From positions 1-64,000 of the IMG/VR virus record IMGVR_UViG_3300034198_023063: a stretch of 64,000 bases of DNA; one strand, given 5' to 3'. The notes beneath the pieces are model-generated. The model saw nothing but the letters and a program-made list of their open reading frames with translations. It was not told the DNA's origin and searched no databases. Both the position numbers and the translations under genes were made by a program. Shown here piece by piece: positions 1 to 64,000 of the stretch (positions are counted from its first letter, which is position 1; the number at the start of each line of letters is the position of its first letter). Source of the DNA: a virus.

Positions 1-1
1 A

Positions 2-3000
2 AATACTAGATATCAACCACTAGCTTCTTTCTTGCCATTTGGAATGAGATTCGAAGAGGGGGATGAAATTTCTAAAATGATTGGTTTAGCCAAAGGTTAT
101 GTCCCTAATTTTGCAAGAGAAAAAATAATCGCTGCCGCATTTAAAACCAAAAAAGGTAATATTTTTACTGGCTCATATCATGGCGCAGCATATGAAAAAA
201 TTCCAGAAGGAGAAAATATTGATCTTATAGATGGATTTGTCACTAATTCTGGAAAATTTGTAGACAGAAAAGAAGCTGGTTTAATAGCTCAATCCGCTCA
301 TCAATTATATAATAATGGAAACAATAGGAAAGCATTTGCATCGAATAACTATAAATTAGACACAGCGTTTTTGCCTCTTCCTCAAGAAAAATATCGTAGC
401 CGTGGATATATTCCTAATTTCTCTGGGCTATCTCAATCTATATCTAGAGAAAAACAAATGACAGGCTTGCCAGTCTCTCAGATAATGGCTCATTTTGATG
501 GCAAAGGAAATCCAATTGCTGTAACAAATAAAAGAGATGAGCCAAATGGCCTAAAAGATGTGCCGAATTTTGCCCCGCCAAGAGGAGGAGGTAGAGGTGG
601 AGCTAGAGGTGGTAAGGGGTCATCATTAACTCCTGAAAGGGCTATTATTTTAACTCAGGTATTAAATGTAATAGCTGGAGCGGTAGAAGCTGGAGTTAAT
701 GTAGCTGCTCAAAATGAATCTATTTCCCCCGAAACAGCAAGAACTGTTAGTTTCGCTGTGGCTGGTATTAATGCTTTGATTGGGATATCTGCTGGCCTTA
801 AGTCTGTCGGAGGATTTAAAAAAGCTACTGGTCTTCAACGAACTGCTGCCATAGGTTTGCCATTAGTAGCGGCGGCGGCAACTGCTGGAGTTGGGTATCT
901 TGGGTCTGAATCTTTAAAGAAAAACATTTCTCAACAAAAAATCCAAAGAGAATCCGAAAGGGTAGCTCAACAATTTTCGGATCTAACAAATAGTACTCAA
1001 GAACTTAGTGACACTTTGTCTAAATTGGATGCTGCTTATAAAGATGTGTCCACAAATCCAGACGAGTTGCTTAAATTAACAAAAAAATCTACAGAACTTA
1101 CAACTAAGATTTCTAAAACAAACCCTCAGTTGTCAGCTAAATTAGCTGCTGAACCAAATCTTGGTCGTCGCATAGACTTAATACAAGAAAGTAATAAAGA
1201 AGCGACAAGCCAACAAACAGTAGACCAAGAAATCTTAAAACTCAGAAGCCAAGGAAAAGTTTCTAATAAAGAATTAGAATCTTCTTTTAATCGTTTGATA
1301 GGTGGAGTTGGAGAAGATATTTTTAAAACTAAAGAAGGGTCTGTCACAGAAGCTAATTTGCCAGAATTTTTAAAAAAGAATAAATTAGAAAATTTATCTA
1401 AGTTTTTTGACGAGCAAGATAAAGAAGTACAATCCAAATTAAGACCAGCTTTTACTAAAGCTCTTAACAGCCAATTAAAATTAAATAACGAAGCTGAAAA
1501 ATATAATAAAGAAGTAATTAGAATTCAAGGAGACCTATTTAAATCTAGAAAAAAGGTCCAAACAGAAAAAGAGCTTAGAGATATAAATTTAGCAGGAAAA
1601 ATTTCTAACATAGAATCGTTACAAGATTTTGCTCAAAATTTTGGATCGAGGGCTGCTATTTCAGCTAAGGTTGACGCATATAAAACTATTGAAGGATTGA
1701 AGCCGACTAATCAATTTAAACAGGCTATAAATACACAACTCAGAAATGGAAATTTTTCACCTGAAATAACTAGAAAATTATCTTCTATAGAAGGCCCCGG
1801 AGATGTAGCAAAAAAACAATTAGAAGAGATAGCTGCTACTAAAAATTTAACCGAAGAACAAAAAGAGGGTATTAAAAAATTAATAACTCAAAATCAAACT
1901 TCTACTGATGAATTAAAAAAGATCTCTGATATTTCAGAAATAAATAAAAATAATCAATTAAGATTATTAACGATTCAAGAAAAATTGGGTTTTGGTGGAG
2001 GAATTAAAACATCTATAGACGCCAAATCAAGAGTAGAATCTATCAATGCGCCACTCAGAGGAGCTTTAGAATATCAAATTGGAGCGCAATTAGGTTCTCC
2101 AAGATCAATGATAGCTGGCCAAACAAATTTCTTAAAATCTATCCAAGGGCTATATCCCGGCTTAATAGATAAAACTGGAGGGTTAGCTATGGCTTCTCAA
2201 CGTTTATCTGCTTTGAGAATGGGTGACCTTCAGCTTGATTTGATGAAAAATGCTGCCACTGCCGGAAGAATGGGAATGCCTGATGTAGCTGCCGAGTTAA
2301 TGAAGAAGGCTTTCGATCCAAAAGCTTTGGCGGAAATAGCAAAAACTCAAACTGAAACTGAACTTCAAACTGGAAAAACGCCAACTGAAATTTCTAATGA
2401 ATTAAAATCTGCATTTGATTATTTTTCACAATCATTAAATGAAACATTCAAAGGAGAGGCAGAAATAAGACAAAAAGAGAAAGACGTAGCTCAACCTTTA
2501 GAAACAGTCACTAAAACATTTGAAAATTTTCAAAGTGATTTAACTAAGAAAATAGAAGCAGCATTTCAAGAAGCATTTGGAAAAAATGGGGTAGAATTTA
2601 AAAACTCTACAATTGAAGCCCCAAATGCTACGGTTAATGTTTCATCTGCGGCTCCAGCACAATCAGCGTCGAGTGGCGCACAACAGGCGGAAGCTAATAA
2701 AGCGAGCATGGGTGGTTTTAGTAAAGGATTTATTCCTAGTTTTTATAACCCCCTAAGGGAGGCAATACAACGAGAAAATAAATACGTTCCATTTAATTCT
2801 ATAAGAGTAAATAAGAGTGATAAATTAATAAATCCAAACAATCCTTTTGGATTAGCAGTTACAAATACTTTTGATGAACCTAACGGTTTAGCTAGTATAG
2901 GTTTAGCTTCTGGAGGTTTTGTTCCAAATTTCGCAGCATTTGGTTCTAGGGCCGCCTCTGAAGCGAGAAACAACGCTAGGCTTGGAAAACTATATGTTTG

Positions 3001-6000
3001 GGATAATATAGACAATGGCTTTAGAAAAGTTAATCCAAGCGGAACAGTTGACGCTAATTTAATAGATCCAAAAGATTTACCAAAAGGAGCCAGAACAATA
3101 TCAACTGAGCTTTCTCAAGGAGGAGGAAAAAAATCAATAATTCCATTAAAAGATCCAAAAGTTACTAAGCTTGATGAATTAAGTCTTCCGGGCATAGCAA
3201 GATCTCAACCTATAGATAAAATTCTTTCTAGATTAGACAGGCAGGGAAGATTAACCCCTAAGAATTTATTAACAGAAATTAATAAAGTTTCTGGAGGAAA
3301 AGATGTTGTTGTTAAAACAGGTTTCGGAGAGTCTAATGTTCAAAGTAAAGGTGTTTATGGATTAGGCGGAAAATTATCTACCGCTGATGCAAGATCTATT
3401 ATCGGGAAATACACTAGAGGAACTGGCAGTGGCTTTTTTACTCAAGAAAAAGTTCCAACATATTACAATGAATTAAGAGTCCATGTCGCAGTAGACGACA
3501 AAGGAAATATAAAAATAATAAAAGGAGGAACAATTTTAAAGGCAACAGGATTTGATCCCTCTGCTGGTCCTTCTGTAAAAGCTTATACAGACGCAGGTCT
3601 TTCTAAGAATGAAGCTATTAAAATGTCTAAATCTTTTAGAAGATCTGCTGAAGCTTCAGCTTTTGACGCTATAAGAACTTTAGTAAAAACTAAAGGAGTA
3701 AAAAATGCATTCTTTGGAGTAGACGTAGGTGGAACCACTTTGCAATCAGCTTTAGATGCTGGTGTTAAAACTAGAGAATTTTATTCTGGGGGAAGAGGCA
3801 GAGTCGGCACTATTGTATTTGAAGTAAATCCTAGCGATAAAACTGGATCTACCGGATTTATGGGCAGAGGTTTATCTGAAAAATTAGTAAAAAATATTTT
3901 TGGTCAAAAACCTGCTCCTTCAGGATTAACAACAGGTTCACCTGCGATAGGAATTAATCCGACAGGAAATCCAACGTATCCTCCGATAATAAGACCATCG
4001 CTATCTCCTTCTGGGGCTCCATTAGCTTCAGGTCTTCCCGCTGGATTTAGCGCTAAACCAAGTTTAGCCTCTTCTATTATAAATACTGTTAAAAATCAAG
4101 CTACGTTAACAAAAAATTCATTAGTAGCGGGATTCCAAAATATGGCTGGTAAAGCTGGTACTTTTGCAACTAATTTACCAAATATAGGTAGTGGATTAGG
4201 CTCTAAATTTTCAGGATTGGTTAGTGGAGCGAAAGGTTTAGCTGGAAGCGCAGGTTCTAATTTAATGTCGTTTGGAAGAAATGCCTTAGGAAAAGCTGGC
4301 ACTGGCCTTACAATAGCTGGTTCTTTAGGTTTAGGCGAAGAAGCTTATGAGGCTTTAAAGCGCGGAGAGTTTGGAAATGCCGCTGTTTATGGTGGAGCTT
4401 CTGTAGGTTTAGGTATTGGAGCGTTAAATAATATTTTTGGAAAGCAACCTATTTTTAATTCTAGAGCTGGTAGATATGTAGATCCTACAACTGGTAGATT
4501 TACGAGCGCTCCAAAAACTGGTTTATTTGGAAAATTTGCTGGAGGAGCATCTGGAATAGCATCAGCATTACTAAGTGGCGCTCAAACGGTTGAAGAAATA
4601 AAAAATAAAAAATATGGTAATGCGGCTGTTTCTGGCGCTCAGACAGCTCTTTATATCGCTTCTGCTTTATCCAAAAAAGCTACTGGAGCTTTTGGTATAG
4701 CTTCTGGTTTAGGTTTAGCTAAAGACATAGCGAACGCAAAAAATTTCGAGTTAGCTTCTGATTGGTCAGATGTTTTATTTGGCAAAGCAGAGCAAGGCGG
4801 AGGAATTGCTGATTTGGTTGGTACTGCTTTAACCGCTGCTTCTGGTCCAATTGGCGCTGGTGTCGCTACAGCTAAAATTGGATATAGAATTGGTAATGTA
4901 ATAGAAAATAAGCTGGGTTTAGGAGACAAACTTGGAAATGTTATGGCTGGCAGCGAAGCTGCCACAAGAGCCGAATTCGCTTCTCTTGGCATGGCCAAAT
5001 CCATCGCTAAGAAAGACGTTATAGAAGGAAAACAATCTGCATCTAAATATATAGAATCAAAGAGAAGAGATTTAGAAGAGTTAAGCAAAACTGGAGCTTT
5101 TAAAGGAGATGTTATTGACACCTTAAATAAAGATTTAGATCAAATAGCCAGTAAAAGAAAAGAAAGAGAAAAAGCCATCGAAGAGAAATCTAGAACTGAC
5201 GCTATAATCGCTAAAAGAGCTGAAGAAACTAAAGCGAGAGAAGCTGGCTTCAAAGCTGAAGATGAAAAACGAAAAGAAGATCAAAATAAATTTGACGCTT
5301 CTTTAAGGGGAAAAATAGTAGATGGCGTAATTAGAAACGAAGAGCTTTCTGGATTACAAACATCTAGGGATAAAGCTTTATACATAATTGAGCAAGAAAA
5401 GAGATTTGGTAAATTTTCTGAAGCTGATTTTGGTGAAAATAAAGGTTTGTACGATTCTTACAAAAACTACTCCAAAGAGTCGCAAAACATTAAAAAGAAA
5501 GAAGATAAATTCAATGCCGAACTAATGAATCCAGAAGCTGCTGGAGGAGTGGCTTATAGAACACAACCTTTTAGAGAAGAGCAGCAAAGAAAAGTCGAAG
5601 AGCTGGCTTCTTTTCCAAAAGATGCTTTTGAAGAAGCAGCAAGAAGAAGAATGACTGTTGAAGACGTAATGGAAGAAAGGAAGAAGGGCGCGACAAAGAA
5701 TAAATTCAACGGATTCATTCCAAACTTCGCTTATCGCAGAGAGAGGTCTAGTGTATTAACAAGCCCAGATTATGTTGGGTATAGAAATGCTATTCCAGAA
5801 CCTTCTAAATACTATAAAAATGTAGTTAAGAATACCGCTGAAATAGAAGTGCCTGCTGTTGAGGTTTACAATAGAATGGGTCTTTTTGGAGCACAACCTA
5901 AGAATGCTTCTGAAAAATATGCTATTTTGAATCCAGCGCAACAAGCCCAATTAGGTTATGCTGCTAATGGATTTATTCCAAACTTTGCGCCAGAACAATT

Positions 6001-6208
6001 TGCTGGAGCAATAAGCGAGGCTTTGCAACAAGCCTTATCTCCAATGTTTGAGAAAATGGGGTCTTCAGTATCTAATTCTAACGTTATCAATGTTCATGAC
6101 CAAAGATCTTTTGATGTGACATCGGATAAAGTAAATGGAGTAATGGAATTCTTACAAAAACAATTCCCGACACAATTTGCAAGACAAATGGGTCCAAATA
6201 AAGTATAA
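2..6208 (+). CDS. Tape-measure-like giant virion protein, 5' partial
   Basis: The reading frame is open to the left window edge with no stop, so the true start lies outside; residue numbers here count from the TTG at 32. Seen: hydrophobic stretches near 204-226 and 273-292, a long charged helical region about 305-650, a Gly/Ala-rich region about 1370-1640 containing a small repeat (GNAAV at about 1448 and 1529), another charged helical region about 1690-1880, and a short C-terminal tail. A G-aromatic-[IV]-P-[NS]-F motif occurs at about 22, 125, 177 (as DVPNFA), 899, 962, 1894 and 1980. The phrase AVTNxxDEPNGL occurs at about 163 and 942. Length, helical content and its place just before baseplate-type genes support tape measure. 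Residues 1040-1290 resemble an ATP-grasp fold and 30-100 a DGFVT/FVDRKEA module, so it could instead be, or also be, an injected multidomain protein. Confidence 0.72.
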   Translation, partial: NTRYQPLASFLPFGMRFEEGDEISKMIGLAKGYVPNFAREKIIAAAFKTKKGNIFTGSYHGAAYEKIPEGENIDLIDGFVTNSGKFVDRKEAGLIAQSAHQLYNNGNNRKAFASNNYKLDTAFLPLPQEKYRSRGYIPNFSGLSQSISREKQMTGLPVSQIMAHFDGKGNPIAVTNKRDEPNGLKDVPNFAPPRGGGRGGARGGKGSSLTPERAIILTQVLNVIAGAVEAGVNVAAQNESISPETARTVSFAVAGINALIGISAGLKSVGGFKKATGLQRTAAIGLPLVAAAATAGVGYLGSESLKKNISQQKIQRESERVAQQFSDLTNSTQELSDTLSKLDAAYKDVSTNPDELLKLTKKSTELTTKISKTNPQLSAKLAAEPNLGRRIDLIQESNKEATSQQTVDQEILKLRSQGKVSNKELESSFNRLIGGVGEDIFKTKEGSVTEANLPEFLKKNKLENLSKFFDEQDKEVQSKLRPAFTKALNSQLKLNNEAEKYNKEVIRIQGDLFKSRKKVQTEKELRDINLAGKISNIESLQDFAQNFGSRAAISAKVDAYKTIEGLKPTNQFKQAINTQLRNGNFSPEITRKLSSIEGPGDVAKKQLEEIAATKNLTEEQKEGIKKLITQNQTSTDELKKISDISEINKNNQLRLLTIQEKLGFGGGIKTSIDAKSRVESINAPLRGALEYQIGAQLGSPRSMIAGQTNFLKSIQGLYPGLIDKTGGLAMASQRLSALRMGDLQLDLMKNAATAGRMGMPDVAAELMKKAFDPKALAEIAKTQTETELQTGKTPTEISNELKSAFDYFSQSLNETFKGEAEIRQKEKDVAQPLETVTKTFENFQSDLTKKIEAAFQEAFGKNGVEFKNSTIEAPNATVNVSSAAPAQSASSGAQQAEANKASMGGFSKGFIPSFYNPLREAIQRENKYVPFNSIRVNKSDKLINPNNPFGLAVTNTFDEPNGLASIGLASGGFVPNFAAFGSRAASEARNNARLGKLYVWDNIDNGFRKVNPSGTVDANLIDPKDLPKGARTISTELSQGGGKKSIIPLKDPKVTKLDELSLPGIARSQPIDKILSRLDRQGRLTPKNLLTEINKVSGGKDVVVKTGFGESNVQSKGVYGLGGKLSTADARSIIGKYTRGTGSGFFTQEKVPTYYNELRVHVAVDDKGNIKIIKGGTILKATGFDPSAGPSVKAYTDAGLSKNEAIKMSKSFRRSAEASAFDAIRTLVKTKGVKNAFFGVDVGGTTLQSALDAGVKTREFYSGGRGRVGTIVFEVNPSDKTGSTGFMGRGLSEKLVKNIFGQKPAPSGLTTGSPAIGINPTGNPTYPPIIRPSLSPSGAPLASGLPAGFSAKPSLASSIINTVKNQATLTKNSLVAGFQNMAGKAGTFATNLPNIGSGLGSKFSGLVSGAKGLAGSAGSNLMSFGRNALGKAGTGLTIAGSLGLGEEAYEALKRGEFGNAAVYGGASVGLGIGALNNIFGKQPIFNSRAGRYVDPTTGRFTSAPKTGLFGKFAGGASGIASALLSGAQTVEEIKNKKYGNAAVSGAQTALYIASALSKKATGAFGIASGLGLAKDIANAKNFELASDWSDVLFGKAEQGGGIADLVGTALTAASGPIGAGVATAKIGYRIGNVIENKLGLGDKLGNVMAGSEAATRAEFASLGMAKSIAKKDVIEGKQSASKYIESKRRDLEELSKTGAFKGDVIDTLNKDLDQIASKRKEREKAIEEKSRTDAIIAKRAEETKAREAGFKAEDEKRKEDQNKFDASLRGKIVDGVIRNEELSGLQTSRDKALYIIEQEKRFGKFSEADFGENKGLYDSYKNYSKESQNIKKKEDKFNAELMNPEAAGGVAYRTQPFREEQQRKVEELASFPKDAFEEAARRRMTVEDVMEERKKGATKNKFNGFIPNFAYRRERSSVLTSPDYVGYRNAIPEPSKYYKNVVKNTAEIEVPAVEVYNRMGLFGAQPKNASEKYAILNPAQQAQLGYAANGFIPNFAPEQFAGAISEALQQALSPMFEKMGSSVSNSNVINVHDQRSFDVTSDKVNGVMEFLQKQFPTQFARQMGPNKV

Positions 6209-6213
6209 TAAAT

Positions 6214-8076
6214 ATGGCTTTTACATCTGAAACAATCCTCAAGTTTGGATCAACGACAATTAATTTTGCTGTTGTAACTTTATTGGATTATAATTTAGAA
6301 GCTCAGAAAGCTGGCGCATTTTCTTACAGAAGAAAAGAGAATTTTTCTGTTCAAGGTTATTTTTCTAATAGAGAGTCTAACGTTCCAATATCTGAACATT
6401 TTAGGCAAGTAAAAGCTTTATTGGAAAATTCAACAGACTTTGTTGATCTTCAGCTAAATGATAAATCTTATGGAAAAGTTAGGTTTACTGGTTTTTCTTT
6501 TCCAACTTCGGTTGCTTTTGATGAAAACGCGGTAAGATTTAGTAAATTTACCATAAGCATGGAGGTCTTTAAGGACGACTCTACGGGATCTTATGCTTTA
6601 GCTAATTTACCAACCGCAATAGGGTCATTAACTACAAATTGGTATAAACTTAAAGATTTTTCAGAAACATTATCTTTCACTTTATCTGAGGAAGGCAATT
6701 TTGACGTGTCTCACTCGCTGTCTTTTGGCGTAGATAATATCGACAAACAAACAGACTCACAAGTAGTAGCTCTAGCTAATACAATAGCGAATACTTTTTT
6801 TGCTCAAGGTTTAGATTCTTTATCGTCAATAAGATCTTTGTATAGTTCTACTAGCTTTCAAGTATCCAATTCAGATTATGGGTCTTCAATCGTAGATCAA
6901 AGCGTAGATTTAATTAATTATAACTTTTCTTATTCTAAAAATTATACTGTTTTTTCTGACAATGCATCGACAACTTCAGAAACTATAGTAACAGATATAT
7001 CTATAAACAACGACGGAATAATAGAAGTTTATGAAAAAGGAAGAATAAAAGGTAAGGGTATAACTTTAGAAGCGGCAAGAACTAATGCTCTAGCTAAATT
7101 AGATGCGAACTTAAGTTCGGCGTACACTAGATGTAATAATTATTTTCAGTCTTATTTTTCTACTTATTATAATAGTTTTGCAAGAGCAATCCCTAAAATA
7201 AGTTCAAGCGAAACATTAAAATCTAACGCAATATCTATAACAAAAGATTTAACGGGGATAGAAACTGAAGTTGGTTATGAAATTAGATTTTCAACAAGTT
7301 CGGCTTATTCAAGTTCTAGCAGAATCCATACTTATACAATAAATTTGATAAAAAATGAAACAGGAATTGTAGAGGCAACCATTCAAGGTTCTGTAAAATA
7401 CTATACTAATAAAAATTCCAACTTTAATAAAATATCTGATTTTAAAACAAATATAATAGACTCTCCAAGCCCTACCGATATAAACGCTATAACTCCATAT
7501 TATCAAAAAATGACTGGTTCCGTTGCAAATTATGGAGGTAAAAAGACGGCTTCTCAAATAAGCTATACTAAGTTTGGTGTGGAAATTCAATATTCAAAAT
7601 CGTTTTCCGATTCAGCGACCATATTATCTTCTGGTCTTGTTTCTCAATGCTCTATATCAGACACAACCAATTTGCCATCAAGCAGATATTCAACGGTAAA
7701 TGTTCCAAATTTTAAAGAAATTATTTATCAAACTAGGCAATTATCTGAAGGTTCAAAAAGCATATCTATACAAATTAAGATAAATAGAAACTCTTTATAT
7801 TCAACAGCAGCTTCGAATTTGGATAGTTCAATTGTTTTTTCTAAAATAAAAACATTGTTGACTACTAATATGCTTCATAAAACAAGTGGATATCTTTTCG
7901 GCACTGGTCCAGTTGGTGTGATATCTTTTTTAAAAATATTTAATCAAGGGCTATCATTTAAAATAGGAGAATTAACATATTTTTTAGAATCCGTAAAGCT
8001 TTCTTTAGATAGTTCTTATAATTTAAGGGCAGATTTGGTTTATAAGTTTTTGGCCTTGAAGGAGAAATTAAAATAA
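6214..8076 (+). CDS. Putative tail/baseplate structural protein (paralogue of next gene)
   Basis: 620 residues, starting 5 bases after the preceding stop behind an A/T-rich leader with no Shine-Dalgarno sequence. The protein is rich in Ser, Thr, Tyr and beta-type patterns, with no signal peptide or membrane segment. Residues about 40-125 (VQGYF, then a stretch ending KFTISMEVFK) have the same order of hydrophobic strands as the N-terminus of the following gene (VLNGQI ... VDYSIELLSY). Both then carry several blocks of the form Y-S-x-S followed by an alternating strand and I-x-G. I infer a duplicated tail or baseplate protein, perhaps with a distal-tail or tube-like fold, from position straight after the tape measure; the family is not recognised with certainty. 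Confidence 0.6.
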   Translation: MAFTSETILKFGSTTINFAVVTLLDYNLEAQKAGAFSYRRKENFSVQGYFSNRESNVPISEHFRQVKALLENSTDFVDLQLNDKSYGKVRFTGFSFPTSVAFDENAVRFSKFTISMEVFKDDSTGSYALANLPTAIGSLTTNWYKLKDFSETLSFTLSEEGNFDVSHSLSFGVDNIDKQTDSQVVALANTIANTFFAQGLDSLSSIRSLYSSTSFQVSNSDYGSSIVDQSVDLINYNFSYSKNYTVFSDNASTTSETIVTDISINNDGIIEVYEKGRIKGKGITLEAARTNALAKLDANLSSAYTRCNNYFQSYFSTYYNSFARAIPKISSSETLKSNAISITKDLTGIETEVGYEIRFSTSSAYSSSSRIHTYTINLIKNETGIVEATIQGSVKYYTNKNSNFNKISDFKTNIIDSPSPTDINAITPYYQKMTGSVANYGGKKTASQISYTKFGVEIQYSKSFSDSATILSSGLVSQCSISDTTNLPSSRYSTVNVPNFKEIIYQTRQLSEGSKSISIQIKINRNSLYSTAASNLDSSIVFSKIKTLLTTNMLHKTSGYLFGTGPVGVISFLKIFNQGLSFKIGELTYFLESVKLSLDSSYNLRADLVYKFLALKEKLK

Positions 8077-8077
8077 T

Positions 8078-9913
8078 ATGTCAGACGCTTTAGTAAAATA
8101 TAATGACAAAATAGTTCCAGTATCTGGAACTGGGCCAACGCCTTTTGTATCCCAGAGTTATGAAGTATTAATTTATGGCAACAGATGGGGGACTGCTGAT
8201 AAAATAGTTTTAAATGGACAAATTACTGGCGCAGATTATAGTGCTTTATATACGGCTCAGACTGGTTTAGTGGATATCTTTTCTAATCAATTTAAGAATT
8301 TAGATATTTATGAAAGCGCAGATGATGCGAATAGTTATTCTAAAGTTTATTCATTTTCTGGTTGTTATTTGCAAAATTTATCTTTTGGTAACGCTGGTTA
8401 TAATAAAGTTGTAGATTATTCTATTGAATTATTATCTTATCCATCTGGATTAACTGGATATTTTTCTGGCACTTATGGGATAATAGATCCAAAAGATGAA
8501 ATGAAAATTTCAGAAGGAGAAGATGGCTTCGCTACTCTTACGAGAAATATTTCGGCTAAGGCTTTCGTAACTACAACTATTGATGACGCGATAAATAATG
8601 CGAAAACTTTCGTTTCAGCAAGAACTGGAATATCAAATGTTATAACTACTCCTCAAATCTCTGGATTTCAAAATTCTGCGAACTTCACTCCAGTTCTTAC
8701 TAGAATGTCGGAAAATCTAGATAGACTTTCCTTAACATATTCAGTAGATCAGACCTATAGATTTCATATGCTCACAGGAGACGCTGTGGCAAACAATAAT
8801 TACTCTTTTAATAATTATTATTTAACTTCTTATTCTACAAATTTAACATCTGGAGCGGGGGAAGATTTTGTTGCAGCAAGTATCCAAGGAGAGATAAAAG
8901 CAGGAATAACTGGAGTTACTGGAGACGCTTTGATATCTGGGTTGTTGAATCAACTTTCTGGTTTAAATCCGTACGCTGTAATTTCTAATAAATATGGAGC
9001 GCCAAATAATTTATCTTTTTGCCAAGATCCTATAGATTTTAAGGTAACTCAAGATTTAAAAGCTAGAAAAATAAACTTTTCAGCATCTTATGATAATTTA
9101 GATTTTTATGGACTATCTAATAACAAGTATGTCTATTCTGGATGCTTTCTTGATTCTGTCATAACTCACTCTATAGACGAGTTGACCCAAACAGCTACAA
9201 TCTCTATAAGAGGAGATATAAAATGCAGAGGATCTGCGTCAAATAGACTATCTAATGCTTCTGTTTATCTTGGAAAAATAATGACTGATGGCTCAAGCGC
9301 AACAGAGCCAAGGCTTTACGATTTTGTTAATGATTATTATACTGGATATCTAGCTACAGCTTCTCCAGTTTTAGCTCTTGGAACAAAACCAATAAATGTA
9401 AAAGTCGATACAAATACAACTCTTGGAACAATATCTATAGAAGCTGAATTTGATAATAAAGACAAATTTTCTTCTTTAAATTATTCAGAGTATACGGTAG
9501 ACTATACTCCATATAATACAATTTTCGCTTACGCTTCATCTTGTAATGATGCCGTTAAGCATATAGCTGTAGATATAAATGTCAAAAAGAGAGAAAAAGT
9601 TGATATTAATTTAGTTTTAGGGGCTTCTGGGAAATCAGAGCTAGAATTAATATCTGTGGCAAGAACTTTGTTAGAGCCAGACACAGCAAATAGTTTTTAT
9701 AATTTATTTCCTCTAAGTCTATCTGAAACAAACTCTATTCAAGAAGATTCTTCGGTGTTATCAACGCAAAATTCTTCAGCAGGTAATGCTTTAACATCTA
9801 ATAAATATGGATCTTCAATTTCTATGTCTAAGAGCTACTCTTATGAATTAAAAGACTCTGAGGCTGGAACTAGAAGAATAATCAAATCGGCAAGTAATAT
9901 AGGAACTGTATGA
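8078..9913 (+). CDS. Putative tail/baseplate structural protein
   Basis: 611 residues. It starts one base after the previous stop, and its own stop overlaps the next start as ATGA, so translation is probably coupled. The first 130 residues (KIVLNGQI, VYSFSGCYLQNL, VDYSIELLSYPSG) look like a compact beta domain of the kind found in distal tail proteins. Later parts hold repeated Y-S-G-C-F / I-S-I-R-G-D-I type strands near residues 350-390 and IEAEFDN near 455-460. The protein is rich in SG and TG pairs, as are its neighbours. It is similar in layout to the gene before it, which suggests tandem duplication. Function in the tail tip or baseplate is inferred from position and composition only. 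Confidence 0.6.
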   Translation: MSDALVKYNDKIVPVSGTGPTPFVSQSYEVLIYGNRWGTADKIVLNGQITGADYSALYTAQTGLVDIFSNQFKNLDIYESADDANSYSKVYSFSGCYLQNLSFGNAGYNKVVDYSIELLSYPSGLTGYFSGTYGIIDPKDEMKISEGEDGFATLTRNISAKAFVTTTIDDAINNAKTFVSARTGISNVITTPQISGFQNSANFTPVLTRMSENLDRLSLTYSVDQTYRFHMLTGDAVANNNYSFNNYYLTSYSTNLTSGAGEDFVAASIQGEIKAGITGVTGDALISGLLNQLSGLNPYAVISNKYGAPNNLSFCQDPIDFKVTQDLKARKINFSASYDNLDFYGLSNNKYVYSGCFLDSVITHSIDELTQTATISIRGDIKCRGSASNRLSNASVYLGKIMTDGSSATEPRLYDFVNDYYTGYLATASPVLALGTKPINVKVDTNTTLGTISIEAEFDNKDKFSSLNYSEYTVDYTPYNTIFAYASSCNDAVKHIAVDINVKKREKVDINLVLGASGKSELELISVARTLLEPDTANSFYNLFPLSLSETNSIQEDSSVLSTQNSSAGNALTSNKYGSSISMSKSYSYELKDSEAGTRRIIKSASNIGTV

Positions 9914-11709
9914 ATTCATATGTAAAATCAGGTTTTTTAAATAAAATATTTCTTCCTTCTGGAAATTTATTGATTGATTATGATTTTAGAAGCCCATCTT
10001 ATCAATCAATATCTGTAGCTAATGTTGATGGTTTGGGTACAACTGGGACTACATATTTATTTTTCAACGCTCAAGTAGATTCCGGTTTGCAATATAGCGG
10101 TTCTAAAATATACAATTCTGGAAAACCTGCTCTTTCTTATGGTGACGCTTCTTTTCTTCCGTCTAAACAGATAATTAGCGGAAGATTTGATGGTAAATCT
10201 AAATATAGAATATTAGGAAATGCAACGGGAGAAGATTGGACTTTTTATATAGCGTTTAAACCATTAGACACAGGAACATCGAATATAGGGCAAGTTTTAT
10301 TATCGAATAAAGTTTCTGACTCTTCTCTTTCTGGATTTGCTTTTGGAATTAATGGGTGCAACAGATTGTTTTATGAGTTTAATGTTTCGGCAAACGAAAG
10401 AAGAATTTTTACATTAGATCAAGAAATAGATAATAAAAATTTAGTTTCTATTTCTAAAGTAGATCAAGATTTGGCAATTTCAATTCACCAATTTGAGGAT
10501 TTGAATTCTTTTTCATCAGAAAGCCACTTTCCTTTGTCTGGATATAATAAATCAAACTCTTTCTTTTTGGGAGGGATGGGTGTTTCAGGAATAAGATACA
10601 AGAATTTTAGCGGATATGTAGATCAATTTATGTATATGGATAAAGGATTAGCTTTTCCGGAAAGAAATGCTTTTTCTGAGGCTTTTTTTTGCTCTGGTTA
10701 TGATACTGGAGTTTATGAAACGTATACAGAAACTTATCCGATTGTGACCGGGGCAGAATATCAAAATGTTTTAATTGGCACAGGGGTTACTGGATATGTC
10801 GAAGTTATTGTAGGAACAGAAACTGTAGGAAACAGGCAGGTAGATATATATGGATATTCTGGGGTAACTGGATTTATATATGAAGAGGTTTTGGTTGAAT
10901 TAACTGGGTATGAGATTGGTTCAACTTTTGTTACTAGATATAGAGAGCCTAGCGGTTTAATAGATTATAATTATTTATTATCTTTTTCTAATTCTAGGAT
11001 TTTGTCTTTTAATAATTTTGATGACTCATATAAAGAAGTTTATAGTTTTTCTGGTAAAAATTCTGAAGACATTAATTTGATAGCAAATTTTTTACCTGAT
11101 ACAAATAAATTTTCAATTATGTCCACAGGAAGTGGAGAGGCTGTAAACTTCTATGTTAATGGATTGGCTGCTCCTTATGTAACGTCTTTTTCAACATCTT
11201 ACACTGGAGATTTTACTGTTTCTGGGGTTTATGTGGATTCAGAAGGTTTTTACGACGCGAATGATATAGCTATTTACGATTTAATTGCTGGCTCTGGATC
11301 AATTACTGGTCTTACTACTGCGGAAGTTACTGCCGGTACAAAACTTTTACCTTCTTCATTTGTAAATAATAGAGATATATATTTAAATGGTGATAAATTA
11401 ATTTCTGGGATTAATTATTCTGGCGTAGGAGCTAATATTTCAATAAAAACATCAGATTTGATCGATGGTGATATTATGCTTTTACCAAAACATGGGATGA
11501 ATTTAATTATATATACAGGATATAACGACAATAATTTTAATACTAATTTAAGTTTATTTGAAGAGCAAGTTTGGATAAATGGCTTAAGACAAGTAAAATA
11601 CATAGACTATGAAAAAGTGCCTGATTTTAGTCTTAAATATACGTCATTTTCATTAGATCCATTTACAGACATAGTTTATAATAATGACACGGGATTTTTT
11701 AACGTGTAA
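9910..11709 (+). CDS. Putative tail protein with LamG/concanavalin-like domain
   Basis: 599 residues, coupled by an ATGA overlap to the gene before. Residues about 55-245 follow the LamG/concanavalin A-like pattern: FDGKSKYR, then DWTFYIAFKP, a GFAFGING turn, a VSISKVDQDLAISIHQF strand pair, FFLGGMGVSG, and finally GYVDQFMYMDKGL, where a sugar- or protein-binding jelly roll normally ends. The rest is beta-rich with repeated TGY and VTG turns (about 270-360). LamG domains in virion proteins usually bind glycans or decorate the tail; binding to a host surface polysaccharide is therefore plausible but unproven. The fold call is fair; the partner is unknown. Confidence 0.6.
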   Translation: MNSYVKSGFLNKIFLPSGNLLIDYDFRSPSYQSISVANVDGLGTTGTTYLFFNAQVDSGLQYSGSKIYNSGKPALSYGDASFLPSKQIISGRFDGKSKYRILGNATGEDWTFYIAFKPLDTGTSNIGQVLLSNKVSDSSLSGFAFGINGCNRLFYEFNVSANERRIFTLDQEIDNKNLVSISKVDQDLAISIHQFEDLNSFSSESHFPLSGYNKSNSFFLGGMGVSGIRYKNFSGYVDQFMYMDKGLAFPERNAFSEAFFCSGYDTGVYETYTETYPIVTGAEYQNVLIGTGVTGYVEVIVGTETVGNRQVDIYGYSGVTGFIYEEVLVELTGYEIGSTFVTRYREPSGLIDYNYLLSFSNSRILSFNNFDDSYKEVYSFSGKNSEDINLIANFLPDTNKFSIMSTGSGEAVNFYVNGLAAPYVTSFSTSYTGDFTVSGVYVDSEGFYDANDIAIYDLIAGSGSITGLTTAEVTAGTKLLPSSFVNNRDIYLNGDKLISGINYSGVGANISIKTSDLIDGDIMLLPKHGMNLIIYTGYNDNNFNTNLSLFEEQVWINGLRQVKYIDYEKVPDFSLKYTSFSLDPFTDIVYNNDTGFFNV

Positions 11710-11724
11710 TTAGAGATAAGGATT

Positions 11725-14700
11725 ATGGCTGCGGTAAATAAAAATAGTATAATAAATATAACCAGAAGAATAGGGACAACGGTTGAAAATTTATACAACA
11801 AACTATTCAACGGTTATATATATAACATGTCACTAGACGTAGGCTACGATGGGCAGCCTACAGTTCTAACTTTAAACTTGGCTCTTAATAGAACAATAGA
11901 TCAAGTTAAAGTAAATTCTGATGTTATAAAAGATAGAAAAAAAGATATCACTTATTTCAAAAATTTAATAGCAGCACAAAAGTCTGTCCCACAAAATTCT
12001 GTTGGTAATTTAGGAAGTGTACCAGCAGGAAGCCAAATTGGACCAAAAGACAACATTTCTCAAATCTCAGATAAAGATTTCAATATAGATCAAAATTATA
12101 TAGGAGTTACATGTTCTTATGATATTGGAATTTATGATGGGCTTGGCAATCCAACTTATTCGTTTAAATCTTTTAAAATAGTAAGTTTTTCAATAAGTAA
12201 GAAAAACGATCAAAAAATATTAACTTTAGTTCTGAAGGATAATTCTTTCGTATTAGATAAAGTTTATGTCGGTTTATTGGGAAATCAAGTCGCCATAGAT
12301 GGCAGATCGGAATCTTTAGCTTATGTAAGTGGAATTAAAATTTCTTGCCCTCCAGTCGGCAGTAATTGCCCAGCGGGATTGGTCACTTTAAATAATCAAC
12401 CACAATACCTGCATTTTTCAAATAGTAAGTTTAAAAATAGTTATCAATCTCATTTAGGTACTATAGATTTAAATGCAAACGCTGGGAATGTCGGGTCAGA
12501 CAGAAGAGTTTCTTTAATTAATTTCCAAGTTGGAGACGATTCCTCTCAAAACAAAAAGCATAATTTTGTAACAATATCTTCTATAGATCCAAATAAAAGT
12601 ATATTTAAAGGATATGGCGCTGCGATTATTTTAGGGGAAGAGGAGTTCAAAGATTCGCCATGCGGATCTGCTGAAGTTTATTACTCATTTGAAACCTTAA
12701 TCGCAGCAATGAAAAAATTGGGAATAGTTATTGCTGAAAATAATAGACCTGCTAATTTAACAAATACATCTGCAAATTATGATTCTCTCCAAGATAAATC
12801 TAGGGGAAAAATAAAGAAAAATTATCAAGGAACTTTAAGGCAAGTTTTGAATCAGTGGTGCGATGACTATGGTTATTCGTATTGCGTTGATTACACAAAA
12901 ACATCTGATACGTCTTTTGTCTTAAAAGGAATAGATAAAACCTCTGGTTTTTCAAAAGAATTAATTCTTCAAACAAAATTAACAATGGAAGATTTGGAGT
13001 CTTCTACTAGTAATTCTGATTTTGTTATTAGAAGTGAAGATTTTTCTTATGATTTATCTCAGCAACAGTTAAAACTTTTTTCGTCTTACTACTCTAAAGA
13101 TGCTAAAGATAAAACTTTAAATTATAAAACATTGTTTGGTAATGAAGCGTTTAATAATATTAGATTAGATGAGTTATATCCTGATATTTTTGGAAATAGA
13201 ACAGATAAAAAAGACTTTTCTGGCTCCTATAGAACTTACGAGGATGTTGTTATTTCTGCTATTTTAGGTAAATATTCTTCAAGACTTAGGGAGATATATA
13301 ATTATAGCATTGGAGCTTATGGTGCTTTAGGATTTATTCCATTTAATGGGATTCCGAATTCTTCACAAATACCATTGTTAGCTGCTGACGCTTCTTTTTC
13401 ATTTATAGAATCTATATCTAGCGTTTTAGATTATCAAAGTGAAAACTTTTTTGCTTCAGACGGAACTCCATTATACGATTTAACCCTTGGATTTTATAAT
13501 GAAGAATTAGCTCAAAATGTTTTAGCTATGGAATCATTTATAGCTGATTTTTTAGGCAGATATTATTGGACGCCTGAATTAGAAATGTTAGACGGGGAGT
13601 CTGGAAATACTGATTTTTATGCAAAATATGAAGTTGGCTCTAGTGTTCCAGTACAAAAAATAATGGCGGGACAATTATATCAACTTGACGTATTTAAAAA
13701 AGCTAGATATTTGTTAAATAGTATTGCTAGCGTGTTTAGTGGTAATAATGATAATTATTTTAAGGCGTATTATCAGTTGGCTGACTTAGCTGCAAACGCT
13801 CAATCAATATGCTCTCAGGTGGGACAAGACTTTATAAATTTACAAGGCTCTCAGGCGAAACTTAAGAAATTTAGATTTTTTTACGAAAGAAGTGGTGCTA
13901 CATATGGGGTAATCCAAGATTTCTTAGAAGATGTACTAAAATTAAAATATACAATAGCTGGATCAACTACAGCATCAGCACAAGAAATAGATGTAGCTAC
14001 AATTTTTGCCCCAGTTTTTAAAGAACTATCTCCAGTTTCTTTAGGTCTTTTGCAGGCGGCTATGCCAATTAATATATCTAATGTTGCTATAGGATCTTTT
14101 AAGTTTGGTGTTTTGTTAGGTTTAAAACCAGCTTATCAAGTTTATAATATTTCATCTCAAAATGCTAGGAATATTTTAGAAATACAAAATAGTATTTATA
14201 ATAGATGCTCAGAAATATTAAAAATAAATACTACTGGAGTAAAAGATAAATTAATAAGAAATAAGAGAAGTTGCAGTAAAACTTTATTATACGAAGTATG
14301 CGTTAGAAGTTGCGAAGATTCTGGCAGAAAATCATCTAACGATAACGCTGTAAGTTTTGCGTCTGGACCAAATCCATACTTTTGCTTTGCGGTAAAAATA
14401 ACTAGGGATCTCAGAAGCCCTGCGGTAGATAGTATGGTTTTGCAGAATGTTTATAAAACAGTTATTTCTTCTAATACCCCATTAAGTTTAGACGGATTTA
14501 CAGATAAGCCAAGCCAAATATTAGTGACAAGCCTTAGGCTTAAAGCTGAGAAAGGATTGACGAATATATCCTATGATATTTTTTCTAAAACTGCATCTTA
14601 TCAACCTCAATGGGAATTGATAGTAGCTCCTTCTCAAGAAAATTATTCAATTCCATTATATACAGAAACAACAACAGAAACATTTTTGCCAGCTAGAAAT

Positions 14701-15231
14701 TACGTTTTAGGTGGACTGGAAAGTCTTAATGATGTTATTAAAATAATAGAAAATCCTAATTTTTCAGTAGACGTAACTACAAGCAATCTAACGCCAAATG
14801 TAAGAGAGCTTTATGGGGATGAAACAACGCCGCAATATGTTTCTGCGCCAGTTTCAGTGGGAAATCCAAGCAGTTATCCTGTATTTATTGAGTATCAAGG
14901 CTACGAAGGAACAAATCCAAAATATCAATTTAGAACTTTAAGTGAATTTCATAATAGTCTGAAAGCTTATTATGATTCAAAAAATATATCTTTATCACAG
15001 CCAAATATAAAATTTTCTGCTGATATTTTTTGCAGTAGCATTCCTTCTCAATTAAAAGATCTACTAACGGTGCAGAATGGATTGACGAAATTAAATATAA
15101 ATTTAGCCGAGAATGGGCTTTCTATAAATTGTTCTTTTGAGAGTTCTCCAACTTTAGCTTTGAGCCAAGAATCTTTAATATTAAAAAATAGACCAAATAT
15201 TAAATTAGTAAATCCAAATTTCTTCAAATAA
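11725..15231 (+). CDS. Putative baseplate hub / tail-associated protein
   Basis: 1168 residues. The leader GAGATAAGGATT before the ATG holds one of the few Shine-Dalgarno-like AAGG sequences in the window. Two stretches resemble the hub family (gp27 / gpD / XkdQ-type): a TLVLKDNSFVLDKVYVGLLG block near 165-190 and, near 315-400, a YYSFETLIAAMKKLGI helix followed by NYQGTLRQVLNQWCDDYGYS and FVLKGIDK, the way hub domains pair a short helix with a following beta domain. The protein has many cysteines for a virion protein. The stop overlaps the next start by one base (TAATG). Hub is a pattern-based inference; a general tail structural role is safer. Confidence 0.5.
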   Translation: MAAVNKNSIINITRRIGTTVENLYNKLFNGYIYNMSLDVGYDGQPTVLTLNLALNRTIDQVKVNSDVIKDRKKDITYFKNLIAAQKSVPQNSVGNLGSVPAGSQIGPKDNISQISDKDFNIDQNYIGVTCSYDIGIYDGLGNPTYSFKSFKIVSFSISKKNDQKILTLVLKDNSFVLDKVYVGLLGNQVAIDGRSESLAYVSGIKISCPPVGSNCPAGLVTLNNQPQYLHFSNSKFKNSYQSHLGTIDLNANAGNVGSDRRVSLINFQVGDDSSQNKKHNFVTISSIDPNKSIFKGYGAAIILGEEEFKDSPCGSAEVYYSFETLIAAMKKLGIVIAENNRPANLTNTSANYDSLQDKSRGKIKKNYQGTLRQVLNQWCDDYGYSYCVDYTKTSDTSFVLKGIDKTSGFSKELILQTKLTMEDLESSTSNSDFVIRSEDFSYDLSQQQLKLFSSYYSKDAKDKTLNYKTLFGNEAFNNIRLDELYPDIFGNRTDKKDFSGSYRTYEDVVISAILGKYSSRLREIYNYSIGAYGALGFIPFNGIPNSSQIPLLAADASFSFIESISSVLDYQSENFFASDGTPLYDLTLGFYNEELAQNVLAMESFIADFLGRYYWTPELEMLDGESGNTDFYAKYEVGSSVPVQKIMAGQLYQLDVFKKARYLLNSIASVFSGNNDNYFKAYYQLADLAANAQSICSQVGQDFINLQGSQAKLKKFRFFYERSGATYGVIQDFLEDVLKLKYTIAGSTTASAQEIDVATIFAPVFKELSPVSLGLLQAAMPINISNVAIGSFKFGVLLGLKPAYQVYNISSQNARNILEIQNSIYNRCSEILKINTTGVKDKLIRNKRSCSKTLLYEVCVRSCEDSGRKSSNDNAVSFASGPNPYFCFAVKITRDLRSPAVDSMVLQNVYKTVISSNTPLSLDGFTDKPSQILVTSLRLKAEKGLTNISYDIFSKTASYQPQWELIVAPSQENYSIPLYTETTTETFLPARNYVLGGLESLNDVIKIIENPNFSVDVTTSNLTPNVRELYGDETTPQYVSAPVSVGNPSSYPVFIEYQGYEGTNPKYQFRTLSEFHNSLKAYYDSKNISLSQPNIKFSADIFCSSIPSQLKDLLTVQNGLTKLNINLAENGLSINCSFESSPTLALSQESLILKNRPNIKLVNPNFFK

Positions 15232-16898
15232 TGACTATTACTGGAAACATTTTTAGAAGCTTAGTGAAAAATAATGCTTTTTCAGCTTTATTTGATTTAT
15301 CGTTTTCTAATGTTACGGGCGTTGCTGAAATTGGATTTAGTGGGCAAAATAAAAAATATAATTTTTCATTCATTAGCGGAAAAATTTTTGATAATGAAAA
15401 TAGATATTTTTCTTCTTACAGTCCATTATCTCAAGTTTTATTATCTACAAATTTTTCAGGAAAGTCTTACGATTATGCTATCAATTCAAATATAGTAACA
15501 TACTCTGGAAGCAAGCAAGATTTTTATGCAGAAAATTTTTATGCTAATACAACTGGAGTGGATGTGGGCGCTTCTATAATTATCAGAGCTAAAAAGCCAA
15601 CATTGACGCTATCGCTGCCATCTTCTTTTATTACAGGCCAAACTATAACTGGATATTTGCAAACTAATTCTGCTAGCGGTATAAAAGTGTTTACTGGAGA
15701 TTTTGGTGAGTTGTCGTCTTTTTCATTTTTGAGTTTTCCTGCTGGAGATATAACGTCTGTTGCGAGCGGACAAGTTTTAATATCTCAAAAAAATATTGAA
15801 ATAGGAAATTTTACAACAGATATTAATTTGGAGACAAATGCTGGGAATTATTCCCAAAACGTTTCGATATCGTCTGTAGAAAAGCCTTTTCTTGATTATG
15901 TTTTAACTTCAAATATTGATGAAAATTCTTTTGCTTATTTAGCTCAAAATGGCGAAACAACTGGTGTGGCTAAAGAAAATATAGCTACAGTAAATTATAA
16001 TTATTATACTAACTACCCAAATTTAGAGCAGTCTAGTTTACCACTATCTATTTCTTTATCTTATGTTTCTGGGATAACGGGTTATTATGGATTGGTAGCA
16101 GATGTGACGCTTTCAAGCGGCGGCAATGGTTACTTAGCTGCTCCGACAGTAATATTTAGCGGTGGATTAACGGGGCAATTAGCGCAAGGCGAGTTGCTAT
16201 CTGTTGTAGGGGATTATTTTATAAAATCTTCTTTTACAAGATTTGAATTTCCATCTGGCGAACCAATCAGATTTTGGAAAAAGGGATCTAATATTTTGCC
16301 TTCCCCGTTGCAAGAAAACTTTACATATTATGTAACAAGCGTATTCTCTGGGGGATTTGGTCAACCACAAGGAGGATTTCAAATTTCTACTACTTTAGGT
16401 GGGTCAGCTTTAGATGTTACTTCGACTGGAAGCGGAAATTTTTATTATTATAGTTTGAATCAATTACCTTCGGCTCAGGCGGTATTAGGTCAAACAAGAT
16501 CTCTTTATGATCAGGTTGTTGATGTAAATATATTAAATTATGGATCTGGATACACATCTTCTCCAACTGTAATTTTTTCTGGAGGAACTGGAATAATTAA
16601 TAATGCTACGCCAACAATAGCTTCTGGATCTGCTGCAATGGTGTATTATACTAAATCTTTTACTGGATGTTTTAATTTATATACTGGATTAGCTGGAAAT
16701 TATATTAATTATAAAGCTAATAATTATATCTTAAATAATAATTATTCTGGATCAGCATCTTATACTCAATACAATAATCCTATAAATATAAAAGTATCTT
16801 ATACGCCATTTTTAGACTCTAACCAATTGGTAGCAAAGCTTTTAATAAGCGGAGCTAATAACTTAAAAATTGAACAATACATAACAGGAGTAAAATAA
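15231..16898 (+). CDS. Tail structural protein with two GSGY-type repeats
   Basis: 555 residues in one-base overlap (TAATG) with both neighbours, so probably translated as a coupled unit. Two copies of a known phage virion motif are visible: SSGGNGYLAAPTVIFSGG near residue 295 and NYGSGYTSSPTVIFSGG near 436. These small beta repeats occur in tail and fibre proteins of many phages. The N-terminal half is Ser/Thr/Gly-rich and beta-like without recognisable domains. No signal peptide, coiled coil or catalytic motif is visible. A third, looser relative of the motif lies in the large protein at 33608-37108. Role in the tail or a fibre is inferred. Confidence 0.55.
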   Translation: MTITGNIFRSLVKNNAFSALFDLSFSNVTGVAEIGFSGQNKKYNFSFISGKIFDNENRYFSSYSPLSQVLLSTNFSGKSYDYAINSNIVTYSGSKQDFYAENFYANTTGVDVGASIIIRAKKPTLTLSLPSSFITGQTITGYLQTNSASGIKVFTGDFGELSSFSFLSFPAGDITSVASGQVLISQKNIEIGNFTTDINLETNAGNYSQNVSISSVEKPFLDYVLTSNIDENSFAYLAQNGETTGVAKENIATVNYNYYTNYPNLEQSSLPLSISLSYVSGITGYYGLVADVTLSSGGNGYLAAPTVIFSGGLTGQLAQGELLSVVGDYFIKSSFTRFEFPSGEPIRFWKKGSNILPSPLQENFTYYVTSVFSGGFGQPQGGFQISTTLGGSALDVTSTGSGNFYYYSLNQLPSAQAVLGQTRSLYDQVVDVNILNYGSGYTSSPTVIFSGGTGIINNATPTIASGSAAMVYYTKSFTGCFNLYTGLAGNYINYKANNYILNNNYSGSASYTQYNNPINIKVSYTPFLDSNQLVAKLLISGANNLKIEQYITGVK

Positions 16899-17416
16899 TG
16901 CCAGAACAACTAAGACATTCGCCTTTAAGAAATAGTGTTGTCGACTTATATGTTGCTAATTTTAATGGAGCAACGCAAAATACATCTTTTGGATTTAGCC
17001 AAGTTCCATCTGTTGATTACCAGTATTTAATAAATAAAGCTAAAATTCAAATAAATAAAATTATACAAGATGGTTATTCTAAATTTTTAAACGATTTTAT
17101 AAATTATCAAGATGGTCTTATTTTATGTGTTAATACTACTAATTTATTAAGCAAAAGCGAATATAAAACAAGCAATGCCTTTTCTGATTCTTTAAGATTT
17201 ACAGTAGTAAAAATGCCCGGAGAATTTGTTAATGTAAATAAATCTAAATTATCATCTCCATATCAATATGGAGAAAGATTAAGAGTTTCCGCGTCATTTG
17301 AAAAAAAATCGGACACAAGACAAAAAGATTTAATTTATCGAGATACAAATATAAAAGGAAGAAGCAAAACTGGATCAGATTCAACAGGGGGAGTCGGAGT
17401 AGGAGTATGGAGTTGA
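16898..17416 (+). CDS. Small virion-module protein of unknown function
   Basis: 172 residues with a one-base overlap to the preceding gene and four bases before the next ATG. I do not recognise the family. The N-terminal half looks helical (about 45-75, YLINKAKIQINKIIQDGYSK), the middle is beta-like, and the C-terminus is a Gly/Ser tail ending GVGVGVWS. No cysteine cluster, membrane segment or enzyme motif is visible. Its size and place between a tail protein and a very large structural protein fit a tail connector or baseplate component, which is an inference from position. Confidence 0.5.
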   Translation: MPEQLRHSPLRNSVVDLYVANFNGATQNTSFGFSQVPSVDYQYLINKAKIQINKIIQDGYSKFLNDFINYQDGLILCVNTTNLLSKSEYKTSNAFSDSLRFTVVKMPGEFVNVNKSKLSSPYQYGERLRVSASFEKKSDTRQKDLIYRDTNIKGRSKTGSDSTGGVGVGVWS

Positions 17417-17419
17417 AAA

Positions 17420-20400
17420 ATGATAAGAATAACAAATGCTCAAAAAGTAGCACCTAAACAGCCAACAACGCACACTCAGCATAATTCTTTAGCTGAAGCG
17501 TTTAATACTAGAATATTGTCTGGATTGGGGGACTGCGCTTGGAGAATTTTTTATTATGCTTATTCTACATTTAGAGGATTAAGAAATCCAGATGGAGACT
17601 CTTATCCAGCTCAAGATGAGTGGTTTAAATTTTACGCACACATAGAACCTAAGATAATGTGGGGAAAATTTGGATGGCCAGAAGTTCCCGCTGGAGAAGC
17701 TCAAGGACCAAACGTCGCTAACCCATTCATGGCTTGGATATTTGGAAATAACTCTAGAACAAAAAAGGCTAATGGAGAAAGCGATGATACTAAAGATAGA
17801 ATTCATGGGTACTGGTCTGAACCAATAAGGTTAAGCGGTTTGGAGGCTCAATTGCCGATGCAAATGCCAACTAAAACTAGTGGTGATCCAAATTTACATA
17901 GAGTCTGGAGCGATTCAGAAATACAAAGAGGATGTTGCGCTTTTTATCCGAATTATTTATATTTACCAAGAAATGCTTTACAGCCATCAACAAAGGAGCT
18001 GCAATTAGTATCTTTAGGTATATGCTCCGCAGCTAGAAGACATTTGCGATATGTGATGGAAACAGTGTCAATGGGAAGATATGCCTCAAGTTATGTTCCA
18101 GATACAGATGGAAAAGGGGGAATATTTAGAAAAAAGAATGCTGTTAAAGACCAAATCGAGCAGGCAATGTTTTATTATTTATCTTTTTTTAGAGGGACCG
18201 AGGATCAGAGGTCAAAGCATGACAAAGTAAGAAAAAATGTAAGAACAGAAGGATTTAATTTTGAATCTTTTTTTGCTAGACAATTTTTATTAGCTCCGAA
18301 TTATTCTAGACCAAAATATGAATTAGATCAATCAGGAAAAGTAAAAAAGGATACATTAGGAAATAATTTAATAAAATATGATAGCATAGGCTATCCTGAG
18401 CTTTTTCCTGAAAATAAAAGTTTTATTTGGAGCGTCCCTTTGAGTACAACAGCGTCTTCAAATGTAATACCTATTTCGACAGATTACTATAATAAAGCAA
18501 TAGATGAAAAATCAATTAACGATGGCTATTTTTTTAAAGATATAAATAATTCGATTACTTTTGATACTGACCCTCAAGATCCGGGATTTAGTAACGAAAG
18601 GACAGGAAGAAATAGATTTTGTTTATCGGCGATATTTATACAAACATCTGATATAGCATCAAGCACAGTAAATGAAGCTGGTCAGTTATTAAACGGATTA
18701 TGCATAGACGTATATTTATATGGAAAATTATACGACACAATTCCTCTCAACAATAATGAAGATAAGTATATTGTGTCAAGGAGGACCGGAGCAGTTAATA
18801 ATTCAATAACAGAGCAACAAAATAAATATCAAATTTATCAATTTAATAGAATTCATTATTTTCAATATCCCGTCAAAGGTTTAGTTTCTTTTAGAGTAAG
18901 AAGCTCTAATGGTTCAATAAATTTTGGCAAAAAAATAGATGATAAAGATAGTTCAAATAATGTTTATTCTTTAAATAATTTTAGTATATTTATAAATACA
19001 GCTCACGTTTTCGATATGAAGCCTACAGTGGCTGATGCTTATGTAATGATGCGGGTGGCTACTACAGAAGGCGCGGGAACAGACGCTGGACAAATGGATC
19101 CAGTTGGGCATTTCAATGGAGAAACTTGCAAAAGCGTTTTTCAAAATTATATAAAATATGGAGTAGCTTATACTTTAAATAAAGGTAAAACTTTATATCA
19201 AAATGATTCTTATGTAAGCGCAAATCCAGTTTATGAATCTGCTAGAAAATTTATAACTAGCAATATTAGAATGGCTGATAGAATTTCTTTAGTAGACTAC
19301 GAGGTGGATTCGCAAGGTAGATCTGTTTTATATTTTAGTCGTTATGCTTATGGAATGAAAAATAGCGGAGTAGATATTTTTAGAGGAATAGCGCCATCAA
19401 TAACTCCAGTTGGAAATAGAACAATTTTAGGTTCTAATACTGAAACATTTATTCCAATTGTCAAGGGAAAAGAATATATTGTATTGGATTTATCAGAGGC
19501 AAAAGATGGTTATATATATTATAGAAATAATGACTCTAGCGTTTCAAAATTAACTCACGGTAAAAAATTTAAAGGTGGAGACTATTATTTTGCTTCGGGT
19601 TTTTCAAATACTACTATAGGTATTTACGAATTAGATGGAATAGTAGCATCAACTTTAATAAATGAATCCCCCAAAGCAAGTATAAAAATCAAAGTTGGAT
19701 CAGAAGATTTTAATCAAATATCAAATGGTAATATTTCAAATGAGTGGTGCATGTTTATGTCTTATAATTTGTACCATTGGTCTAATAGTTCGGCTTGGAA
19801 ACCAGAAATATATGGCGATATCATGGGGGCTTTTAATGGCAGGTGCTTAACTTCAAGCGTTTCTTTGGAATATTATAGAACAACTTCTAAAAATGTAAAA
19901 AAACATTTGGCAAATGTAACTTGGAGGCCGTACGACATTCCTTTGGTTGTAGAGTCTCCGTCTGGATATAATTATATAGAAAGCGCAAATACAGATTTAT
20001 CTAAAACTGGTGGAGCAGATTATTTTTATGCTCAAAAATTCGCAAAAAGTTGTCAAATATATGTTCCACCTTATCAAATTCAATCGACTTCTAGAATAAA
20101 TCCTTATGACCCAAGATGCGATATAATAAAAGTAGTTTTAAATACTAGACTTTCAGCAAGTAGCATTAATGGCTCAACAGCAGCGATAAAAGGAAAAGTA
20201 AGCGAAAACTTAGATTATTTTACATATAAAGCTAACGCTTTTGAGTTTAGATCAGATGAATCTGCTGCCATAGATTATGTTTTGCATTATTTGACGGGTA
20301 GATCTTGCCCAAGGTCAGTGATTGGAGATGTATCATTAGATAATAACTTTTTTTGGTCAAAGCAGAGACCGTTTGGGTGCTGTTATCCAAGATTTTATTT

Positions 20401-20692
20401 TGTAAAATTAATTCCAAAAGTATCTGCTGGAACAGTAATGTATTCAGATCATTATACGCAAATGGAATATTATCTAAGAGCTATGTGTAATGGTTTTATA
20501 AATAGAGATACTGAAATGGCCCCAAATGAAATACAAAAAATAATATCAGAAAGAAATACAGGAATTGATGTCGTGGGAGGGTATGATTCTGCTGTTGGAG
20601 ATTATTTATTTGAAGACTTAATGCGAAAATCTTATGATATTTCGACGAATAATTATGCACCAATGCCTACAAACATGACCAGCACAGCATAA
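17420..20692 (+). CDS. Large virion structural protein
   Basis: 1090 residues, with unusually many aromatic residues and cysteines in the first 230 residues (for example RGCCAFYPNYLYLPRNA near 170-190). I do not recognise the family. Near residue 685-730 there is a short beta module (YIVLDLSEAKDGYIYYRNN ... KKFKGGDYYFASG) of the sort that fibre proteins carry in series, and the same kind of module is repeated in the 3265-residue protein that follows. The C-terminal third contains a helical YYLRAMCNGFINRDTEMAP stretch near 1015-1035. No membrane segment or signal is seen. A structural role is inferred from its place in an unbroken run of virion genes. Confidence 0.55.
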   Translation: MIRITNAQKVAPKQPTTHTQHNSLAEAFNTRILSGLGDCAWRIFYYAYSTFRGLRNPDGDSYPAQDEWFKFYAHIEPKIMWGKFGWPEVPAGEAQGPNVANPFMAWIFGNNSRTKKANGESDDTKDRIHGYWSEPIRLSGLEAQLPMQMPTKTSGDPNLHRVWSDSEIQRGCCAFYPNYLYLPRNALQPSTKELQLVSLGICSAARRHLRYVMETVSMGRYASSYVPDTDGKGGIFRKKNAVKDQIEQAMFYYLSFFRGTEDQRSKHDKVRKNVRTEGFNFESFFARQFLLAPNYSRPKYELDQSGKVKKDTLGNNLIKYDSIGYPELFPENKSFIWSVPLSTTASSNVIPISTDYYNKAIDEKSINDGYFFKDINNSITFDTDPQDPGFSNERTGRNRFCLSAIFIQTSDIASSTVNEAGQLLNGLCIDVYLYGKLYDTIPLNNNEDKYIVSRRTGAVNNSITEQQNKYQIYQFNRIHYFQYPVKGLVSFRVRSSNGSINFGKKIDDKDSSNNVYSLNNFSIFINTAHVFDMKPTVADAYVMMRVATTEGAGTDAGQMDPVGHFNGETCKSVFQNYIKYGVAYTLNKGKTLYQNDSYVSANPVYESARKFITSNIRMADRISLVDYEVDSQGRSVLYFSRYAYGMKNSGVDIFRGIAPSITPVGNRTILGSNTETFIPIVKGKEYIVLDLSEAKDGYIYYRNNDSSVSKLTHGKKFKGGDYYFASGFSNTTIGIYELDGIVASTLINESPKASIKIKVGSEDFNQISNGNISNEWCMFMSYNLYHWSNSSAWKPEIYGDIMGAFNGRCLTSSVSLEYYRTTSKNVKKHLANVTWRPYDIPLVVESPSGYNYIESANTDLSKTGGADYFYAQKFAKSCQIYVPPYQIQSTSRINPYDPRCDIIKVVLNTRLSASSINGSTAAIKGKVSENLDYFTYKANAFEFRSDESAAIDYVLHYLTGRSCPRSVIGDVSLDNNFFWSKQRPFGCCYPRFYFVKLIPKVSAGTVMYSDHYTQMEYYLRAMCNGFINRDTEMAPNEIQKIISERNTGIDVVGGYDSAVGDYLFEDLMRKSYDISTNNYAPMPTNMTSTA

Positions 20693-20704
20693 CCATAATA
20701 ATAT

Positions 20705-23700
20705 ATGAGCGCATTAAATGATAATAAGGCTTTTTTAAGTGGGGTATTAACTGGAGAATCATTAAATTTTGATACTTCAGTTTTTGGTCTTTGGGTTTCT
20801 ATATTTCAAAATGTTAATTATAGTGAAAATGGTTACTCTTACTTTCAGCCGTTAGCGACAGACATTACCGCTATAGATTTTCCTATTACTGGTAAAAGAT
20901 TTTCTTTATTTAATTTTGATGGAAAGTATTCTGATGCAAGATTTATAATATCCTCAGGTAAAAAGGGAGATGCTGAATATGATACTACTGTTCCTATAGC
21001 GGATATTTCAAATTCTTTTGTATCAGGTTTTAAGCCATTAATTATAATGCCAAATGTTGATTTCACGGGCAGCATTTATAGAAGAACTGAAATCACTGGA
21101 TATAGAAATTCTGTAATTGGAAATTATCAAACCCTTGGTCTTTCTGGGGAAGATTGGCAAAAAACATCTATACCAGTAAATGTTAGCGATGACGTTAAAG
21201 AATACGCTTATTTTGATACTGGATACTCTGGTTACTCAAACGAAGTCGCTACAAGATATAAATTTTTATATGATGATCCGTCACACTCGCAAAGACAAAA
21301 CGTATCGATATTTGAAATACCAATTCAATATGAAGCTGGATCAAATTTTAAATATAAAATATCTAGAAAAAGCGATCCATTTGGAGAATTTTATACCCCA
21401 GAAATAACTACTGATGGCAAAATAATTATTGATTACTCTCAATATAAAGATGAAGTAAATAAGCCAGTGGAAGCTGGATTAAATTATAAATTTACTACAG
21501 TTTCTAAATTTTCTTTCCCACAAGGCGTTTTTGAAGATTTAGACGATAATCAAGTTGTCACTAGGCCGATTAATGATTCTTCTATAACTGGACTGAAATT
21601 AACCAGAAGAAAGGAAGGGGATGATACTTATTATGATTTTTATTTGTCATCAACTGGCGTTAATAATACTGGAGCTACTTATGATGGTATTTATAGAATA
21701 ACATTTAATGTAGATAGATATAACACAACAAATAAAACAGGAATAGTTGGTTATGTGATGACCGGCATCAAAACTGGAGACGTATCAACAAATGTTTTAG
21801 TTAATTTAGGAATAAATTCTGGAGTCTACCCTAGGGTCATAGATACTCAAAGATATCAAACTTCAGACATATTAAATTTAGCAAATTTAGAAGAGCTTAT
21901 TGTTAATGAGGAGTCGGCGCAGGCTTTAGCTTCTGATACTGATTTTGAAAACGAAACTAATTTAGCAAAAAATTTACAAGATAATATAAAGAAAAATGTA
22001 GATTTTTTAAACGAATTGCTAAAAGATGAGCCACAAAACCCAACGCAAAATACAACATCAGATCAAGTTTTAAGAGGCCAAATTGATTCTCTTGAAAATT
22101 CTAATTTAGATTCTGCAAATCAAAATCAAATTATAGAAAAAATTGCTCTTCCAAAATTTACGTTACCAAAACAAAATGTAGATAAAAATTATTATAATAA
22201 TTATATAAATTCTGGAGAAGAGTATGTCGCGGTTCCTTTGGCTAATTACACTCTTCAGCCAAGTTATGTTTTTTATGGAGATCAATATGGACAACTAGGA
22301 TACTATATAGAAGAAACTGAATATTCAACATATAGAATAGTTGTTAATTCCACCAGCAATGGAGTTTACGTTTCAAATACTTCGGTTTGCAAAGGAGACA
22401 CTGCTATATATGCAAATATGCCATACTCAGAAGATGTATATTTTGAAAATGGTATTTGCACAAGAATTCCAGAAGATGGAATAATAGATAAAAATAATTA
22501 CGCAACACAAGATAGCTGGAAGAATGCTGTTAATTATTTTTACACAAAAAATTATTTATCTTCAGTAGATGTTTTTCCTACTAGTTCAGATCAAGATGCA
22601 AATTTATCTATATCAAACGCAATATCTAAAGCTTTGCAGCAAATAGGTTCTTGCACGGGAGATTTTCTAACAGAAAACTCAAATGCAAAACCAATATTAT
22701 ATTTGGAAAGAGAAGTTTACGTTGAGCCATACGATAAAGATCAAATAACTCTGCTAAACAATACTTTAAATTCGGGGTCTTTCGTATCTCCAAGTGGAGA
22801 ATTAGTGAGGCAACAAGAAGAAAAGCTTTATTGCGTACAAATTTTTGATACGTCATTTGCTAAAGATAATAGTTCATTTTTCAAGGCAGCTAATGATTAT
22901 GAAGAAAGTTTAACTTTTAAATCCTTTGCTCCTTATAAAGATTCTGCTGGAAAAGATATCGTGAGTTATGGTGTCGGAGAAAATTTTGGTACAGTATATT
23001 ATAATGATCAAAATAAAGATGAGCAAGATATTTATAGATTAGAGTATGTAACTGGACAAGCCTTCTCTTATAATAAAACTTCTAATTTTAGAGCTTGGAA
23101 TGGATTAGGAAGTCAAACAATATCAATATCAAATCAAAACGATAAGAATTATGGCTACCACTTGTATGGATATGAAAACGCAGATGATGTTTTAACTTTT
23201 GTAAAATCTAACATTTTAAATGGGGTAGATGTTTCACCAACATCTTTTACAAACTATGTTGTATTAAAATTTAATAAACAAGGATTTACCGATAGCAGTT
23301 ATATTTTTAATGACTCTAATGGAACTAATTATACAGCAATAAATACTTCAGTGGTTGATTCTTCTGGAGCTTTGTTATCATCAAGTTATGTGTTTTTTAA
23401 TATACAAAAATATTCATACTTGGCAAGAGCGGTAACAGAAAATAATGTTTGGTATACCAACAAGTTGATTCCAATAAATGATGATTCATATGGCGCTGAA
23501 GATCAGTTTGGATTATTTGCTCCTAGATTTTTTGAAGACGCAACACAGGAAGCAAAGTCTGCGGCAGAACAACTTTTTGTGTTTCCAAATGGGCCTTCGA
23601 CTTCCAAAAATTACGAAGGATCTCCGTTAGTTTACGATCATCTTCCTAGCATACCTCAAGGAGTATTAAATAATAAATTAGTCATAACAGAAGAAAGAAA

Positions 23701-26700
23701 AAATTATAATATAATAAATAATGATTTCATATTAAATTTTGTTTTGGAGGGAAGGCTTACAAAAGAACTGGGCCTTAATAATGTTAAAAATTATAAAGAT
23801 TCTAGAAGACTTAAAATAACAAGAGTAAGATACAATGTATATTCTAAAAATTTATTGATTGTTGGTGACGCTGGTTTTCCATATGCATTAGCATTAAATA
23901 CAGGTTGGGAATACAAACTTCAATACAGGAAAAAAGGAGTAGGTTCAGCTTGGAAAGAGATGGATTCTACCTCATCTTTTACAAATAGTAAAATTGCAAA
24001 TGTAAGTTCATTTCTGAATCCATATTTTTATAAATTTGAAGATTTGATAACGCCGAACTATCTTCCAACTGTTGGGTTTTTGACTAATTTACCAAATTTC
24101 TTAGATGATAGCCAATATCAATTTAGAATTTTTAAATACGAAAAATTTGATTCTGGTTCAGATTCGGTTGATATAATAAGAAAAACAAACTTTTTGCCAA
24201 TACAAGTAAATTGGGCGAATGATAACAAATCTTCTTATTTTAATATTTACCAATTAGATAGCGGCAATAATTTAAAACTAATAAAAACAGAAAACCAAAA
24301 AAGTTCTTCTACGTTTGCTATTCCAAGCGTTAAACAGCAATATTTTGATTTGGGATTGGCTAATTTTTCCAAAAATGGATCAGGATATTATGATATAATA
24401 GTTTCTGGCGCTTTGCCATCTACTCAAGTTAATACTGGATTAGCGGGTTCTGTATTTATAGGAAATCCAACTATAGGAAATTCCACCGCAGATCCAAGTG
24501 ATCAAAATGATCCATCTGGACCAATAATAATAGATGTAATTAATCAAACATCTAATACAAGCGGTTATAATTCAATAACTGGAGTGACATATGCTCCTCT
24601 TATAAATTTTAATAATCCAGAATCTAAAAATGCAGATTTTAGTATTAACGCAAATTATAGTGGTTATTATTTTATATCCGATGGTAAAAATGCTACCTTA
24701 GATAACTCTTTAGTTAATGGTTTTGAGTGCTATGTTGCAAATACTGGATCATCAACCAATATTTATTCTAATGGCTCAGCTTATTCTTTAAATAATAATA
24801 AGGTAGCAAAAGTGATTTTGCCTTCAGTAACAACTACGGACTCAATCCGAGCTTTACCATCAGCGCAAGTAAGCGTTGATTATACTAATAATTATGTTTA
24901 TATAAAAGAAAATTTTAATTATAACACAGGAGATTTTGAAGCTAGCGCTGGGACAAAAAGTTCAATTTCTACAATTATAAATGGATCAAGTTCTTCTGTC
25001 ACATTAACTTATGGGACTGGAACGATATCAATTCCAGCTAATACGAGTTATAAACTGCAATTCGATAATGGTTGGGATGGGTCTGCATTCGCCTCTCAGA
25101 TTCTTCAATTAAATTCTTATAAAAATGTAGATACTCAAGCTTCTTATATAAATTCTTCTGGTGGTTTAGTTAATTTAAATTATGATTCTTTAATATTAAA
25201 TACCCAAGACTATATTGATTTACCAATTTATAATTTTGCAAAAAATAAACTATCTGTAAATGGATTAATAAATTTAAATGCAGATTCATTTTATCTTTTG
25301 AGTGGAAATCCGGCTGGAACAATAACGGCGACTGAAAAAGATTATTTTGATTCTATAAAAATATACTTAGATGGAAGCGAGGGGGAAAATAATATTTTTG
25401 TATTAAAAGATGATACTGATATAGATGTGTCTTATTTCCAGTTTGGCAATCGAAAAGAGTATTATTTTATAAAAGACAACAATATACAAAGATCTTTAAA
25501 TATAAAAATCAAAAATGGAACCTCGGAGAAATTAATTCCAAAAGGATCACCAGATTTTAAATTAACTGTTAAAAAAGATACGTTTTCTAATATAACTTAT
25601 GAGATTTTATTTCCATCTTCAGATTTTACTACATTAATCGGAGACGAACTTGAGCAATTAATAGTAATAAAATCTCAAAATAGTCATATTATTGATTTGG
25701 GATATATAGAGGGCTCGCTAAAATCTAATGCTTTTGTTTATTTTGTTAACTCTTCAAATACAAACGTAGATTTTCAAAGAGATTTCAAGAGCGTCATGAC
25801 TTTATCAAATGGCGAAATCGCTAAAGTAACTCTAGAAAAATACAATCTAACAGCAAGAATTACAAAAATAAATGAAGCAAGAAATCATTTTGAATTTAAA
25901 ATAGATCCGCAAATTCATTTAACAGAACCTTCTGGGGTCAATATTTTGAATTTAAATTTTTGTGGCGCTGATGTTGTTCTGCCGCCTCCTTCTGATTTTT
26001 CAGCTAAAGAAACTTTTATAATTTCTAAAAATAGATTAGCAGCAAATAAAATAGATTACAAAAAAATAGAAAACACTCCCAGCACAGCCATATCTTCTGA
26101 AGGAAAATTCTCACAAAATAGCATTGTATGTAAAATTTATAAAAATTCATCTTCTAGTACATACCCTGCCGTAGATCAGTCAGAAATATCTGCTGGCTAT
26201 TATTCCCCTTTCAGAGAAAGAAATACTCCAAAAGATGATGTTTATGAAGTTTTCTATATTAAAGATGCTGATTTAAAGTCTTTTTCTATAAAAGATTATT
26301 TCGAAAGATCAGCATATTATTATGGGAAAGTTTTGTTGGAGTCTGAAAAGGAGTTTTCTATTTATTCTTATGATGAAAATAATAGCAATACACAAAATGT
26401 AGAAAAAAAGGGGGTTAGTTTTGATTTTGATTTCGATTTGGGTGAAGTCATAGATGGCGCACTAACTACAAAGCTGGTTGAAAACGATTACCAAATAATT
26501 AATTCTAATAGCGAAGACGACGGTGTTCAGACTTTAGATAATTTTTCAGTTGGTCAATATTGCATAAATTTCGCTTATGATAGCGTAGCTCTTACTGGTC
26601 AGAGCGTATCTTTGATTAAAAATAGAGGAGCTTTTATAAACGAAAATCAAGGGTTGAGGGTTTTCCCAATTTATAATGAAGATGAGTTTTTTATTGCAGA

Positions 26701-29700
26701 AAATATAAATCAAGAACTTAGATCTTCTTACACAAATTATAGAAAAGAAGATGGCGTTAAGTTGTATACTTCATTTTTTTATCAACTTAATAATTCCACG
26801 GATATTGAATCAGTATTTCTTCCGTATTCTACTGATAAAAAATATATTATAGAAAATTTATCTTCTAGGGCTTTTGATATAAAAACTCTGGATTCAAATT
26901 CTTTGGTCACAACAATAAAACCAAACGAAAAAAAGACATTCTCTTACTCGTCTACATCTTGGATTAGTTCAAACTACATTGATAGCGTAGATGGATATTT
27001 GCCCACTGATAGTAGTCCTTCTGTAATTAAATCTGAAAATCAAAATAATGAAAAAGATTCTGCGCACCCATTTATTAGTTTATTTGGAACAGCTAATAGT
27101 TTAGATGGTATAAAAGGTAATATTTTTGAGTCATTTTGTTATGATGAGGCTGGTACTTTAAAGTCATCGATAAGTTTACCAAATGGAGAGCAATCTTTAA
27201 CATACAATTTAATAGACTGCGATGAGGCCAAAAATAATACCACAACTAGCGATGGGTCTTCACAGTATATGTTTTGCTATGGAAGAGGAGGAGCAAAAAC
27301 TATATCTGATACAGATTTTGTTTTAAATGATTTTTATCTTTTTATTAAATATGGAACTAGCTACATTAAAAATAAACAAGTAGGCGGAAAGTTTTTAAGT
27401 AGAATTAGTAGCGAGGGTATTGATAATCCAATTTTAACTATAATAAAAAGAAATCATTTTGATTTGTTGAGTTTATTTATTTCTGAAAATGGATATGCCA
27501 CATCATTACCGAGAAATTTAAGGTCTGCTACGCCAATTCCGTTTTATAATGAGTTGCAGACTTATTACTTGCCAAATTTAAATATTACGATACAAAAAAC
27601 AGAAGAAGAAGTAGAAAATCCTTCCCTTGGCTCTTTATGGCTGGGCAAAAAATTTGTTTTTATTAATTTAGTAAAAGTAAACTCTCAAGCCCCAAACAAG
27701 ATATATAATTATACAGATGAAACTTATACTGACTTGATAAATACAAGTGGAGAAAATTCTGTTGCTGTTTTTGAGGTGGTATATGATGGGACAAATTATT
27801 TATGGAAAAAACAAACTTTAAATGTTCCTAAAATTCAAAATGTATACGTTTCTTTAAAAAATGTAAAAGGCCTCGATTCAACTTCTTCTTCCAATGTTAC
27901 AGATGGTAGAGAGATGGTTTATTTGAGTAATTTTAGAACTTTTAATGTTTCAATAGATAGTTTTGCTGATTATAAATTTAACAATTTTTATTTATATAAT
28001 TCCTGCAACTATCCTTTAGAGATTTTGTTTAATGGCTCTAGAAGTAGTTTAGACGCCAACTCTCCATTCGTGAAAGTTAGTTATGATGGATCTTTTATAC
28101 CAAAAGAGATATCATATAATCATACGACTAATTTTGTAGAGACTGAATCTATAGATATAAGAATTACTTCAAATACAGATACCGATACGACCTTAATAGA
28201 GCGAATTGCTTATATTTATCCATCCCCAGTAATAGGGGCTTATGCAAAATTAAATTATAGAACATACTCTACAAGTGCGGGGATAACTACTTATTCTGAT
28301 TTATCATCCGCATTATTCGTATCGTCAAGTAATGGTTGGTCTAAAATAAATTTATCAGATTATTTAAGCGATAATTATTGCGATCTAAATGTTAGTAATT
28401 TAGAAAAATATAGCCCTGATTCAAGATTATTTATTTACGGATCTTCTGTTAGGAATCAGTACTCTCAAAGCTTTGACACATACACTCTTAGAGTGGTCGC
28501 GCCAGAATCAAGATCGACATCGTTTTTTATTTTTAATAATACGGTTAATGATTTAAAAATAAAATTTGTAACATCTAATTTTACTGACTTCGGCGGAATT
28601 GGGCGGTTAACAATTAATTTAGCTAAAAACAGAATCTCTAAAGTTTATAAAAACTCAAATGGCAAACTATCTTTTGAAGTACTAGAAATCCACCAACGGG
28701 GCAGATACTATCTATCTAATAAAAATAAAAACATTAACTATATAAACGGCTCAGAAATAGAACTTTTTATTGATGCTTGTGTGCCTTCCGATTTAGACTC
28801 TCAACCTTTTGAAATATCAAATGATAATATAAATTGTTTTCTTACATTGTTACCAACAAGTTCTGAGTATACTAGGATTTTTTATAATCTTTATCAAGGC
28901 GCAAATGGTAATTTAGTTAAAAATAGAGACACAAAAGGCGATTCGGTCAATAATTTTTCCGTAGTCCCTTTTGATACGTCGCAAAGTCTGGGATGGCTAT
29001 CTTTAAATAATTCACAAGATTACCAAAAAGATTTAATTACTCCATTTTTGGATATATCAGTAGCAGGGCATTATATTTTAACAAACTATAATTATTCTGT
29101 AAAAATAACTCCTAGTGCTTCAGATATCTTTTTAGTAAATAATACATCAAAAAATATTAAAGTTCAGCAGGGAGATTCTGATTATCAATTATATAGAAAT
29201 ACTGTTTTAATTGTAAATTCTACATCAAAAAGATATTTAAAAAAGGGAAAAAGAAAAGACGCCTTTTATTCTGTATTTAATCCTAAGACTTTAGTGAATA
29301 CTCAAAGAGAGATCAGTTTAGTATTGGGAATAGAAAGGCATCAAGAAATTTTGCCGATTTATGACATAGATTTTGTAGATGTCCCATCTTATCTAAAGTT
29401 ATATTCAAGATATGGGCAAACTCAATCTGTTTACTTGAATTTTCAAGATTATTATTTAGGCAAAGATATTCCATCAGATTGCCCAGAAAATATGCTTGCT
29501 TACGAGGTGGGAACTGGGCATGAAACCATATATAAGTTTTTATTCTTTGATCCTTCTACTAATTATTATACTTTACCGGGCATAACAGAAGGTGAAGAGT
29601 ATTTAGTGGATTTTAATGAGGGTTTATTCTTCAATTTATTATTGGGGCAAGGTGGCGACAAGTTTGGTTCAGTTATGTATATGGGTAAAAAATACTATAA

Positions 29701-30502
29701 TGGCCAAACATTTATTGGCGGAGCATCATCTTGGTATGAAGTAGATTGTCCAGATTACATAAAAGTACAAAAAATAACTAGAGAAATTCCATTAGGGTTT
29801 GAGGATTTTTACGAACCAGAAAAAGACTCTGATATAACAGATTCAACTGCAATAGTAGATTTAGATCAAAATATTCAATTACCAGATGACCCTCTTGCGC
29901 TGCTAAAATCTAATATTTTTAATTTTATTGGGCAAACTTTAGCTTCTTTTCCAGCAACTCAATCTTCTTTATGCTGGATTCCAGAAAATCAAAATGCTTT
30001 TTGGTTAGACTCTAATTTTATCAAAGATATATGGGAAGTAGAAGAAATAATCCCATCAGATACTAAGAAAATTACTTCAGGCACTCAAGAAGTTTCATTT
30101 GTTAAGTGCAAAATGAAGAAAATTGGCTCTAGATTTTTAATAAATAGCTTTTTCTTTAACTTTTATTCCGCGCTACAGAATAAGTTAAAAATGAGTGATG
30201 ATGGGCAAATAAGCATGGGATTTGACTATAATTTAAAGCCTAGTCAAAGAAAAAGATTAAATGATATAGGTAAATATGTTTACGAGCAGAATGATTATAT
30301 TTTCTCAAATAAAGAATTTTTATTAACTCCGATTTTAAAGGAATACTTGGTTCCAATAGATTCTAATTCTGCTAGTGTAATTAAAGATGCTGAAACCGAA
30401 GTGATAATAACAATAGAAAAATTAAAGAGTATGCCTGAATTAAGGATAGAAGATTATTCTTTTGATCCTACGGTAACTCTTTTGAATAGTAACAAGGCAT
30501 AA
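20705..30502 (+). CDS. Giant 3265-residue virion structural protein
   Basis: One uninterrupted frame of 9.8 kb, starting 12 bases after the previous stop behind the leader CATAATAATATATG. An acidic, Asn/Gln-rich helical stretch about 395-490 (LEELIVNEESAQALASD and after) looks like a coiled coil; nearly all the rest is beta-type sequence rich in Ser, Asn, Tyr. A small module recurs with low identity near 1339, 1586, 1675, 2047, 2427, 2606 and 2808: a short strand, N-[NS]-[TS], an I-x-I strand, then a loop and a Lys/Ser-rich strand (clearest copy: YIIENLSSRAFDIKTLDSNS ... TFSYSSTSWI). That resembles the repeated beta domains of tail fibres. The protein may form a fibre, spike or tail sheath decoration; I cannot choose. 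No enzyme motif was found. Confidence 0.6.
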   Translation: MSALNDNKAFLSGVLTGESLNFDTSVFGLWVSIFQNVNYSENGYSYFQPLATDITAIDFPITGKRFSLFNFDGKYSDARFIISSGKKGDAEYDTTVPIADISNSFVSGFKPLIIMPNVDFTGSIYRRTEITGYRNSVIGNYQTLGLSGEDWQKTSIPVNVSDDVKEYAYFDTGYSGYSNEVATRYKFLYDDPSHSQRQNVSIFEIPIQYEAGSNFKYKISRKSDPFGEFYTPEITTDGKIIIDYSQYKDEVNKPVEAGLNYKFTTVSKFSFPQGVFEDLDDNQVVTRPINDSSITGLKLTRRKEGDDTYYDFYLSSTGVNNTGATYDGIYRITFNVDRYNTTNKTGIVGYVMTGIKTGDVSTNVLVNLGINSGVYPRVIDTQRYQTSDILNLANLEELIVNEESAQALASDTDFENETNLAKNLQDNIKKNVDFLNELLKDEPQNPTQNTTSDQVLRGQIDSLENSNLDSANQNQIIEKIALPKFTLPKQNVDKNYYNNYINSGEEYVAVPLANYTLQPSYVFYGDQYGQLGYYIEETEYSTYRIVVNSTSNGVYVSNTSVCKGDTAIYANMPYSEDVYFENGICTRIPEDGIIDKNNYATQDSWKNAVNYFYTKNYLSSVDVFPTSSDQDANLSISNAISKALQQIGSCTGDFLTENSNAKPILYLEREVYVEPYDKDQITLLNNTLNSGSFVSPSGELVRQQEEKLYCVQIFDTSFAKDNSSFFKAANDYEESLTFKSFAPYKDSAGKDIVSYGVGENFGTVYYNDQNKDEQDIYRLEYVTGQAFSYNKTSNFRAWNGLGSQTISISNQNDKNYGYHLYGYENADDVLTFVKSNILNGVDVSPTSFTNYVVLKFNKQGFTDSSYIFNDSNGTNYTAINTSVVDSSGALLSSSYVFFNIQKYSYLARAVTENNVWYTNKLIPINDDSYGAEDQFGLFAPRFFEDATQEAKSAAEQLFVFPNGPSTSKNYEGSPLVYDHLPSIPQGVLNNKLVITEERKNYNIINNDFILNFVLEGRLTKELGLNNVKNYKDSRRLKITRVRYNVYSKNLLIVGDAGFPYALALNTGWEYKLQYRKKGVGSAWKEMDSTSSFTNSKIANVSSFLNPYFYKFEDLITPNYLPTVGFLTNLPNFLDDSQYQFRIFKYEKFDSGSDSVDIIRKTNFLPIQVNWANDNKSSYFNIYQLDSGNNLKLIKTENQKSSSTFAIPSVKQQYFDLGLANFSKNGSGYYDIIVSGALPSTQVNTGLAGSVFIGNPTIGNSTADPSDQNDPSGPIIIDVINQTSNTSGYNSITGVTYAPLINFNNPESKNADFSINANYSGYYFISDGKNATLDNSLVNGFECYVANTGSSTNIYSNGSAYSLNNNKVAKVILPSVTTTDSIRALPSAQVSVDYTNNYVYIKENFNYNTGDFEASAGTKSSISTIINGSSSSVTLTYGTGTISIPANTSYKLQFDNGWDGSAFASQILQLNSYKNVDTQASYINSSGGLVNLNYDSLILNTQDYIDLPIYNFAKNKLSVNGLINLNADSFYLLSGNPAGTITATEKDYFDSIKIYLDGSEGENNIFVLKDDTDIDVSYFQFGNRKEYYFIKDNNIQRSLNIKIKNGTSEKLIPKGSPDFKLTVKKDTFSNITYEILFPSSDFTTLIGDELEQLIVIKSQNSHIIDLGYIEGSLKSNAFVYFVNSSNTNVDFQRDFKSVMTLSNGEIAKVTLEKYNLTARITKINEARNHFEFKIDPQIHLTEPSGVNILNLNFCGADVVLPPPSDFSAKETFIISKNRLAANKIDYKKIENTPSTAISSEGKFSQNSIVCKIYKNSSSSTYPAVDQSEISAGYYSPFRERNTPKDDVYEVFYIKDADLKSFSIKDYFERSAYYYGKVLLESEKEFSIYSYDENNSNTQNVEKKGVSFDFDFDLGEVIDGALTTKLVENDYQIINSNSEDDGVQTLDNFSVGQYCINFAYDSVALTGQSVSLIKNRGAFINENQGLRVFPIYNEDEFFIAENINQELRSSYTNYRKEDGVKLYTSFFYQLNNSTDIESVFLPYSTDKKYIIENLSSRAFDIKTLDSNSLVTTIKPNEKKTFSYSSTSWISSNYIDSVDGYLPTDSSPSVIKSENQNNEKDSAHPFISLFGTANSLDGIKGNIFESFCYDEAGTLKSSISLPNGEQSLTYNLIDCDEAKNNTTTSDGSSQYMFCYGRGGAKTISDTDFVLNDFYLFIKYGTSYIKNKQVGGKFLSRISSEGIDNPILTIIKRNHFDLLSLFISENGYATSLPRNLRSATPIPFYNELQTYYLPNLNITIQKTEEEVENPSLGSLWLGKKFVFINLVKVNSQAPNKIYNYTDETYTDLINTSGENSVAVFEVVYDGTNYLWKKQTLNVPKIQNVYVSLKNVKGLDSTSSSNVTDGREMVYLSNFRTFNVSIDSFADYKFNNFYLYNSCNYPLEILFNGSRSSLDANSPFVKVSYDGSFIPKEISYNHTTNFVETESIDIRITSNTDTDTTLIERIAYIYPSPVIGAYAKLNYRTYSTSAGITTYSDLSSALFVSSSNGWSKINLSDYLSDNYCDLNVSNLEKYSPDSRLFIYGSSVRNQYSQSFDTYTLRVVAPESRSTSFFIFNNTVNDLKIKFVTSNFTDFGGIGRLTINLAKNRISKVYKNSNGKLSFEVLEIHQRGRYYLSNKNKNINYINGSEIELFIDACVPSDLDSQPFEISNDNINCFLTLLPTSSEYTRIFYNLYQGANGNLVKNRDTKGDSVNNFSVVPFDTSQSLGWLSLNNSQDYQKDLITPFLDISVAGHYILTNYNYSVKITPSASDIFLVNNTSKNIKVQQGDSDYQLYRNTVLIVNSTSKRYLKKGKRKDAFYSVFNPKTLVNTQREISLVLGIERHQEILPIYDIDFVDVPSYLKLYSRYGQTQSVYLNFQDYYLGKDIPSDCPENMLAYEVGTGHETIYKFLFFDPSTNYYTLPGITEGEEYLVDFNEGLFFNLLLGQGGDKFGSVMYMGKKYYNGQTFIGGASSWYEVDCPDYIKVQKITREIPLGFEDFYEPEKDSDITDSTAIVDLDQNIQLPDDPLALLKSNIFNFIGQTLASFPATQSSLCWIPENQNAFWLDSNFIKDIWEVEEIIPSDTKKITSGTQEVSFVKCKMKKIGSRFLINSFFFNFYSALQNKLKMSDDGQISMGFDYNLKPSQRKRLNDIGKYVYEQNDYIFSNKEFLLTPILKEYLVPIDSNSASVIKDAETEVIITIEKLKSMPELRIEDYSFDPTVTLLNSNKA

Positions 30503-30503
30503 A

Positions 30504-33500
30504 ATGGCAAGTATTTCGCTGACGCCAACAAGAACGCCAACTAGGACAAGAACTCCTAGTATTACGCCTAGCGTAACACCGACTACTAGCGCAACGCCAA
30601 CGACTAGCGTTACTCCTAGCGTTACTCCAACAAACAGCGTAACGCCGACTACTAGCGTAACACCGACTACTAGCGTAACGCCAACGACTAGCGTTACTCC
30701 TAGCGTTACTCCAACCAACAGCGTAACGCCGACTACTAGCGTAACACCGACTACTAGCGTAACGCCAACGACTAGCGTAACGCCGACGGCTAGCGTTACT
30801 ATAACACCAAGCGCTACTCCTAGTACGACTCCAATACCAAGCATAACTCCATCAATTTCAGTTTCTGGAGCAAAACCAAATGATGATAAAATATTTTTAG
30901 TTAATATTTTTAATATTATTGGAGCATTAACAAGAAAGCCGATTGCAGATCAATTAATAAATATAGATACCTCTATAAAAACAGCTTACTCGAAAGACAT
31001 TGAAAATTTTGAGCAGTACGCTTCAATAAGTTTATTTAATAACAAAACAATAACTGATTTTTATAATAATGTAATAGTTAAGTCTTCATCAATCTTAGAT
31101 CCAAATGCTAAAAATGCTGTATTAGATAAGGACATTAAAGAAATAAGATCGGATTTAATAAATATTTATCTTTTCTCGACTTATAGAAATGTTAGTCAAA
31201 AAGACTGCATCTCTTTAAATGCTGATGGCACTATAAATTTCGAAGATTTAACTGTTCTATCAAAGATTTATAATATAAATTCTACATCTGTTGATGTATT
31301 GCAACTTGGAGATCCAAATTTATCTAGTTATACAAATCAACAAGAATCAGCAAAACCATATGCAGAAGTTAGAGAATGCGATGGAATTTTAGTTTCAAAA
31401 TCTTATGTAAATGTTGATGGTCTAATAAAACAGATTTATCCTTGGGACTATAGCAGCTCTAAATATTCCAGCGCAACAGATAAAATAGTAACTTCATTTT
31501 ATAAATGTAAGATTTATTTATTTGTAGTTAAGAATTACGAGCCGCAAAGCGCGACTTTCTCATACACAACATATCCTTTAGTGTTTAAATACTCTTCAAT
31601 AGAGTACGAATACGCACAAGATTTTGATGATGTAACAGAAATTCAAACTGCCCAAAATATACAAGTAAATAAAATCTTCTATCCTTATTCTTTATTAATA
31701 AATAATAATATGGTGAAAAAAGGAAGCTTGATGGGCGCGGCTTTGCCAAAATCTTTCTTAAACTTCCCTAAGATTTGCATAAATGATGACGGATACTTCA
31801 ATGGGGATATGTCCGCTTTATCTTTGCCGCAAAATACAATGGCTTGTGATTTAGGCGGAAATTTAATGCTGCAATATAATAGTGGGCAAGTGTTAAAATT
31901 AGCAGATGCTCAATTATGTGGCGACCAAACAAGAAACGCATTTATTAAGGTTAATAACGTTCTTTCTCAGTCTTCTCCCATTTACAAAAATCTTCCAGTT
32001 GTATCTGGGGCGATAGATATATATGCTGACAATTTTTCATATTTATATTATATTAAAAAGGACTCTTCTTTAGAACTAATCACTGGAGATGCATCTATAA
32101 AAAATCAAACCCAGTTATATTCTGGGCTGCCTTTAAATACAGACAATTATTTTGCTTATTCTTATAATGAAAAATACAAAGATTCAGCTTTTATATTTTC
32201 GTACGCTTTTAGAGCAGTGAGCGGAACTAGTTCTACTGATTTCTATTTAGATGTGAAGCCAGAGGTAAAGAGGCCAAGATTAAGATTGCAAAATATAAAT
32301 TCACTTAATAAAGTCGCTGTTATTTCAGATTTTGCTACTGGACTAATATATTCATTTAATGACGAAGCTGCAATCTCAACAGGAATTGTTGATTCTGGTA
32401 ATGGAATAAATCAAATATCTTTTATTCCAACATCTGGAAAATATGGAACACTACACATAGAAGCTAGAAATTATTTTTATGACTTTGATGACGGAAGCAG
32501 AAGTTTGTACTCTACGTCAGATTCGATTCAAGTAGGTAATTCTCCTGTGATATCTGATTTTAGATTAGAGTTGCTAAGAAATGGAACGCTTACAAATTTT
32601 TATGATTCTAATCAAAATTCTATACCTGCAATATCTGGAGCAGTATTTGACCAACAAACTTTTGATAACTATAGATATTATAATCCATACACTAATAACA
32701 ATCCTATACAATTTAAGTTATCTTACAATTATAATTACCAGATCGGTTTAAGAGTTGGAAACTCGGATATAAGAATGATCCCAAGCGGATCAAGCGCTAC
32801 GTTCAGTAAACAGGACTTCTTCTCTTTATTGTCTAATGATGGATCTATTAATATAACTTCAATATTACAAGATGGGACAGAATTTGTAGCTCCATTTATT
32901 TTTAAAGATAGCTACAATATGAATCCAGCTTTATCTAATCTTACAATAAATAAAGTTACAATGTATAACGCCGAAGAAACAGATTTGACTTTTAGCTTCG
33001 ACTATCAATATACAGAAATGATTAGATATGAAATATTAAATCAAGATGGCGTTGTAATTTATTCTGCGCCGTTCAAGACGAAATTCTCTTCTAGCGTAAT
33101 TTCATATTCCATAAAAACTGACATCATTCCAATAGAAAATGTAGATAGTTTAACCGTAAGAGTTACGCTAAAAAATACAACTGACTCATCTGGAAATGAA
33201 TTATATAATACAGCGATTTCAAGTTCTAGTTCTTATATCTTGCCATTAAGGTTGCCAAGATTAAATGCTTCTTCGATAAGGTTCTTTTCCGACGCAGCCT
33301 TATCGAATGAAATATCCACAATGAGAAAAAATCAAACTATTTATGTTAAATTACAATTATTTGATAAAAATGGTATAGAAATAAATGAAAACGATTACTA
33401 TAAATATATAAATACAGATCCTAATTCTTTGCAATTCATATTCTCAAATCCAGAGAATTTAAATGACTATCAGAGAGGTGTAATTTTTAATAAGATATCT

Positions 33501-33602
33501 AATTATGTTTATTCATTATTTATTTCCCCAGACACAAGTTTTGCAAAAAATACATCTTTAGTAAGCGTAAAATACACACCAATATACGAATATAAAAATT
33601 AA
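30504..33602 (+). CDS. Virion protein with Thr/Pro/Ser-rich N-terminus
   Basis: 1032 residues, ATG one base after the preceding stop. Residues 1-118 are almost only Thr, Pro, Ser and Val, built from six-residue SVTPTT units arranged in a 28-residue higher-order repeat. The remainder is a folded beta-rich protein with Ig-like patterns in the C-terminal half (for example ISDFRLELLRNGTL near 685 and LTVRVTLKNTT near 890). The T/P/S arm would be extended and could act as a stalk, or as a substrate for O-linked glycosylation by the many glycosyltransferases encoded on the other strand; the latter is speculation. Similar TPT-rich arms are known in marine phage structural proteins. Exact role unknown. 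Confidence 0.6.
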   Translation: MASISLTPTRTPTRTRTPSITPSVTPTTSATPTTSVTPSVTPTNSVTPTTSVTPTTSVTPTTSVTPSVTPTNSVTPTTSVTPTTSVTPTTSVTPTASVTITPSATPSTTPIPSITPSISVSGAKPNDDKIFLVNIFNIIGALTRKPIADQLINIDTSIKTAYSKDIENFEQYASISLFNNKTITDFYNNVIVKSSSILDPNAKNAVLDKDIKEIRSDLINIYLFSTYRNVSQKDCISLNADGTINFEDLTVLSKIYNINSTSVDVLQLGDPNLSSYTNQQESAKPYAEVRECDGILVSKSYVNVDGLIKQIYPWDYSSSKYSSATDKIVTSFYKCKIYLFVVKNYEPQSATFSYTTYPLVFKYSSIEYEYAQDFDDVTEIQTAQNIQVNKIFYPYSLLINNNMVKKGSLMGAALPKSFLNFPKICINDDGYFNGDMSALSLPQNTMACDLGGNLMLQYNSGQVLKLADAQLCGDQTRNAFIKVNNVLSQSSPIYKNLPVVSGAIDIYADNFSYLYYIKKDSSLELITGDASIKNQTQLYSGLPLNTDNYFAYSYNEKYKDSAFIFSYAFRAVSGTSSTDFYLDVKPEVKRPRLRLQNINSLNKVAVISDFATGLIYSFNDEAAISTGIVDSGNGINQISFIPTSGKYGTLHIEARNYFYDFDDGSRSLYSTSDSIQVGNSPVISDFRLELLRNGTLTNFYDSNQNSIPAISGAVFDQQTFDNYRYYNPYTNNNPIQFKLSYNYNYQIGLRVGNSDIRMIPSGSSATFSKQDFFSLLSNDGSINITSILQDGTEFVAPFIFKDSYNMNPALSNLTINKVTMYNAEETDLTFSFDYQYTEMIRYEILNQDGVVIYSAPFKTKFSSSVISYSIKTDIIPIENVDSLTVRVTLKNTTDSSGNELYNTAISSSSSYILPLRLPRLNASSIRFFSDAALSNEISTMRKNQTIYVKLQLFDKNGIEINENDYYKYINTDPNSLQFIFSNPENLNDYQRGVIFNKISNYVYSLFISPDTSFAKNTSLVSVKYTPIYEYKN
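30601..30784 (+). repeat. 84-bp tandem duplication coding Thr/Pro/Ser repeat
   Basis: Two adjacent 84-bp units, 30601-30684 and 30685-30768, differ at a single base (ACA versus ACC, both Thr). A third, partial copy begins at 30769. Each unit is itself made of shorter near-18-bp repeats coding SVTPTT, and related units extend on both sides (about 30516-30850). The stretch is visibly richer in G and C than its surroundings. Near-identity at silent positions implies recent duplication or ongoing gene conversion. Confidence 0.9.
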
Positions 33603-33607
33603 ATCAT

Positions 33608-36600
33608 ATGCCAATACAAGAAGATGGAATCATTGAAATATCGGATGGCGTAGATCAAGACCCCTTAAGCCCTCCAACAGTAAAAGATCTTTTCATTAAG
33701 ATTGAAGATACTAGAGTTATAAATAATCTTAACAATATAATTGTTGATTCTGTTTATGTTAATTGGAGTGTGGAAAACGCGTCTTCAATAGAATTAAAAA
33801 TTCAAAAAGTAAATAGTTCGATGGTTGTTTTTGGCGATGAGGAAGTTATAGATGTATCTTTTTTTAATCAAAGAGATGGATATTTATTAGTTTTAGATAA
33901 AGATTTTGGATTAAAAATTACTATTGCTGCAAAAAATCCAAATACTGAGCCAAGTCAAGATTCAAGATCTATAATAATAAAAAAAGCCTCTTCTAATTCT
34001 ATCCCATCGGATTCTATAGTTAATCAAGAAAATGGTTTTTTTATAGAAAAAGCTGGAAGCGATTATGATTTTAATGCTGTAAAACTTACTTTGCTTTTAG
34101 ATAAAAAAGGAGGAGTATTTAGTTTTCCGGAAGATGGAGCTTCTTTAGATATATTTTTAAACTATACTTCTAATAGAAATAGATCTTGGACACCGATTGC
34201 TTTGAGTGGTGGATCTACAAAGGAGATAAAAGACGCTGGCGATAATATAATAAATTATAAATTTATATTTGGATCTAATGGTTCAATAAAAATAAATCCG
34301 CCTCAGAATGGGGGTACTATATTCTTTTATTGTAGGTTAGTTACAAAAAGTGCAGATGGGCAGGCAAATGAGTATAGAACAAAAGAAGAATTTTTGTTTT
34401 TTGACACAGTTGAGTTACAAACAAATCAAGCGAATGTAGTTTTAGATTCATCTTCATCAAAACCCGCAAAATTAAAATATGAAATCAAAACAACGATTTC
34501 AGAAATGTATGCGTTAGCAGAAAATATAGTAGGAAAAAATGGAGAAAAAATAAAAAATAATTTTATTCATTATTTTTTAGATTCTAAAAAATTTAAAGGA
34601 AAAAACTATTCAGATTCGTCTTTTGTTTATTATGTGGACGGTTCTTTAAGGTCTAGTTTTATATATGAAGCTTCTCCTAAAAATGGAACGAATACTCAAG
34701 GATATTTTTATCCAGCTTGTGTGTCTGAAATTTTACCATGTATAAATATTGTTTTAGATGCAAATGGAAAAAATAATTGCGTTACTTTATTTTGGAAAAT
34801 AATTGATGATTTTTATGATTATACTTTTTTCAATGGAAACATAAATATAAAAACAAATGAGTTAAAAATCTCAGTTGAATATTTAGATGCTGGAGTTTAT
34901 AAAGAGATTTTATCTGACGTATTATTAAGTTATGGAGCAGATAAAAATTATGATCCTGTAGAAAATAAATTTTTTATTAAAATCAGCAAAGACAATAGAG
35001 AATTAAAGAATGCGTCTTTATTTTTTAATATTTCAGAATTGGATAACCAAAATAAAAATTTAAGAATCGTTGTAAAATCACATAAGGTTACAGTGTCTAC
35101 TCCATTTTTAGGTACTTTTGATTATTCTTATAATAAGTTATTAATAACTCCAGAATGGACTCATCTTTTATATGATCAATTTATACCAAGTTCCAGCAGG
35201 GATTCTTTGGATAAAAAGTTTAGTATTAATTTAGATAGTCCTATTTTAAGAGGAATAGTATTACCAGATAAAGCATTCAAAATTTTTGATATTTTAAAAG
35301 GAATTAGTTATGGCAGTGGAATATCAGGAGATCCATTTGTAATTAAACAAGATTACAAAATACTATATAAATTATTTACGGAAGTAAATGCTTTCTACTT
35401 AGATCCGATTAGAGAGGGAACAATAACTTATATAGATTTACCAAATAAATCTGATTCTGTATTTTTAATACCGCCATCATTAACTATTCCACCACCAAAT
35501 CTAGATCAAATAAATGGAATACAGGCTAAAGCAGAAGTTGTATTAAATGAATATGGAAAAATAGGAGGAATAAAAATAATAGATCCGGGGAGTGGGTATT
35601 CATTTTTTAAAGATTCTCAAGCTAAAAGAGAGCAAACTTTCATAGATTTAATTCCAGTAATAAAATCAACATATCAAATAGTATCTTCTAATTTAAATGT
35701 TAACAAGCAAACTTTAACTCTTGTAAATAATTCATTTTCTAGATTAAAAGCTAGTATTGATGGTGGGACTCTCTTGTCTCAAGCAGCTACTTCTTCGAGA
35801 GTACTGGATTCCGAACAGCAAGCAATATTAGAAGACTATAAGCAAAGAAATAATTTTAAAGATGATTCTAATATAGAGGAAAGTCGAGATTCTATTGGAT
35901 ACAACAACACAAGGACGGTAATAAAAAATAATGTCTCGATACAAATTCTTGATCCTGAGTGGTACGCAATATCATCATTATATGGAGAAAAATATAATAA
36001 TCCATTAGAAAATTTATCTATTTATAATCAAGATACAGATCCAGCCGCAGAGTCAATAGATCCTTCTAGTTTGTCTCCAAATGTACAAAACGCTTCCGTC
36101 GCAATAGAAAATCCAGAAGGTCAGACCGTTGTGCAAAATAATACACAAATACCGGGAACATCAACAACTTCGGAAACTTTTGCTTTAAATTATTTAACTA
36201 TTTATACAGATTCTAGCCCCTCGATTTCTTTAATAAATAACGATAGCGCTCCTCCTTGGCTTACGCTCTTACCGAAAGAATATAGAAGCGATGGTTCACC
36301 TGCTTATGGAACTTTAGCGAATATGTTGCCAAGAGCTTATAATTTATACAATAGATTATCAGTGGGAATTAATAATCTAAATGAAGTGAGAGTTATGATT
36401 CCGATGATTTGGGCTGTTGATTTTACTACCTCTTCAAAAGATTATTATTTACCAATAGATCAAACGGAAGATGAGAATAAGATAATAGAATGGAGTCAAG
36501 ATGGGACGAGAAAAACCTTTCAACAAACTTATAGCTATTATCAACCAATAAACTCTTCAATAGGAGTTTCAGCGTCAAGAAGTGTTGGTAAAGTTTGGTA

Positions 36601-37108
36601 TACAAATCTGGATAGGATAGATAGAGGTTTGGAAAACTCTAGTGCTAGCGAATTTAAAATCTCTTCAGAATATGGAAGTTCAGCGTCTTTTGCTCCATTT
36701 GTGCATCCTTGGATGGAAAAAGCATTTCCAGAATTTTATTTAAGATCTTATAAGAGAAAGTTTTTAGGAATAGTGACTGAGCAGTCTTATTCGTGTTCGA
36801 GCTACACTCCTTATCAAGAAAATGGCATTTCTTATATATCTTGCGCTGGTGTATGGGGAGATCCATACGCAAAGGCAACGTCAGCTTCAAGTATCCCAGT
36901 TGATATTGGAACCACAAATACTCGTTTTGAGTTTTTTGGAAATGGAACAATATCAGCGTCACCAGATGGAACAGCCAGAGCTTTATCGGTACACAACGGA
37001 GCAAAAAATGGAAGAAGAATATTTTGCTCGGAAAGTTGTGGGACACAACACTATAAAACAATAGATTTTAAATATACAAATATGTATCCGGGAACAGTAA
37101 GAATATGA
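33608..37108 (+). CDS. Large virion structural protein
   Basis: 1166 residues, five bases after the preceding stop, and overlapping the next gene by ATGA. I do not recognise the whole protein. The first 120 residues contain an Ig-like strand pattern (IIVDSVYVNWSVENASSIEL). Near residue 640-665 lies EYGKIGGIKIIDPGSGY, related to the GSGY motif of the gene at 15231-16898. The C-terminal 110 residues hold several cysteines and a NGAKNGRRIFCSESCG segment. It ends the series of very large virion proteins and is the last large gene before the strand switch. Fibre, spike or neck function cannot be decided from sequence. Confidence 0.55.
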   Translation: MPIQEDGIIEISDGVDQDPLSPPTVKDLFIKIEDTRVINNLNNIIVDSVYVNWSVENASSIELKIQKVNSSMVVFGDEEVIDVSFFNQRDGYLLVLDKDFGLKITIAAKNPNTEPSQDSRSIIIKKASSNSIPSDSIVNQENGFFIEKAGSDYDFNAVKLTLLLDKKGGVFSFPEDGASLDIFLNYTSNRNRSWTPIALSGGSTKEIKDAGDNIINYKFIFGSNGSIKINPPQNGGTIFFYCRLVTKSADGQANEYRTKEEFLFFDTVELQTNQANVVLDSSSSKPAKLKYEIKTTISEMYALAENIVGKNGEKIKNNFIHYFLDSKKFKGKNYSDSSFVYYVDGSLRSSFIYEASPKNGTNTQGYFYPACVSEILPCINIVLDANGKNNCVTLFWKIIDDFYDYTFFNGNINIKTNELKISVEYLDAGVYKEILSDVLLSYGADKNYDPVENKFFIKISKDNRELKNASLFFNISELDNQNKNLRIVVKSHKVTVSTPFLGTFDYSYNKLLITPEWTHLLYDQFIPSSSRDSLDKKFSINLDSPILRGIVLPDKAFKIFDILKGISYGSGISGDPFVIKQDYKILYKLFTEVNAFYLDPIREGTITYIDLPNKSDSVFLIPPSLTIPPPNLDQINGIQAKAEVVLNEYGKIGGIKIIDPGSGYSFFKDSQAKREQTFIDLIPVIKSTYQIVSSNLNVNKQTLTLVNNSFSRLKASIDGGTLLSQAATSSRVLDSEQQAILEDYKQRNNFKDDSNIEESRDSIGYNNTRTVIKNNVSIQILDPEWYAISSLYGEKYNNPLENLSIYNQDTDPAAESIDPSSLSPNVQNASVAIENPEGQTVVQNNTQIPGTSTTSETFALNYLTIYTDSSPSISLINNDSAPPWLTLLPKEYRSDGSPAYGTLANMLPRAYNLYNRLSVGINNLNEVRVMIPMIWAVDFTTSSKDYYLPIDQTEDENKIIEWSQDGTRKTFQQTYSYYQPINSSIGVSASRSVGKVWYTNLDRIDRGLENSSASEFKISSEYGSSASFAPFVHPWMEKAFPEFYLRSYKRKFLGIVTEQSYSCSSYTPYQENGISYISCAGVWGDPYAKATSASSIPVDIGTTNTRFEFFGNGTISASPDGTARALSVHNGAKNGRRIFCSESCGTQHYKTIDFKYTNMYPGTVRI

Positions 37109-37368
37109 TATCTGAATCTTTTAAAAATTTACTAAAAGAAGGGCTAAAAATTCAAAACGGAATGATAAAAACAACGCAAAGAGCTTCTTCAGCAATAATA
37201 AATAATGGAAAGCTTGTCTCTACAAAAGATGAAGCTAAAGCTAGGCTTGATATATGCAATAAATGCCCCAACCTTTCGAAAAAGGGGGGCAGATGCGAAC
37301 TTTGTGGATGTTTCGTGGTAGCTAAAGTAAAGCTTGACTTTGAAACTTGCCCAGCCGGTAAATGGTAA
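37105..37368 (+). CDS. Small zinc-ribbon-like protein (DUF6171-like)
   Basis: 87 residues, coupled to the gene before by ATGA. The C-terminal half carries a clear metal-binding layout: C51-x2-C54, C64-x2-C67-x-C69 and C82, with the typical phrases ARLDICNKCP, CELCGCF and ending CPAGKW. Small proteins with this pattern recur in tailed phages, often near tail genes, with no established function; I assign DUF6171 from memory of the pattern. The N-terminal 40 residues are helical and basic. It is the last + strand gene; its stop at 37366-37368 abuts the stop of the opposing gene. Confidence 0.65.
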   Translation: MISESFKNLLKEGLKIQNGMIKTTQRASSAIINNGKLVSTKDEAKARLDICNKCPNLSKKGGRCELCGCFVVAKVKLDFETCPAGKW

Positions 37369-38076
37369 TTACTTACTGGAAGACTTCTTTATACGATCTA
37401 TAAGCTCGAAGATCTTTGGCTTTGGAATATCTGAAAGAGCAGTTATTTCTTCAGCTTTTTCATATTTCTCTTTAGATAATTTCTTTTTTAAGTCATCTAG
37501 AGAAATATTTTTTTCTTTCATTAGGTTAGAAAGAACTGCTGTTGGTGAAAGAGGGTTTTCTGGAGTAAGTTCTTCAAAATTAACTTTAGCTCCAATTTCA
37601 TCTTGGCCAACGATATTAATCTTAAGGAAATTGCGGACGCATCGTACAAAGGCTCTATTTTCAGCTATTGCTGCTAAATAATTTCTAGCAAAGCTCTGTG
37701 TATTATCTGGAGAAGCGTCAGCGAGTGCTTCGAAGATGATTTCCTTCCCATTAGTTTCATAGTTACTGCTCCAACAAATTGTACAACCAGCTATAACATA
37801 TGACGGACTTGCTGATGGAATAGAGTACCCAACAGAGGTGAAACCTCTAATCTGGGCTAGCTCTTTGATGCCGCCTAGAAGGATAAGAAGATCCTTGTCC
37901 TCAAGCTTTGATATGTCAGTCTCTTGGGTTCTTTGCTTATTAGGAACAAGAAATTCTGGGCGAATCATTTTGCGCCAGTTTACAGATCCATCTTCATTGT
38001 AGACGTATGGAATTGGCGGATTCTCAAGAAGTCCATACTCATTTCTTGAAAATATTTTTGGAGGAATAGAACTCAT
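37369..38076 (-). CDS. Possible Rad52-like single-strand annealing protein
   Basis: 235 residues from the ATG at 38076; a TTG six codons upstream would overlap the preceding stop and is less likely. The core reads ICWSSNYET, FEALADASPDN, then YLAAIAENRAFVRCVRNFL and VGQDEIG. The order strand, G/A-DA-SP-N, then a helix with A-E-N/T-RA-x2-R is what I associate with Rad52/Sak-type annealing proteins and related phage proteins. The C-terminus (about 165-235) is charged and helical, possibly a partner-binding tail. It is the last gene of an array that includes RecA and SSB-like genes, which suits recombination. The function is a tentative pattern match and could be wrong. Confidence 0.4.
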   Translation of the reverse strand: MSSIPPKIFSRNEYGLLENPPIPYVYNEDGSVNWRKMIRPEFLVPNKQRTQETDISKLEDKDLLILLGGIKELAQIRGFTSVGYSIPSASPSYVIAGCTICWSSNYETNGKEIIFEALADASPDNTQSFARNYLAAIAENRAFVRCVRNFLKINIVGQDEIGAKVNFEELTPENPLSPTAVLSNLMKEKNISLDDLKKKLSKEKYEKAEEITALSDIPKPKIFELIDRIKKSSSK

Positions 38077-38090
38077 CTTTGTAGTATGGA

Positions 38091-39248
38091 TCAAATTTTT
38101 TCGTTAGTCAAGAAGTAAAAGCTGTCAGCCTCTTCTTTGAAAGAGTCGTCTAAGATTTGAGGCAAAGGGAAAGAGCCATTTCTAACATCTGGGTGATTAA
38201 TTCCAGCCCGACAATGCCATTTGCTAGCGAACGTTTTCCCGCTTTTAATTATTATTTTATTTGTTTTGAAGAAAACTTTTGATTTATCAAGCCCATCTAA
38301 AAATGATAAATCCATTTTATTTAGCTTGTTAATTATTTTATAATTTAAATATTTTAGTTTTTCAGGCTCTAGGTCTTTATCGTTAAGGGATGTTATAATG
38401 TCATAATTAAATTTAAAAGACTCCAGTAAGTCTATAAAAGATGGATCTGAACCTTTTTGAACTTTAAAATATATTTTTTTAATTGAATTTTTATAAGTTA
38501 GTAAAATATTTTTAGAAATATCTCTATTTGTTACTATGGAAGCGGGACCATTTTTTAATTGATCAGCAAGGTTTGCTTCTGAAAAAAATTCATCCATTCT
38601 AACTAATATTTCATTTTTTGAATCATTAGTTATTTTAAAACTGCAATCTGGAATTAAATCCATAGTTGGAAATGAATAAACTTTCCCAATCGAAAGGGTT
38701 CTATCAAAATCATAATTTTCTTCAGGCGATAGTTTTGAAAGTATCTTTACTGCGATTTCTTCTGGTCTAATATTATTTATGAAATTACCAATAGGATTAA
38801 AAAAGTTTTTTGATGCTTTATTCGTATTGATGATTTCATTTTCGCCAAGCAGCAAATTGTCAACAAGATAATCTGTTTTTAAAAATATTTGCGGAATTCC
38901 TTTTTCAGAACAGATGAGAGAATAAAATTTTGAAGAACCACAATAAAGCATTGAGTGGTTTAGCATATAGGCTTTTTCAGACAAACTGGTTTCTTTGTCT
39001 ATGCAAGTGCGGCTGAATGGTTGTTTTTTGTCGTCTACAAAATTAACTATCTCTATACTATTTTTAGATAAGAAAGGCTCAATTAATTGAACGACCCTAC
39101 TCCAGAATACATAATTTAAATTTTGATCATCGTTTTGAGTTTCCAGCACTATGTATTTAGTGAATGGTAGTGGGAAAAACTTCTGATAAATAAAACTATC
39201 ATTAGGCTCGATGCCTGTAGTAGAAGAAAAAGATTTAAGTAAATTCAT
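38091..39248 (-). CDS. Protein with C-terminal half of a GT9-like glycosyltransferase
   Basis: 385 residues, start overlapping the upstream stop as ATGA. Residues about 15-125 (TKYIVLETQNDDQNLNYVFW ... MLYCGSSKFYSLICSEKGIP) follow the second Rossmann half of ADP-heptose:LPS heptosyltransferase-type GT9 enzymes, where a conserved D/S-x-x-x-H-x-A-x-x-x-G-x-P region binds the nucleotide sugar. The matching first half lies at the very end of the upstream gene, so one domain is split over two coupled genes. Residues 170-385 are not recognised; they contain a KWHCRAGINHPD segment. Likely a glycosyltransferase subunit; the donor sugar is unknown. Confidence 0.4.
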   Translation of the reverse strand: MNLLKSFSSTTGIEPNDSFIYQKFFPLPFTKYIVLETQNDDQNLNYVFWSRVVQLIEPFLSKNSIEIVNFVDDKKQPFSRTCIDKETSLSEKAYMLNHSMLYCGSSKFYSLICSEKGIPQIFLKTDYLVDNLLLGENEIINTNKASKNFFNPIGNFINNIRPEEIAVKILSKLSPEENYDFDRTLSIGKVYSFPTMDLIPDCSFKITNDSKNEILVRMDEFFSEANLADQLKNGPASIVTNRDISKNILLTYKNSIKKIYFKVQKGSDPSFIDLLESFKFNYDIITSLNDKDLEPEKLKYLNYKIINKLNKMDLSFLDGLDKSKVFFKTNKIIIKSGKTFASKWHCRAGINHPDVRNGSFPLPQILDDSFKEEADSFYFLTNEKI

Positions 39249-41110
39249 GGAACTAAAACAGAATGAAAATTATTAATAGAAAAATTATCAAGGCAATAAA
39301 TCGACTCAAAGTTATTTCTAAGAAATTCTAAATTGCTTAAATCTTTGCCTTGAACGAGAACTTCATGGACGTCAGTATTACCAAAGAATATTTCAGCAGA
39401 ATCTTTATTTGTATGAACAAATATTTTTTTATTTGGTTGTTTTTTCTTTATAGAAGAAATGATTTTAGTTGATAAAAAAACATTCTCCTTGGAAGAATTT
39501 ATACTAACAAAAATTCTGTCTTTCTTTTCGCTGTCTATGAATAAATTATCTACAGTAGTATTTTTAAATTTTGCTACTTCTTGCCTAGCAACATCTCTAA
39601 AAAATCCAACAATAGCATCTCTGGGAACGCCAGAATTTATTTTTTCAATCCAGTGCGTTAGACCTTCGTCGTTATCTTTGACTATTCTGCCTAGAATTTT
39701 AAAATATAAAGTTTTAAGCCATAAAATATTATCTTCTATGTTATCTATATTTGCTTCTGGGTTAGCTTTTGAATTTTTACTGTCTTCTGGACAATATTCT
39801 GAAAAGGGTTGCGAATCTAAAAATTTTTCTATTTTTCCACCAATAAAAGAGGCGGAAAAATTTTCAATTACCCATTTCCTAGCGGTTCTTCCCATTTTTT
39901 GTTTTTGAGACGAATCCATTTTGAAAACAGTTTCTAGATTTTTAGCAATTGATTTGGGGCAAGTTGAAGCTTTAATAAACTCCGTCCCGAATTCTCTATA
40001 TTCACTCCAGTCTAGAGGAATTGATGCGGCTTCTGGACAGCACATTTCTTCTCCGCAGCTATAGTTTGTAACTAAAGTAATTAAGCCAGTAAGCTTCGCT
40101 TCTTGTATGGGTATTTCCTGACCGCCGCTAGTAAAGGGATGACAATAAACATCCATGCAATTGTATATTTCATTTAATTGCTTTTCATTAACGCCGCAAG
40201 CAACACCAGTGGTTATTTGAGAATTATTAGTCCTGCAAAATTTACAACTGACTTCAGGGCCAGAGAAATTTTTAATTTCATACGCTTTGCAATTTCTACA
40301 AACGTATGTAGTCAAAACATCCGACTCTGCAACTCCAGTTTCTTTGCATAGTTTATGAATATTCCAACCTTCTTGCCAATGAGTGTGTAGAAGTAATTTT
40401 GCTGAAATCTGAGGATTGACGTCTTTGAAAATTTTAAAACCCTGTAGCAGATTAGGAACGGATTTTCTTAATTGATTTCTAAAAACAAATCCTATAATAA
40501 AATCTTTTTTTGGTATGTTGTTATTTTTTCTAATTTCATCCTTTTCTTCTTGAGGCAGCGGTTTGAAGTCGGAAATATAAATAGCTCCATGAAGGGTTTT
40601 AACGTGAGATAAACCGATCCTGTGCATTTCTTTCTCAGCAAAACTAGACCATACCCAATAGTTTTTAATTTTAGGAGCTTGAGATATGGCGGATGGAAGA
40701 AGCGGCAATGAATCTAAAGTGGTCCATATTACAGAATTAATTTTATTAAACCAAGGCTTATCAATGCAATAATCTACACCCCAAAAATCTTGAACTCCTA
40801 TATAGAAATCTGGTTTTTCATTTTCTATTATTTTATCTATTTCAAATGCTCCATATGAATATAGTCTAGTTTTATCTGGAGAACTATTAAAATCTTGAAG
40901 TTCTGGGCCTTGGCTTGGTACTACGCCAACGCTTCTCCAAGGGGTTCTTTCTAGCTCTGGATGATTTTTTGTTACTCCTCCAGCCAAGCTAATTATATCA
41001 TACTTTCCAGTATTATATAAATAAGAAAGAATGGCCTTGGCATTTCTGCCAAAGCCAGTCTTACTAAGAGCAAAATCGCTATGAAAAACTATTTTCTTCT
41101 TTTTTACCAT
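39245..41110 (-). CDS. GT-B glycosyltransferase with DUF4214-like domain and GT9 N-terminal half
   Basis: 621 residues. Residues 1-435 are a GT4/GT1-type GT-B enzyme: Gly-rich loop SKTGFGRNA near 16-24, a FRNQLRKSVPNLLQGF segment near 210-225 where the family has its R/K donor contacts, and SGGQEIPIQEAKLTGL near 328-343 (the E-x7-E region). Four cysteines at 271, 274, 289 and 292 make an inserted zinc knuckle, unusual for the family. Residues about 463-516 (YFKILGRIVKDNDEGLTHW) match the DUF4214 pattern seen in secreted and glycosyltransferase proteins. Residues 530-621 (RIFVSINSS ... KKKQPNKKIFVHTN ... NTDVHEVL) match the N-terminal half of GT9. It overlaps the upstream gene by 7 bases. Confidence 0.7.
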   Translation of the reverse strand: MVKKKKIVFHSDFALSKTGFGRNAKAILSYLYNTGKYDIISLAGGVTKNHPELERTPWRSVGVVPSQGPELQDFNSSPDKTRLYSYGAFEIDKIIENEKPDFYIGVQDFWGVDYCIDKPWFNKINSVIWTTLDSLPLLPSAISQAPKIKNYWVWSSFAEKEMHRIGLSHVKTLHGAIYISDFKPLPQEEKDEIRKNNNIPKKDFIIGFVFRNQLRKSVPNLLQGFKIFKDVNPQISAKLLLHTHWQEGWNIHKLCKETGVAESDVLTTYVCRNCKAYEIKNFSGPEVSCKFCRTNNSQITTGVACGVNEKQLNEIYNCMDVYCHPFTSGGQEIPIQEAKLTGLITLVTNYSCGEEMCCPEAASIPLDWSEYREFGTEFIKASTCPKSIAKNLETVFKMDSSQKQKMGRTARKWVIENFSASFIGGKIEKFLDSQPFSEYCPEDSKNSKANPEANIDNIEDNILWLKTLYFKILGRIVKDNDEGLTHWIEKINSGVPRDAIVGFFRDVARQEVAKFKNTTVDNLFIDSEKKDRIFVSINSSKENVFLSTKIISSIKKKQPNKKIFVHTNKDSAEIFFGNTDVHEVLVQGKDLSNLEFLRNNFESIYCLDNFSINNFHSVLVP

Positions 41111-41679
41111 AGATCATCGTCCGAAGACTCCTGCTTGGGTGCCTCTTCCTTTTTTGGAGCGGCCTGAGCGGGAGCAGCGGTCGATTTATTATCTTGTTCC
41201 TTCATTGCCTTTTCAAAGATTTTTGCCAAAGACAACATAAAATAAGATTCAAGCTTGATAGCTTCGCCAAAAGTAAAACCGATTAGGAATGAAGTTTTAT
41301 CTTGAGCATTTTCTCGGCTTTCCTTAGATACAGAAAGTGAGTAGCCAACTTGAGAAATCTGATTTGGATTATCCTTGCTGGCGCGATTGTATGGAGAAAA
41401 CTTAATTCGAGTTACTTGTTTAGGAGAATCGTGAAAGCCGTTGAATTCAGCATTTCTACGCATGGCTGAAATAATGTCTCCAATCTCAGTAGAACTGATT
41501 TTGACAGAGGCAGACATTTTTGGATTTTGAGCGTTTCCAGCGAAAGAGCCACGCTTCTTGGCTTCATCCCAACTAGATTGCTTGATTAGGTTAATATAGA
41601 CGCAGTCGTCCTTGGCTGAAAAGTTGAACGAACATCCAGTCCCAGTGTTTTTTGGATTCGGTTTATAAAATTGAATCAT
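41104..41679 (-). CDS. Putative single-stranded DNA-binding protein
   Basis: 191 residues. The core (SFNFSAKDDCVYINLIKQ, SASVKISSTEIGDIISAMRR, VGYSLSVSKES) has the strand-strand-helix order of small ssDNA-binding folds such as PC4/Whirly-type proteins. It is followed by an Ala/Pro/Lys/Gln linker (about 165-183) and an acidic tip ending SSDDDLW. An acidic tail ending in a bulky hydrophobic residue is the hallmark by which SSBs recruit replication and repair proteins. The place directly downstream of the polymerase gene supports the call. No direct recognition of an OB fold, so the fold is uncertain. Confidence 0.55.
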   Translation of the reverse strand: MIQFYKPNPKNTGTGCSFNFSAKDDCVYINLIKQSSWDEAKKRGSFAGNAQNPKMSASVKISSTEIGDIISAMRRNAEFNGFHDSPKQVTRIKFSPYNRASKDNPNQISQVGYSLSVSKESRENAQDKTSFLIGFTFGEAIKLESYFMLSLAKIFEKAMKEQDNKSTAAPAQAAPKKEEAPKQESSDDDLW

Positions 41680-41698
41680 ACGATATATGATGCTCTTT

Positions 41699-44266
41699 TT
41701 ACTCTAGATTGTCAAGATTTTTTTCTTTAAGCTCAGACAATTTTGTATATATTTTTAGTGTTTGAACGCCGAAAGTTTCTGCGAAAACACAGTCTTGCTT
41801 TTTGGTTCCTTTAACGATAACTATGTCTTCAGTTTCGGGCAGATAATCGTTATTTGCCGACTTGTTAAAGTCGATTTTATCATTAAAGGTAAGGATGGGA
41901 ATTGATCCATACTCGTCAGACACAATCATCTTAAATGTTCTGGTTTTCTTTTCGTTTTTGGATACCCATTGGGAACTTTCTTCAACTTTGCCAACTATAA
42001 ATACAGTAGAGTTATCTTGTTTATTTGGTAAGTCTTTCAATGTGACTAGATTAGGCATCTTCTGAGAGAATATCTCAAATAAAGATTTGTCGTAGCTGTA
42101 TCCAAGAAGTTTAGTTTCATAAAACCAATTAGCAAAGCTTTCTGATTTATTATTTTGCTGGTAGATCTTTAAATAAGGATCATATTTCTTTTTGATTGTC
42201 TGAAATCTAGATTCTTTAATTAAAAGCTTGCCATTTTCATTCTTTGTCTCTGATAGCTTTTTAAGAACTTTAATTAAATCAAACTCAAATTCTGAACCAA
42301 ATTGAATGGCTAACACTTTTTCCTTATCAGTAAGAATATTCCATAATTGAGCCTCTAGCACAACTCTGCTTCTTGAAGATGAGAATCCATCTAACGCACC
42401 GGCTTGAATTAAAGCTGAAACAACTCCAATAGATAGCCCGACTTCTTTTGCTGCCTCAAAAACTTCGAACTTGTTTGAATGATCTGATTTAAAGTTTTTA
42501 AGCTTTTCCATCGTTTTTTCAGAAATACCCTTGATCGAAGACAATCCGAATCTAATGTCTTCTCCTTGAATTGAAAAATCTGTTTCTGATTTTAAGATAT
42601 GCGGGCCAAGAAGCTTTATGCCGAAATGCCTAAGTTCTTTCTGTATTTTTGAAATTTCTTCTAGAGGAGCAGGTTCATGCTTAGTCATCTCAAGCAGAGC
42701 GAGGAAAAAATGTTTTGGATACTTGAATTTTAAGTAAATAGTGCAAGCAGCCAATGCGGCATAACTCATTGAATGAGATTTATTGAAAGAGTAGTTTGCG
42801 GAGTTTTCTAAAATTCTCCACAGAATATCTCCAATCTCGGGAGCTAATTTATTTTCCTTAATTTTTTCAGAAATCTTTTCTTGCCACTTCTTTACTTCTT
42901 CTACCTTCTTTTTGCCAACAATTCGACGCAAAACTTCAGCTTCATCAAGAGTGAAGCCAATCTTGTTGGACATTTTCATTAACTGCTCTTGGTAAAGAGC
43001 TACGCCGCCACTTGAGCTAAGAACAGAATCAAAGAAAGGATGAATTGGTTCGTAAACATTGTTGTTAGTAAAATTAGCGTATTGATCTACGAACTCCAAG
43101 GCTCCGGGGCGAGCCAATGCAAGTACACCACTTAATTCTTCTAGATTTTTCGGTTTAACTTTTTTACAAACCTTGAAATTTGTATCAGCTTCAATTTGAA
43201 AAATTCCATGAGGAGTTTTTAAATCGGCTAGTTGTTGATAAATGAACGGATCGTTAAAATCTATATCGTTAACGTTTATTCCAACTAACTTGCAGACTCT
43301 ATCGACTATTGAAACGCTTCGCAAACCTAACAAGTCAAGTTTAACATTGAACGTGGATGCCCAGTTCATGTCATAGCTAGAGACCTGTTCCTTGTCGCTA
43401 GTAAGTTCAGTAGGGCAGCTTTTATCCATCGGGTAGTACGAAAGCATCATGCCAGATGCATGAACGCTTTTATTTTTGATTAAACTTCTTAATTTAAGAG
43501 CGGTATTGTAAACCCTTGGATTTTCATTACACCATTTCTTGAACTCTTCCACTTCGTCATAAGCGTCTTTCAGATCCATGACTTGGCCGAAAGTCTTCGG
43601 AATTAAAGAGCTTACGTCATTCATTTCTGTTTCTGTCTTTTCTTCTATTATTTTACCACATTCTTTGATTAGTAGTTTGCCACTCAAAGTGGTTAATGTT
43701 AAAATTTTAGAAGTCCTTCCAGAGAATAACTGCTCTAGGAATTTAATTACTTTATAGCGATTATAGTAGCAAATATCAATGTCAACATCGCACATTAAAG
43801 ATCCATCAAGATAAGTAATGCCATCGACTACTTGCTTCTTGGCTCGAATCTTAGAGATGAAACGCTCAAAGAATAGTTCGTATTTGATTGGATCTACCTT
43901 GGTAACCCCCAACAAATAAAGAATAAGGCTGCCAGCAGCAGAGCCGCGTCCAAGACCAACAGGAATGGAGTTTTCGTTGCAATAATTAACAACAGTCCAT
44001 ACTAATAGAACATAATCTAGAAATCCAAGCTCTTTAATGGTTTCCAGTTCATACTTTACTCTTTCTGAATATTTAGAGTATTCTTCTTTCGGAATTTTTA
44101 ATTTCTTAAAATTGCTTCTGCAAACTTGAATCAAAAAGTCATAGTTAGAAGACTCTTCTTTTAGGCCGTATTGAGTCTTGAGCCGGTTCTCTATATTAAA
44201 TTCTGGCAAACGAACGCCATACAATGGAAGCTTTATATTGTCAAACGCAGATTCAAATTTATTCAT
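41699..44266 (-). CDS. dnaE: DNA polymerase III alpha subunit, polymerase part without PHP domain
   Basis: 855 residues of C-family replicative polymerase. Visible: GLGRGSAAGSL at 104-114, the acidic motif CDVDIDI with catalytic D162 and D164, the third aspartate in VKLDLLGLR near 320, the thumb/fingers signatures GIFQIEADT and LALARPGALEF, LYQEQLMKM, RRIVGKKKVEE, and FNKSHSMSYAALAACTIYLK. The C-terminus carries an OB fold (VFIVGKVEESSQWV ... SIPILTFND near 750-805). Bacterial DnaE starts with a PHP domain of about 270 residues; here that part is in a separate gene two genes upstream, and this protein starts just where the polymerase part begins (LPEFNIENRL). It is coupled by ATGA to the exonuclease gene. 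It is the replicative polymerase of the phage. Confidence 0.95.
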   Translation of the reverse strand: MNKFESAFDNIKLPLYGVRLPEFNIENRLKTQYGLKEESSNYDFLIQVCRSNFKKLKIPKEEYSKYSERVKYELETIKELGFLDYVLLVWTVVNYCNENSIPVGLGRGSAAGSLILYLLGVTKVDPIKYELFFERFISKIRAKKQVVDGITYLDGSLMCDVDIDICYYNRYKVIKFLEQLFSGRTSKILTLTTLSGKLLIKECGKIIEEKTETEMNDVSSLIPKTFGQVMDLKDAYDEVEEFKKWCNENPRVYNTALKLRSLIKNKSVHASGMMLSYYPMDKSCPTELTSDKEQVSSYDMNWASTFNVKLDLLGLRSVSIVDRVCKLVGINVNDIDFNDPFIYQQLADLKTPHGIFQIEADTNFKVCKKVKPKNLEELSGVLALARPGALEFVDQYANFTNNNVYEPIHPFFDSVLSSSGGVALYQEQLMKMSNKIGFTLDEAEVLRRIVGKKKVEEVKKWQEKISEKIKENKLAPEIGDILWRILENSANYSFNKSHSMSYAALAACTIYLKFKYPKHFFLALLEMTKHEPAPLEEISKIQKELRHFGIKLLGPHILKSETDFSIQGEDIRFGLSSIKGISEKTMEKLKNFKSDHSNKFEVFEAAKEVGLSIGVVSALIQAGALDGFSSSRSRVVLEAQLWNILTDKEKVLAIQFGSEFEFDLIKVLKKLSETKNENGKLLIKESRFQTIKKKYDPYLKIYQQNNKSESFANWFYETKLLGYSYDKSLFEIFSQKMPNLVTLKDLPNKQDNSTVFIVGKVEESSQWVSKNEKKTRTFKMIVSDEYGSIPILTFNDKIDFNKSANNDYLPETEDIVIVKGTKKQDCVFAETFGVQTLKIYTKLSELKEKNLDNLE

Positions 44267-44901
44267 ATCTCGACTTGAAATTTAATTTTATTCCACACTT
44301 TTAGATTTAACTCCAAATCTACAATAGCATTGTGGAGATTTTCGTAATCATGCTCTATGTTATAATCTTTTCCGAGAGAAGTTAAATTAGTTTTAATGCC
44401 TTTTCTATAAGTATGAAGCAACTTGTATTGATATTCTACAAGGGACTCTTTTGGCATTTTAGGAATTCCATATTTGATTCCTTTAGCCAAGCAATTAGTA
44501 TCAAGGATTTTATTAACTAGATGGCTAGCTCGCATTCCTTTGAGTAAATACATCTCTTTTATTAAATACAAGTCGAAGCCAAGAATATTATGACCAACAA
44601 TATAGTCAGAACACTCAAGCCAATCCCTAACAGTACTAAACACATCATCAAATTTCTTGCCAGTTGTTCTAATAAGTTCTTCTGGATATCTTGTGATTCT
44701 TCTCGCATCTTCAGATATTTTAAGGTTTGTGTCCCATTTAACAAGAAAATCTCGCTCGTCGACTTTTTTTCCGCCAACAGTGCTTAGCATCGCTATTTGC
44801 CAAGGTAGATTTTGACAGAAATTAAGGCAAAGATTAAGTGTTTCGCAGTCGATAAAAACAAGTTTTTTAGACTTGTCAAATCTTAATAGTTCATTTTCCA
44901 T
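44263..44901 (-). CDS. DnaQ-like 3'-5' exonuclease (proofreading subunit)
   Basis: 212 residues with all DEDDh exonuclease motifs: ExoI D18-x-E20 (VFIDCET), ExoII GHNILGFDLYLI with D110, ExoIII H190-x4-D195 (HNAIVDLE). This is the epsilon/DnaQ family that removes mismatched 3' ends. The gene lies between the PHP-like and polymerase parts of a split DnaE; it overlaps the former by 11 bases and the latter by ATGA, so the three products are probably made together and form one holoenzyme. The C-terminal segment after motif III is short, with no recognised clamp-binding extension. Confidence 0.93.
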   Translation of the reverse strand: MENELLRFDKSKKLVFIDCETLNLCLNFCQNLPWQIAMLSTVGGKKVDERDFLVKWDTNLKISEDARRITRYPEELIRTTGKKFDDVFSTVRDWLECSDYIVGHNILGFDLYLIKEMYLLKGMRASHLVNKILDTNCLAKGIKYGIPKMPKESLVEYQYKLLHTYRKGIKTNLTSLGKDYNIEHDYENLHNAIVDLELNLKVWNKIKFQVEI

Positions 44902-45658
44902 ATTTTTCCTTGAATGATTCTGCGCAAAATTCGTTAGACGAAAAGTGGTCTAAGTTTGGTTTATTTAAAGTAGTTCTATTAGAAATACATCTGAAAGTTA
45001 AATACGTTAGAAAGTCTTCTTTGTTTTCGTAATACACAGATTGACTTTGCACTATAGAAGACTTGTCGAGAATTGTATCGTTAACCTTACGACTCAAAAT
45101 ACCATCGAAAGGCAAATTATTATCTTCAACAAAATAAATCAAATCGCAAAAACTAAAATCAGGAACGCAAATGCTATAAGTTAAGTTATTCTTAAAAATA
45201 TAGGAGTCGTAAAATGGTATTGCCATTAGAAGATTATCTTTATTCCATAGCTCTTTTAGAACTTTACAATCTATTCTTGGGTAATAATAAAATCCAGTAG
45301 TGCTGGCTGTTGTGGATATTTTAATTAGATCCTTATACCCTTCAGCATTTTTGATAAAGATTATTACTTTGTGCTCTTTATCTTTTGACTCAGTGGTCTT
45401 ATTATTTATATCATCACATATCGTGAGCCTAAGCCCAAACCTTAAATCAATCTTCGATTCTTCGCAAGACTTGTACGCCTCTAGAAAACCAGAAATAGAA
45501 TCTTCAACCAAATATAGTTTGTTTAATTTAAGTTTTAAAGCAATATCTATTATTGAGCTTGGTTCATGCTCTGAGCTAGACCCAGCCTTAGAAAGCGTCA
45601 AAATAGATTTCCCAAGACTATAATGGGATTTGAAAAGAGGAATGGCTGAGTAGTCCAT
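44891..45658 (-). CDS. Separate degenerate PHP domain of DNA polymerase III alpha
   Basis: 255 residues that follow the N-terminal PHP region of DnaE: PLFKSHYSLGKS replaces the usual H-x-H-S-x-Y-S-L; SIIDIALKLKLNKLYLVEDS replaces the A-x-x-x-x-x-x-x-LTDHG segment; FGLRLTI, FIKNAEGYKDLIKISTTAS and GFYYYPRID match closely; and the end (LNKPNLDHFSSNEFCAESF) matches the F-Y-x-K-S-x-E-E-M linker that precedes the polymerase part. Most metal-binding histidines of active PHP domains are absent, so it is probably structural rather than a nuclease. The 33 bases upstream (45659-45691) are among the larger gaps in this strand's array but show no clear promoter. Confidence 0.85.
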   Translation of the reverse strand: MDYSAIPLFKSHYSLGKSILTLSKAGSSSEHEPSSIIDIALKLKLNKLYLVEDSISGFLEAYKSCEESKIDLRFGLRLTICDDINNKTTESKDKEHKVIIFIKNAEGYKDLIKISTTASTTGFYYYPRIDCKVLKELWNKDNLLMAIPFYDSYIFKNNLTYSICVPDFSFCDLIYFVEDNNLPFDGILSRKVNDTILDKSSIVQSQSVYYENKEDFLTYLTFRCISNRTTLNKPNLDHFSSNEFCAESFKEKYGK

Positions 45659-45691
45659 GGGATATGGTGGGCGATAGGTTCAATAAGTCAA

Positions 45692-46654
45692 TCAAAAAGT
45701 TGGATCATCTTTGCGCCAAAATGGGCAACCTTTATAAGATGTTTTATTTATCAAAACAATATTCGAATCATTAAAAAGATCGTCTCTGTTAAAAGATGAT
45801 TTAATAAATTTATCATTCTTATCGTAACCCATATAATAAGTAGCTGGAAGTCTGGATGGACAAATCCATTTTCCCTCTACGTCACTTCCACACATCCATT
45901 TCTTTTTTGGAGTACTCGCAGCTAAATTTTGAACAGCTCTTTTTTCATCAAAAGATGATATGTATCCAGCGACGTAACTAAGATAAGCCTTGAAACCCTC
46001 TAATTGCTCTACGGTTGGTTTTGGGGCTTCTTGAATTGGCTGTTTTTTAAATTTAAGAAAAATAAATGAGACATCTGGAATATGGCCTTTAGTTTTAAAT
46101 ACAGCTAAAGAATACATCAAGTTTTGTAGGTTAAAGTCAATCTCTTCTTTAGAAAACTTACCTTTGCTTGATTTGTAGTCGTAAATTTTATAGTTTGTAT
46201 CGCTAAATTTTGCAAGCTTGTCAATAAATCCATTGATAATATAATCTTCCTCTTCAAGTTTAAACTCTGATTCAGCTTCAACAAGCAAAGCTCCACTACA
46301 GAAAAAGTCGCTTTGAAGACCTGTTTGGATCATATTATAAATAAGATCTAAATTTTCTTCGTCATTTACTTTGAGCTTTTTAGCGTGTTTTAGAATAAGT
46401 CTATGGATAGATGGATTTTTTATAACTCCAGCTTTGCCAGAGCATAGATCTTCAAAATATTTTTTATGCCTATCAGTAAGGAGTAGCTCAAATATTAAAT
46501 GGCAAATTGTCCCCCTTGAAGCTCCAGCGTTAGAAATATCTGGAAGTTTAAGAATATATTTAGTATAGTAAAGCCAGCTACACCCTTCGGCGGTTTTTAT
46601 TTTACTAGCGCTTAGTTTTACTTTTTCTTTATTAATTAAAGTGTCTTGTGCCAT
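45692..46654 (-). CDS. Cas4/RecB-like PD-(D/E)XK nuclease
   Basis: 320 residues. The nuclease core is visible: SASKIKTAEGCSWLYYTKY at the N-terminus as in Cas4/AddB/RecB nucleases, GTICHLIFE (the conserved G-x2-x-H), then GFIDKLAKF (motif II Asp), YKIYDYKSSKG (D-Y-K) and LQNLMYSLAVF (Q-x3-Y-x-x-A). Cysteines at 25, 255, 265 and 310 could ligate an iron-sulphur cluster, as in Cas4 and AddB, although the spacing of the last three is wider than usual. It overlaps the primase gene by 19 bases. Likely processes DNA ends in replication or recombination; Fe-S binding is inference. Confidence 0.75.
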   Translation of the reverse strand: MAQDTLINKEKVKLSASKIKTAEGCSWLYYTKYILKLPDISNAGASRGTICHLIFELLLTDRHKKYFEDLCSGKAGVIKNPSIHRLILKHAKKLKVNDEENLDLIYNMIQTGLQSDFFCSGALLVEAESEFKLEEEDYIINGFIDKLAKFSDTNYKIYDYKSSKGKFSKEEIDFNLQNLMYSLAVFKTKGHIPDVSFIFLKFKKQPIQEAPKPTVEQLEGFKAYLSYVAGYISSFDEKRAVQNLAASTPKKKWMCGSDVEGKWICPSRLPATYYMGYDKNDKFIKSSFNRDDLFNDSNIVLINKTSYKGCPFWRKDDPTF

Positions 46655-47568
46655 TGTAATATCTTTGCTTTGTCTAGCAGGTTTAAGTCTCCAAAGTCTT
46701 TCCCGCCAACAGGAAGATTGATTGAAATTTGATTTGTGTCAAAATAATTCAGTAATTTATTTTTTACAGCTTCCGCTGCTTCATTGCCAGCGTTGTTTGC
46801 TTGAGAGTCGTTATTAAAAGCTACAATTATTCTTTTAGGATTGATGGCGATTAAACTATAAATTATTTTAACAGAAAGATTGAGACCAAATGTAACTATG
46901 CAATTTTTGATTCCATTTTCTCTCAAAGCGAGCATGTCGCCAATGCTTTCCACAAGAATTACGGATTTGCTTTCTTTGATATCTTCTAAATTTACCTTTA
47001 AAGGGTAAACCCATTCTTTTTTATCTCCTATGTGTTTCCATTTTGGCCTTCCGTCTAAAGACAAAGGACCTACGTCTCTACCTGAAAAACCGATAATATT
47101 ATCTTTGTTATCAAATACTGGGAAGGTGTATCTATTATACATTTTACCAGTAGTAGCAAGGCCGCATTGAAATGGAAGTAAAGTAGACGCAGAAATGCCT
47201 CTATTTAACCAGTAAGAATCGTCTTTGGCCAATTTTAATAATAAAGATTTATCAAAATATTGGATTTGAGAAGTTGTTATCTTGGGTTTTTCTATCTCTT
47301 TAGTATCATAATTAACTCCTTTGGAAGAGATCCAGCTTTTAGCTTCGGTTATGTTTTTAAGCTTTAAAGTTATTTTAACTAGCTCCTCCAAGGACCCGCT
47401 TTTGCTTTCCTTGAAATCAACCCATTGACCAGAGTTTTTCCAGATGCGAAGTACGTTATCGTTATCTGAGTCTCTATACAATGGCTTTGCTCTATATTCT
47501 CTTCCGTTATCGTTAAGAACATAGCCTAAATCCTGTAGGATTTGCCTAACAGACTCGCAGTCGTTCAT
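46636..47568 (-). CDS. dnaG: DnaG-type primase with TOPRIM domain
   Basis: 310 residues, shorter than bacterial DnaG (about 600) and without a helicase-binding C-terminal domain. Residues about 135-290 form the primase core and TOPRIM fold: YWLNRGISASTL, FPVFDNKDNIIGFSGRDVG, VILVESIGDMLALRENGI (catalytic Glu), and IIVAFNNDSQANNAGNEAA where DnaG has F-D-x-D; the first Asp is Asn here. The N-terminal 70 residues look like a CHC2 zinc domain in outline but hold none of its cysteines. The gene is coupled by ATGA to the upstream DnaB helicase gene, the usual partner. Confidence 0.88.
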   Translation of the reverse strand: MNDCESVRQILQDLGYVLNDNGREYRAKPLYRDSDNDNVLRIWKNSGQWVDFKESKSGSLEELVKITLKLKNITEAKSWISSKGVNYDTKEIEKPKITTSQIQYFDKSLLLKLAKDDSYWLNRGISASTLLPFQCGLATTGKMYNRYTFPVFDNKDNIIGFSGRDVGPLSLDGRPKWKHIGDKKEWVYPLKVNLEDIKESKSVILVESIGDMLALRENGIKNCIVTFGLNLSVKIIYSLIAINPKRIIVAFNNDSQANNAGNEAAEAVKNKLLNYFDTNQISINLPVGGKDFGDLNLLDKAKILQWHKTL

Positions 47569-49028
47569 AGAAGTTCGCCATCTCCAGAATCGTCTAATTC
47601 GGGTCTTAAAGATCTAGCTTCAACAATATCTTCAAGAGTTCCCTTTTCTTCAACATTAAAATTTGATATATTAAAGCTGATATAGTTAGGAATATACTTA
47701 GTTCTTTTGCCTTCTTTAATTCTAACTAAATCATGGTGACCGGCAGAATCTTTGCCTTGAAAGCGTGTAGCTAAAGGAATTAATTTGTGAGATCCAAATT
47801 CTTCTCCATCGTCAGCGATTTCTTCTACGGTTTTTCTTCTAAAAATACCTACGAACGAAGCAAACCACTGTAAACGATCTGATTGAGAAATTGCACTACT
47901 ATCATCAACGCCATTTTCTGCGCTTCTATTTAATTGGCAAGCTGTAAGAATTGGAATATTTAATTCAGAAGCAAGTTCTTTCAAAGCGTTCACCTTATCG
48001 CCAATCAACTGATACTCTTGTTTGTTTTTATCCATTTCTCCAGTCAGTTTTATATAGTCATAAACGATAACGCATGGATTTCCTCTGCCAACTTTCGCAA
48101 AGTACCATCGGCGAATAATTGAAATAACCTCTTCAATTGGTTTGCCAGAGACCTGAACGTGATCTACTTGATTCTGTATTTTAATTATATCAGATTTCTT
48201 TTCTTGAAAAAGATTGTATAGATTTGTGTTTTTCTTCCAATTTCCAGTTTCTAGATACCAAACAGGAATCTGCGTGATTGAGGAGGCTATTCTGAACTTC
48301 ATATCTAGAGTAGACATTTCAGTATCAAGAACTAAGGCTCTGCAACCTTTATTAATTGTTGTGGTTTTTATTGCTAGATCATTTAAGATAGTTGATTTGC
48401 CATGCTTTGGGCGACTAACCCAAGCGTATAAGTTTCCGGGCCTTACGCCACCATAAAGGCGATTAAAGTTTTGATATGGAGTCTCTAGTCCATTTTCTTT
48501 GATTGGATTATTGCCTCTTTCCTCAATGATCTCTATAACATTAGAAGTTATATCTTCTGGCTTATCATTTTCGTTAGCATAAAGAGATATTTTTTTATTA
48601 TAGATCTGGTCTGATTCGGTGATAATTGACTCAAGATCTTTTTCCGCACAACTATGCGCGAATTTCTTGATGTTTTCGCCGGTCTCTTCCAGCTCTCTTC
48701 TTACTCTAAATTTAACTAATTCTTTTGCAGCTTCAATCAATCCATTCTTTGTTGTCGGGATTAAGCATATGCTGTTGACATAATCAAAAACATTGATGCT
48801 TTGATCTTTAAATGTAATGCCTAGGTTTTGCGCTTTTTGAGCTACAAGAACTTTATCTACAGTTGAGCCATTTTCAAAGCAGTCTTTGAAGACACAAAAA
48901 ATAGTATAATGAACGTCATTGACAAAATCATTTTCATTAATAAAAGAACGAACATCGCCAAATGAATCGTGATGCCTAATTAAGCCTGAAAGAATGTATT
49001 TTTCTAACTGCAAAGAATAAATTGCCAT
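47565..49028 (-). CDS. dnaB: DnaB-like replicative DNA helicase
   Basis: 487 residues with the two-domain DnaB layout. The N-terminal domain (1-110: LEKYILSGLIRH, FVNDVHYTIFCVFKDCF) is the primase-interacting helical part; the RecA-like C-terminal domain begins about 180 with TPYQNFNRLYGGVRPGNL, followed by Walker A SRPKHGKST at 205-213, a LVLDTEMS segment (H1a), Walker B CVIVYDYIKL, ILTACQLNR (H3) and an R-rich end near 410-440. It unwinds the fork ahead of the C-family polymerase. It is coupled by ATGA to primase and lies just after the small nuclease gene. Confidence 0.95.
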   Translation of the reverse strand: MAIYSLQLEKYILSGLIRHHDSFGDVRSFINENDFVNDVHYTIFCVFKDCFENGSTVDKVLVAQKAQNLGITFKDQSINVFDYVNSICLIPTTKNGLIEAAKELVKFRVRRELEETGENIKKFAHSCAEKDLESIITESDQIYNKKISLYANENDKPEDITSNVIEIIEERGNNPIKENGLETPYQNFNRLYGGVRPGNLYAWVSRPKHGKSTILNDLAIKTTTINKGCRALVLDTEMSTLDMKFRIASSITQIPVWYLETGNWKKNTNLYNLFQEKKSDIIKIQNQVDHVQVSGKPIEEVISIIRRWYFAKVGRGNPCVIVYDYIKLTGEMDKNKQEYQLIGDKVNALKELASELNIPILTACQLNRSAENGVDDSSAISQSDRLQWFASFVGIFRRKTVEEIADDGEEFGSHKLIPLATRFQGKDSAGHHDLVRIKEGKRTKYIPNYISFNISNFNVEEKGTLEDIVEARSLRPELDDSGDGELL

Positions 49029-49029
49029 A

Positions 49030-49446
49030 TTATAATATTATATTAAATTTCTCAAGGAAAAACTTTTCATTTAAAGAATCAACTTCATTGTCGTAGATCT
49101 CAACAAGAATAAATTTATTCAATGTGAGCCAGTTTTCCTTGGCGACATCTCGCTTAATTGATTTTAAATAATTTAAACGAGAATCGTTATGAAAAAACTT
49201 ATTGTAAGCAGAGTGCTGTGGGCCGTGGACCTCAACAGCAATCTTGCGAGTTGCGTTCAAAATGTCAACTTTTAATCGACTTCCAAACACAGGAAACTCC
49301 TCGTAGACAATATGGTTTTGCCAATATTTTCTAAGGAACTGCTTGGTTTTAAATTGTATTTTAGATCTGGAGGCGGCGTCCCAGTCTATAGTATATTGAG
49401 ATACATTTTTGCTTACAACCTTGCCAAAAGCATTATAGAGCTTCAT
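49030..49446 (-). CDS. Small VSR/DUF559-like nuclease
   Basis: 138 residues. Residues 30-80 follow the VSR/DUF559 endonuclease-like core: QFLRKYWQNHIVYEE (E50), RLKVDILNATRKIAVEVHG with D61 and E72, then Q77-H78, matching the x-x-V-D-f ... i-E-l-d-G-x-x-H pattern. The rest is a helix and a VEIYDNEV strand, as in the family. Proteins of this fold nick or cut DNA at mismatches or ends, or resolve structures. It is coupled by ATGA to recA on one side and is one base from dnaB on the other, so a role in phage recombination or replication is more likely than homing. Confidence 0.6.
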   Translation of the reverse strand: MKLYNAFGKVVSKNVSQYTIDWDAASRSKIQFKTKQFLRKYWQNHIVYEEFPVFGSRLKVDILNATRKIAVEVHGPQHSAYNKFFHNDSRLNYLKSIKRDVAKENWLTLNKFILVEIYDNEVDSLNEKFFLEKFNIIL

Positions 49447-50555
49447 TTCTTTAGGACGCTAATAAATTTATCAAACAAATATTTAGTGATGTTTGGGTTT
49501 TCCTCAAGGAAATTTTTGAGATTGGCTTCTCCTTGATGTTGTTTTGGAAACTCTAAATTATTATCAGCAAGCTCTTTGACAAGCTCGTCAGTTATAGTTA
49601 TCCAAGCTCCTTTTGCATGAGCGAACTCCCAAGCAAGCAATTGGTCCACAATCTCATATTCAATCCAAACGCTAGAGCCGTTTTTGCGCCCATATTTAAT
49701 TGGATACCGAACTTCTCTGCCAGATTTCTCATTTGGAGTTTTTTTGAAAACTATTTTGCACCAATGCCCGACAGGATTACCATCTTGTTTGGCGTTTGCA
49801 TAAATAAAGTCTTTGTTCCAACGCTGCTGGAATTCTAGGATCCAGTCAGAATAATGAAGGGCTGCGTTTCCGCCGCTGGCATTAGTAACTTTTGGATCAC
49901 CCTTCTCGTAAGGATTAATCTTAATTGAAGATCTGACTTGAGAAATTATGAAACAAATGTGACCTCTGGAAGAAAAAGCGGCGGCCATCTTACGAAGTAG
50001 GTCCGCAGTTAGGAGCGCGGCTCCAGCAGTCTTGTTAGCTTCAGTGGATGACTTTGCTAAATCGTTTCTTGGTACTAAAGCGTCAAGGCTATCAAGAATG
50101 AAGAAATATAAATTATTGTCATCGTTATCTTTGATTAGCCTTCGCATCATGTCGATGACAAATTCATAATCATTAGTTGGAATTACTTTCCAACGGTCTG
50201 GATCTGTGCTTACTCCAGATCTTTCAATGATTGCTTCACTAAGTCTGCCTTCAGATTTTATATAAATAATACATCCTTTTTCTGGATGAAGATCTTGAAA
50301 GCTTTTAGCGAAAGCCAGAGCGTTGCTTGTTTTGCCGCCTTCTGTGACACCGGAAGATCTTACGATACCGGGATGGATTCCTCCGCCCATTTCAATATCT
50401 AAAGTTAAACTGCCGCTGCTAACTACATAATCAATATTATTATCAAAAGCATAATGATGTTCTTTATTATCTTTTAAGATAGAATCTAAAACACGAAGTT
50501 TGTTAGATGATGATTCTTCTTGTATTTCGGAGGTTTCTTTTTTGGGTCGTGCCAT
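49443..50555 (-). CDS. recA: RecA/UvsX-like recombinase
   Basis: 370 residues of RecA-family strand-exchange protein. Visible: GSLTLDIEMGGGIHPGIV, Walker A GVTEGGKT at 69-76 (bacterial RecA has GPESSGKT), Walker B FFILDSLDALVP, and the loop-2 region LRKMAAAFSSRGHICFIISQ followed by VTNASGGNAALHYSDWIL. The N-terminal 30 residues are charged and partly disordered, and the C-terminal part (about 300-370) is acidic and helical. It starts behind the A/T-rich leader CAATAAATAAT with no Shine-Dalgarno. It drives phage recombination and repair, probably with the SSB-like and annealing-like products of the same array. Confidence 0.93.
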   Translation of the reverse strand: MARPKKETSEIQEESSSNKLRVLDSILKDNKEHHYAFDNNIDYVVSSGSLTLDIEMGGGIHPGIVRSSGVTEGGKTSNALAFAKSFQDLHPEKGCIIYIKSEGRLSEAIIERSGVSTDPDRWKVIPTNDYEFVIDMMRRLIKDNDDNNLYFFILDSLDALVPRNDLAKSSTEANKTAGAALLTADLLRKMAAAFSSRGHICFIISQVRSSIKINPYEKGDPKVTNASGGNAALHYSDWILEFQQRWNKDFIYANAKQDGNPVGHWCKIVFKKTPNEKSGREVRYPIKYGRKNGSSVWIEYEIVDQLLAWEFAHAKGAWITITDELVKELADNNLEFPKQHQGEANLKNFLEENPNITKYLFDKFISVLKK

Positions 50556-50556
50556 A

Positions 50557-50913
50557 TTATTTATTGAATAAATTTAAAAACTGTTTAAGTGATGTGGGCT
50601 TTTTTACAACTTCTGTAAGCGGAGCTACAGTTTCATTTTCTAATGTGATTTTAGGCTTTTCAAAAGACAAGGACTCGTATTTTTTAATGGCTTCCAAAAA
50701 TTTTTTACCGTTTTCTCCTAAAAACCACGTCAAAGAAATCAACTTTGTTCTTCCTTTGAGGCCAATTAAAAAATCAAATCCGTATTTTTTAATTAATTGA
50801 CCAGCCACGCGCATTTCGTTAGGCCAGTTGCAATTCTTGGTGTCTACAAGAAAAGCAGAAATAAGCAATTGATGGTTGCTAAGTTTTCTGGGTTTTTTGA
50901 TCTTGTCCACCAC
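50557..50913 (-). CDS. Hypothetical protein upstream of recA
   Basis: 118 residues from a GTG at 50913 (a second GTG follows immediately at 50910); no ATG is available before residue 34. I do not recognise it. It is basic and helical, with a LISAFLVDTKNCNWPNE start, a KYGFDFLIGLKGRTKLISLTWF middle and a C-terminal KKPTSLKQFLNLFNK that looks like a short protein-binding helix. Being one base from recA, a recombination-mediator role is possible but has no sequence support. Confidence 0.6.
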   Translation of the reverse strand: MVDKIKKPRKLSNHQLLISAFLVDTKNCNWPNEMRVAGQLIKKYGFDFLIGLKGRTKLISLTWFLGENGKKFLEAIKKYESLSFEKPKITLENETVAPLTEVVKKPTSLKQFLNLFNK

Positions 50914-50934
50914 AGAATGGAGTGTGGCTTGAAA

Positions 50935-51993
50935 TCAGAGATTAGTCAAGAGGGAAATATCGTGCAAGACCATTTTGCTGACAAGGTCTTTAAATGAAGA
51001 CTTTGGACTCCATCCAAGCTCTTCTATGGCTGGATTTGAATTGCCGAGAAGTAGATCGACCTCTGCTGGTCGATAAAATTTAGGATTTATTTTAACTAAA
51101 ATAGATGAAGATGGATCATTTTTAATGGCGTATTCGGTGGTGACGCTGTACTCCTCGCTCGTTCCTTGACCATGCCAAGCCCCTTGAATGCCTGCTGTTG
51201 AAAATGCAAGCTCAACAAATTCTCTAATTGAATGAGTTTCATTTGAAGAAAGGACATAATCTTTAGGAGAGTCTCTGTTTAACATTTTCCATACCCCATC
51301 AACAAAGTCTTCGCTGTCTGACCAGTCTCTTTTAGAGTCTAGATTTCCAAGTTCAATAGCCTCAAATACTTCTCCTTTATTAATAGCATTTATTATTCTA
51401 GCTACTCCTTTAGTTATTTTTCTTGTAACAAACTCTTCTCCTCTTTTTGTCCCTTCATGATTAAATAAAATGCCATGAACGGCGTAAAGGTTGTAAGACT
51501 CTCTGTAGACCTTGACAATATGCCTAGCGGCAGCTTTAGAGGCTCCATATGGGCTTCTTGGGCGAATAGGATGGGCGATATCTTGAGGGGCGTAGGCTAC
51601 GTCTCCGAACTCTTCACTTGACCCAGCAGAATAAAACCTGCAAGCTGGTCGATGTTTTCTTATAGCTTCAAGGCATCTTGCGACTCCAGTGGCATTTGTA
51701 TCAAATGTTTGCAATGGTATTTCCCAACTGCAACCAACAAAGCTTTGCGCACCAAAATTAATAAAGTAATCTGGTTGTATTTCTTTAACTAGAGAATCTA
51801 TTGAAACACTATCGCAAAGATCGGCATAAACAAACTTAAATCTACTATTTTTAATAAACGACTGACAGTTTACAAAATTTGGATTAGAACTTCTTCTTAT
51901 TGTTCCAAATATTTCATGGTTAGTATTTTTTAATAAATACTCGACCATGTTTGCCCCGTCTTGCCCTAAAACGCCGGTTATTAAAACTCTCAT
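50935..51993 (-). CDS. gmd: GDP-mannose 4,6-dehydratase
   Basis: 352 residues, close to the usual Gmd length. Rossmann motif GVLGQDGANM at the N-terminus, NFGAQSFVGCSWEIPL, SAGSSEEFG, catalytic YGASKAA (Y-x3-K), FNHEGTKRGEEFVTRKI, LGNLDSKRDWSDSEDFVDG (the R-D-W-x-x-x-x-D-x-V signature) and YRPAEVDLLLGN are all present. It converts GDP-D-mannose to GDP-4-keto-6-deoxy-D-mannose, the precursor of fucose, rhamnose, perosamine and colitose. The DegT-fold gene at 53989-55164 could take its product further. It lies at the border between the sugar genes and the replication genes. Confidence 0.95.
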   Translation of the reverse strand: MRVLITGVLGQDGANMVEYLLKNTNHEIFGTIRRSSNPNFVNCQSFIKNSRFKFVYADLCDSVSIDSLVKEIQPDYFINFGAQSFVGCSWEIPLQTFDTNATGVARCLEAIRKHRPACRFYSAGSSEEFGDVAYAPQDIAHPIRPRSPYGASKAAARHIVKVYRESYNLYAVHGILFNHEGTKRGEEFVTRKITKGVARIINAINKGEVFEAIELGNLDSKRDWSDSEDFVDGVWKMLNRDSPKDYVLSSNETHSIREFVELAFSTAGIQGAWHGQGTSEEYSVTTEYAIKNDPSSSILVKINPKFYRPAEVDLLLGNSNPAIEELGWSPKSSFKDLVSKMVLHDISLLTNL

Positions 51994-51994
51994 A

Positions 51995-52309
51995 TCAAAA
52001 CTTTACTCTTCCAATAATTATATCTTTAAGCATTACCCAGTCCGCTGCCTTAGCCCAGATTGGATTTTTAAATGCGGCTGGTTTATTTTTCTCTATGAAA
52101 AAATGACCGCTCCAAGCAAATGGATAAACAATAAATGGAAGCGCTATAAACATGGGAAGAAAAAACAAAGACTTCCAAAAAACGAGTCTGATACAAAGAA
52201 TAAAATAACCAATTGTAAACAACTGACCCAGAACATGAAGTCTTCTGTTCCACTTATTTTGATGGAGTGTTAGATACATTTCGTAATATTCTTTAAATGT
52301 CATATTCAT
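51995..52309 (-). CDS. DUF962/Mpo1-like small membrane protein
   Basis: 104 residues. Visible: FKEYYEMYLTLHQNKWNRRLH, two hydrophobic segments (about 31-47 and 48-66), and YPFAWSGHFFIEKNKPAAF followed by an Asp-containing helix. This is the pattern of DUF962, the family of yeast Mpo1, an iron-dependent 2-hydroxy fatty acid dioxygenase; the conserved H-x-x-x-x-x-R-x-x-H and G-H-x-x-x-E-x-N residues are there. The start at 52309 overlaps the upstream stop (ATGA). Why a phage would carry it is unclear; a role in lipid or membrane modification is inferred from the family. Confidence 0.75.
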   Translation of the reverse strand: MNMTFKEYYEMYLTLHQNKWNRRLHVLGQLFTIGYFILCIRLVFWKSLFFLPMFIALPFIVYPFAWSGHFFIEKNKPAAFKNPIWAKAADWVMLKDIIIGRVKF

Positions 52310-53034
52310 GATTTTAATAATTCGCTAGATGAATATATTTTAGGAAGATCAAGAACTATTTCTAAAATATTATTTTCTTTGCAAGTTACGGACTCGGCGG
52401 AGTCTAGGTTTCCGTGTTTTCTGTCTCCACTGTTAAAAAACATGATTTTACAATCTTGATACTTACTTTTAATTAATTTTAGAGTTCGGCATTGAGTTTT
52501 ATCTTGATCTATAGAAACTATAGCTTCGTCTACACTTTTAAGATTTTTTAATATATCTTGCCTATGCGACTCTGACATAAACGATTTGCTACCTTTTAGT
52601 AAAACTTGATGATCATTATTTATAATAGCTATTAAATAAGAGCAGTTCTTTTTTGCTTCATTTATGTATTCTAGATGCCCGGAGTGGATGGGGTTGAAGT
52701 ATCCAGATACAACGCCTATAGTTTTATTTTTTATTGATTTTCTCCAATCAACAGCATTTAGGCCCTTATCGTCAATAAAAATATCGCCGTTTGGTTTACC
52801 TTTATCTATAAGTTCGTGGTATTTAACGCCCCAATGGTTTAGTTGTTTTACTGTTAGTTCATGCCAGTTTAATCCTGATGAAGCCCCTCTGGCGGTAAAT
52901 AAGATTATTATATTTCCATTTTCATAGAGATAATTTATTTCTTTTACAGCTTCTGGAAATGGCTCAGCTTTTTCGTACTCTCTTTTTTCATTTGTGGAAC
53001 ATATAGTTCCATCTATGTCAATAACATATCTCAT
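52306..53034 (-). CDS. HAD phosphatase fused to cytidylyltransferase-like nucleotidyltransferase
   Basis: 242 residues from the ATG at 53034, which gives MRYVIDIDGTIC; a TTG 15 codons upstream would overlap the kinase gene more deeply. Residues 1-110 are a small HAD phosphatase of the capsule-biosynthesis type: DIDGTIC, LFTARG, KPNGDIFIDDKG. Residues 112-242 are a nucleotidyltransferase: GYFNPIHSGHLEYINEAKK (the H-x-G-H signature), LLKGSKSFMSESHR, FFNSGDRKHG and a final SSS. It resembles RfaE/HldE C-terminal domains. With the kinase gene that overlaps it by 17 bases, it could phosphorylate, dephosphorylate and activate one sugar, perhaps a heptose. The substrate is inferred. Confidence 0.8.
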   Translation of the reverse strand: MRYVIDIDGTICSTNEKREYEKAEPFPEAVKEINYLYENGNIIILFTARGASSGLNWHELTVKQLNHWGVKYHELIDKGKPNGDIFIDDKGLNAVDWRKSIKNKTIGVVSGYFNPIHSGHLEYINEAKKNCSYLIAIINNDHQVLLKGSKSFMSESHRQDILKNLKSVDEAIVSIDQDKTQCRTLKLIKSKYQDCKIMFFNSGDRKHGNLDSAESVTCKENNILEIVLDLPKIYSSSELLKS

Positions 53035-53992
53035 TTGTATTATCAAATATAGTAGAAGCTCCGGAATCGTCGAAGTCAAAATCTAAAACGCTGTTTCCAA
53101 ATGTTTCTTTAATTCTTTTCTTTACATTGGGATTGCAAATAACTAACACAAAACCGCATCCACCAGCGCCAAGGAGTTTGGCCCCATAAGCTCCGAGGCC
53201 AATGCATGTAGTAATAATGTTGTTTACAGAGCTGGTGGCTATTTGGTTTGATATCTTACGTTTCTCCATCCAAGATTGATATAGCAGGTTTCCTATTTCA
53301 CGAATATTTTCATTTATGAAAGAGCTATAAGCAGCTTTTGCTAATTGGAGTATTTCTAGTTTGTTTTGATTTTCGTGAGACTTGGCGACGTCGCTAGACT
53401 GTCTTTGCTCATTAGAGTAAATTAAAACCATTGATCTTTGAAGCTCTCGTTTGAACTCCTCTGTAACTGGCAGGGGCTTAACAAGAAAGTCGCCATTGGT
53501 TTTAATATTTATTGTATTAAGTCCTCCATAAGCGGACCATATTTGATCTTGAATACCGCCACTTTCGTTGAGGGTTGTTCTTTCTATTTCTATAGCGTCT
53601 TTTGCTAGCGTTTTTTTAGAAGTTTCTAGTTTAAGAAATTTTCTAATTAAATAACTCATTCCGACGCAATAAGAGGATGACCCTCCTAGGCCTGTTCTAG
53701 AAGGTATATCGGAAAAAGAAATAAATTCTATAGGAGATTTAATTTTAAAATATTTTAACGTTTCTCTTATAAGTGGATTTTCTATTTCTTCTAATGTTTT
53801 AACTCTTTCAAACTTTGAATAACTTATTGTCGTTTCTTCGGATAAAATTTTTGGTTTTTCTCTTATAGAAAGATATGCATATTTATTTATAGCGCAGCCA
53901 ATTATAAAAGATTCATGCTTCTCGTAAAAATCTTTATAATCAGTCGAGCCACCAAAAAATGAAACTCTAAATGGAGATTTCGCTAAAATCAT
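53018..53992 (-). CDS. GHMP-family sugar kinase, HddA-like
   Basis: 324 residues with GHMP kinase motifs: the N-terminal SPFRVSFFGGSTDYKDF, the ATP-binding loop PSRTGLGGSSSYCVG near 92-106, and the third motif LLGAGGCGFVLVI near 268-280. The R-[IV]-S-F-F-G-G-[GS]-T-D start is typical of D-glycero-D-manno-heptose 7-phosphate kinase HddA. It overlaps the HAD/nucleotidyltransferase gene downstream by 17 bases and the DegT-fold gene upstream by ATGA. A sedoheptulose 7-phosphate isomerase (GmhA) was not found in the window, so either the host supplies it or the substrate differs. Confidence 0.82.
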   Translation of the reverse strand: MILAKSPFRVSFFGGSTDYKDFYEKHESFIIGCAINKYAYLSIREKPKILSEETTISYSKFERVKTLEEIENPLIRETLKYFKIKSPIEFISFSDIPSRTGLGGSSSYCVGMSYLIRKFLKLETSKKTLAKDAIEIERTTLNESGGIQDQIWSAYGGLNTINIKTNGDFLVKPLPVTEEFKRELQRSMVLIYSNEQRQSSDVAKSHENQNKLEILQLAKAAYSSFINENIREIGNLLYQSWMEKRKISNQIATSSVNNIITTCIGLGAYGAKLLGAGGCGFVLVICNPNVKKRIKETFGNSVLDFDFDDSGASTIFDNTNEICY

Positions 53993-55164
53993 GACGGCAA
54001 GCTATTTACAAGAGAAGTGAGTTGTAAGATATGTTCTTTGGGAAGCTCTGGATAATTTCCTATATACCATCCGAAACTATGGCAATGATCTGTAATAGGA
54101 AAATTAAGATAATAATTATCGAAGAGCTTTTTTAGATACGGCTGACGCAATTGATTGCCGCCTCCAGATAAACCTCTTCTAAATTCTATCCCTGCATTTT
54201 TTAAAGCTATTTCAACATTTAATGCTAGCGTTGGGCTTGGCTGTCTTAAAATAAGGGTAAATGCATAATTAGAATTTCCTTCTCTATCAAATCCTGTAAA
54301 AAATTTGGTGGGATCTAAATTATCTAAGAACAGATTTAAGTTTTCTGCTCTAATTTTATTATTTTTATCTAAATTAGGTAGCTGGTTCAAAGCTAATACG
54401 GCGTTGATTTCTGTAGACCTAAAATTATGAGCGGCCTCTAGGAATACAAAGTCTTTATTTAAATCTGGGTGTTGATTTAAAATTTTACTCTTTAGATTTT
54501 CATCAGTTGTTTCTCTTAACATTCCGTGAGAGCGGAAAGCTCTGATAAGTTGATATATATCATGATTGTTGGTGCTAATCATGCCGCCCTCAATAGAAGT
54601 CATGTGATGGGCGTAATAAAAAGAAAAATTAGAAATATCTCCAAAGGTTCCTACTTTTTGACCTTTAAATGTGGCTCCATGAGATTCGCAAACATCTTCA
54701 ATCAATAGAATATTCTTTTCCTTACATAACTTAAGAAGCTCGTCACTTAGGCCATTATATCCTAAAATGTGTATTAGCAAAATAGCTTTAGTTTTTGGAG
54801 TGATTTTAGCTTTTATTTGCTCAATATCTAAGGCTAGATTGTTAAGTGTGATGTCGCAAAATACTGGAGTGAAATCATTCTGTAAAATTGCAGCAACATC
54901 TGAAACCCAAGCCATGGGGGGTACAATAACTTCCCCGCCTTCAGGGAACATATACTTAAGATAAAGCAGGGACAACTCGTTAGCGGCGCTGCCTGAGTTT
55001 ACCATTATATTATATTTAGTCCCAAGCCATTCTCCCCACTTAGTTTCGAACTCTCTTACTTTAGAAGAGTTGGTGAGAATAGGGAGTGGATCTTGAGATA
55101 GGAAATCAATAATTGAATTCGCGTCTGATCGCGAAATATTGTTATGCATTAATGGCCATTTCAT
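53989..55164 (-). CDS. DegT-fold PLP sugar 3-dehydratase, ColD-like
   Basis: 391 residues of the DegT/DnrJ/EryC1 family: NSGSAANELSLLYL (phosphate-binding turn), VIVPPMAWVSDVAAI, LLIEDVCESHGATFKG with D157, and NFSFYYAHHMTSIEGG. In aminotransferases of this family the position of H186 is the lysine that binds PLP; histidine there is the mark of the 3-dehydratases ColD and RfbH, whose length (388 for ColD) also fits. ColD removes the C3 hydroxyl of GDP-4-keto-6-deoxymannose, the product of Gmd, which this cluster encodes. RfbH is longer and binds Fe-S, for which no cysteine cluster is seen. The specific substrate is inferred from context. Confidence 0.83.
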   Translation of the reverse strand: MKWPLMHNNISRSDANSIIDFLSQDPLPILTNSSKVREFETKWGEWLGTKYNIMVNSGSAANELSLLYLKYMFPEGGEVIVPPMAWVSDVAAILQNDFTPVFCDITLNNLALDIEQIKAKITPKTKAILLIHILGYNGLSDELLKLCKEKNILLIEDVCESHGATFKGQKVGTFGDISNFSFYYAHHMTSIEGGMISTNNHDIYQLIRAFRSHGMLRETTDENLKSKILNQHPDLNKDFVFLEAAHNFRSTEINAVLALNQLPNLDKNNKIRAENLNLFLDNLDPTKFFTGFDREGNSNYAFTLILRQPSPTLALNVEIALKNAGIEFRRGLSGGGNQLRQPYLKKLFDNYYLNFPITDHCHSFGWYIGNYPELPKEHILQLTSLVNSLPS

Positions 55165-55179
55165 ACAGTATTAGTTTTA

Positions 55180-55974
55180 TTAAGTTAAAGAATTAGATAT
55201 TTCTAAAAACTTTGTTCTTTTTTCTATTATCTCTTTTAGAAGAGAGCTAACGCCATCGGGCGGACAATATCTTCTGTGCAACGCGTTACGATTAGAAGCC
55301 ATTCTTTTGGTTCCTGAATCTGATTCCATAGTTTTATTATGAATGGATTTATGTAAAATATTAATTTTTTCTCTATAATTTAAAATAGTAAATTTATTAG
55401 ATTCTTTTGCAAGTTTATATAATTTTACATCACCTTCCCACGTTGGATATTCTCTAGGGTAAAATTCTCCCAAATCAAAGCAGTAATTAGAAGAAAGAAT
55501 AGGAAAACAACAGCATTCAAATATTTCTTCTTCGTGTATTCGTTTGTTTTGTTTCCAGTGGGTGTCGTCAGATATAGAAATATAATAATATTTATTAGAT
55601 AAAAAATCAGACTGAAATTTTTGAGAATAAATTATTTTTTCAAGTTCTAAATCCCAATTTTTAGTATCGATAGAGCAATCATTTCCTAAAATCCATTTAA
55701 AATAAGATTGCTCGCTAAGATCTAACCCGAGGCTGTAATAGTGGTTAGGAAGGTCTAATGATTTTTCCTGTTTTCTAGATATAAATTTAAATTCATAAGA
55801 AAGTTTTAGAGCTGTTTTTTGAAAAAGGTTTATTGTTTCTATATCGTCATGATCGCAAACTCCAACAACATCTATTTTTTCTTTGTTTTTTGTAAATTTT
55901 TCTATAGACAAGAGTAATTGCTCAGTGGAATCTAATCTAGATCTGGCAGGAAAAATAATTGATACGGTATTCAT
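55180..55974 (-). CDS. GT-A-type glycosyltransferase-like protein
   Basis: 264 residues. The N-terminus MNTVSIIFPARSRLDSTEQLL and VVGVCDHDD follow the GT2 nucleotide-binding strand pattern, and KWILGNDCSID sits where a DxD-like motif is expected (N-D-C here). Downstream are an acidic EEEIFECC segment and GEFYPREYPTWEGDV, which could form the acceptor side. It is unusual in having no clear DxD. First of two similarly atypical GT-A genes, in a run of five glycosyltransferases. Acceptor and sugar unknown. Confidence 0.6.
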   Translation of the reverse strand: MNTVSIIFPARSRLDSTEQLLLSIEKFTKNKEKIDVVGVCDHDDIETINLFQKTALKLSYEFKFISRKQEKSLDLPNHYYSLGLDLSEQSYFKWILGNDCSIDTKNWDLELEKIIYSQKFQSDFLSNKYYYISISDDTHWKQNKRIHEEEIFECCCFPILSSNYCFDLGEFYPREYPTWEGDVKLYKLAKESNKFTILNYREKINILHKSIHNKTMESDSGTKRMASNRNALHRRYCPPDGVSSLLKEIIEKRTKFLEISNSLT

Positions 55975-55980
55975 AATATA

Positions 55981-56952
55981 TTAAAAAAAACTACATTTTA
56001 TAGTTTCGTAATCTAGCTGTTCTTTTGTTAAATAAAGATTATTTTTTAAGAACTGCTTTAATCTTTCTGGATCTTTAGATTTACCGTCTGGATGATAGCA
56101 TTCAGGACGATGAGGAAGAATTCTATTGCATTCTTCATACCCAAAACCGCATTCAACAGCTTCTGGATCTTGTACGATTTTAAAAATTGTTTCAGGAGCG
56201 GGAGCAATAAAAGTATGGCACCAAGCTGGAAATTGCACTAATTCTGGCCTAAATCCAGAACTTGCGCCATCCATGCTTGTTTGATGGTGCGCAATGACAT
56301 CTTTATGAGCAATAAATTTCTTATTAACACTAGCACATAAATAAGAAAAAACAGATTCCGTACAGCAAGAAGCGAAAATATCGGGTATTAATTTTTGATT
56401 AAAATTTTCGTATAAAGAATGATCAAATATTTGACAATGCAAATTTAAAGTTTTGCCTATTGGAATAATTAAATGATCGTTTTTGAAAAGAGAACCTTGA
56501 ATAGATTCGTCATTAGAAAATTGACTTTCATTAAACCATACGAATGCCCCGCTGTCAGAATCTGTCCTTGAGCAAGTCATTGCATATTCTTTAGAACAAT
56601 GCAAACTATAAAGCTTTTCTATAGCGTTTAAATCATGCTCAAGGCTTATTCCTGAATCGATATATAAATATCCACTAAATGGCCCAAATCTTTTAACGCA
56701 TTCTTGGGCTGTTTTATTAAATGTTACGTTTACTGGAAGCTTTTCATCTATAAAACAATAATTTATTAAATCACCAAAAGAATCTCTTAAGTAGTTTTTA
56801 GTGTTTTCGCTATTAAGGCACGAAGACACTACTATTTTTATATTTTTTTTAGTTTGATTTAAAAAACTAGTTATTGAATTTTTATAATAGAAAATATTTT
56901 CTCTTCCAGAAATGCCGCATGTATTATATACTAGTAAAAGATCGTTATTCAT
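55981..56952 (-). CDS. GT-A-type glycosyltransferase-like protein
   Basis: 323 residues, coupled by ATGA to the gene upstream. LLLVYNTCGIS and NSITSFLNQTKKNIKIVVSS give a GT2-like start, and FSGYLYIDSGISLEHDLN has an acidic D-S-G in the DxD position. The later part is rich in Cys and His (FASCCTESVFSYLCAS, HKDVIAHHQTSMDG, GFGYEECNRILPHRPECYHP), enough to bind a metal, though no standard zinc motif is evident. Function beyond glycosyl transfer cannot be stated. Confidence 0.55.
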   Translation of the reverse strand: MNNDLLLVYNTCGISGRENIFYYKNSITSFLNQTKKNIKIVVSSCLNSENTKNYLRDSFGDLINYCFIDEKLPVNVTFNKTAQECVKRFGPFSGYLYIDSGISLEHDLNAIEKLYSLHCSKEYAMTCSRTDSDSGAFVWFNESQFSNDESIQGSLFKNDHLIIPIGKTLNLHCQIFDHSLYENFNQKLIPDIFASCCTESVFSYLCASVNKKFIAHKDVIAHHQTSMDGASSGFRPELVQFPAWCHTFIAPAPETIFKIVQDPEAVECGFGYEECNRILPHRPECYHPDGKSKDPERLKQFLKNNLYLTKEQLDYETIKCSFF

Positions 56953-57692
56953 AGTTGAAAATTATATGTTGTATTTGGTAAATGGGAAATAGAAACTAAA
57001 GATTTAAAAATTGACTCATCGTAATTATCAAAACTTAAATTGCTTTTTTCTGAATTAAATTTTTGATTGCATTCCATATAAATATCTGGGCCTAATTTTT
57101 CCGTTGGTCTTTCGCCGTTTATCATCTCTTCGTAGAATCCGAGCCAATGATCAACCCAATGATGAATGAAACATGTATTAAATATTACATTTTCCATGTG
57201 TTTTTCTATAGATAGTCTTTCTATAGCAAAAAAATGCCATACATTATAGGGTCTTCCATTTTTAATTGAGCAAAGCGGATTGTCTGGCCATATATTTCCA
57301 GTATGGCGCTTTATCCTTTTATCGTAATAATTTTTTTCTGGACCACCTAGATGATGTGTTAAATTGCATATTCTAAAATCTAAACTTTGAAAATCATCAT
57401 TAGAAAAATAGTCTTTTATTTTTAGAAAATCTTGCTTTACGCAATGGTCATCTGGTAAAATTATAACGTAATCGTTTTGAGATTCTTTGTACGCTTTATT
57501 AAAACCATAAACAGATCCATTATTTTTGTCGTCTTCAACCCATTTTATATTTGAGCTTTCTTTTATTTTATTTTTGGAACAGACAATTATTTCATAATTA
57601 GAATCATCCAAATCTGTTATTGATTTAATAGTATTTTCTAAAGCAAAATTCGATTTGTTGCTGGCTATAATATAAGATAGTTTGTTTTTCAT
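56949..57692 (-). CDS. GT2-like glycosyltransferase (tandem paralogue A)
   Basis: 247 residues. SYIIASNKSNFALENTIKSI, then NNGSVYGFNKAYKESQNDYV and IILPDDHCVKQDFLKI: the N-G-x-x-x-G-x-N-x-A signature and acidic DDH motif of GT2 enzymes. The C-terminal half holds NVIFNTCFIHHWVDHWLGFY, a phrase shared with the next gene upstream (GVIFNQSFLHHYADNFLPFF). Sequence and size show that the two arose by tandem duplication. Possible metal binding by the HH pair is an inference. Confidence 0.7.
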   Translation of the reverse strand: MKNKLSYIIASNKSNFALENTIKSITDLDDSNYEIIVCSKNKIKESSNIKWVEDDKNNGSVYGFNKAYKESQNDYVIILPDDHCVKQDFLKIKDYFSNDDFQSLDFRICNLTHHLGGPEKNYYDKRIKRHTGNIWPDNPLCSIKNGRPYNVWHFFAIERLSIEKHMENVIFNTCFIHHWVDHWLGFYEEMINGERPTEKLGPDIYMECNQKFNSEKSNLSFDNYDESIFKSLVSISHLPNTTYNFQL

Positions 57693-58406
57693 TCAATCCT
57701 CTCTTTCATTATAGCAAAGAGTGTTATTTTTAAAAAATTTCTTTACGAGTTTTTCGTAAGTTTCGAAATCTTTCGAATCATTAACTGTATAAGACGTTGG
57801 TTTTTCAGAAATTCTATTTAAAGAAGATCCAAGACAAAAAATTGGCTCGCCATCTATTTTAGATATAAAAAAAGGCAAAAAGTTATCAGCGTAATGATGC
57901 AAGAAAGATTGATTAAAAATCACTCCTTGGAGATAATTTTCAACTGTTTCTCTATCAAATACTGGATATCCCATGATCATTTCGGTCGGCTCGTTATATA
58001 TATTTTCAATGGGTGGTATTCTTGTGGCTGTTAATTTATTTAAATTTAAAGGGGCTCCTATAGCTGTTATTTTTAATTTTCTATTGTTAAAAATGTTAGA
58101 TTTTAATAATTCTATGGCGTCTAAACAACCATCTGAAAGTTTATGATCGTCATTTAAAATAAAAATATATTTGCCTTTAGACGCTTTGTACATTTCATTA
58201 TAGCACTTAACAGTATTCCCATATTTTTTATTAGTATCTATTATATTAATTATTCTATCGTCTTTTATTTGTTCGAATGAAGATATAATTATTTCAAAAG
58301 AATATTTTTTATAATGATTGGTGGTAGTGTCGATAATATTATCTACTACTTTTTTACATAAAACATCATAATTTTCGCCATTTACTATAAGAAAAGAAAT
58401 ATCCAT
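57693..58406 (-). CDS. GT2-like glycosyltransferase (tandem paralogue B)
   Basis: 237 residues, sibling of the gene downstream, with which it is flush (no bases between stop and start). NTVKCYNEMYKASKGKYI and FILNDDHKLSDGCLDAIELL correspond to the donor-binding and DDH motifs, and GVIFNQSFLHHYADNFLPFF to the conserved HH segment. It may act in sequence with its paralogue to add two related sugars. The enzyme class is fairly clear; the substrate is not. Confidence 0.7.
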   Translation of the reverse strand: MDISFLIVNGENYDVLCKKVVDNIIDTTTNHYKKYSFEIIISSFEQIKDDRIINIIDTNKKYGNTVKCYNEMYKASKGKYIFILNDDHKLSDGCLDAIELLKSNIFNNRKLKITAIGAPLNLNKLTATRIPPIENIYNEPTEMIMGYPVFDRETVENYLQGVIFNQSFLHHYADNFLPFFISKIDGEPIFCLGSSLNRISEKPTSYTVNDSKDFETYEKLVKKFFKNNTLCYNERED

Positions 58407-58407
58407 A

Positions 58408-59304
58408 TTATTTTGCGGTTATAATTTCAATAAGATTTTTAGCTTTTTCTTTATGTATGTTGCTGGAATGTTTTAATTTATAATTCCTGAGAGAATTGAG
58501 TCTTTTCTGTATTAATTTTTCTCTATTGGAGCAAATATCAGTTATTTGATTTATTTCATTATAATTTATAGAATTTAATTTATTACAATATTCATCCATT
58601 CCCCATCCGTCCGAAACAATCAGGCAAAGACCAAAAGACATAGCGTTAGTTAAAGAGCAGGAGTGGACTTGTCTTGATGGAAGTAAGAAAATATCTGATT
58701 TATAGTATAGTTCTTGAAGTTCATTTTCTGAAATATATTCTTTGATTATATTTACTTTATCTGGGAATAGATTTTTGCATTTTAGATTTTTATTAGTTCT
58801 AAAAGTCAAATTAATATTAATATTATTTTGAAGAAGATAACATGCTATGTCATCCACTTTATCTCCGCCTCTTTCGAAAAAATTATTATCGTTTATGTCT
58901 ATCCAGCTACCCCAAGCTATAAGATTAATAGGCCTATCAGATTTTAAAGATTCTATATTTTGTAAAATAATAGAATAGTTTTTATCTGGAGAAGATAAGT
59001 CTAGATGATATGTATTGCAATTATATTTTTCAAATACTTGCTCGCATGTGTTTTTTATATGACTAATAAAACCGAGAAAATTTTTATTGTTTATGATTTC
59101 TTCTCTTCGAAAAGTTTTGAATTCTTCTAAATATAGAAAAAATGGTTTTTTATAAAACTCTTCGTTTGAATAAAATGGCAAATTCATGCCAGAATGAGGG
59201 TCGTCAAGTCCTATAATATTGCAATCAAAGTCTATACTTTTAAAAGTATTTCTTAATACATTATATAAAGTATGATCGTTTTTAATTGCGAAAATGTTTA
59301 TCAT
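58408..59304 (-). CDS. GT-B-type (GT4-like) glycosyltransferase
   Basis: 298 residues from the ATG at 59304, which follows the upstream stop by one base; a start 33 bases earlier would overlap that gene. Seen: NLIAWGSWIDIND, EYISENELQELYYKSDIFLL, PSRQVHSCSLTNAMSFGLCLIVSDGWGMDEYC. The S-x-x-N-A-M-S-F-G region corresponds to the donor-binding E/S-G-x-P-x-x-E-A-M-A-x-G of GT4 enzymes. It lies between the TPP-enzyme genes and the GT-A genes, so it probably acts in the same glycan pathway. Confidence 0.72.
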   Translation of the reverse strand: MINIFAIKNDHTLYNVLRNTFKSIDFDCNIIGLDDPHSGMNLPFYSNEEFYKKPFFLYLEEFKTFRREEIINNKNFLGFISHIKNTCEQVFEKYNCNTYHLDLSSPDKNYSIILQNIESLKSDRPINLIAWGSWIDINDNNFFERGGDKVDDIACYLLQNNININLTFRTNKNLKCKNLFPDKVNIIKEYISENELQELYYKSDIFLLPSRQVHSCSLTNAMSFGLCLIVSDGWGMDEYCNKLNSINYNEINQITDICSNREKLIQKRLNSLRNYKLKHSSNIHKEKAKNLIEIITAK

Positions 59305-59305
59305 A

Positions 59306-59836
59306 TTATTTTTCGTTGTAAAAATCTCCCCATTCAACTAAAATTGTAGATTTGCCATCTGTTCTATTCAAGGCTTTCTCATAAGCAGGAAATATGTCTT
59401 CAGGCTCATCTAGCCTAATAACGTCAATATTAGACAGCATCAATTTAAAAGCCTCTGTAAAATCTCCAACATGTTGATGCTGGGGGTGCATTGGGCGGAT
59501 AGATCCAATTCCTGTTCTAATTATAGCTTTTGTTTTATAATCAGAAATCATTTGGATCTTGTCAAGATGACTAACTACTTGGTTGGTCGCCAATAAAAAG
59601 AAATTCCATCTTGGATAAATGCTGATTGGTATTTTTCCAGATAAAGCAAGCCCATTTGTGATTCCAGCTTGTAAGTCTTCGCAAACTGGAAGCTCTAGTT
59701 TCTTAGAATCTGGAACATCTTTCAGGGTATTAGTCATTGCAGTCCCAGCGTATTCAACGGCCTGACCAATAAAAATAGTGTCTGGATGAGAAGCCAGAAA
59801 ATTCATTGATCTTTTTAATTCGTCAAAATATTTCAT
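59306..59836 (-). CDS. TPP-dependent enzyme, beta subunit (PYR domain only)
   Basis: 176 residues matching the pyrimidine-binding domain of 2-oxoacid dehydrogenase E1 beta / transketolase: IFIGQAVEY, ELPVCEDLQAGITNGLALSG with the catalytic-type Glu at 53, ISIYPRWNFFLLATNQV, GIGSIRPMHPQHQH and a final ILVEWGDF. Normal E1 beta has about 325 residues; the transketolase C-terminal domain is missing here. It is one base from the alpha gene, which it must pair with to make an active site. The substrate is not shown by sequence. Small TPP pairs such as sulfopyruvate decarboxylase also have separate PYR and PP subunits. Confidence 0.8.
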   Translation of the reverse strand: MKYFDELKRSMNFLASHPDTIFIGQAVEYAGTAMTNTLKDVPDSKKLELPVCEDLQAGITNGLALSGKIPISIYPRWNFFLLATNQVVSHLDKIQMISDYKTKAIIRTGIGSIRPMHPQHQHVGDFTEAFKLMLSNIDVIRLDEPEDIFPAYEKALNRTDGKSTILVEWGDFYNEK

Positions 59837-59837
59837 A

Positions 59838-60446
59838 TTAAAATTGAACTCTTTGCCCAGCGCCAGCGTGGGGCCATTTAGTTTCGTACTTATAGTAGTG
59901 AATGTATTTGTTATAAACTCCTTCGTAAGTTAATCTAATTGAATTCCATGTTTTTTTAGTATCTGTGCATACGGATTTTCCATTGTCCTCAATAATGAAT
60001 CTTACTGGAAGATCGTGATTTTTAACATATTTATAGCATTCTTCAAAAGATCCAGTTTCAGATGTCATGTCTCCTACGAAACAATGTATTTTTTCTGAAG
60101 ATCCATTTCTTTTAGAAGCTATTCCAAGGCCGACTGCTATAGGTAATATTCCAGTCACAATAGCGGAAGAAAACACTTTATATTCAGGAAAGCAAAGAGA
60201 AATAGATTTGCCATCCATAATACTTTGTTTGACTTGATCTTGAGGGACTCCCTTTAGAAGGCATTGATAATGACTTCTCCAAGTACAAAGAACCCAATCT
60301 TCATCTTTTATATCTTGAAAAACATTTATAATGCTATCTTCGTTTCCATTATATAGATGAACTGGAGATTTTATTTTGCCAGAATTAAATTCTTTGGCAA
60401 TATCTTCTTCAAATTCAATCAATTCTTCTTTTGAATATTTTTTCAT
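59838..60446 (-). CDS. TPP-dependent enzyme, alpha subunit (PP domain)
   Basis: 202 residues of the E1 alpha family: VHLYNGNEDSIINVFQDI, CTWRSHYQCLLKGVPQD (the R-x-H-x-x-x-x-x-G turn), and the TPP/Mg-binding motif GDMTSETGSFEECYK ... IIEDN, with G125-D126 and N155 at the usual spacing of about 30. Normal E1 alpha has about 330-370 residues; the C-terminal part is short. It sits directly upstream of the PYR subunit, as in E1 operons. With a DegT-fold dehydratase and Gmd in the same array, a role in moving a two-carbon unit onto a keto sugar is possible but unproven. Confidence 0.83.
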   Translation of the reverse strand: MKKYSKEELIEFEEDIAKEFNSGKIKSPVHLYNGNEDSIINVFQDIKDEDWVLCTWRSHYQCLLKGVPQDQVKQSIMDGKSISLCFPEYKVFSSAIVTGILPIAVGLGIASKRNGSSEKIHCFVGDMTSETGSFEECYKYVKNHDLPVRFIIEDNGKSVCTDTKKTWNSIRLTYEGVYNKYIHYYKYETKWPHAGAGQRVQF

Positions 60447-61967
60447 TTAATTGTAAATTTTACGTTTGAGTTTTACTTGTAACATATTTTTGATATTTTC
60501 ACAAGCCCTTATTCCAAATTTATTTTTTATCTTTTCTAAAAATTTTGAATCGTTATGATATTCTTCGAAAGCTAAATCTCTAAATTTTAAAATTTCAGCA
60601 GCGCTCAAAGTTTCTGTAGGAAGAGGCATAGTGTCGTATCCATGAAAAGAAAACGCTTCATACTTATCTGGAACTTGTATGTTTTTAGATATAGCGTCTT
60701 TGTAAAGTTGGCTGCCGGGAAGAGCCATTGCTGCGTAGGCATTCCAACCTGCTGTGCAAAGTTCTTTTGAGAACTCTAAAGTCTTTCTCATACTTTCTAA
60801 AGTATCTCCGGGAAGTCCAAAAATATAATTAGCCATTACTTCTATTCCAGAATCGTGGACTTGAGATATTACTTTTCTTATGTCAACTTCTTCGAATTTT
60901 CCTTTAGATACTTCTAGTCTTACTGATTTTTCTGCGCTTTCTATGCCAAGAGCAAGCCATCTGATTCCAGCAGATCTAACTAGCTTTAAAAGCTCTGGAT
61001 TGCGTACAGTATCTATTCTTGAATAAGCCCACATCATTAAATCTTTACCGTATCCACGATCTCTAAGCATTTCACATAAAGGGGCATAAAATTTTTTATT
61101 GAGTAAGAACATTTCGTCAGTTATTTTTATTGTTCTAACTCCCATGGAATATAGTTTGTCAAACTCTTTAATTATAAATTCAGGAGTCCAATACCTCATT
61201 CCACTATATTTACCAGCAACGCCTACTTCTTCATTATCATTTCTATTGATAATATTTATCATGCAGAAATTACATGCGAATTGGCATCCTAGAGAAGTTT
61301 GAATTGCTGCGTAAGGAGTCCTTTTCGATTCGTCATATTCAGAATGCCATAGCGGAGATCTATACAAGTCGAGAGGAGATTTATCAAATGGCAAGAGATC
61401 CCAAGCGTATCCCGGTAAATCTATATCCATTCTGTCGTTTGGAACAACTTTTTCTGGAGGATTTATTGTTACTACTCCATTTTTTCTCCAAACTATGCCT
61501 TTAATTTCTTCTAAGTTAGAAAAATCATTTAAAGCAGCAAGATTTCTTATGGCATAAACACCTTCATTTGTGCAAGCGAAATCTATAGACTCTTCTTCTT
61601 TTAAGCATTTAATAGGAAGAGCTTGGACATAAGAGCCGATATAGCAAATTGGAATTTTTACATTTTTTGATTTTAAAAATTTAGAAACAAAAACAGCTCC
61701 AGACATATTTACTGTCCCAGCATTTACATTTTGCCCGTATACGACAAAACATAAAAGCTTGGGTTTCAGTTCATTTATTCTGTCTAGAATAGACTCGTTG
61801 CTAAGTCTTTCGGCGTTGATATCTAATATTCCGACTTTAAATCCGATTGACCTACAAGATTCAGCCAATAATAATGCCCAAGTAGGAGGTTCTATTGCAG
61901 AATAAGATTCAGAAAGACTTTGATAAATTCCAGAAGAGTTGCCGGGAGATATGAATAGTATGTCCAT
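60447..61967 (-). CDS. Radical SAM protein with B12-binding-like N-terminus
   Basis: 506 residues from the ATG at 61967, two bases after the upstream stop. The N-terminal 150 residues (LFISPGNSSG, PTWALLLAESCRSIGF, VGILDINAE) match B12-binding radical SAM proteins, though without the D-x-H-x-x-G cobalamin ligand. The radical SAM cluster motif C-x3-C-x2-C is at GCQFACNFC (C228, C232, C235), followed by TDEMFLLNKKF, WLALGIESA and FGLPGDTLESM. It cleaves S-adenosylmethionine to a 5'-deoxyadenosyl radical, acting on an unknown substrate, probably a sugar or methyl acceptor in this pathway. Confidence 0.9.
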   Translation of the reverse strand: MDILFISPGNSSGIYQSLSESYSAIEPPTWALLLAESCRSIGFKVGILDINAERLSNESILDRINELKPKLLCFVVYGQNVNAGTVNMSGAVFVSKFLKSKNVKIPICYIGSYVQALPIKCLKEEESIDFACTNEGVYAIRNLAALNDFSNLEEIKGIVWRKNGVVTINPPEKVVPNDRMDIDLPGYAWDLLPFDKSPLDLYRSPLWHSEYDESKRTPYAAIQTSLGCQFACNFCMINIINRNDNEEVGVAGKYSGMRYWTPEFIIKEFDKLYSMGVRTIKITDEMFLLNKKFYAPLCEMLRDRGYGKDLMMWAYSRIDTVRNPELLKLVRSAGIRWLALGIESAEKSVRLEVSKGKFEEVDIRKVISQVHDSGIEVMANYIFGLPGDTLESMRKTLEFSKELCTAGWNAYAAMALPGSQLYKDAISKNIQVPDKYEAFSFHGYDTMPLPTETLSAAEILKFRDLAFEEYHNDSKFLEKIKNKFGIRACENIKNMLQVKLKRKIYN

Positions 61968-61969
61968 AA

Positions 61970-62575
61970 TTATAATTGTTTTATCCAAGTATTAAATCCA
62001 ATAAGCTCAATATCATATCCAAAATGATCAAAAGTAGCTTGAATAACCCCTTGATGTCTTGGCGGGTTTCCAGTGCAATCTTTATTTAAAATATTAGGAT
62101 CTTTTGTTTCGTTAACAAATTCAAATCCTTCAAAATCATGACCGCATAAAAAACCTCCTTTTTTAACTTTTGGAATACATAACTTAATATCAGAATATAC
62201 GCTATCATATGCGTGGTCGGCGTCTATAAAGCAAATATCTAAAGAGTTATCTGGTATTAAAGGAATCATGTCTTGACTTTTGCCATCTTTTATTTCAATT
62301 ATATCAAGATATTCAGAAAGATTGGTTTTGAATTGTTTCAAAATTAATTCATGATTATCTTCATTATACCCATGCGGTCCTACTACGTTAAGATTTCCTT
62401 TAAACCAGTCTACTATATATATTTTTCCTTTATTTTTTTTTATTGTTTTTACATAGCCAATCGTTGTAGAGCCATCGAAAGAACCAATTTCAGCAACTGT
62501 GATTCCGTTTTTTGCATTTTTATGTATTAAATTAGTAAAAGCAAAATTTTGCTCTGTTATAAAATTTTTTATCAT
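61970..62575 (-). CDS. Class I methyltransferase (Methyltransf_24/TylF-like)
   Basis: 201 residues. SAM-binding motif I AEIGSFDGSTT at about 28-38, motif II around IYIVDWF, and FIDADHAYDSVYSDIKLCI with the D-A-D-H motif typical of Methyltransf_24/macrocin O-methyltransferase-like enzymes that methylate sugars. GGFLCGHDF follows where expected. It overlaps the upstream epimerase by ATGA. It would release S-adenosylhomocysteine, a substrate of the nucleosidase gene at the right end. Sugar O-methylation is likely; which sugar is unknown. Confidence 0.82.
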   Translation of the reverse strand: MIKNFITEQNFAFTNLIHKNAKNGITVAEIGSFDGSTTIGYVKTIKKNKGKIYIVDWFKGNLNVVGPHGYNEDNHELILKQFKTNLSEYLDIIEIKDGKSQDMIPLIPDNSLDICFIDADHAYDSVYSDIKLCIPKVKKGGFLCGHDFEGFEFVNETKDPNILNKDCTGNPPRHQGVIQATFDHFGYDIELIGFNTWIKQL

Positions 62576-63507
62576 AGATTTGTGAAATCTTTATTTTTAT
62601 ATTTTATTATTTGTTGATATCCACAAATCAACTCACTGATTCCAGCCTCTAAAGAAAAATTTGGGCTCCATCCGTAAGACTCTATCTTTTCGTTTGATAC
62701 CCTATAATTCCTTTGATCGAAATCTTTTTTAAATTCATTTTGAACAATAACTAGTTCAGGAACAAATTTTTTGATCGTTTCAACGAGTTGTAGTTTATTA
62801 AGATTAGCGTCAGAAAGACCAACATTAAAAGCGTTGTTGTTGCAATTCAGATAGCGATTAACCATGAAAGAAAATGCTTTGGCTACGTCTCTGACATGAA
62901 TATAGTTTCTTATAAAATGAGATTCAAAAAGAACCAAATAACCATCAGTTAATGATTTATATACCAAATCGTTAACAAGAAGATCCATTCTCATTCTGTA
63001 AGACATTCCAAAAACTGTGGCAAGCCTTAGCGCTATTCCATTTCCAGAGTCTAATAGAGCTTTTTCTGCATCACATTTAGTTTCAGCGTAAAGAGAAAGA
63101 GGTTTAAATGGACTACTTTCAGTAATAATTTCAGTAGAAGACCCATACTGGCTATTAGTATTCGGCAATATGATTCTGTGTCTAGGGCTAGAGAATTTAA
63201 TTACATTTTTTATTTGATTAAGATTAATGTCTATAGCTGCTTGAGGATTAACTTTGCAAGCTGGCATCCCAACTATTGCAGCTAGTGGAATAACAACTTC
63301 GTTCTCTTTTACAAACTTTTCCAAAAGCGCGGAATTTCTTACGTCGCCAAGAATAAACTTAAAAGATTTGTTGTGAAAAAATCCACTCAGAGAAAGTTGG
63401 TTGTAACATAAATTATCCAAAACTGTTACCTCATGCCCTTCTTTGAGTAAGGTTTCAGTAAGCACTGATCCTAAATAGCCAGCTCCTCCTGTAATTAAAA
63501 TTTTCAT
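62572..63507 (-). CDS. NAD-dependent sugar epimerase/dehydratase (extended SDR)
   Basis: 311 residues. ILITGGAGYLGSVLTETL (G-x-x-G-x-x-G), DVRNSALLEKFV, PLAAIVG, PNTNSQYGSS, YAETKCDAEKAL (Y-x3-K) and FIRNYIHVRDVAKA are the extended short-chain dehydrogenase signatures. It resembles UDP-glucose 4-epimerase-type enzymes more than Gmd. It would act on a nucleotide sugar; a bifunctional epimerase/reductase of the ColC type is not indicated, since the GDP-fucose synthase pattern is absent. It is coupled by ATGA to the genes on either side. Confidence 0.87.
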   Translation of the reverse strand: MKILITGGAGYLGSVLTETLLKEGHEVTVLDNLCYNQLSLSGFFHNKSFKFILGDVRNSALLEKFVKENEVVIPLAAIVGMPACKVNPQAAIDINLNQIKNVIKFSSPRHRIILPNTNSQYGSSTEIITESSPFKPLSLYAETKCDAEKALLDSGNGIALRLATVFGMSYRMRMDLLVNDLVYKSLTDGYLVLFESHFIRNYIHVRDVAKAFSFMVNRYLNCNNNAFNVGLSDANLNKLQLVETIKKFVPELVIVQNEFKKDFDQRNYRVSNEKIESYGWSPNFSLEAGISELICGYQQIIKYKNKDFTNL

Positions 63508-64000
63508 ATTGTGTATTTTATAATTTCTTTTAGTAAATCTTTTCCATCTTTATAGTTTTCAAGCCACTTATTTTCTTGATTTTTCTCTCCTATTATATCT
63601 GAAATATACTTAAAACACAAAAAATTTACACCCATTGTTTGGCATGTTTTTGCTAACGCAAAAGCTTCCATATCAACACAATTAGCGTGTTTATTTGGGG
63701 TTTCAGTTACAAAATTATCAAAAGTAAGACATGTGTTTTTAGAAGCTTGAAATACTATATGTTCTTCCACATAGTTTGGATAGCTTAATTGTCCATCTAT
63801 AAAAATACCGCATTCGATAACAGAACCTTTTCTATGATTTATTCCGCCAGCAGAACCAACGTTTATGACTAGTTGAGTTTGCGGATTTTTATTAAGATAA
63901 TTGCAAATGCTTAAAGTAGCATTTACTTTTCCTACTCCAGTATAAATGACTGGAAATTCATTATCGAATGGAAATTCGGGCTTTATTGCCGTTGCTATAA
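63504..64000 (-). CDS. 5'-methylthioadenosine/S-adenosylhomocysteine nucleosidase-like, 5' partial
   Basis: The frame stays open from the stop at 63504 through the right edge; a GTG at 63770 is an internal codon, not the start. Reading back to the edge gives IATAIKPEF, VIYTGVGKVNA, NVGSAGGIN and GSVIECGIF, and then VDMEAFALAK and FKYISD. These are the conserved points of the PNP/UDP phosphorylase fold: the G-V-G-K-x-N-A loop, V-G-S-A-G-G, V-D-M-E (2'-hydroxyl binding) and the catalytic S-D. I favour MTA/SAH nucleosidase; other purine nucleosidases share the motifs. The true start must lie just outside. Confidence 0.82.
   Translation of the reverse strand, partial: IATAIKPEFPFDNEFPVIYTGVGKVNATLSICNYLNKNPQTQLVINVGSAGGINHRKGSVIECGIFIDGQLSYPNYVEEHIVFQASKNTCLTFDNFVTETPNKHANCVDMEAFALAKTCQTMGVNFLCFKYISDIIGEKNQENKWLENYKDGKDLLKEIIKYTI

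What the first reader, a model, noticed from the sequence alone, without database searches (positions are those of the whole stretch)
2..6208. Seven G-[FY]-[IV]-P-N-F motifs may mark module borders in a tape-measure-like protein
The motif (GYVPNFA, GYIPNFS, DVPNFA, GFIPSF, GFVPNFA, GFIPNFA twice) is seen at residues about 22, 125, 177, 899, 962, 1894 and 1980, and the phrase AVTNxxDEPNGL occurs twice, at 163 and 942. The motifs lie at the edges of what look like separate domains: a DGFVT module, the long helical core, an ATP-grasp-like stretch and the C-terminal tail. They could be docking points for a tail protein or sites cut by a phage protease, with the fragments injected with DNA.
Basis: partly seen in the sequence, partly recalled or inferred. 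Interest (0 to 1): 0.75.

Follow-up and report, generated by a model that had tools for sequence, protein, structure and literature searches.

The report
Phage tape measure with swappable cargo cassettes
The repeated seven-letter motif is real and marks the joints of an array of interchangeable, partly enzyme-like domains built into the tail-length ruler protein of a large family of uncultivated bacterial viruses, which suggests that the ruler doubles as a carrier of proteins injected into the host.

Summary
The ORF is the C-terminal ~2,070 residues of a tape measure protein (TMP); the 3,511-aa homologue L002 carries the PhageMin_Tail core (PF10145, 4e-26). The motif is a family trait: a degenerate DNA scan of IMG/VR hit its 120-stretch limit, nearly all in multi-motif TMP genes, and in 11 whole viral records (1.4 Mb) it occurs only in the TMP gene. 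It separates about 90 kinds of module (GNAT, SNase, cytidylyltransferase, P-loop, a nuclease-like family, many unknown). Between related TMPs, cassettes are gained or lost at motifs (20/21 events; 15/17 with the motif masked; ~1 expected), including a 103-aa cassette in this window. AlphaFold places motifs in low-confidence linkers flanking folded modules. Module borders are supported. What the motif does is unproven: I slightly favour a docking or registration clamp over proteolytic release. The ATP-grasp reading is unconfirmed. No isolate phage searched carries the system. New variant of a known kind: a cassette-array, 'polyvalent' tape measure.

The parts
2..6208 (+). C-terminal ~2068 residues of a tape measure protein (5' end cut by the contig end)
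   Evidence: open frame from record base 1; homologue L002 3511 aa with PF10145 and PHROG TMP matches; window residue 1 = L002 residue 1544
95..115 (+). motif copy 1 GYVPNFA
95..403 (+). 'DGFVT' cassette (motif + ~95-aa module), absent at the same place in L002
   Evidence: 103-aa indel, both borders 7 aa from motifs, flank identity 76%/76%; weak PHROG 839 match; 31-aa 58% match to a hypothetical protein of jumbo phage FLC9
404..424 (+). motif copy 2 GYIPNFS
404..574 (+). first DEP unit (GYIPNFS...REK...NPIAVTNKRDEPNGLKDVPNFA)
557..574 (+). motif copy 3 DVPNFA (lacks G[FY])
575..2686 (+). hydrophobic segments (res 214-300) followed by long, probably helical TMP body
   Evidence: hydropathy; helix is inferred from composition, not modelled
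2726..2743 (+). motif copy 4 GFIPSF
   Evidence: AlphaFold pLDDT ~33 there
2726..2914 (+). second DEP unit; compact helix-strand-strand-helix, pLDDT 82-93 after the motif
2915..2935 (+). motif copy 5 GFVPNFA
   Evidence: AlphaFold pLDDT ~43-58 there
3932..5710 (+). glycine/alanine-rich, then charged C-terminal region
   Evidence: translation
5711..5731 (+). motif copy 6 GFIPNFA
5969..5989 (+). motif copy 7 GFIPNFA, 79 residues before the C-terminus
5969..6208 (+). C-terminal tail shared with L002 and L126

Best explanation
The protein is a tape measure protein that doubles as a cargo carrier. Between the PhageMin_Tail core with its hydrophobic segment (about residue 430 of full-length homologues) and the tail-spanning body it holds an array of independently folded, exchangeable modules; this window keeps the end of that array. 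Each module is bracketed by the linker motif A-[AS]-x-G-[FY]-[IV]-P-N-F-A (core [IV]-P-N-F-A). Cassettes (motif plus module) are gained, lost and swapped as units at the motif. The array would ride in the tail and enter the cell with the TMP at infection. SHOWN: TMP identity through homologues, confinement of the motif to TMP genes, borders of cassette exchange, linker position in two models, conservation at protein rather than DNA level. INFERRED: delivery of the modules. INFERRED, at close odds: the motif is bound by a TMP-specific partner (tail protein, chaperone, or the other TMP copies) that holds each linker in register; about 45% for this docking/clamp role against 30% for proteolytic release.
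For: L002 homologue: PF10145 3.9e-26 and ten PHROG tape-measure families. IMG/VR scan: all 120 matched loci have the motif in an open frame; a TMP-core profile matches 79 of 108 dereplicated proteins, the rest being nearly all cut at the locus edge. 11 whole records: 48 motif hits, one strand and one gene cluster each, reversed-pattern control 0. 267 inter-motif segments fall in 91 clusters, with SNase, GNAT and a cytidyltransferase-related family above Pfam cut-offs. Cassette indels: 20/21 with both borders within 10 aa of a motif, random 1.4; masked control 15/17, random 1.1. AlphaFold: the commonest cassette folds at res 20-222 (pLDDT mostly ~90) with motifs at 13-19 and 232-238 outside it; the window DEP unit is ordered, both its motifs are not. 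Copies use different synonymous codons, near background. Motif variants are harmonised within a protein (F/Y/L identity 0.69 vs 0.45 shuffled), as expected of a phage-specific partner. A hydrophobic segment before the array is predicted in 37/41 intact proteins; the array has none in 40/41. For docking over cutting: half-motifs recur every 20-40 residues inside constant units where cutting would release nothing; only one HEXXH in all arrays.
Against: The window itself lacks the TMP core. Several catalytic labels rest on short signatures; the commonest cassette has no fold match. No virion, ejection or binding data exist for any member. Within-protein harmonisation could be common descent or duplication. 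No partner protein was identified.
Confidence: 0.62

Rival explanations
1. The motifs are processing sites: a phage or autocatalytic protease cuts at each GFIPNFA-type linker, in the particle or in the host, and frees each module as a separate effector (works like MARTX arrays or processed polyvalent proteins).
For: Motif at every cargo border in predicted disordered linkers; ~10-residue conserved stretch fits protease subsites; TMP processing is known in T5-like phages (PMC10713586) and polyvalent proteins are thought to be processed (PMC5512222).
Against: Motif confined to the TMP gene, so not a general head-protease site; no zincin HEXXH in the arrays except one; no protease family among the PHROG matches of the 20 proteins scanned in the terminase-to-TMP region of L002's record and in L134, though most of these matched nothing; half-motifs inside constant units would shred them.
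Confidence: 0.3
2. The motif is only a recombination scar or landing pad: cassettes move by homologous recombination in the repeated sequence, with no protein-level role.
For: Cassettes are gained and lost at the motif.
Against: Same-codon rates at motif positions are only modestly above background (P 0.56 vs 0.38, N 0.67 vs 0.60), so the amino acids rather than the DNA are conserved; copies persist in constant units that are not exchanged.
Confidence: 0.1
3. Ordinary flexible linker of a multidomain tail protein with a lineage-specific sequence; the modules are structural tail parts, not injected cargo.
For: Most modules have no recognisable enzyme signature; no ejection data.
Against: Linkers without function would not be expected to keep about 10 positions across 100 divergent proteins; some modules match soluble enzymes (SNase, GNAT, cytidyltransferase-related).
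Confidence: 0.15

Closest known systems
Tape measure proteins of the PhageMin_Tail / SPbeta YomI kind (PF10145; PHROGs 4211, 14917, 28)
   Same: N-terminal core, hydrophobic segment, long C-terminal body, very large ORF
   Different: known members carry at most a few enzymes, usually peptidoglycan hydrolases (general knowledge); none of the isolate phages searched has the DEP unit, and the window TMP itself has no match there
Polyvalent proteins of phages and conjugative elements (PMC5512222)
   Same: many unrelated enzyme domains in one polypeptide, thought to be delivered with DNA
   Different: that paper does not mention tape measure proteins; 36% of polyvalent proteins carry zincin peptidases but only one HEXXH was found in the arrays here; I found no repeated delimiter motif described there
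TMP-related effectors of contractile injection systems: Tme (PMC11126660) and Sle1 (PMC13277306)
   Same: TMP-like body carrying an exchangeable functional domain, ejected from a tail-like particle
   Different: one C-terminal effector domain in bacterial contractile injection systems, not an internal array in a phage
MARTX toxins (autoprocessed effector arrays)
   Same: variable effector modules in series between constant regions (works-like comparison only)
   Different: MARTX is cut by its own cysteine protease domain; no peptidase domain was found by Pfam in the modules scanned
Survey of domain shuffling in phage proteins (PMC10684548)
   Same: TMPs flagged as possibly mosaic
   Different: that survey could not confirm genuine recent mosaicism in TMPs; here module exchange with precise borders is seen

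Membership tests
Tape measure protein (PF10145 PhageMin_Tail) | PhageMin_Tail core | tested here: met
   met in the full-length homologue L002 (3.9e-26); the window lacks that part (contig end), so inferred for it by homology over residues 1-2016
Tape measure protein (PF10145 PhageMin_Tail) | location among late structural genes | tested here: met
   in L002's record the terminase lies ~17 kb upstream on the same strand; in the window large unmatched late ORFs follow
Tape measure protein (PF10145 PhageMin_Tail) | length sets tail length | not testable with these tools
   no virion of any member is known
Polyvalent proteins | several unrelated enzymatic domains in one phage polypeptide | tested here: inconclusive
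   in relatives, single modules exceed Pfam cut-offs (SNase, GNAT, cytidyltransferase-related) but no single protein was shown to carry several confirmed ones; in the window none is confirmed
Polyvalent proteins | frequent zincin-like metallopeptidase domain (HEXXH) | tested here: not met
   one HEXXH in all cassette regions; this feature is frequent (36%), not obligatory
Polyvalent proteins | delivered into the host with DNA | not testable with these tools
   inferred from TMP ejection in other phages
Autoprocessed effector arrays (MARTX-like) | own cysteine protease domain cutting the linkers | tested here: not met
   no peptidase family in the Pfam scan of 78 module representatives
ATP-grasp enzymes (window module 2942-3931) | ATP-grasp fold | tested here: inconclusive
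   no Pfam or PDB sequence match; AlphaFold model too poor
PD-(D/E)XK nucleases (commonest cassette of relatives) | E...D...(E/D)xK signature in the nuclease core fold | tested here: inconclusive
   E, D and (E/D)xK conserved in order with fitting secondary structure, but no Foldseek match

The most novel reading that the evidence does not exclude
A large, uncultivated phage lineage uses its tape measure protein as a multi-effector delivery polyprotein, with a conserved 7-10-residue delimiter as a universal address that lets any cargo domain be slotted in and then held or released by one dedicated phage partner.
Probability: 0.45. Interest if true: 0.88.

Novelty: new variant of a known kind. 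Interest (0 to 1): 0.72.

Why it matters
It would show that a tail-length ruler can carry an interchangeable arsenal into the host, with about 90 kinds of module in ~100 sampled phage proteins, most of unknown function. It supplies what a published survey could not confirm: real domain exchange within tape measure proteins, with defined borders. The motif is also a search key: it finds a hidden phage lineage in metagenomes and hands over pre-parsed candidate effectors.

Tried and rejected
Chance or composition: rejected. DNA recombination site: disfavoured by codon variation. General head-protease site: disfavoured, motif only in TMP genes. Alignment artefact at borders: tested by masking the motif; result holds. 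The Pfam scans of modules named only a handful. Direct tblastn of the window TMP, its 330-aa module and the DEP unit against isolate phages (and of the DEP unit against plasmids): nothing useful. PDB sequence searches of three module profiles: nothing. Foldseek of the commonest cassette: nothing at E<=0.001. Literature search for the motif strings: no paper on it. The one non-TMP hit family (L047/L097/L107, single copy in an unrelated ~1,830-aa protein) is probably chance. I mis-set the coordinates of one ART-like module and one P-loop cassette, so ART is by-eye only.

Full report
OBSERVATION. Translation of window 2-6208 gives one open frame of 2,068 residues. Six copies fit the strict pattern; 2,000 shuffles gave none. 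The seven DNA strings all differ. The frame is cut at its 5' end because the 80,757-base virus record begins at window base 1.

WHAT THE PROTEIN IS. The close homologue L002/L003 (46% identity in the best segment, aligned over residues 1-2016) has 3,511 residues. Window residue 1 aligns with its residue 1544. Its first ~400 residues match PF10145 PhageMin_Tail (3.9e-26) and ten PHROG families annotated as tape measure proteins, the best at 4.7e-48. A third member, L126, has 3,198 residues. The window protein is therefore the C-terminal part of a tape measure protein, an inference through homologues.

THE MOTIF IS A FAMILY TRAIT. I scanned IMG/VR for the back-translated GG[FY][IV]PNFA. All 120 loci have the motif in an open frame, usually two to nine copies in one very long ORF, with early copies near residues 550 and 630. 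A profile of the TMP N-terminus recognises 79 of 108 dereplicated proteins; nearly all the others are cut at a locus edge. One family with a single copy (L047/L097/L107) is unrelated. In 11 whole viral records, 1.42 Mb in all, the DNA pattern occurs 48 times, always on one strand in one cluster that is the TMP gene; the reversed pattern occurs 0 times. The profile over 374 sites is A-[AS]-x-G-[FY]-[IV]-P-N-F-A, with conservation limited to positions -3 to +6; G, P and N are inflated there because the regular expression requires or restricts them. Alignments of the whole units agree.

MODULES BETWEEN THE MOTIFS. 267 inter-motif segments (median 165 residues) fall into 91 clusters. Pfam matches above the curated cut-off: SNase, GNAT (Acetyltransf_1) and the cytidyltransferase-related C-terminal region; P-loop families match weakly. 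The commonest cassette (57 members) conserves E, D and (E/D)xK in the order of a PD-(D/E)XK nuclease, but its AlphaFold model has no match in the PDB or BFVD at E<=0.001, so this name is tentative. HAD-, kinase- and ART-like modules are my reading of the sequence only. The array regularly ends in the DEP unit, G[FY][IV]PNFA..L..AI.RE..AG.P...IR.....L....NP.GLAVTNTRDEP.G...[IV]PNFA, which has no PDB sequence relative.

BORDERS. I aligned related TMPs pairwise and listed insertions of 60 residues or more with conserved flanks. Of 21 distinct events in the motif region, 20 have both borders within 10 residues of a motif; random placement gives 1.4 on average and 7 at most in 5,000 trials. Because an aligner may be drawn to the motif itself, I repeated this with the motif masked: 15 of 17, against 1.1 by chance. 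In this window, the 103-residue 'DGFVT' cassette (nt 95-403) is absent from L002, with 76% identity on both sides. These events come from related proteins, so they are not fully independent, although the contrast is large.

STRUCTURE. For a typical cassette with both flanking motifs (39 sequences), AlphaFold gives mean pLDDT 83; the fold spans residues 20-222, and the motifs at 13-19 and 232-238 lie in stretches of mean pLDDT 56-69. For window residues 885-1310 (33 sequences, but only three cover the long module), the DEP unit is confident (82-93) while both its motifs fall in stretches below 50; the long module is not resolved. The motifs are thus predicted linkers, not buried parts, although low confidence can also mean that a partner is missing.

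MECHANISM. Shown: TMP identity through homologues, modular array, motif as border, motif confined to TMP genes, protein-level rather than DNA-level conservation. Suggestive: a conserved hydrophobic segment near residue 430 in 37 of 41 intact proteins, the array itself without such segments in 40 of 41, and in 16 of 41 another such segment after the array, which would let the array form a soluble loop once the TMP enters the membrane. Also suggestive: copies within one protein share the F/Y/L and I/V variant more than shuffled copies do (0.69 vs 0.45; 0.69 vs 0.58), not explained by background F/Y use; co-evolution with a partner or descent within a lineage would both do this. Inferred: delivery into the host, because TMPs of other phages are ejected with DNA (PMC10713586). 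Clamp versus cleavage is close. Cleavage is attractive because TMP processing is known near the C-terminus in T5-like phages and polyvalent proteins are thought to be processed. Against it, half-motifs recur inside constant units at 20-40 residue spacing, only one HEXXH was found in all arrays, and no protease family matched near the TMP genes in the proteins scanned, most of which matched nothing. I put docking/registration at ~45%, processing at ~30%.

RELATION TO KNOWN SYSTEMS. As a family member it is a tape measure protein. It works like a polyvalent protein (PMC5512222, which does not mention tape measures), like TMP-related effectors of contractile injection systems (PMC11126660, PMC13277306), and like MARTX arrays in layout, but the defining protease features of the last were tested and not found. 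A survey of phage protein mosaicism could not confirm genuine cases in TMPs (PMC10684548). No held paper mentions the motif. No isolate phage or plasmid searched has the DEP unit; the terminase of L002's record is only 23-29% identical to its best matches in Bacillus and other phages, and hits in GTDB genomes are four contigs of three MAGs.

LIMITS. All members are metagenomic. Functions of most modules, including the 330-aa one in the window, are unknown. The collection scan was truncated, so counts are lower bounds.

Noticed in passing
window 20705-30502, 11725-15231, 17420-20692, 30504-33602, 33608-37108: Very large late-strand proteins (3265, 1168, 1090, 1032 and 1166 aa); the 1168- and 1090-aa ones, scanned individually, gave no convincing PHROG match; the 3265-aa one was not scanned.
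   Followed up: partly
window 37369-63998 (minus strand) and L004: Cluster of sugar-nucleotide and glycan genes (GDP-mannose dehydratase, DegT aminotransferase, dTDP-sugar epimerase, GHMP kinase, phosphoheptose isomerase, heptose kinase/adenylyltransferase, glycosyltransferases), together with DnaB-like helicase, PolC-type polymerase, RNR and UvsX-like genes; suggests surface-glycan remodelling by the phage.
   Followed up: no
L052, L100 and others, between the motifs near residues 550 and 630: Constant ~85-aa unit 'GTMVANTSEYIVPNFAGG..AIFNxDM..GLPxGAKKI' resembles the 'VPAMLxxGEYVxxKxAxxxxG' element near the TMP C-terminus of the same proteins; the motif may descend from such a TMP element.
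   Followed up: no
L047, L097, L107: Single GGFVPNFA in an unrelated ~1830-aa protein, about 200 residues before its end; probably chance.
   Followed up: partly
L133:11183-19345: 2720-aa protein encoded upstream of the TMP gene in a related phage, not examined.
   Followed up: no
window 2942-3931 vs L002 and L126: The ~330-aa module is 85% and 71% identical while most of the rest of the protein is far less alike; recent transfer or strong constraint.
   Followed up: partly

What the first reader, a model, noticed from the sequence alone, without database searches (positions are those of the whole stretch)
41699..45658. Replicative polymerase split: PHP, exonuclease, polymerase as three overlapping genes
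DnaE is a single chain of PHP plus polymerase. Here the PHP-like part (255 residues, most metal-binding His lost) and the polymerase part (855 residues) are separate genes, cut right at the interdomain linker, with the DnaQ proofreading gene placed between them. In PolC the exonuclease is inserted in the PHP domain of one chain; this is a related but different solution. Overlaps of 11 and 4 bases suggest coupled synthesis.
Basis: seen in the sequence. Interest (0 to 1): 0.7.

Follow-up and report, generated by a model that had tools for sequence, protein, structure and literature searches.

The report
Phage replicative polymerase built from three chains
A widespread group of uncultured phages makes its bacterial-type replicative DNA polymerase as three separate proteins (a dead metal-site PHP domain, a proofreading exonuclease and the polymerase proper) instead of one or two chains; a cut between PHP and polymerase has also arisen independently in a few other phages, so this is an unusual but real variant of a known enzyme.

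Summary
Three overlapping minus-strand genes encode a DnaE-type PHP domain (255 aa), a DEDDh exonuclease (212 aa) and the rest of a family-C polymerase (855 aa). This is not a read error: in 67 distinct viral contigs with full-length copies, the three are always separate, co-oriented and in this order; none is fused. The 80.8-kb record and ten relatives of 93-175 kb hold exactly one PHP domain and one polymerase domain each. All nine PHP metal ligands are lost in the window; four positions have become conserved Lys/Arg. The exonuclease and polymerase catalytic residues are invariant. The cut lies at about E. coli DnaE residue 260, just before the last PHP strand. Overlaps are conserved only in close relatives; others have gaps or extra ORFs at the junctions. 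The PHP|polymerase cut is not unique: cultured Rhodococcus phages (Grayson, Peregrin, Weasels2, Trina) have it, with an intact PHP site and no exonuclease between, and a tree needs several independent cuts. The three-gene arrangement with a dead PHP was not found in the papers I could search. Verdict: new variant of a known kind.

The parts
44891..45658 (-). PHP chain, 255 aa: stand-alone DnaE-type PHP domain, metal site fully degenerate
   Evidence: Pfam PHP E 4e-12; PHROG 405 DNA polymerase residues 61-292; family profile best PDB match is T. aquaticus Pol III alpha residues 96-252; ligands L8 K10 K17 S54 R77 K97 A146/gap S207 Y209 instead of HHDHEHCDH
44263..44901 (-). EXO chain, 212 aa: DnaQ-like DEDDh 3'-5' exonuclease, predicted proofreader
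   Evidence: Pfam RNase_T E 2e-11; PHROG 192 'DNA polymerase exonuclease subunit' E 7e-22; D18 E20 D110 H190 D195 invariant in 45 of 45
41699..44266 (-). POL chain, 855 aa: family-C polymerase palm/thumb/fingers, HhH and probable OB, without PHP
   Evidence: Pfam DNA_pol3_alpha, finger, HHH_6; PHROG 405 residues 324-1082; PDB DnaE match E 1.7e-93; GRGS 106-109 and catalytic D160 D162 D311 invariant in 45 of 45
44891..44901 (-). 11-base overlap of PHP and EXO
   Evidence: 11 or 8 bases in the closest relatives, not in most others
44263..44266 (-). 4-base (ATGA) overlap of EXO and POL
   Evidence: conserved in the closest relatives, replaced by a 150-320-base gap in 41 of 50
41104..41679 (-). 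downstream conserved ORF, 191 aa, acidic tail ending DDDLW; SSB-like by position and tail only
   Evidence: ORF; no convincing family match; same place in most relatives
45692..46654 (-). PD-(D/E)XK (Cas4/RecB-like) nuclease in the same replication cluster
   Evidence: Pfam PDDEXK_1 E 5e-14
46636..47568 (-). DnaG-type primase (Toprim)
   Evidence: Pfam Toprim_2 E 2e-8, PHROG 47 DNA primase E 3e-27
47565..49028 (-). DnaB-type replicative helicase
   Evidence: Pfam DnaB_C E 7e-23
49443..50555 (-). RecA/UvsX-type recombinase
   Evidence: Pfam RecA E 2e-14, PHROG 97 UvsX-like E 2e-33

Best explanation
The three genes encode the core replicative polymerase of this phage as three separate chains. 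POL does the synthesis. EXO is the 3'-5' proofreader. PHP is no longer an enzyme; it packs against the amino-terminal end of POL in trans, as the fused PHP domain does in DnaE, stabilising it and probably providing the dock for EXO. Shown: three conserved genes, their families, intact polymerase and exonuclease sites, loss of the PHP metal site, and no other PHP or family-C polymerase domain in the contigs searched. Inferred: that they form one complex, that PHP bridges EXO and POL, that EXO proofreads, and that the phage borrows the host clamp.
For: 67 of 67 contigs keep all three genes separate, co-oriented and in order, even where other ORFs have entered the junctions. Ten relatives of 93-175 kb and the window record have exactly one PHP and one polymerase domain. 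Replacements at the dead metal site are nearly fixed (K10 45/45, K97 45/45, R77 44/45, S207 44/45), so the fold is maintained; dN is 0.15-0.20 for PHP between the window and its close relatives with saturated dS. Literature: PHP is found in all bacterial C-family polymerases, stabilises E. coli Pol III even when dead, its metal loss goes with a separate DnaQ-type proofreader, and E. coli PHP is the epsilon binding site (PMC3666897; PMC12926913; PMC3919608). Evolutionary rates of PHP, EXO and POL co-vary beyond the genome average: partial r 0.64 (PHP-EXO), 0.51 (EXO-POL), 0.48 (PHP-POL). The same cut kept in several cultured phages suggests that PHP and POL can work as two chains.
Against: EXO ends about 10 residues after its nuclease domain, so it lacks an E. 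coli epsilon-like carboxy-terminal tail, the part that binds PHP there; docking must differ. The rate covariation is weak evidence: CAS4-HEL, not a known complex, scores higher (0.75).
Confidence: 0.72

Rival explanations
1. Neutral gene fragmentation: a mobile endonuclease or recombination once broke a fused dnaE at a tolerant domain boundary and the pieces were kept without functional gain. The chains still assemble; the split itself means nothing.
For: Independent cuts at nearly the same place in unrelated phages; endonuclease genes interrupting other phage dnaE genes, e.g. HNH in KLEB27-3 and an intein-like half with an intervening ORF in L024; varied insert ORFs at the PHP-EXO junction in this clade.
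Against: The gene lying between PHP and POL in every genome is a proofreading-type exonuclease, not a mobile endonuclease, and the order is fixed in 67 of 67 contigs.
Confidence: 0.18
2. PHP has left the polymerase and now does another job (for example binding a host replication factor), while POL works without any PHP domain.
For: All nine metal ligands gone; the helix just before the cut in fused homologues (E. coli about 240-258) is not recognisable in the window PHP.
Against: Its closest relatives are still DnaE PHP domains; it stays in the polymerase operon everywhere; PHP is reported as invariably present in bacterial C-family polymerases (PMC3666897).
Confidence: 0.12
3. EXO is a general DnaQ-superfamily nuclease used for nucleotide salvage or recombination rather than the proofreader.
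For: No match to solved epsilon chains even as a profile and none in 50,697 phage records; the superfamily is functionally broad.
Against: PHROG 192 'DNA polymerase exonuclease subunit' E 7e-22; always between PHP and POL; the PHP proofreading site is dead so a separate proofreader is expected; rate covariation with both partners.
Confidence: 0.1
4. One chain is restored after transcription or translation (intein trans-splicing, intron, frameshift).
For: Split inteins and endonuclease insertions are known in phage polymerases (PMC6892783).
Against: No intein-like residues at the PHP end (..FKEKYGK) or POL start (MNKFES..); a complete exonuclease gene with its own start, stop and an AAGGA motif lies between; in relatives further ORFs intervene.
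Confidence: 0.02
5. Assembly or sequencing error split one gene.
For: None.
Against: Same three genes in 67 distinct contigs down to about 50-60% identity.
Confidence: 0.01

Closest known systems
Split dnaE of cultured Rhodococcus phages Grayson, Peregrin, Weasels2 and Trina
   Same: PHP (303 aa) and polymerase (942 aa in Grayson) are adjacent, slightly overlapping separate genes
   Different: PHP metal site intact (read in Grayson), no exonuclease gene between, cut about 10 residues later (E. coli about 268/269), independent origin: nearest relative Streptomyces phage Larnav is fused
E. coli Pol III core (alpha-epsilon-theta)
   Same: DnaE-type polymerase, degenerate PHP, separate DEDDh exonuclease
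   Different: alpha is one chain; E. coli keeps 4 of 9 PHP ligands, the window none; EXO lacks an epsilon-type tail
PolC of Firmicutes
   Same: PHP, DEDDh exonuclease and C-family polymerase used together
   Different: one chain with the exonuclease inside PHP and the OB domain before PHP (PMC3919608)
DnaE1 of Bacteroidetes with fused exonuclease
   Same: DnaE with a dedicated exonuclease
   Different: exonuclease fused to the amino end of PHP in one chain (PMC3919608)
Pbunavirus crassa and phage Bas101 epsilon-alpha gene pair
   Same: exonuclease gene directly upstream of dnaE, 1-base overlap; degenerate PHP (read in crassa)
   Different: PHP remains fused to the polymerase
Fragmented phage polymerase genes (intein or intron/endonuclease linked, e.g. 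MIJ3 PolB, MEP401 PolA)
   Same: replicative polymerase encoded in pieces
   Different: other polymerase families, cut inside the catalytic region or at an intein; no domain-boundary cut with a proofreader gene between (PMC6892783, PMC10580990)

Membership tests
C-family (DnaE-type) DNA polymerase | Pol beta-like palm with three catalytic aspartates and GRGS motif | tested here: met
   D160, D162, D311 and GRGS invariant in 45 of 45; aligned to E. coli D401, D403, D555
C-family (DnaE-type) DNA polymerase | DnaE domain content: PHP, palm/thumb, fingers, HhH, OB after the HhH | tested here: met
   Pfam and PHROG 405 cover PHP on one chain and the rest on the other; OB only weakly matched
C-family (DnaE-type) DNA polymerase | PHP and polymerase in a single polypeptide | tested here: not met
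   separate genes in 67 of 67 contigs
C-family (DnaE-type) DNA polymerase | DnaE carboxy-terminal tau-binding domain | tested here: inconclusive
   POL ends soon after the OB-like stretch; no family match beyond
PolC | exonuclease inserted inside the PHP domain, OB amino-terminal to PHP | tested here: not met
   exonuclease is its own gene after PHP; OB-like stretch is carboxy-terminal
Active PHP proofreading domain | HHDHEH[C/H]DH metal site | tested here: not met
   0 of 9 in the window; Cys at one ambiguous column in 21 of 45 relatives
DnaQ/epsilon-type DEDDh exonuclease | D-E-D-D plus H active site | tested here: met
   D18 E20 D110 D195 H190 invariant in 45 of 45
DnaQ/epsilon-type DEDDh exonuclease | carboxy-terminal tail binding clamp and PHP (E. 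coli epsilon) | tested here: not met
   RNase_T domain ends at residue 202 of 212
DnaQ/epsilon-type DEDDh exonuclease | proofreads the polymerase | not testable with these tools
   needs biochemistry
Split-intein or homing-endonuclease-fragmented polymerase | intein halves or mobile endonuclease at the break | tested here: not met
   none at the window junctions; extra ORFs only in some relatives

The most novel reading that the evidence does not exclude
The free PHP chain is an exchangeable adaptor: it can leave POL and bind EXO or the host Pol III machinery, so that proofreading or host clamp access is regulated by subunit exchange, which a fused DnaE cannot do.
Probability: 0.12. Interest if true: 0.8.

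Novelty: new variant of a known kind. Interest (0 to 1): 0.5.

Why it matters
PHP is described as a fixed part of every bacterial family-C polymerase chain, yet its role when catalytically dead is debated. A natural enzyme in which the dead PHP is a separate, removable subunit lets that role (stability, docking of the proofreader) be tested simply by leaving one protein out. It also shows that the PHP/polymerase boundary is a recurrent evolutionary breakpoint.

Tried and rejected
Exonuclease profile against solved structures: no match. Exonuclease against cultured phages: no match. dN/dS: synonymous sites saturated for most pairs, so only 'strong purifying selection' can be said. Rate covariation is suggestive only. 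Considered and rejected: sequencing error, intein, intron, PolC membership. Sliding clamp search (third domain of the bacterial beta clamp): none found in 11 records, but the records are fragments. Literature searches and readings found split phage polymerases of families A and B, no description of a PHP/exonuclease/polymerase gene trio; the library lacks many subscription papers.

Full report
Observation. Pfam identifies a PHP domain, an RNase_T exonuclease and the DNA_pol3_alpha, finger and HHH_6 domains. PHROG 405, a 1190-position phage DNA polymerase family, is matched by PHP over 61-292 and by POL over 324-1082, so the two chains tile one ordinary DnaE. The window is part of an 80,757-base virus record.

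Not an error, not chance. Searches of viral contigs brought in 80 distinct contigs of this clade. Seventy-nine show parts of all three genes as separate ORFs (the other ends before POL); 67 have all three full length, always in the order PHP, EXO, POL on one strand; none is fused. Identities to the window go down to about 50% (PHP), 57% (EXO) and 60% (POL). One contig (IMGVR_UViG_3300032282_004893) is 100% identical over the locus and is not independent evidence. Ten relatives of 93-175 kb have exactly one PHP and one polymerase domain each, as does the window record.

Anatomy. Aligned to E. coli DnaE and to fused and split phage enzymes, the PHP chain ends near E. coli residue 259 and POL starts near 260; POL carries the 'VRLPEF' strand that corresponds to E. 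coli 'YFLPQF', and the helix before it is not recognisable in the window. The cut is therefore at the end of the PHP domain rather than in the linker proper. PHP has none of the nine canonical metal ligands (positions from PMC3666897): L, K, K, S, R, K, A or gap, S, Y. Four became conserved basic residues: K10 (45/45), K/R17 (45/45), R/K77 (R in 44), K97 (45/45); position 7 is ambiguous, with Cys in 21 of 45 sequences. Barros et al. note that lost ligands are often replaced by arginine, standing in for the metal charge, which fits a retained but inactive fold. EXO keeps D18, E20, D110, H190, D195 and POL keeps GRGS, D160, D162 and D311 in 45 of 45. EXO has no extension after its nuclease domain, unlike E. 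coli epsilon.

Junctions. The overlaps are conserved among close relatives (11 or 8, and 4 bases). Among 50 non-redundant genomes, 32 have PHP and EXO within 60 bases and 18 have more than 150 bases between them; I read four of these loci (L036, L053, L058, L062), which hold whole ORFs there, including a cupin-like protein and others without a Pfam match. EXO and POL are separated by 150-320 bases in 41 of 50, with a small ORF of 73-96 aa in the four such loci read (L036, L041, L053, L062). So gene order, not translational coupling, is what selection keeps. In the window EXO has an AAGGA motif upstream; POL has none obvious, which leaves local coupling of EXO and POL possible.

Other splits. 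Among cultured phages most dnaE matches are annotated as single genes. Rhodococcus phages Grayson, Peregrin, Weasels2 and Trina have a 303-residue PHP gene (Pfam E 6e-40 in Grayson) next to a separate polymerase gene (942 aa in Grayson), while their nearest relative Larnav is fused. Bacillus phage vB_BpsS-140 has an unannotated 363/852-residue pair overlapping by 43 bases (a frameshift error is possible there), and contig L023 has PHP and POL about 1 kb apart. Grayson, vB_BpsS-140 and L023 keep intact metal sites and are cut at about E. coli 268-289. A tree of the polymerase part puts the window clade on its own 100/100 branch and needs at least three separate changes for the other splits; placement of long branches is uncertain.

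Mechanism. The best reading is a three-chain core polymerase: POL synthesises, EXO proofreads, and the dead PHP is a structural and docking subunit in trans. This rests on established biology: PHP is present in bacterial C-family polymerases even when dead, stabilises E. coli Pol III, binds epsilon there, and its metal loss goes with a separate DnaQ proofreader (PMC3666897, PMC12926913, PMC3919608). Rate covariation after removing the genome average is 0.64 for PHP-EXO, 0.51 for EXO-POL, 0.48 for PHP-POL; of the twelve other pairs eleven are at or below about 0.31 and one (CAS4-HEL) is 0.75. No bacterial-type clamp was found in 11 records, so the host clamp is probably used.

Known or new. The pieces and the general idea (polymerase plus separate proofreader; occasional split dnaE) are known. 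A conserved three-gene trio with a fully dead, free PHP was not found in the papers searched. I file it as a new variant of a known kind.

Noticed in passing
L011 5854-6945 and 6903-9461 (Bacillus phage vB_BpsS-140): Unannotated PHP and polymerase ORFs overlapping by 43 bases; either a natural split or a frameshift error in the deposited record.
   Followed up: partly
L114 3010-6742; L119 4501-8279 (Rhodococcus phages Grayson, Trina): dnaE cut at the PHP boundary (metal site intact in Grayson); both genes are annotated simply as DNA polymerase III alpha or DNA polymerase.
   Followed up: yes
L023 3896-8522: PHP gene and polymerase gene separated by a small ORF and a calcineurin-like phosphoesterase gene; intact PHP site.
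   Followed up: partly
L024 5882-10925: dnaE broken inside the palm with an intein-like carboxy half (ending ILIHN before SSPDIDIDY) and a 349-aa ORF between: looks like a split intein in a fractured dnaE.
   Followed up: no
L041 7641-7862 and equivalents in L036, L053, L062: A small ORF (73-96 aa) with a very acidic tail between EXO and POL; absent from the window's own subclade; no Pfam match for the L041 copy.
   Followed up: partly
L036 6636-7001, L053 6459-6998, L058 6415-6996, L062 3656-5049: Different unrelated ORFs (cupin-like, possibly HNH-like and others) inserted between PHP and EXO: an insertion hot spot.
   Followed up: partly
L112 2966-7336 (KLEB27-3), L115 3134-6369 (Cuke), L111 3194-6476 (phiT1): dnaE split further downstream, inside the polymerase region; HNH endonuclease between in KLEB27-3.
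   Followed up: no
window 51995-52309: Mpo1-like (2-hydroxy fatty acid dioxygenase family) protein encoded in a phage, Pfam E 2e-26.
   Followed up: no
window 50935-63507: Long cluster of sugar-nucleotide and polysaccharide genes (GDP-mannose dehydratase-like, aminotransferase, GHMP kinase, HAD-cytidylyltransferase, E1/transketolase-like pair).
   Followed up: no
window 39245-41110: 621-aa glycosyltransferase with a DUF4214-like stretch next to the replication genes.
   Followed up: no
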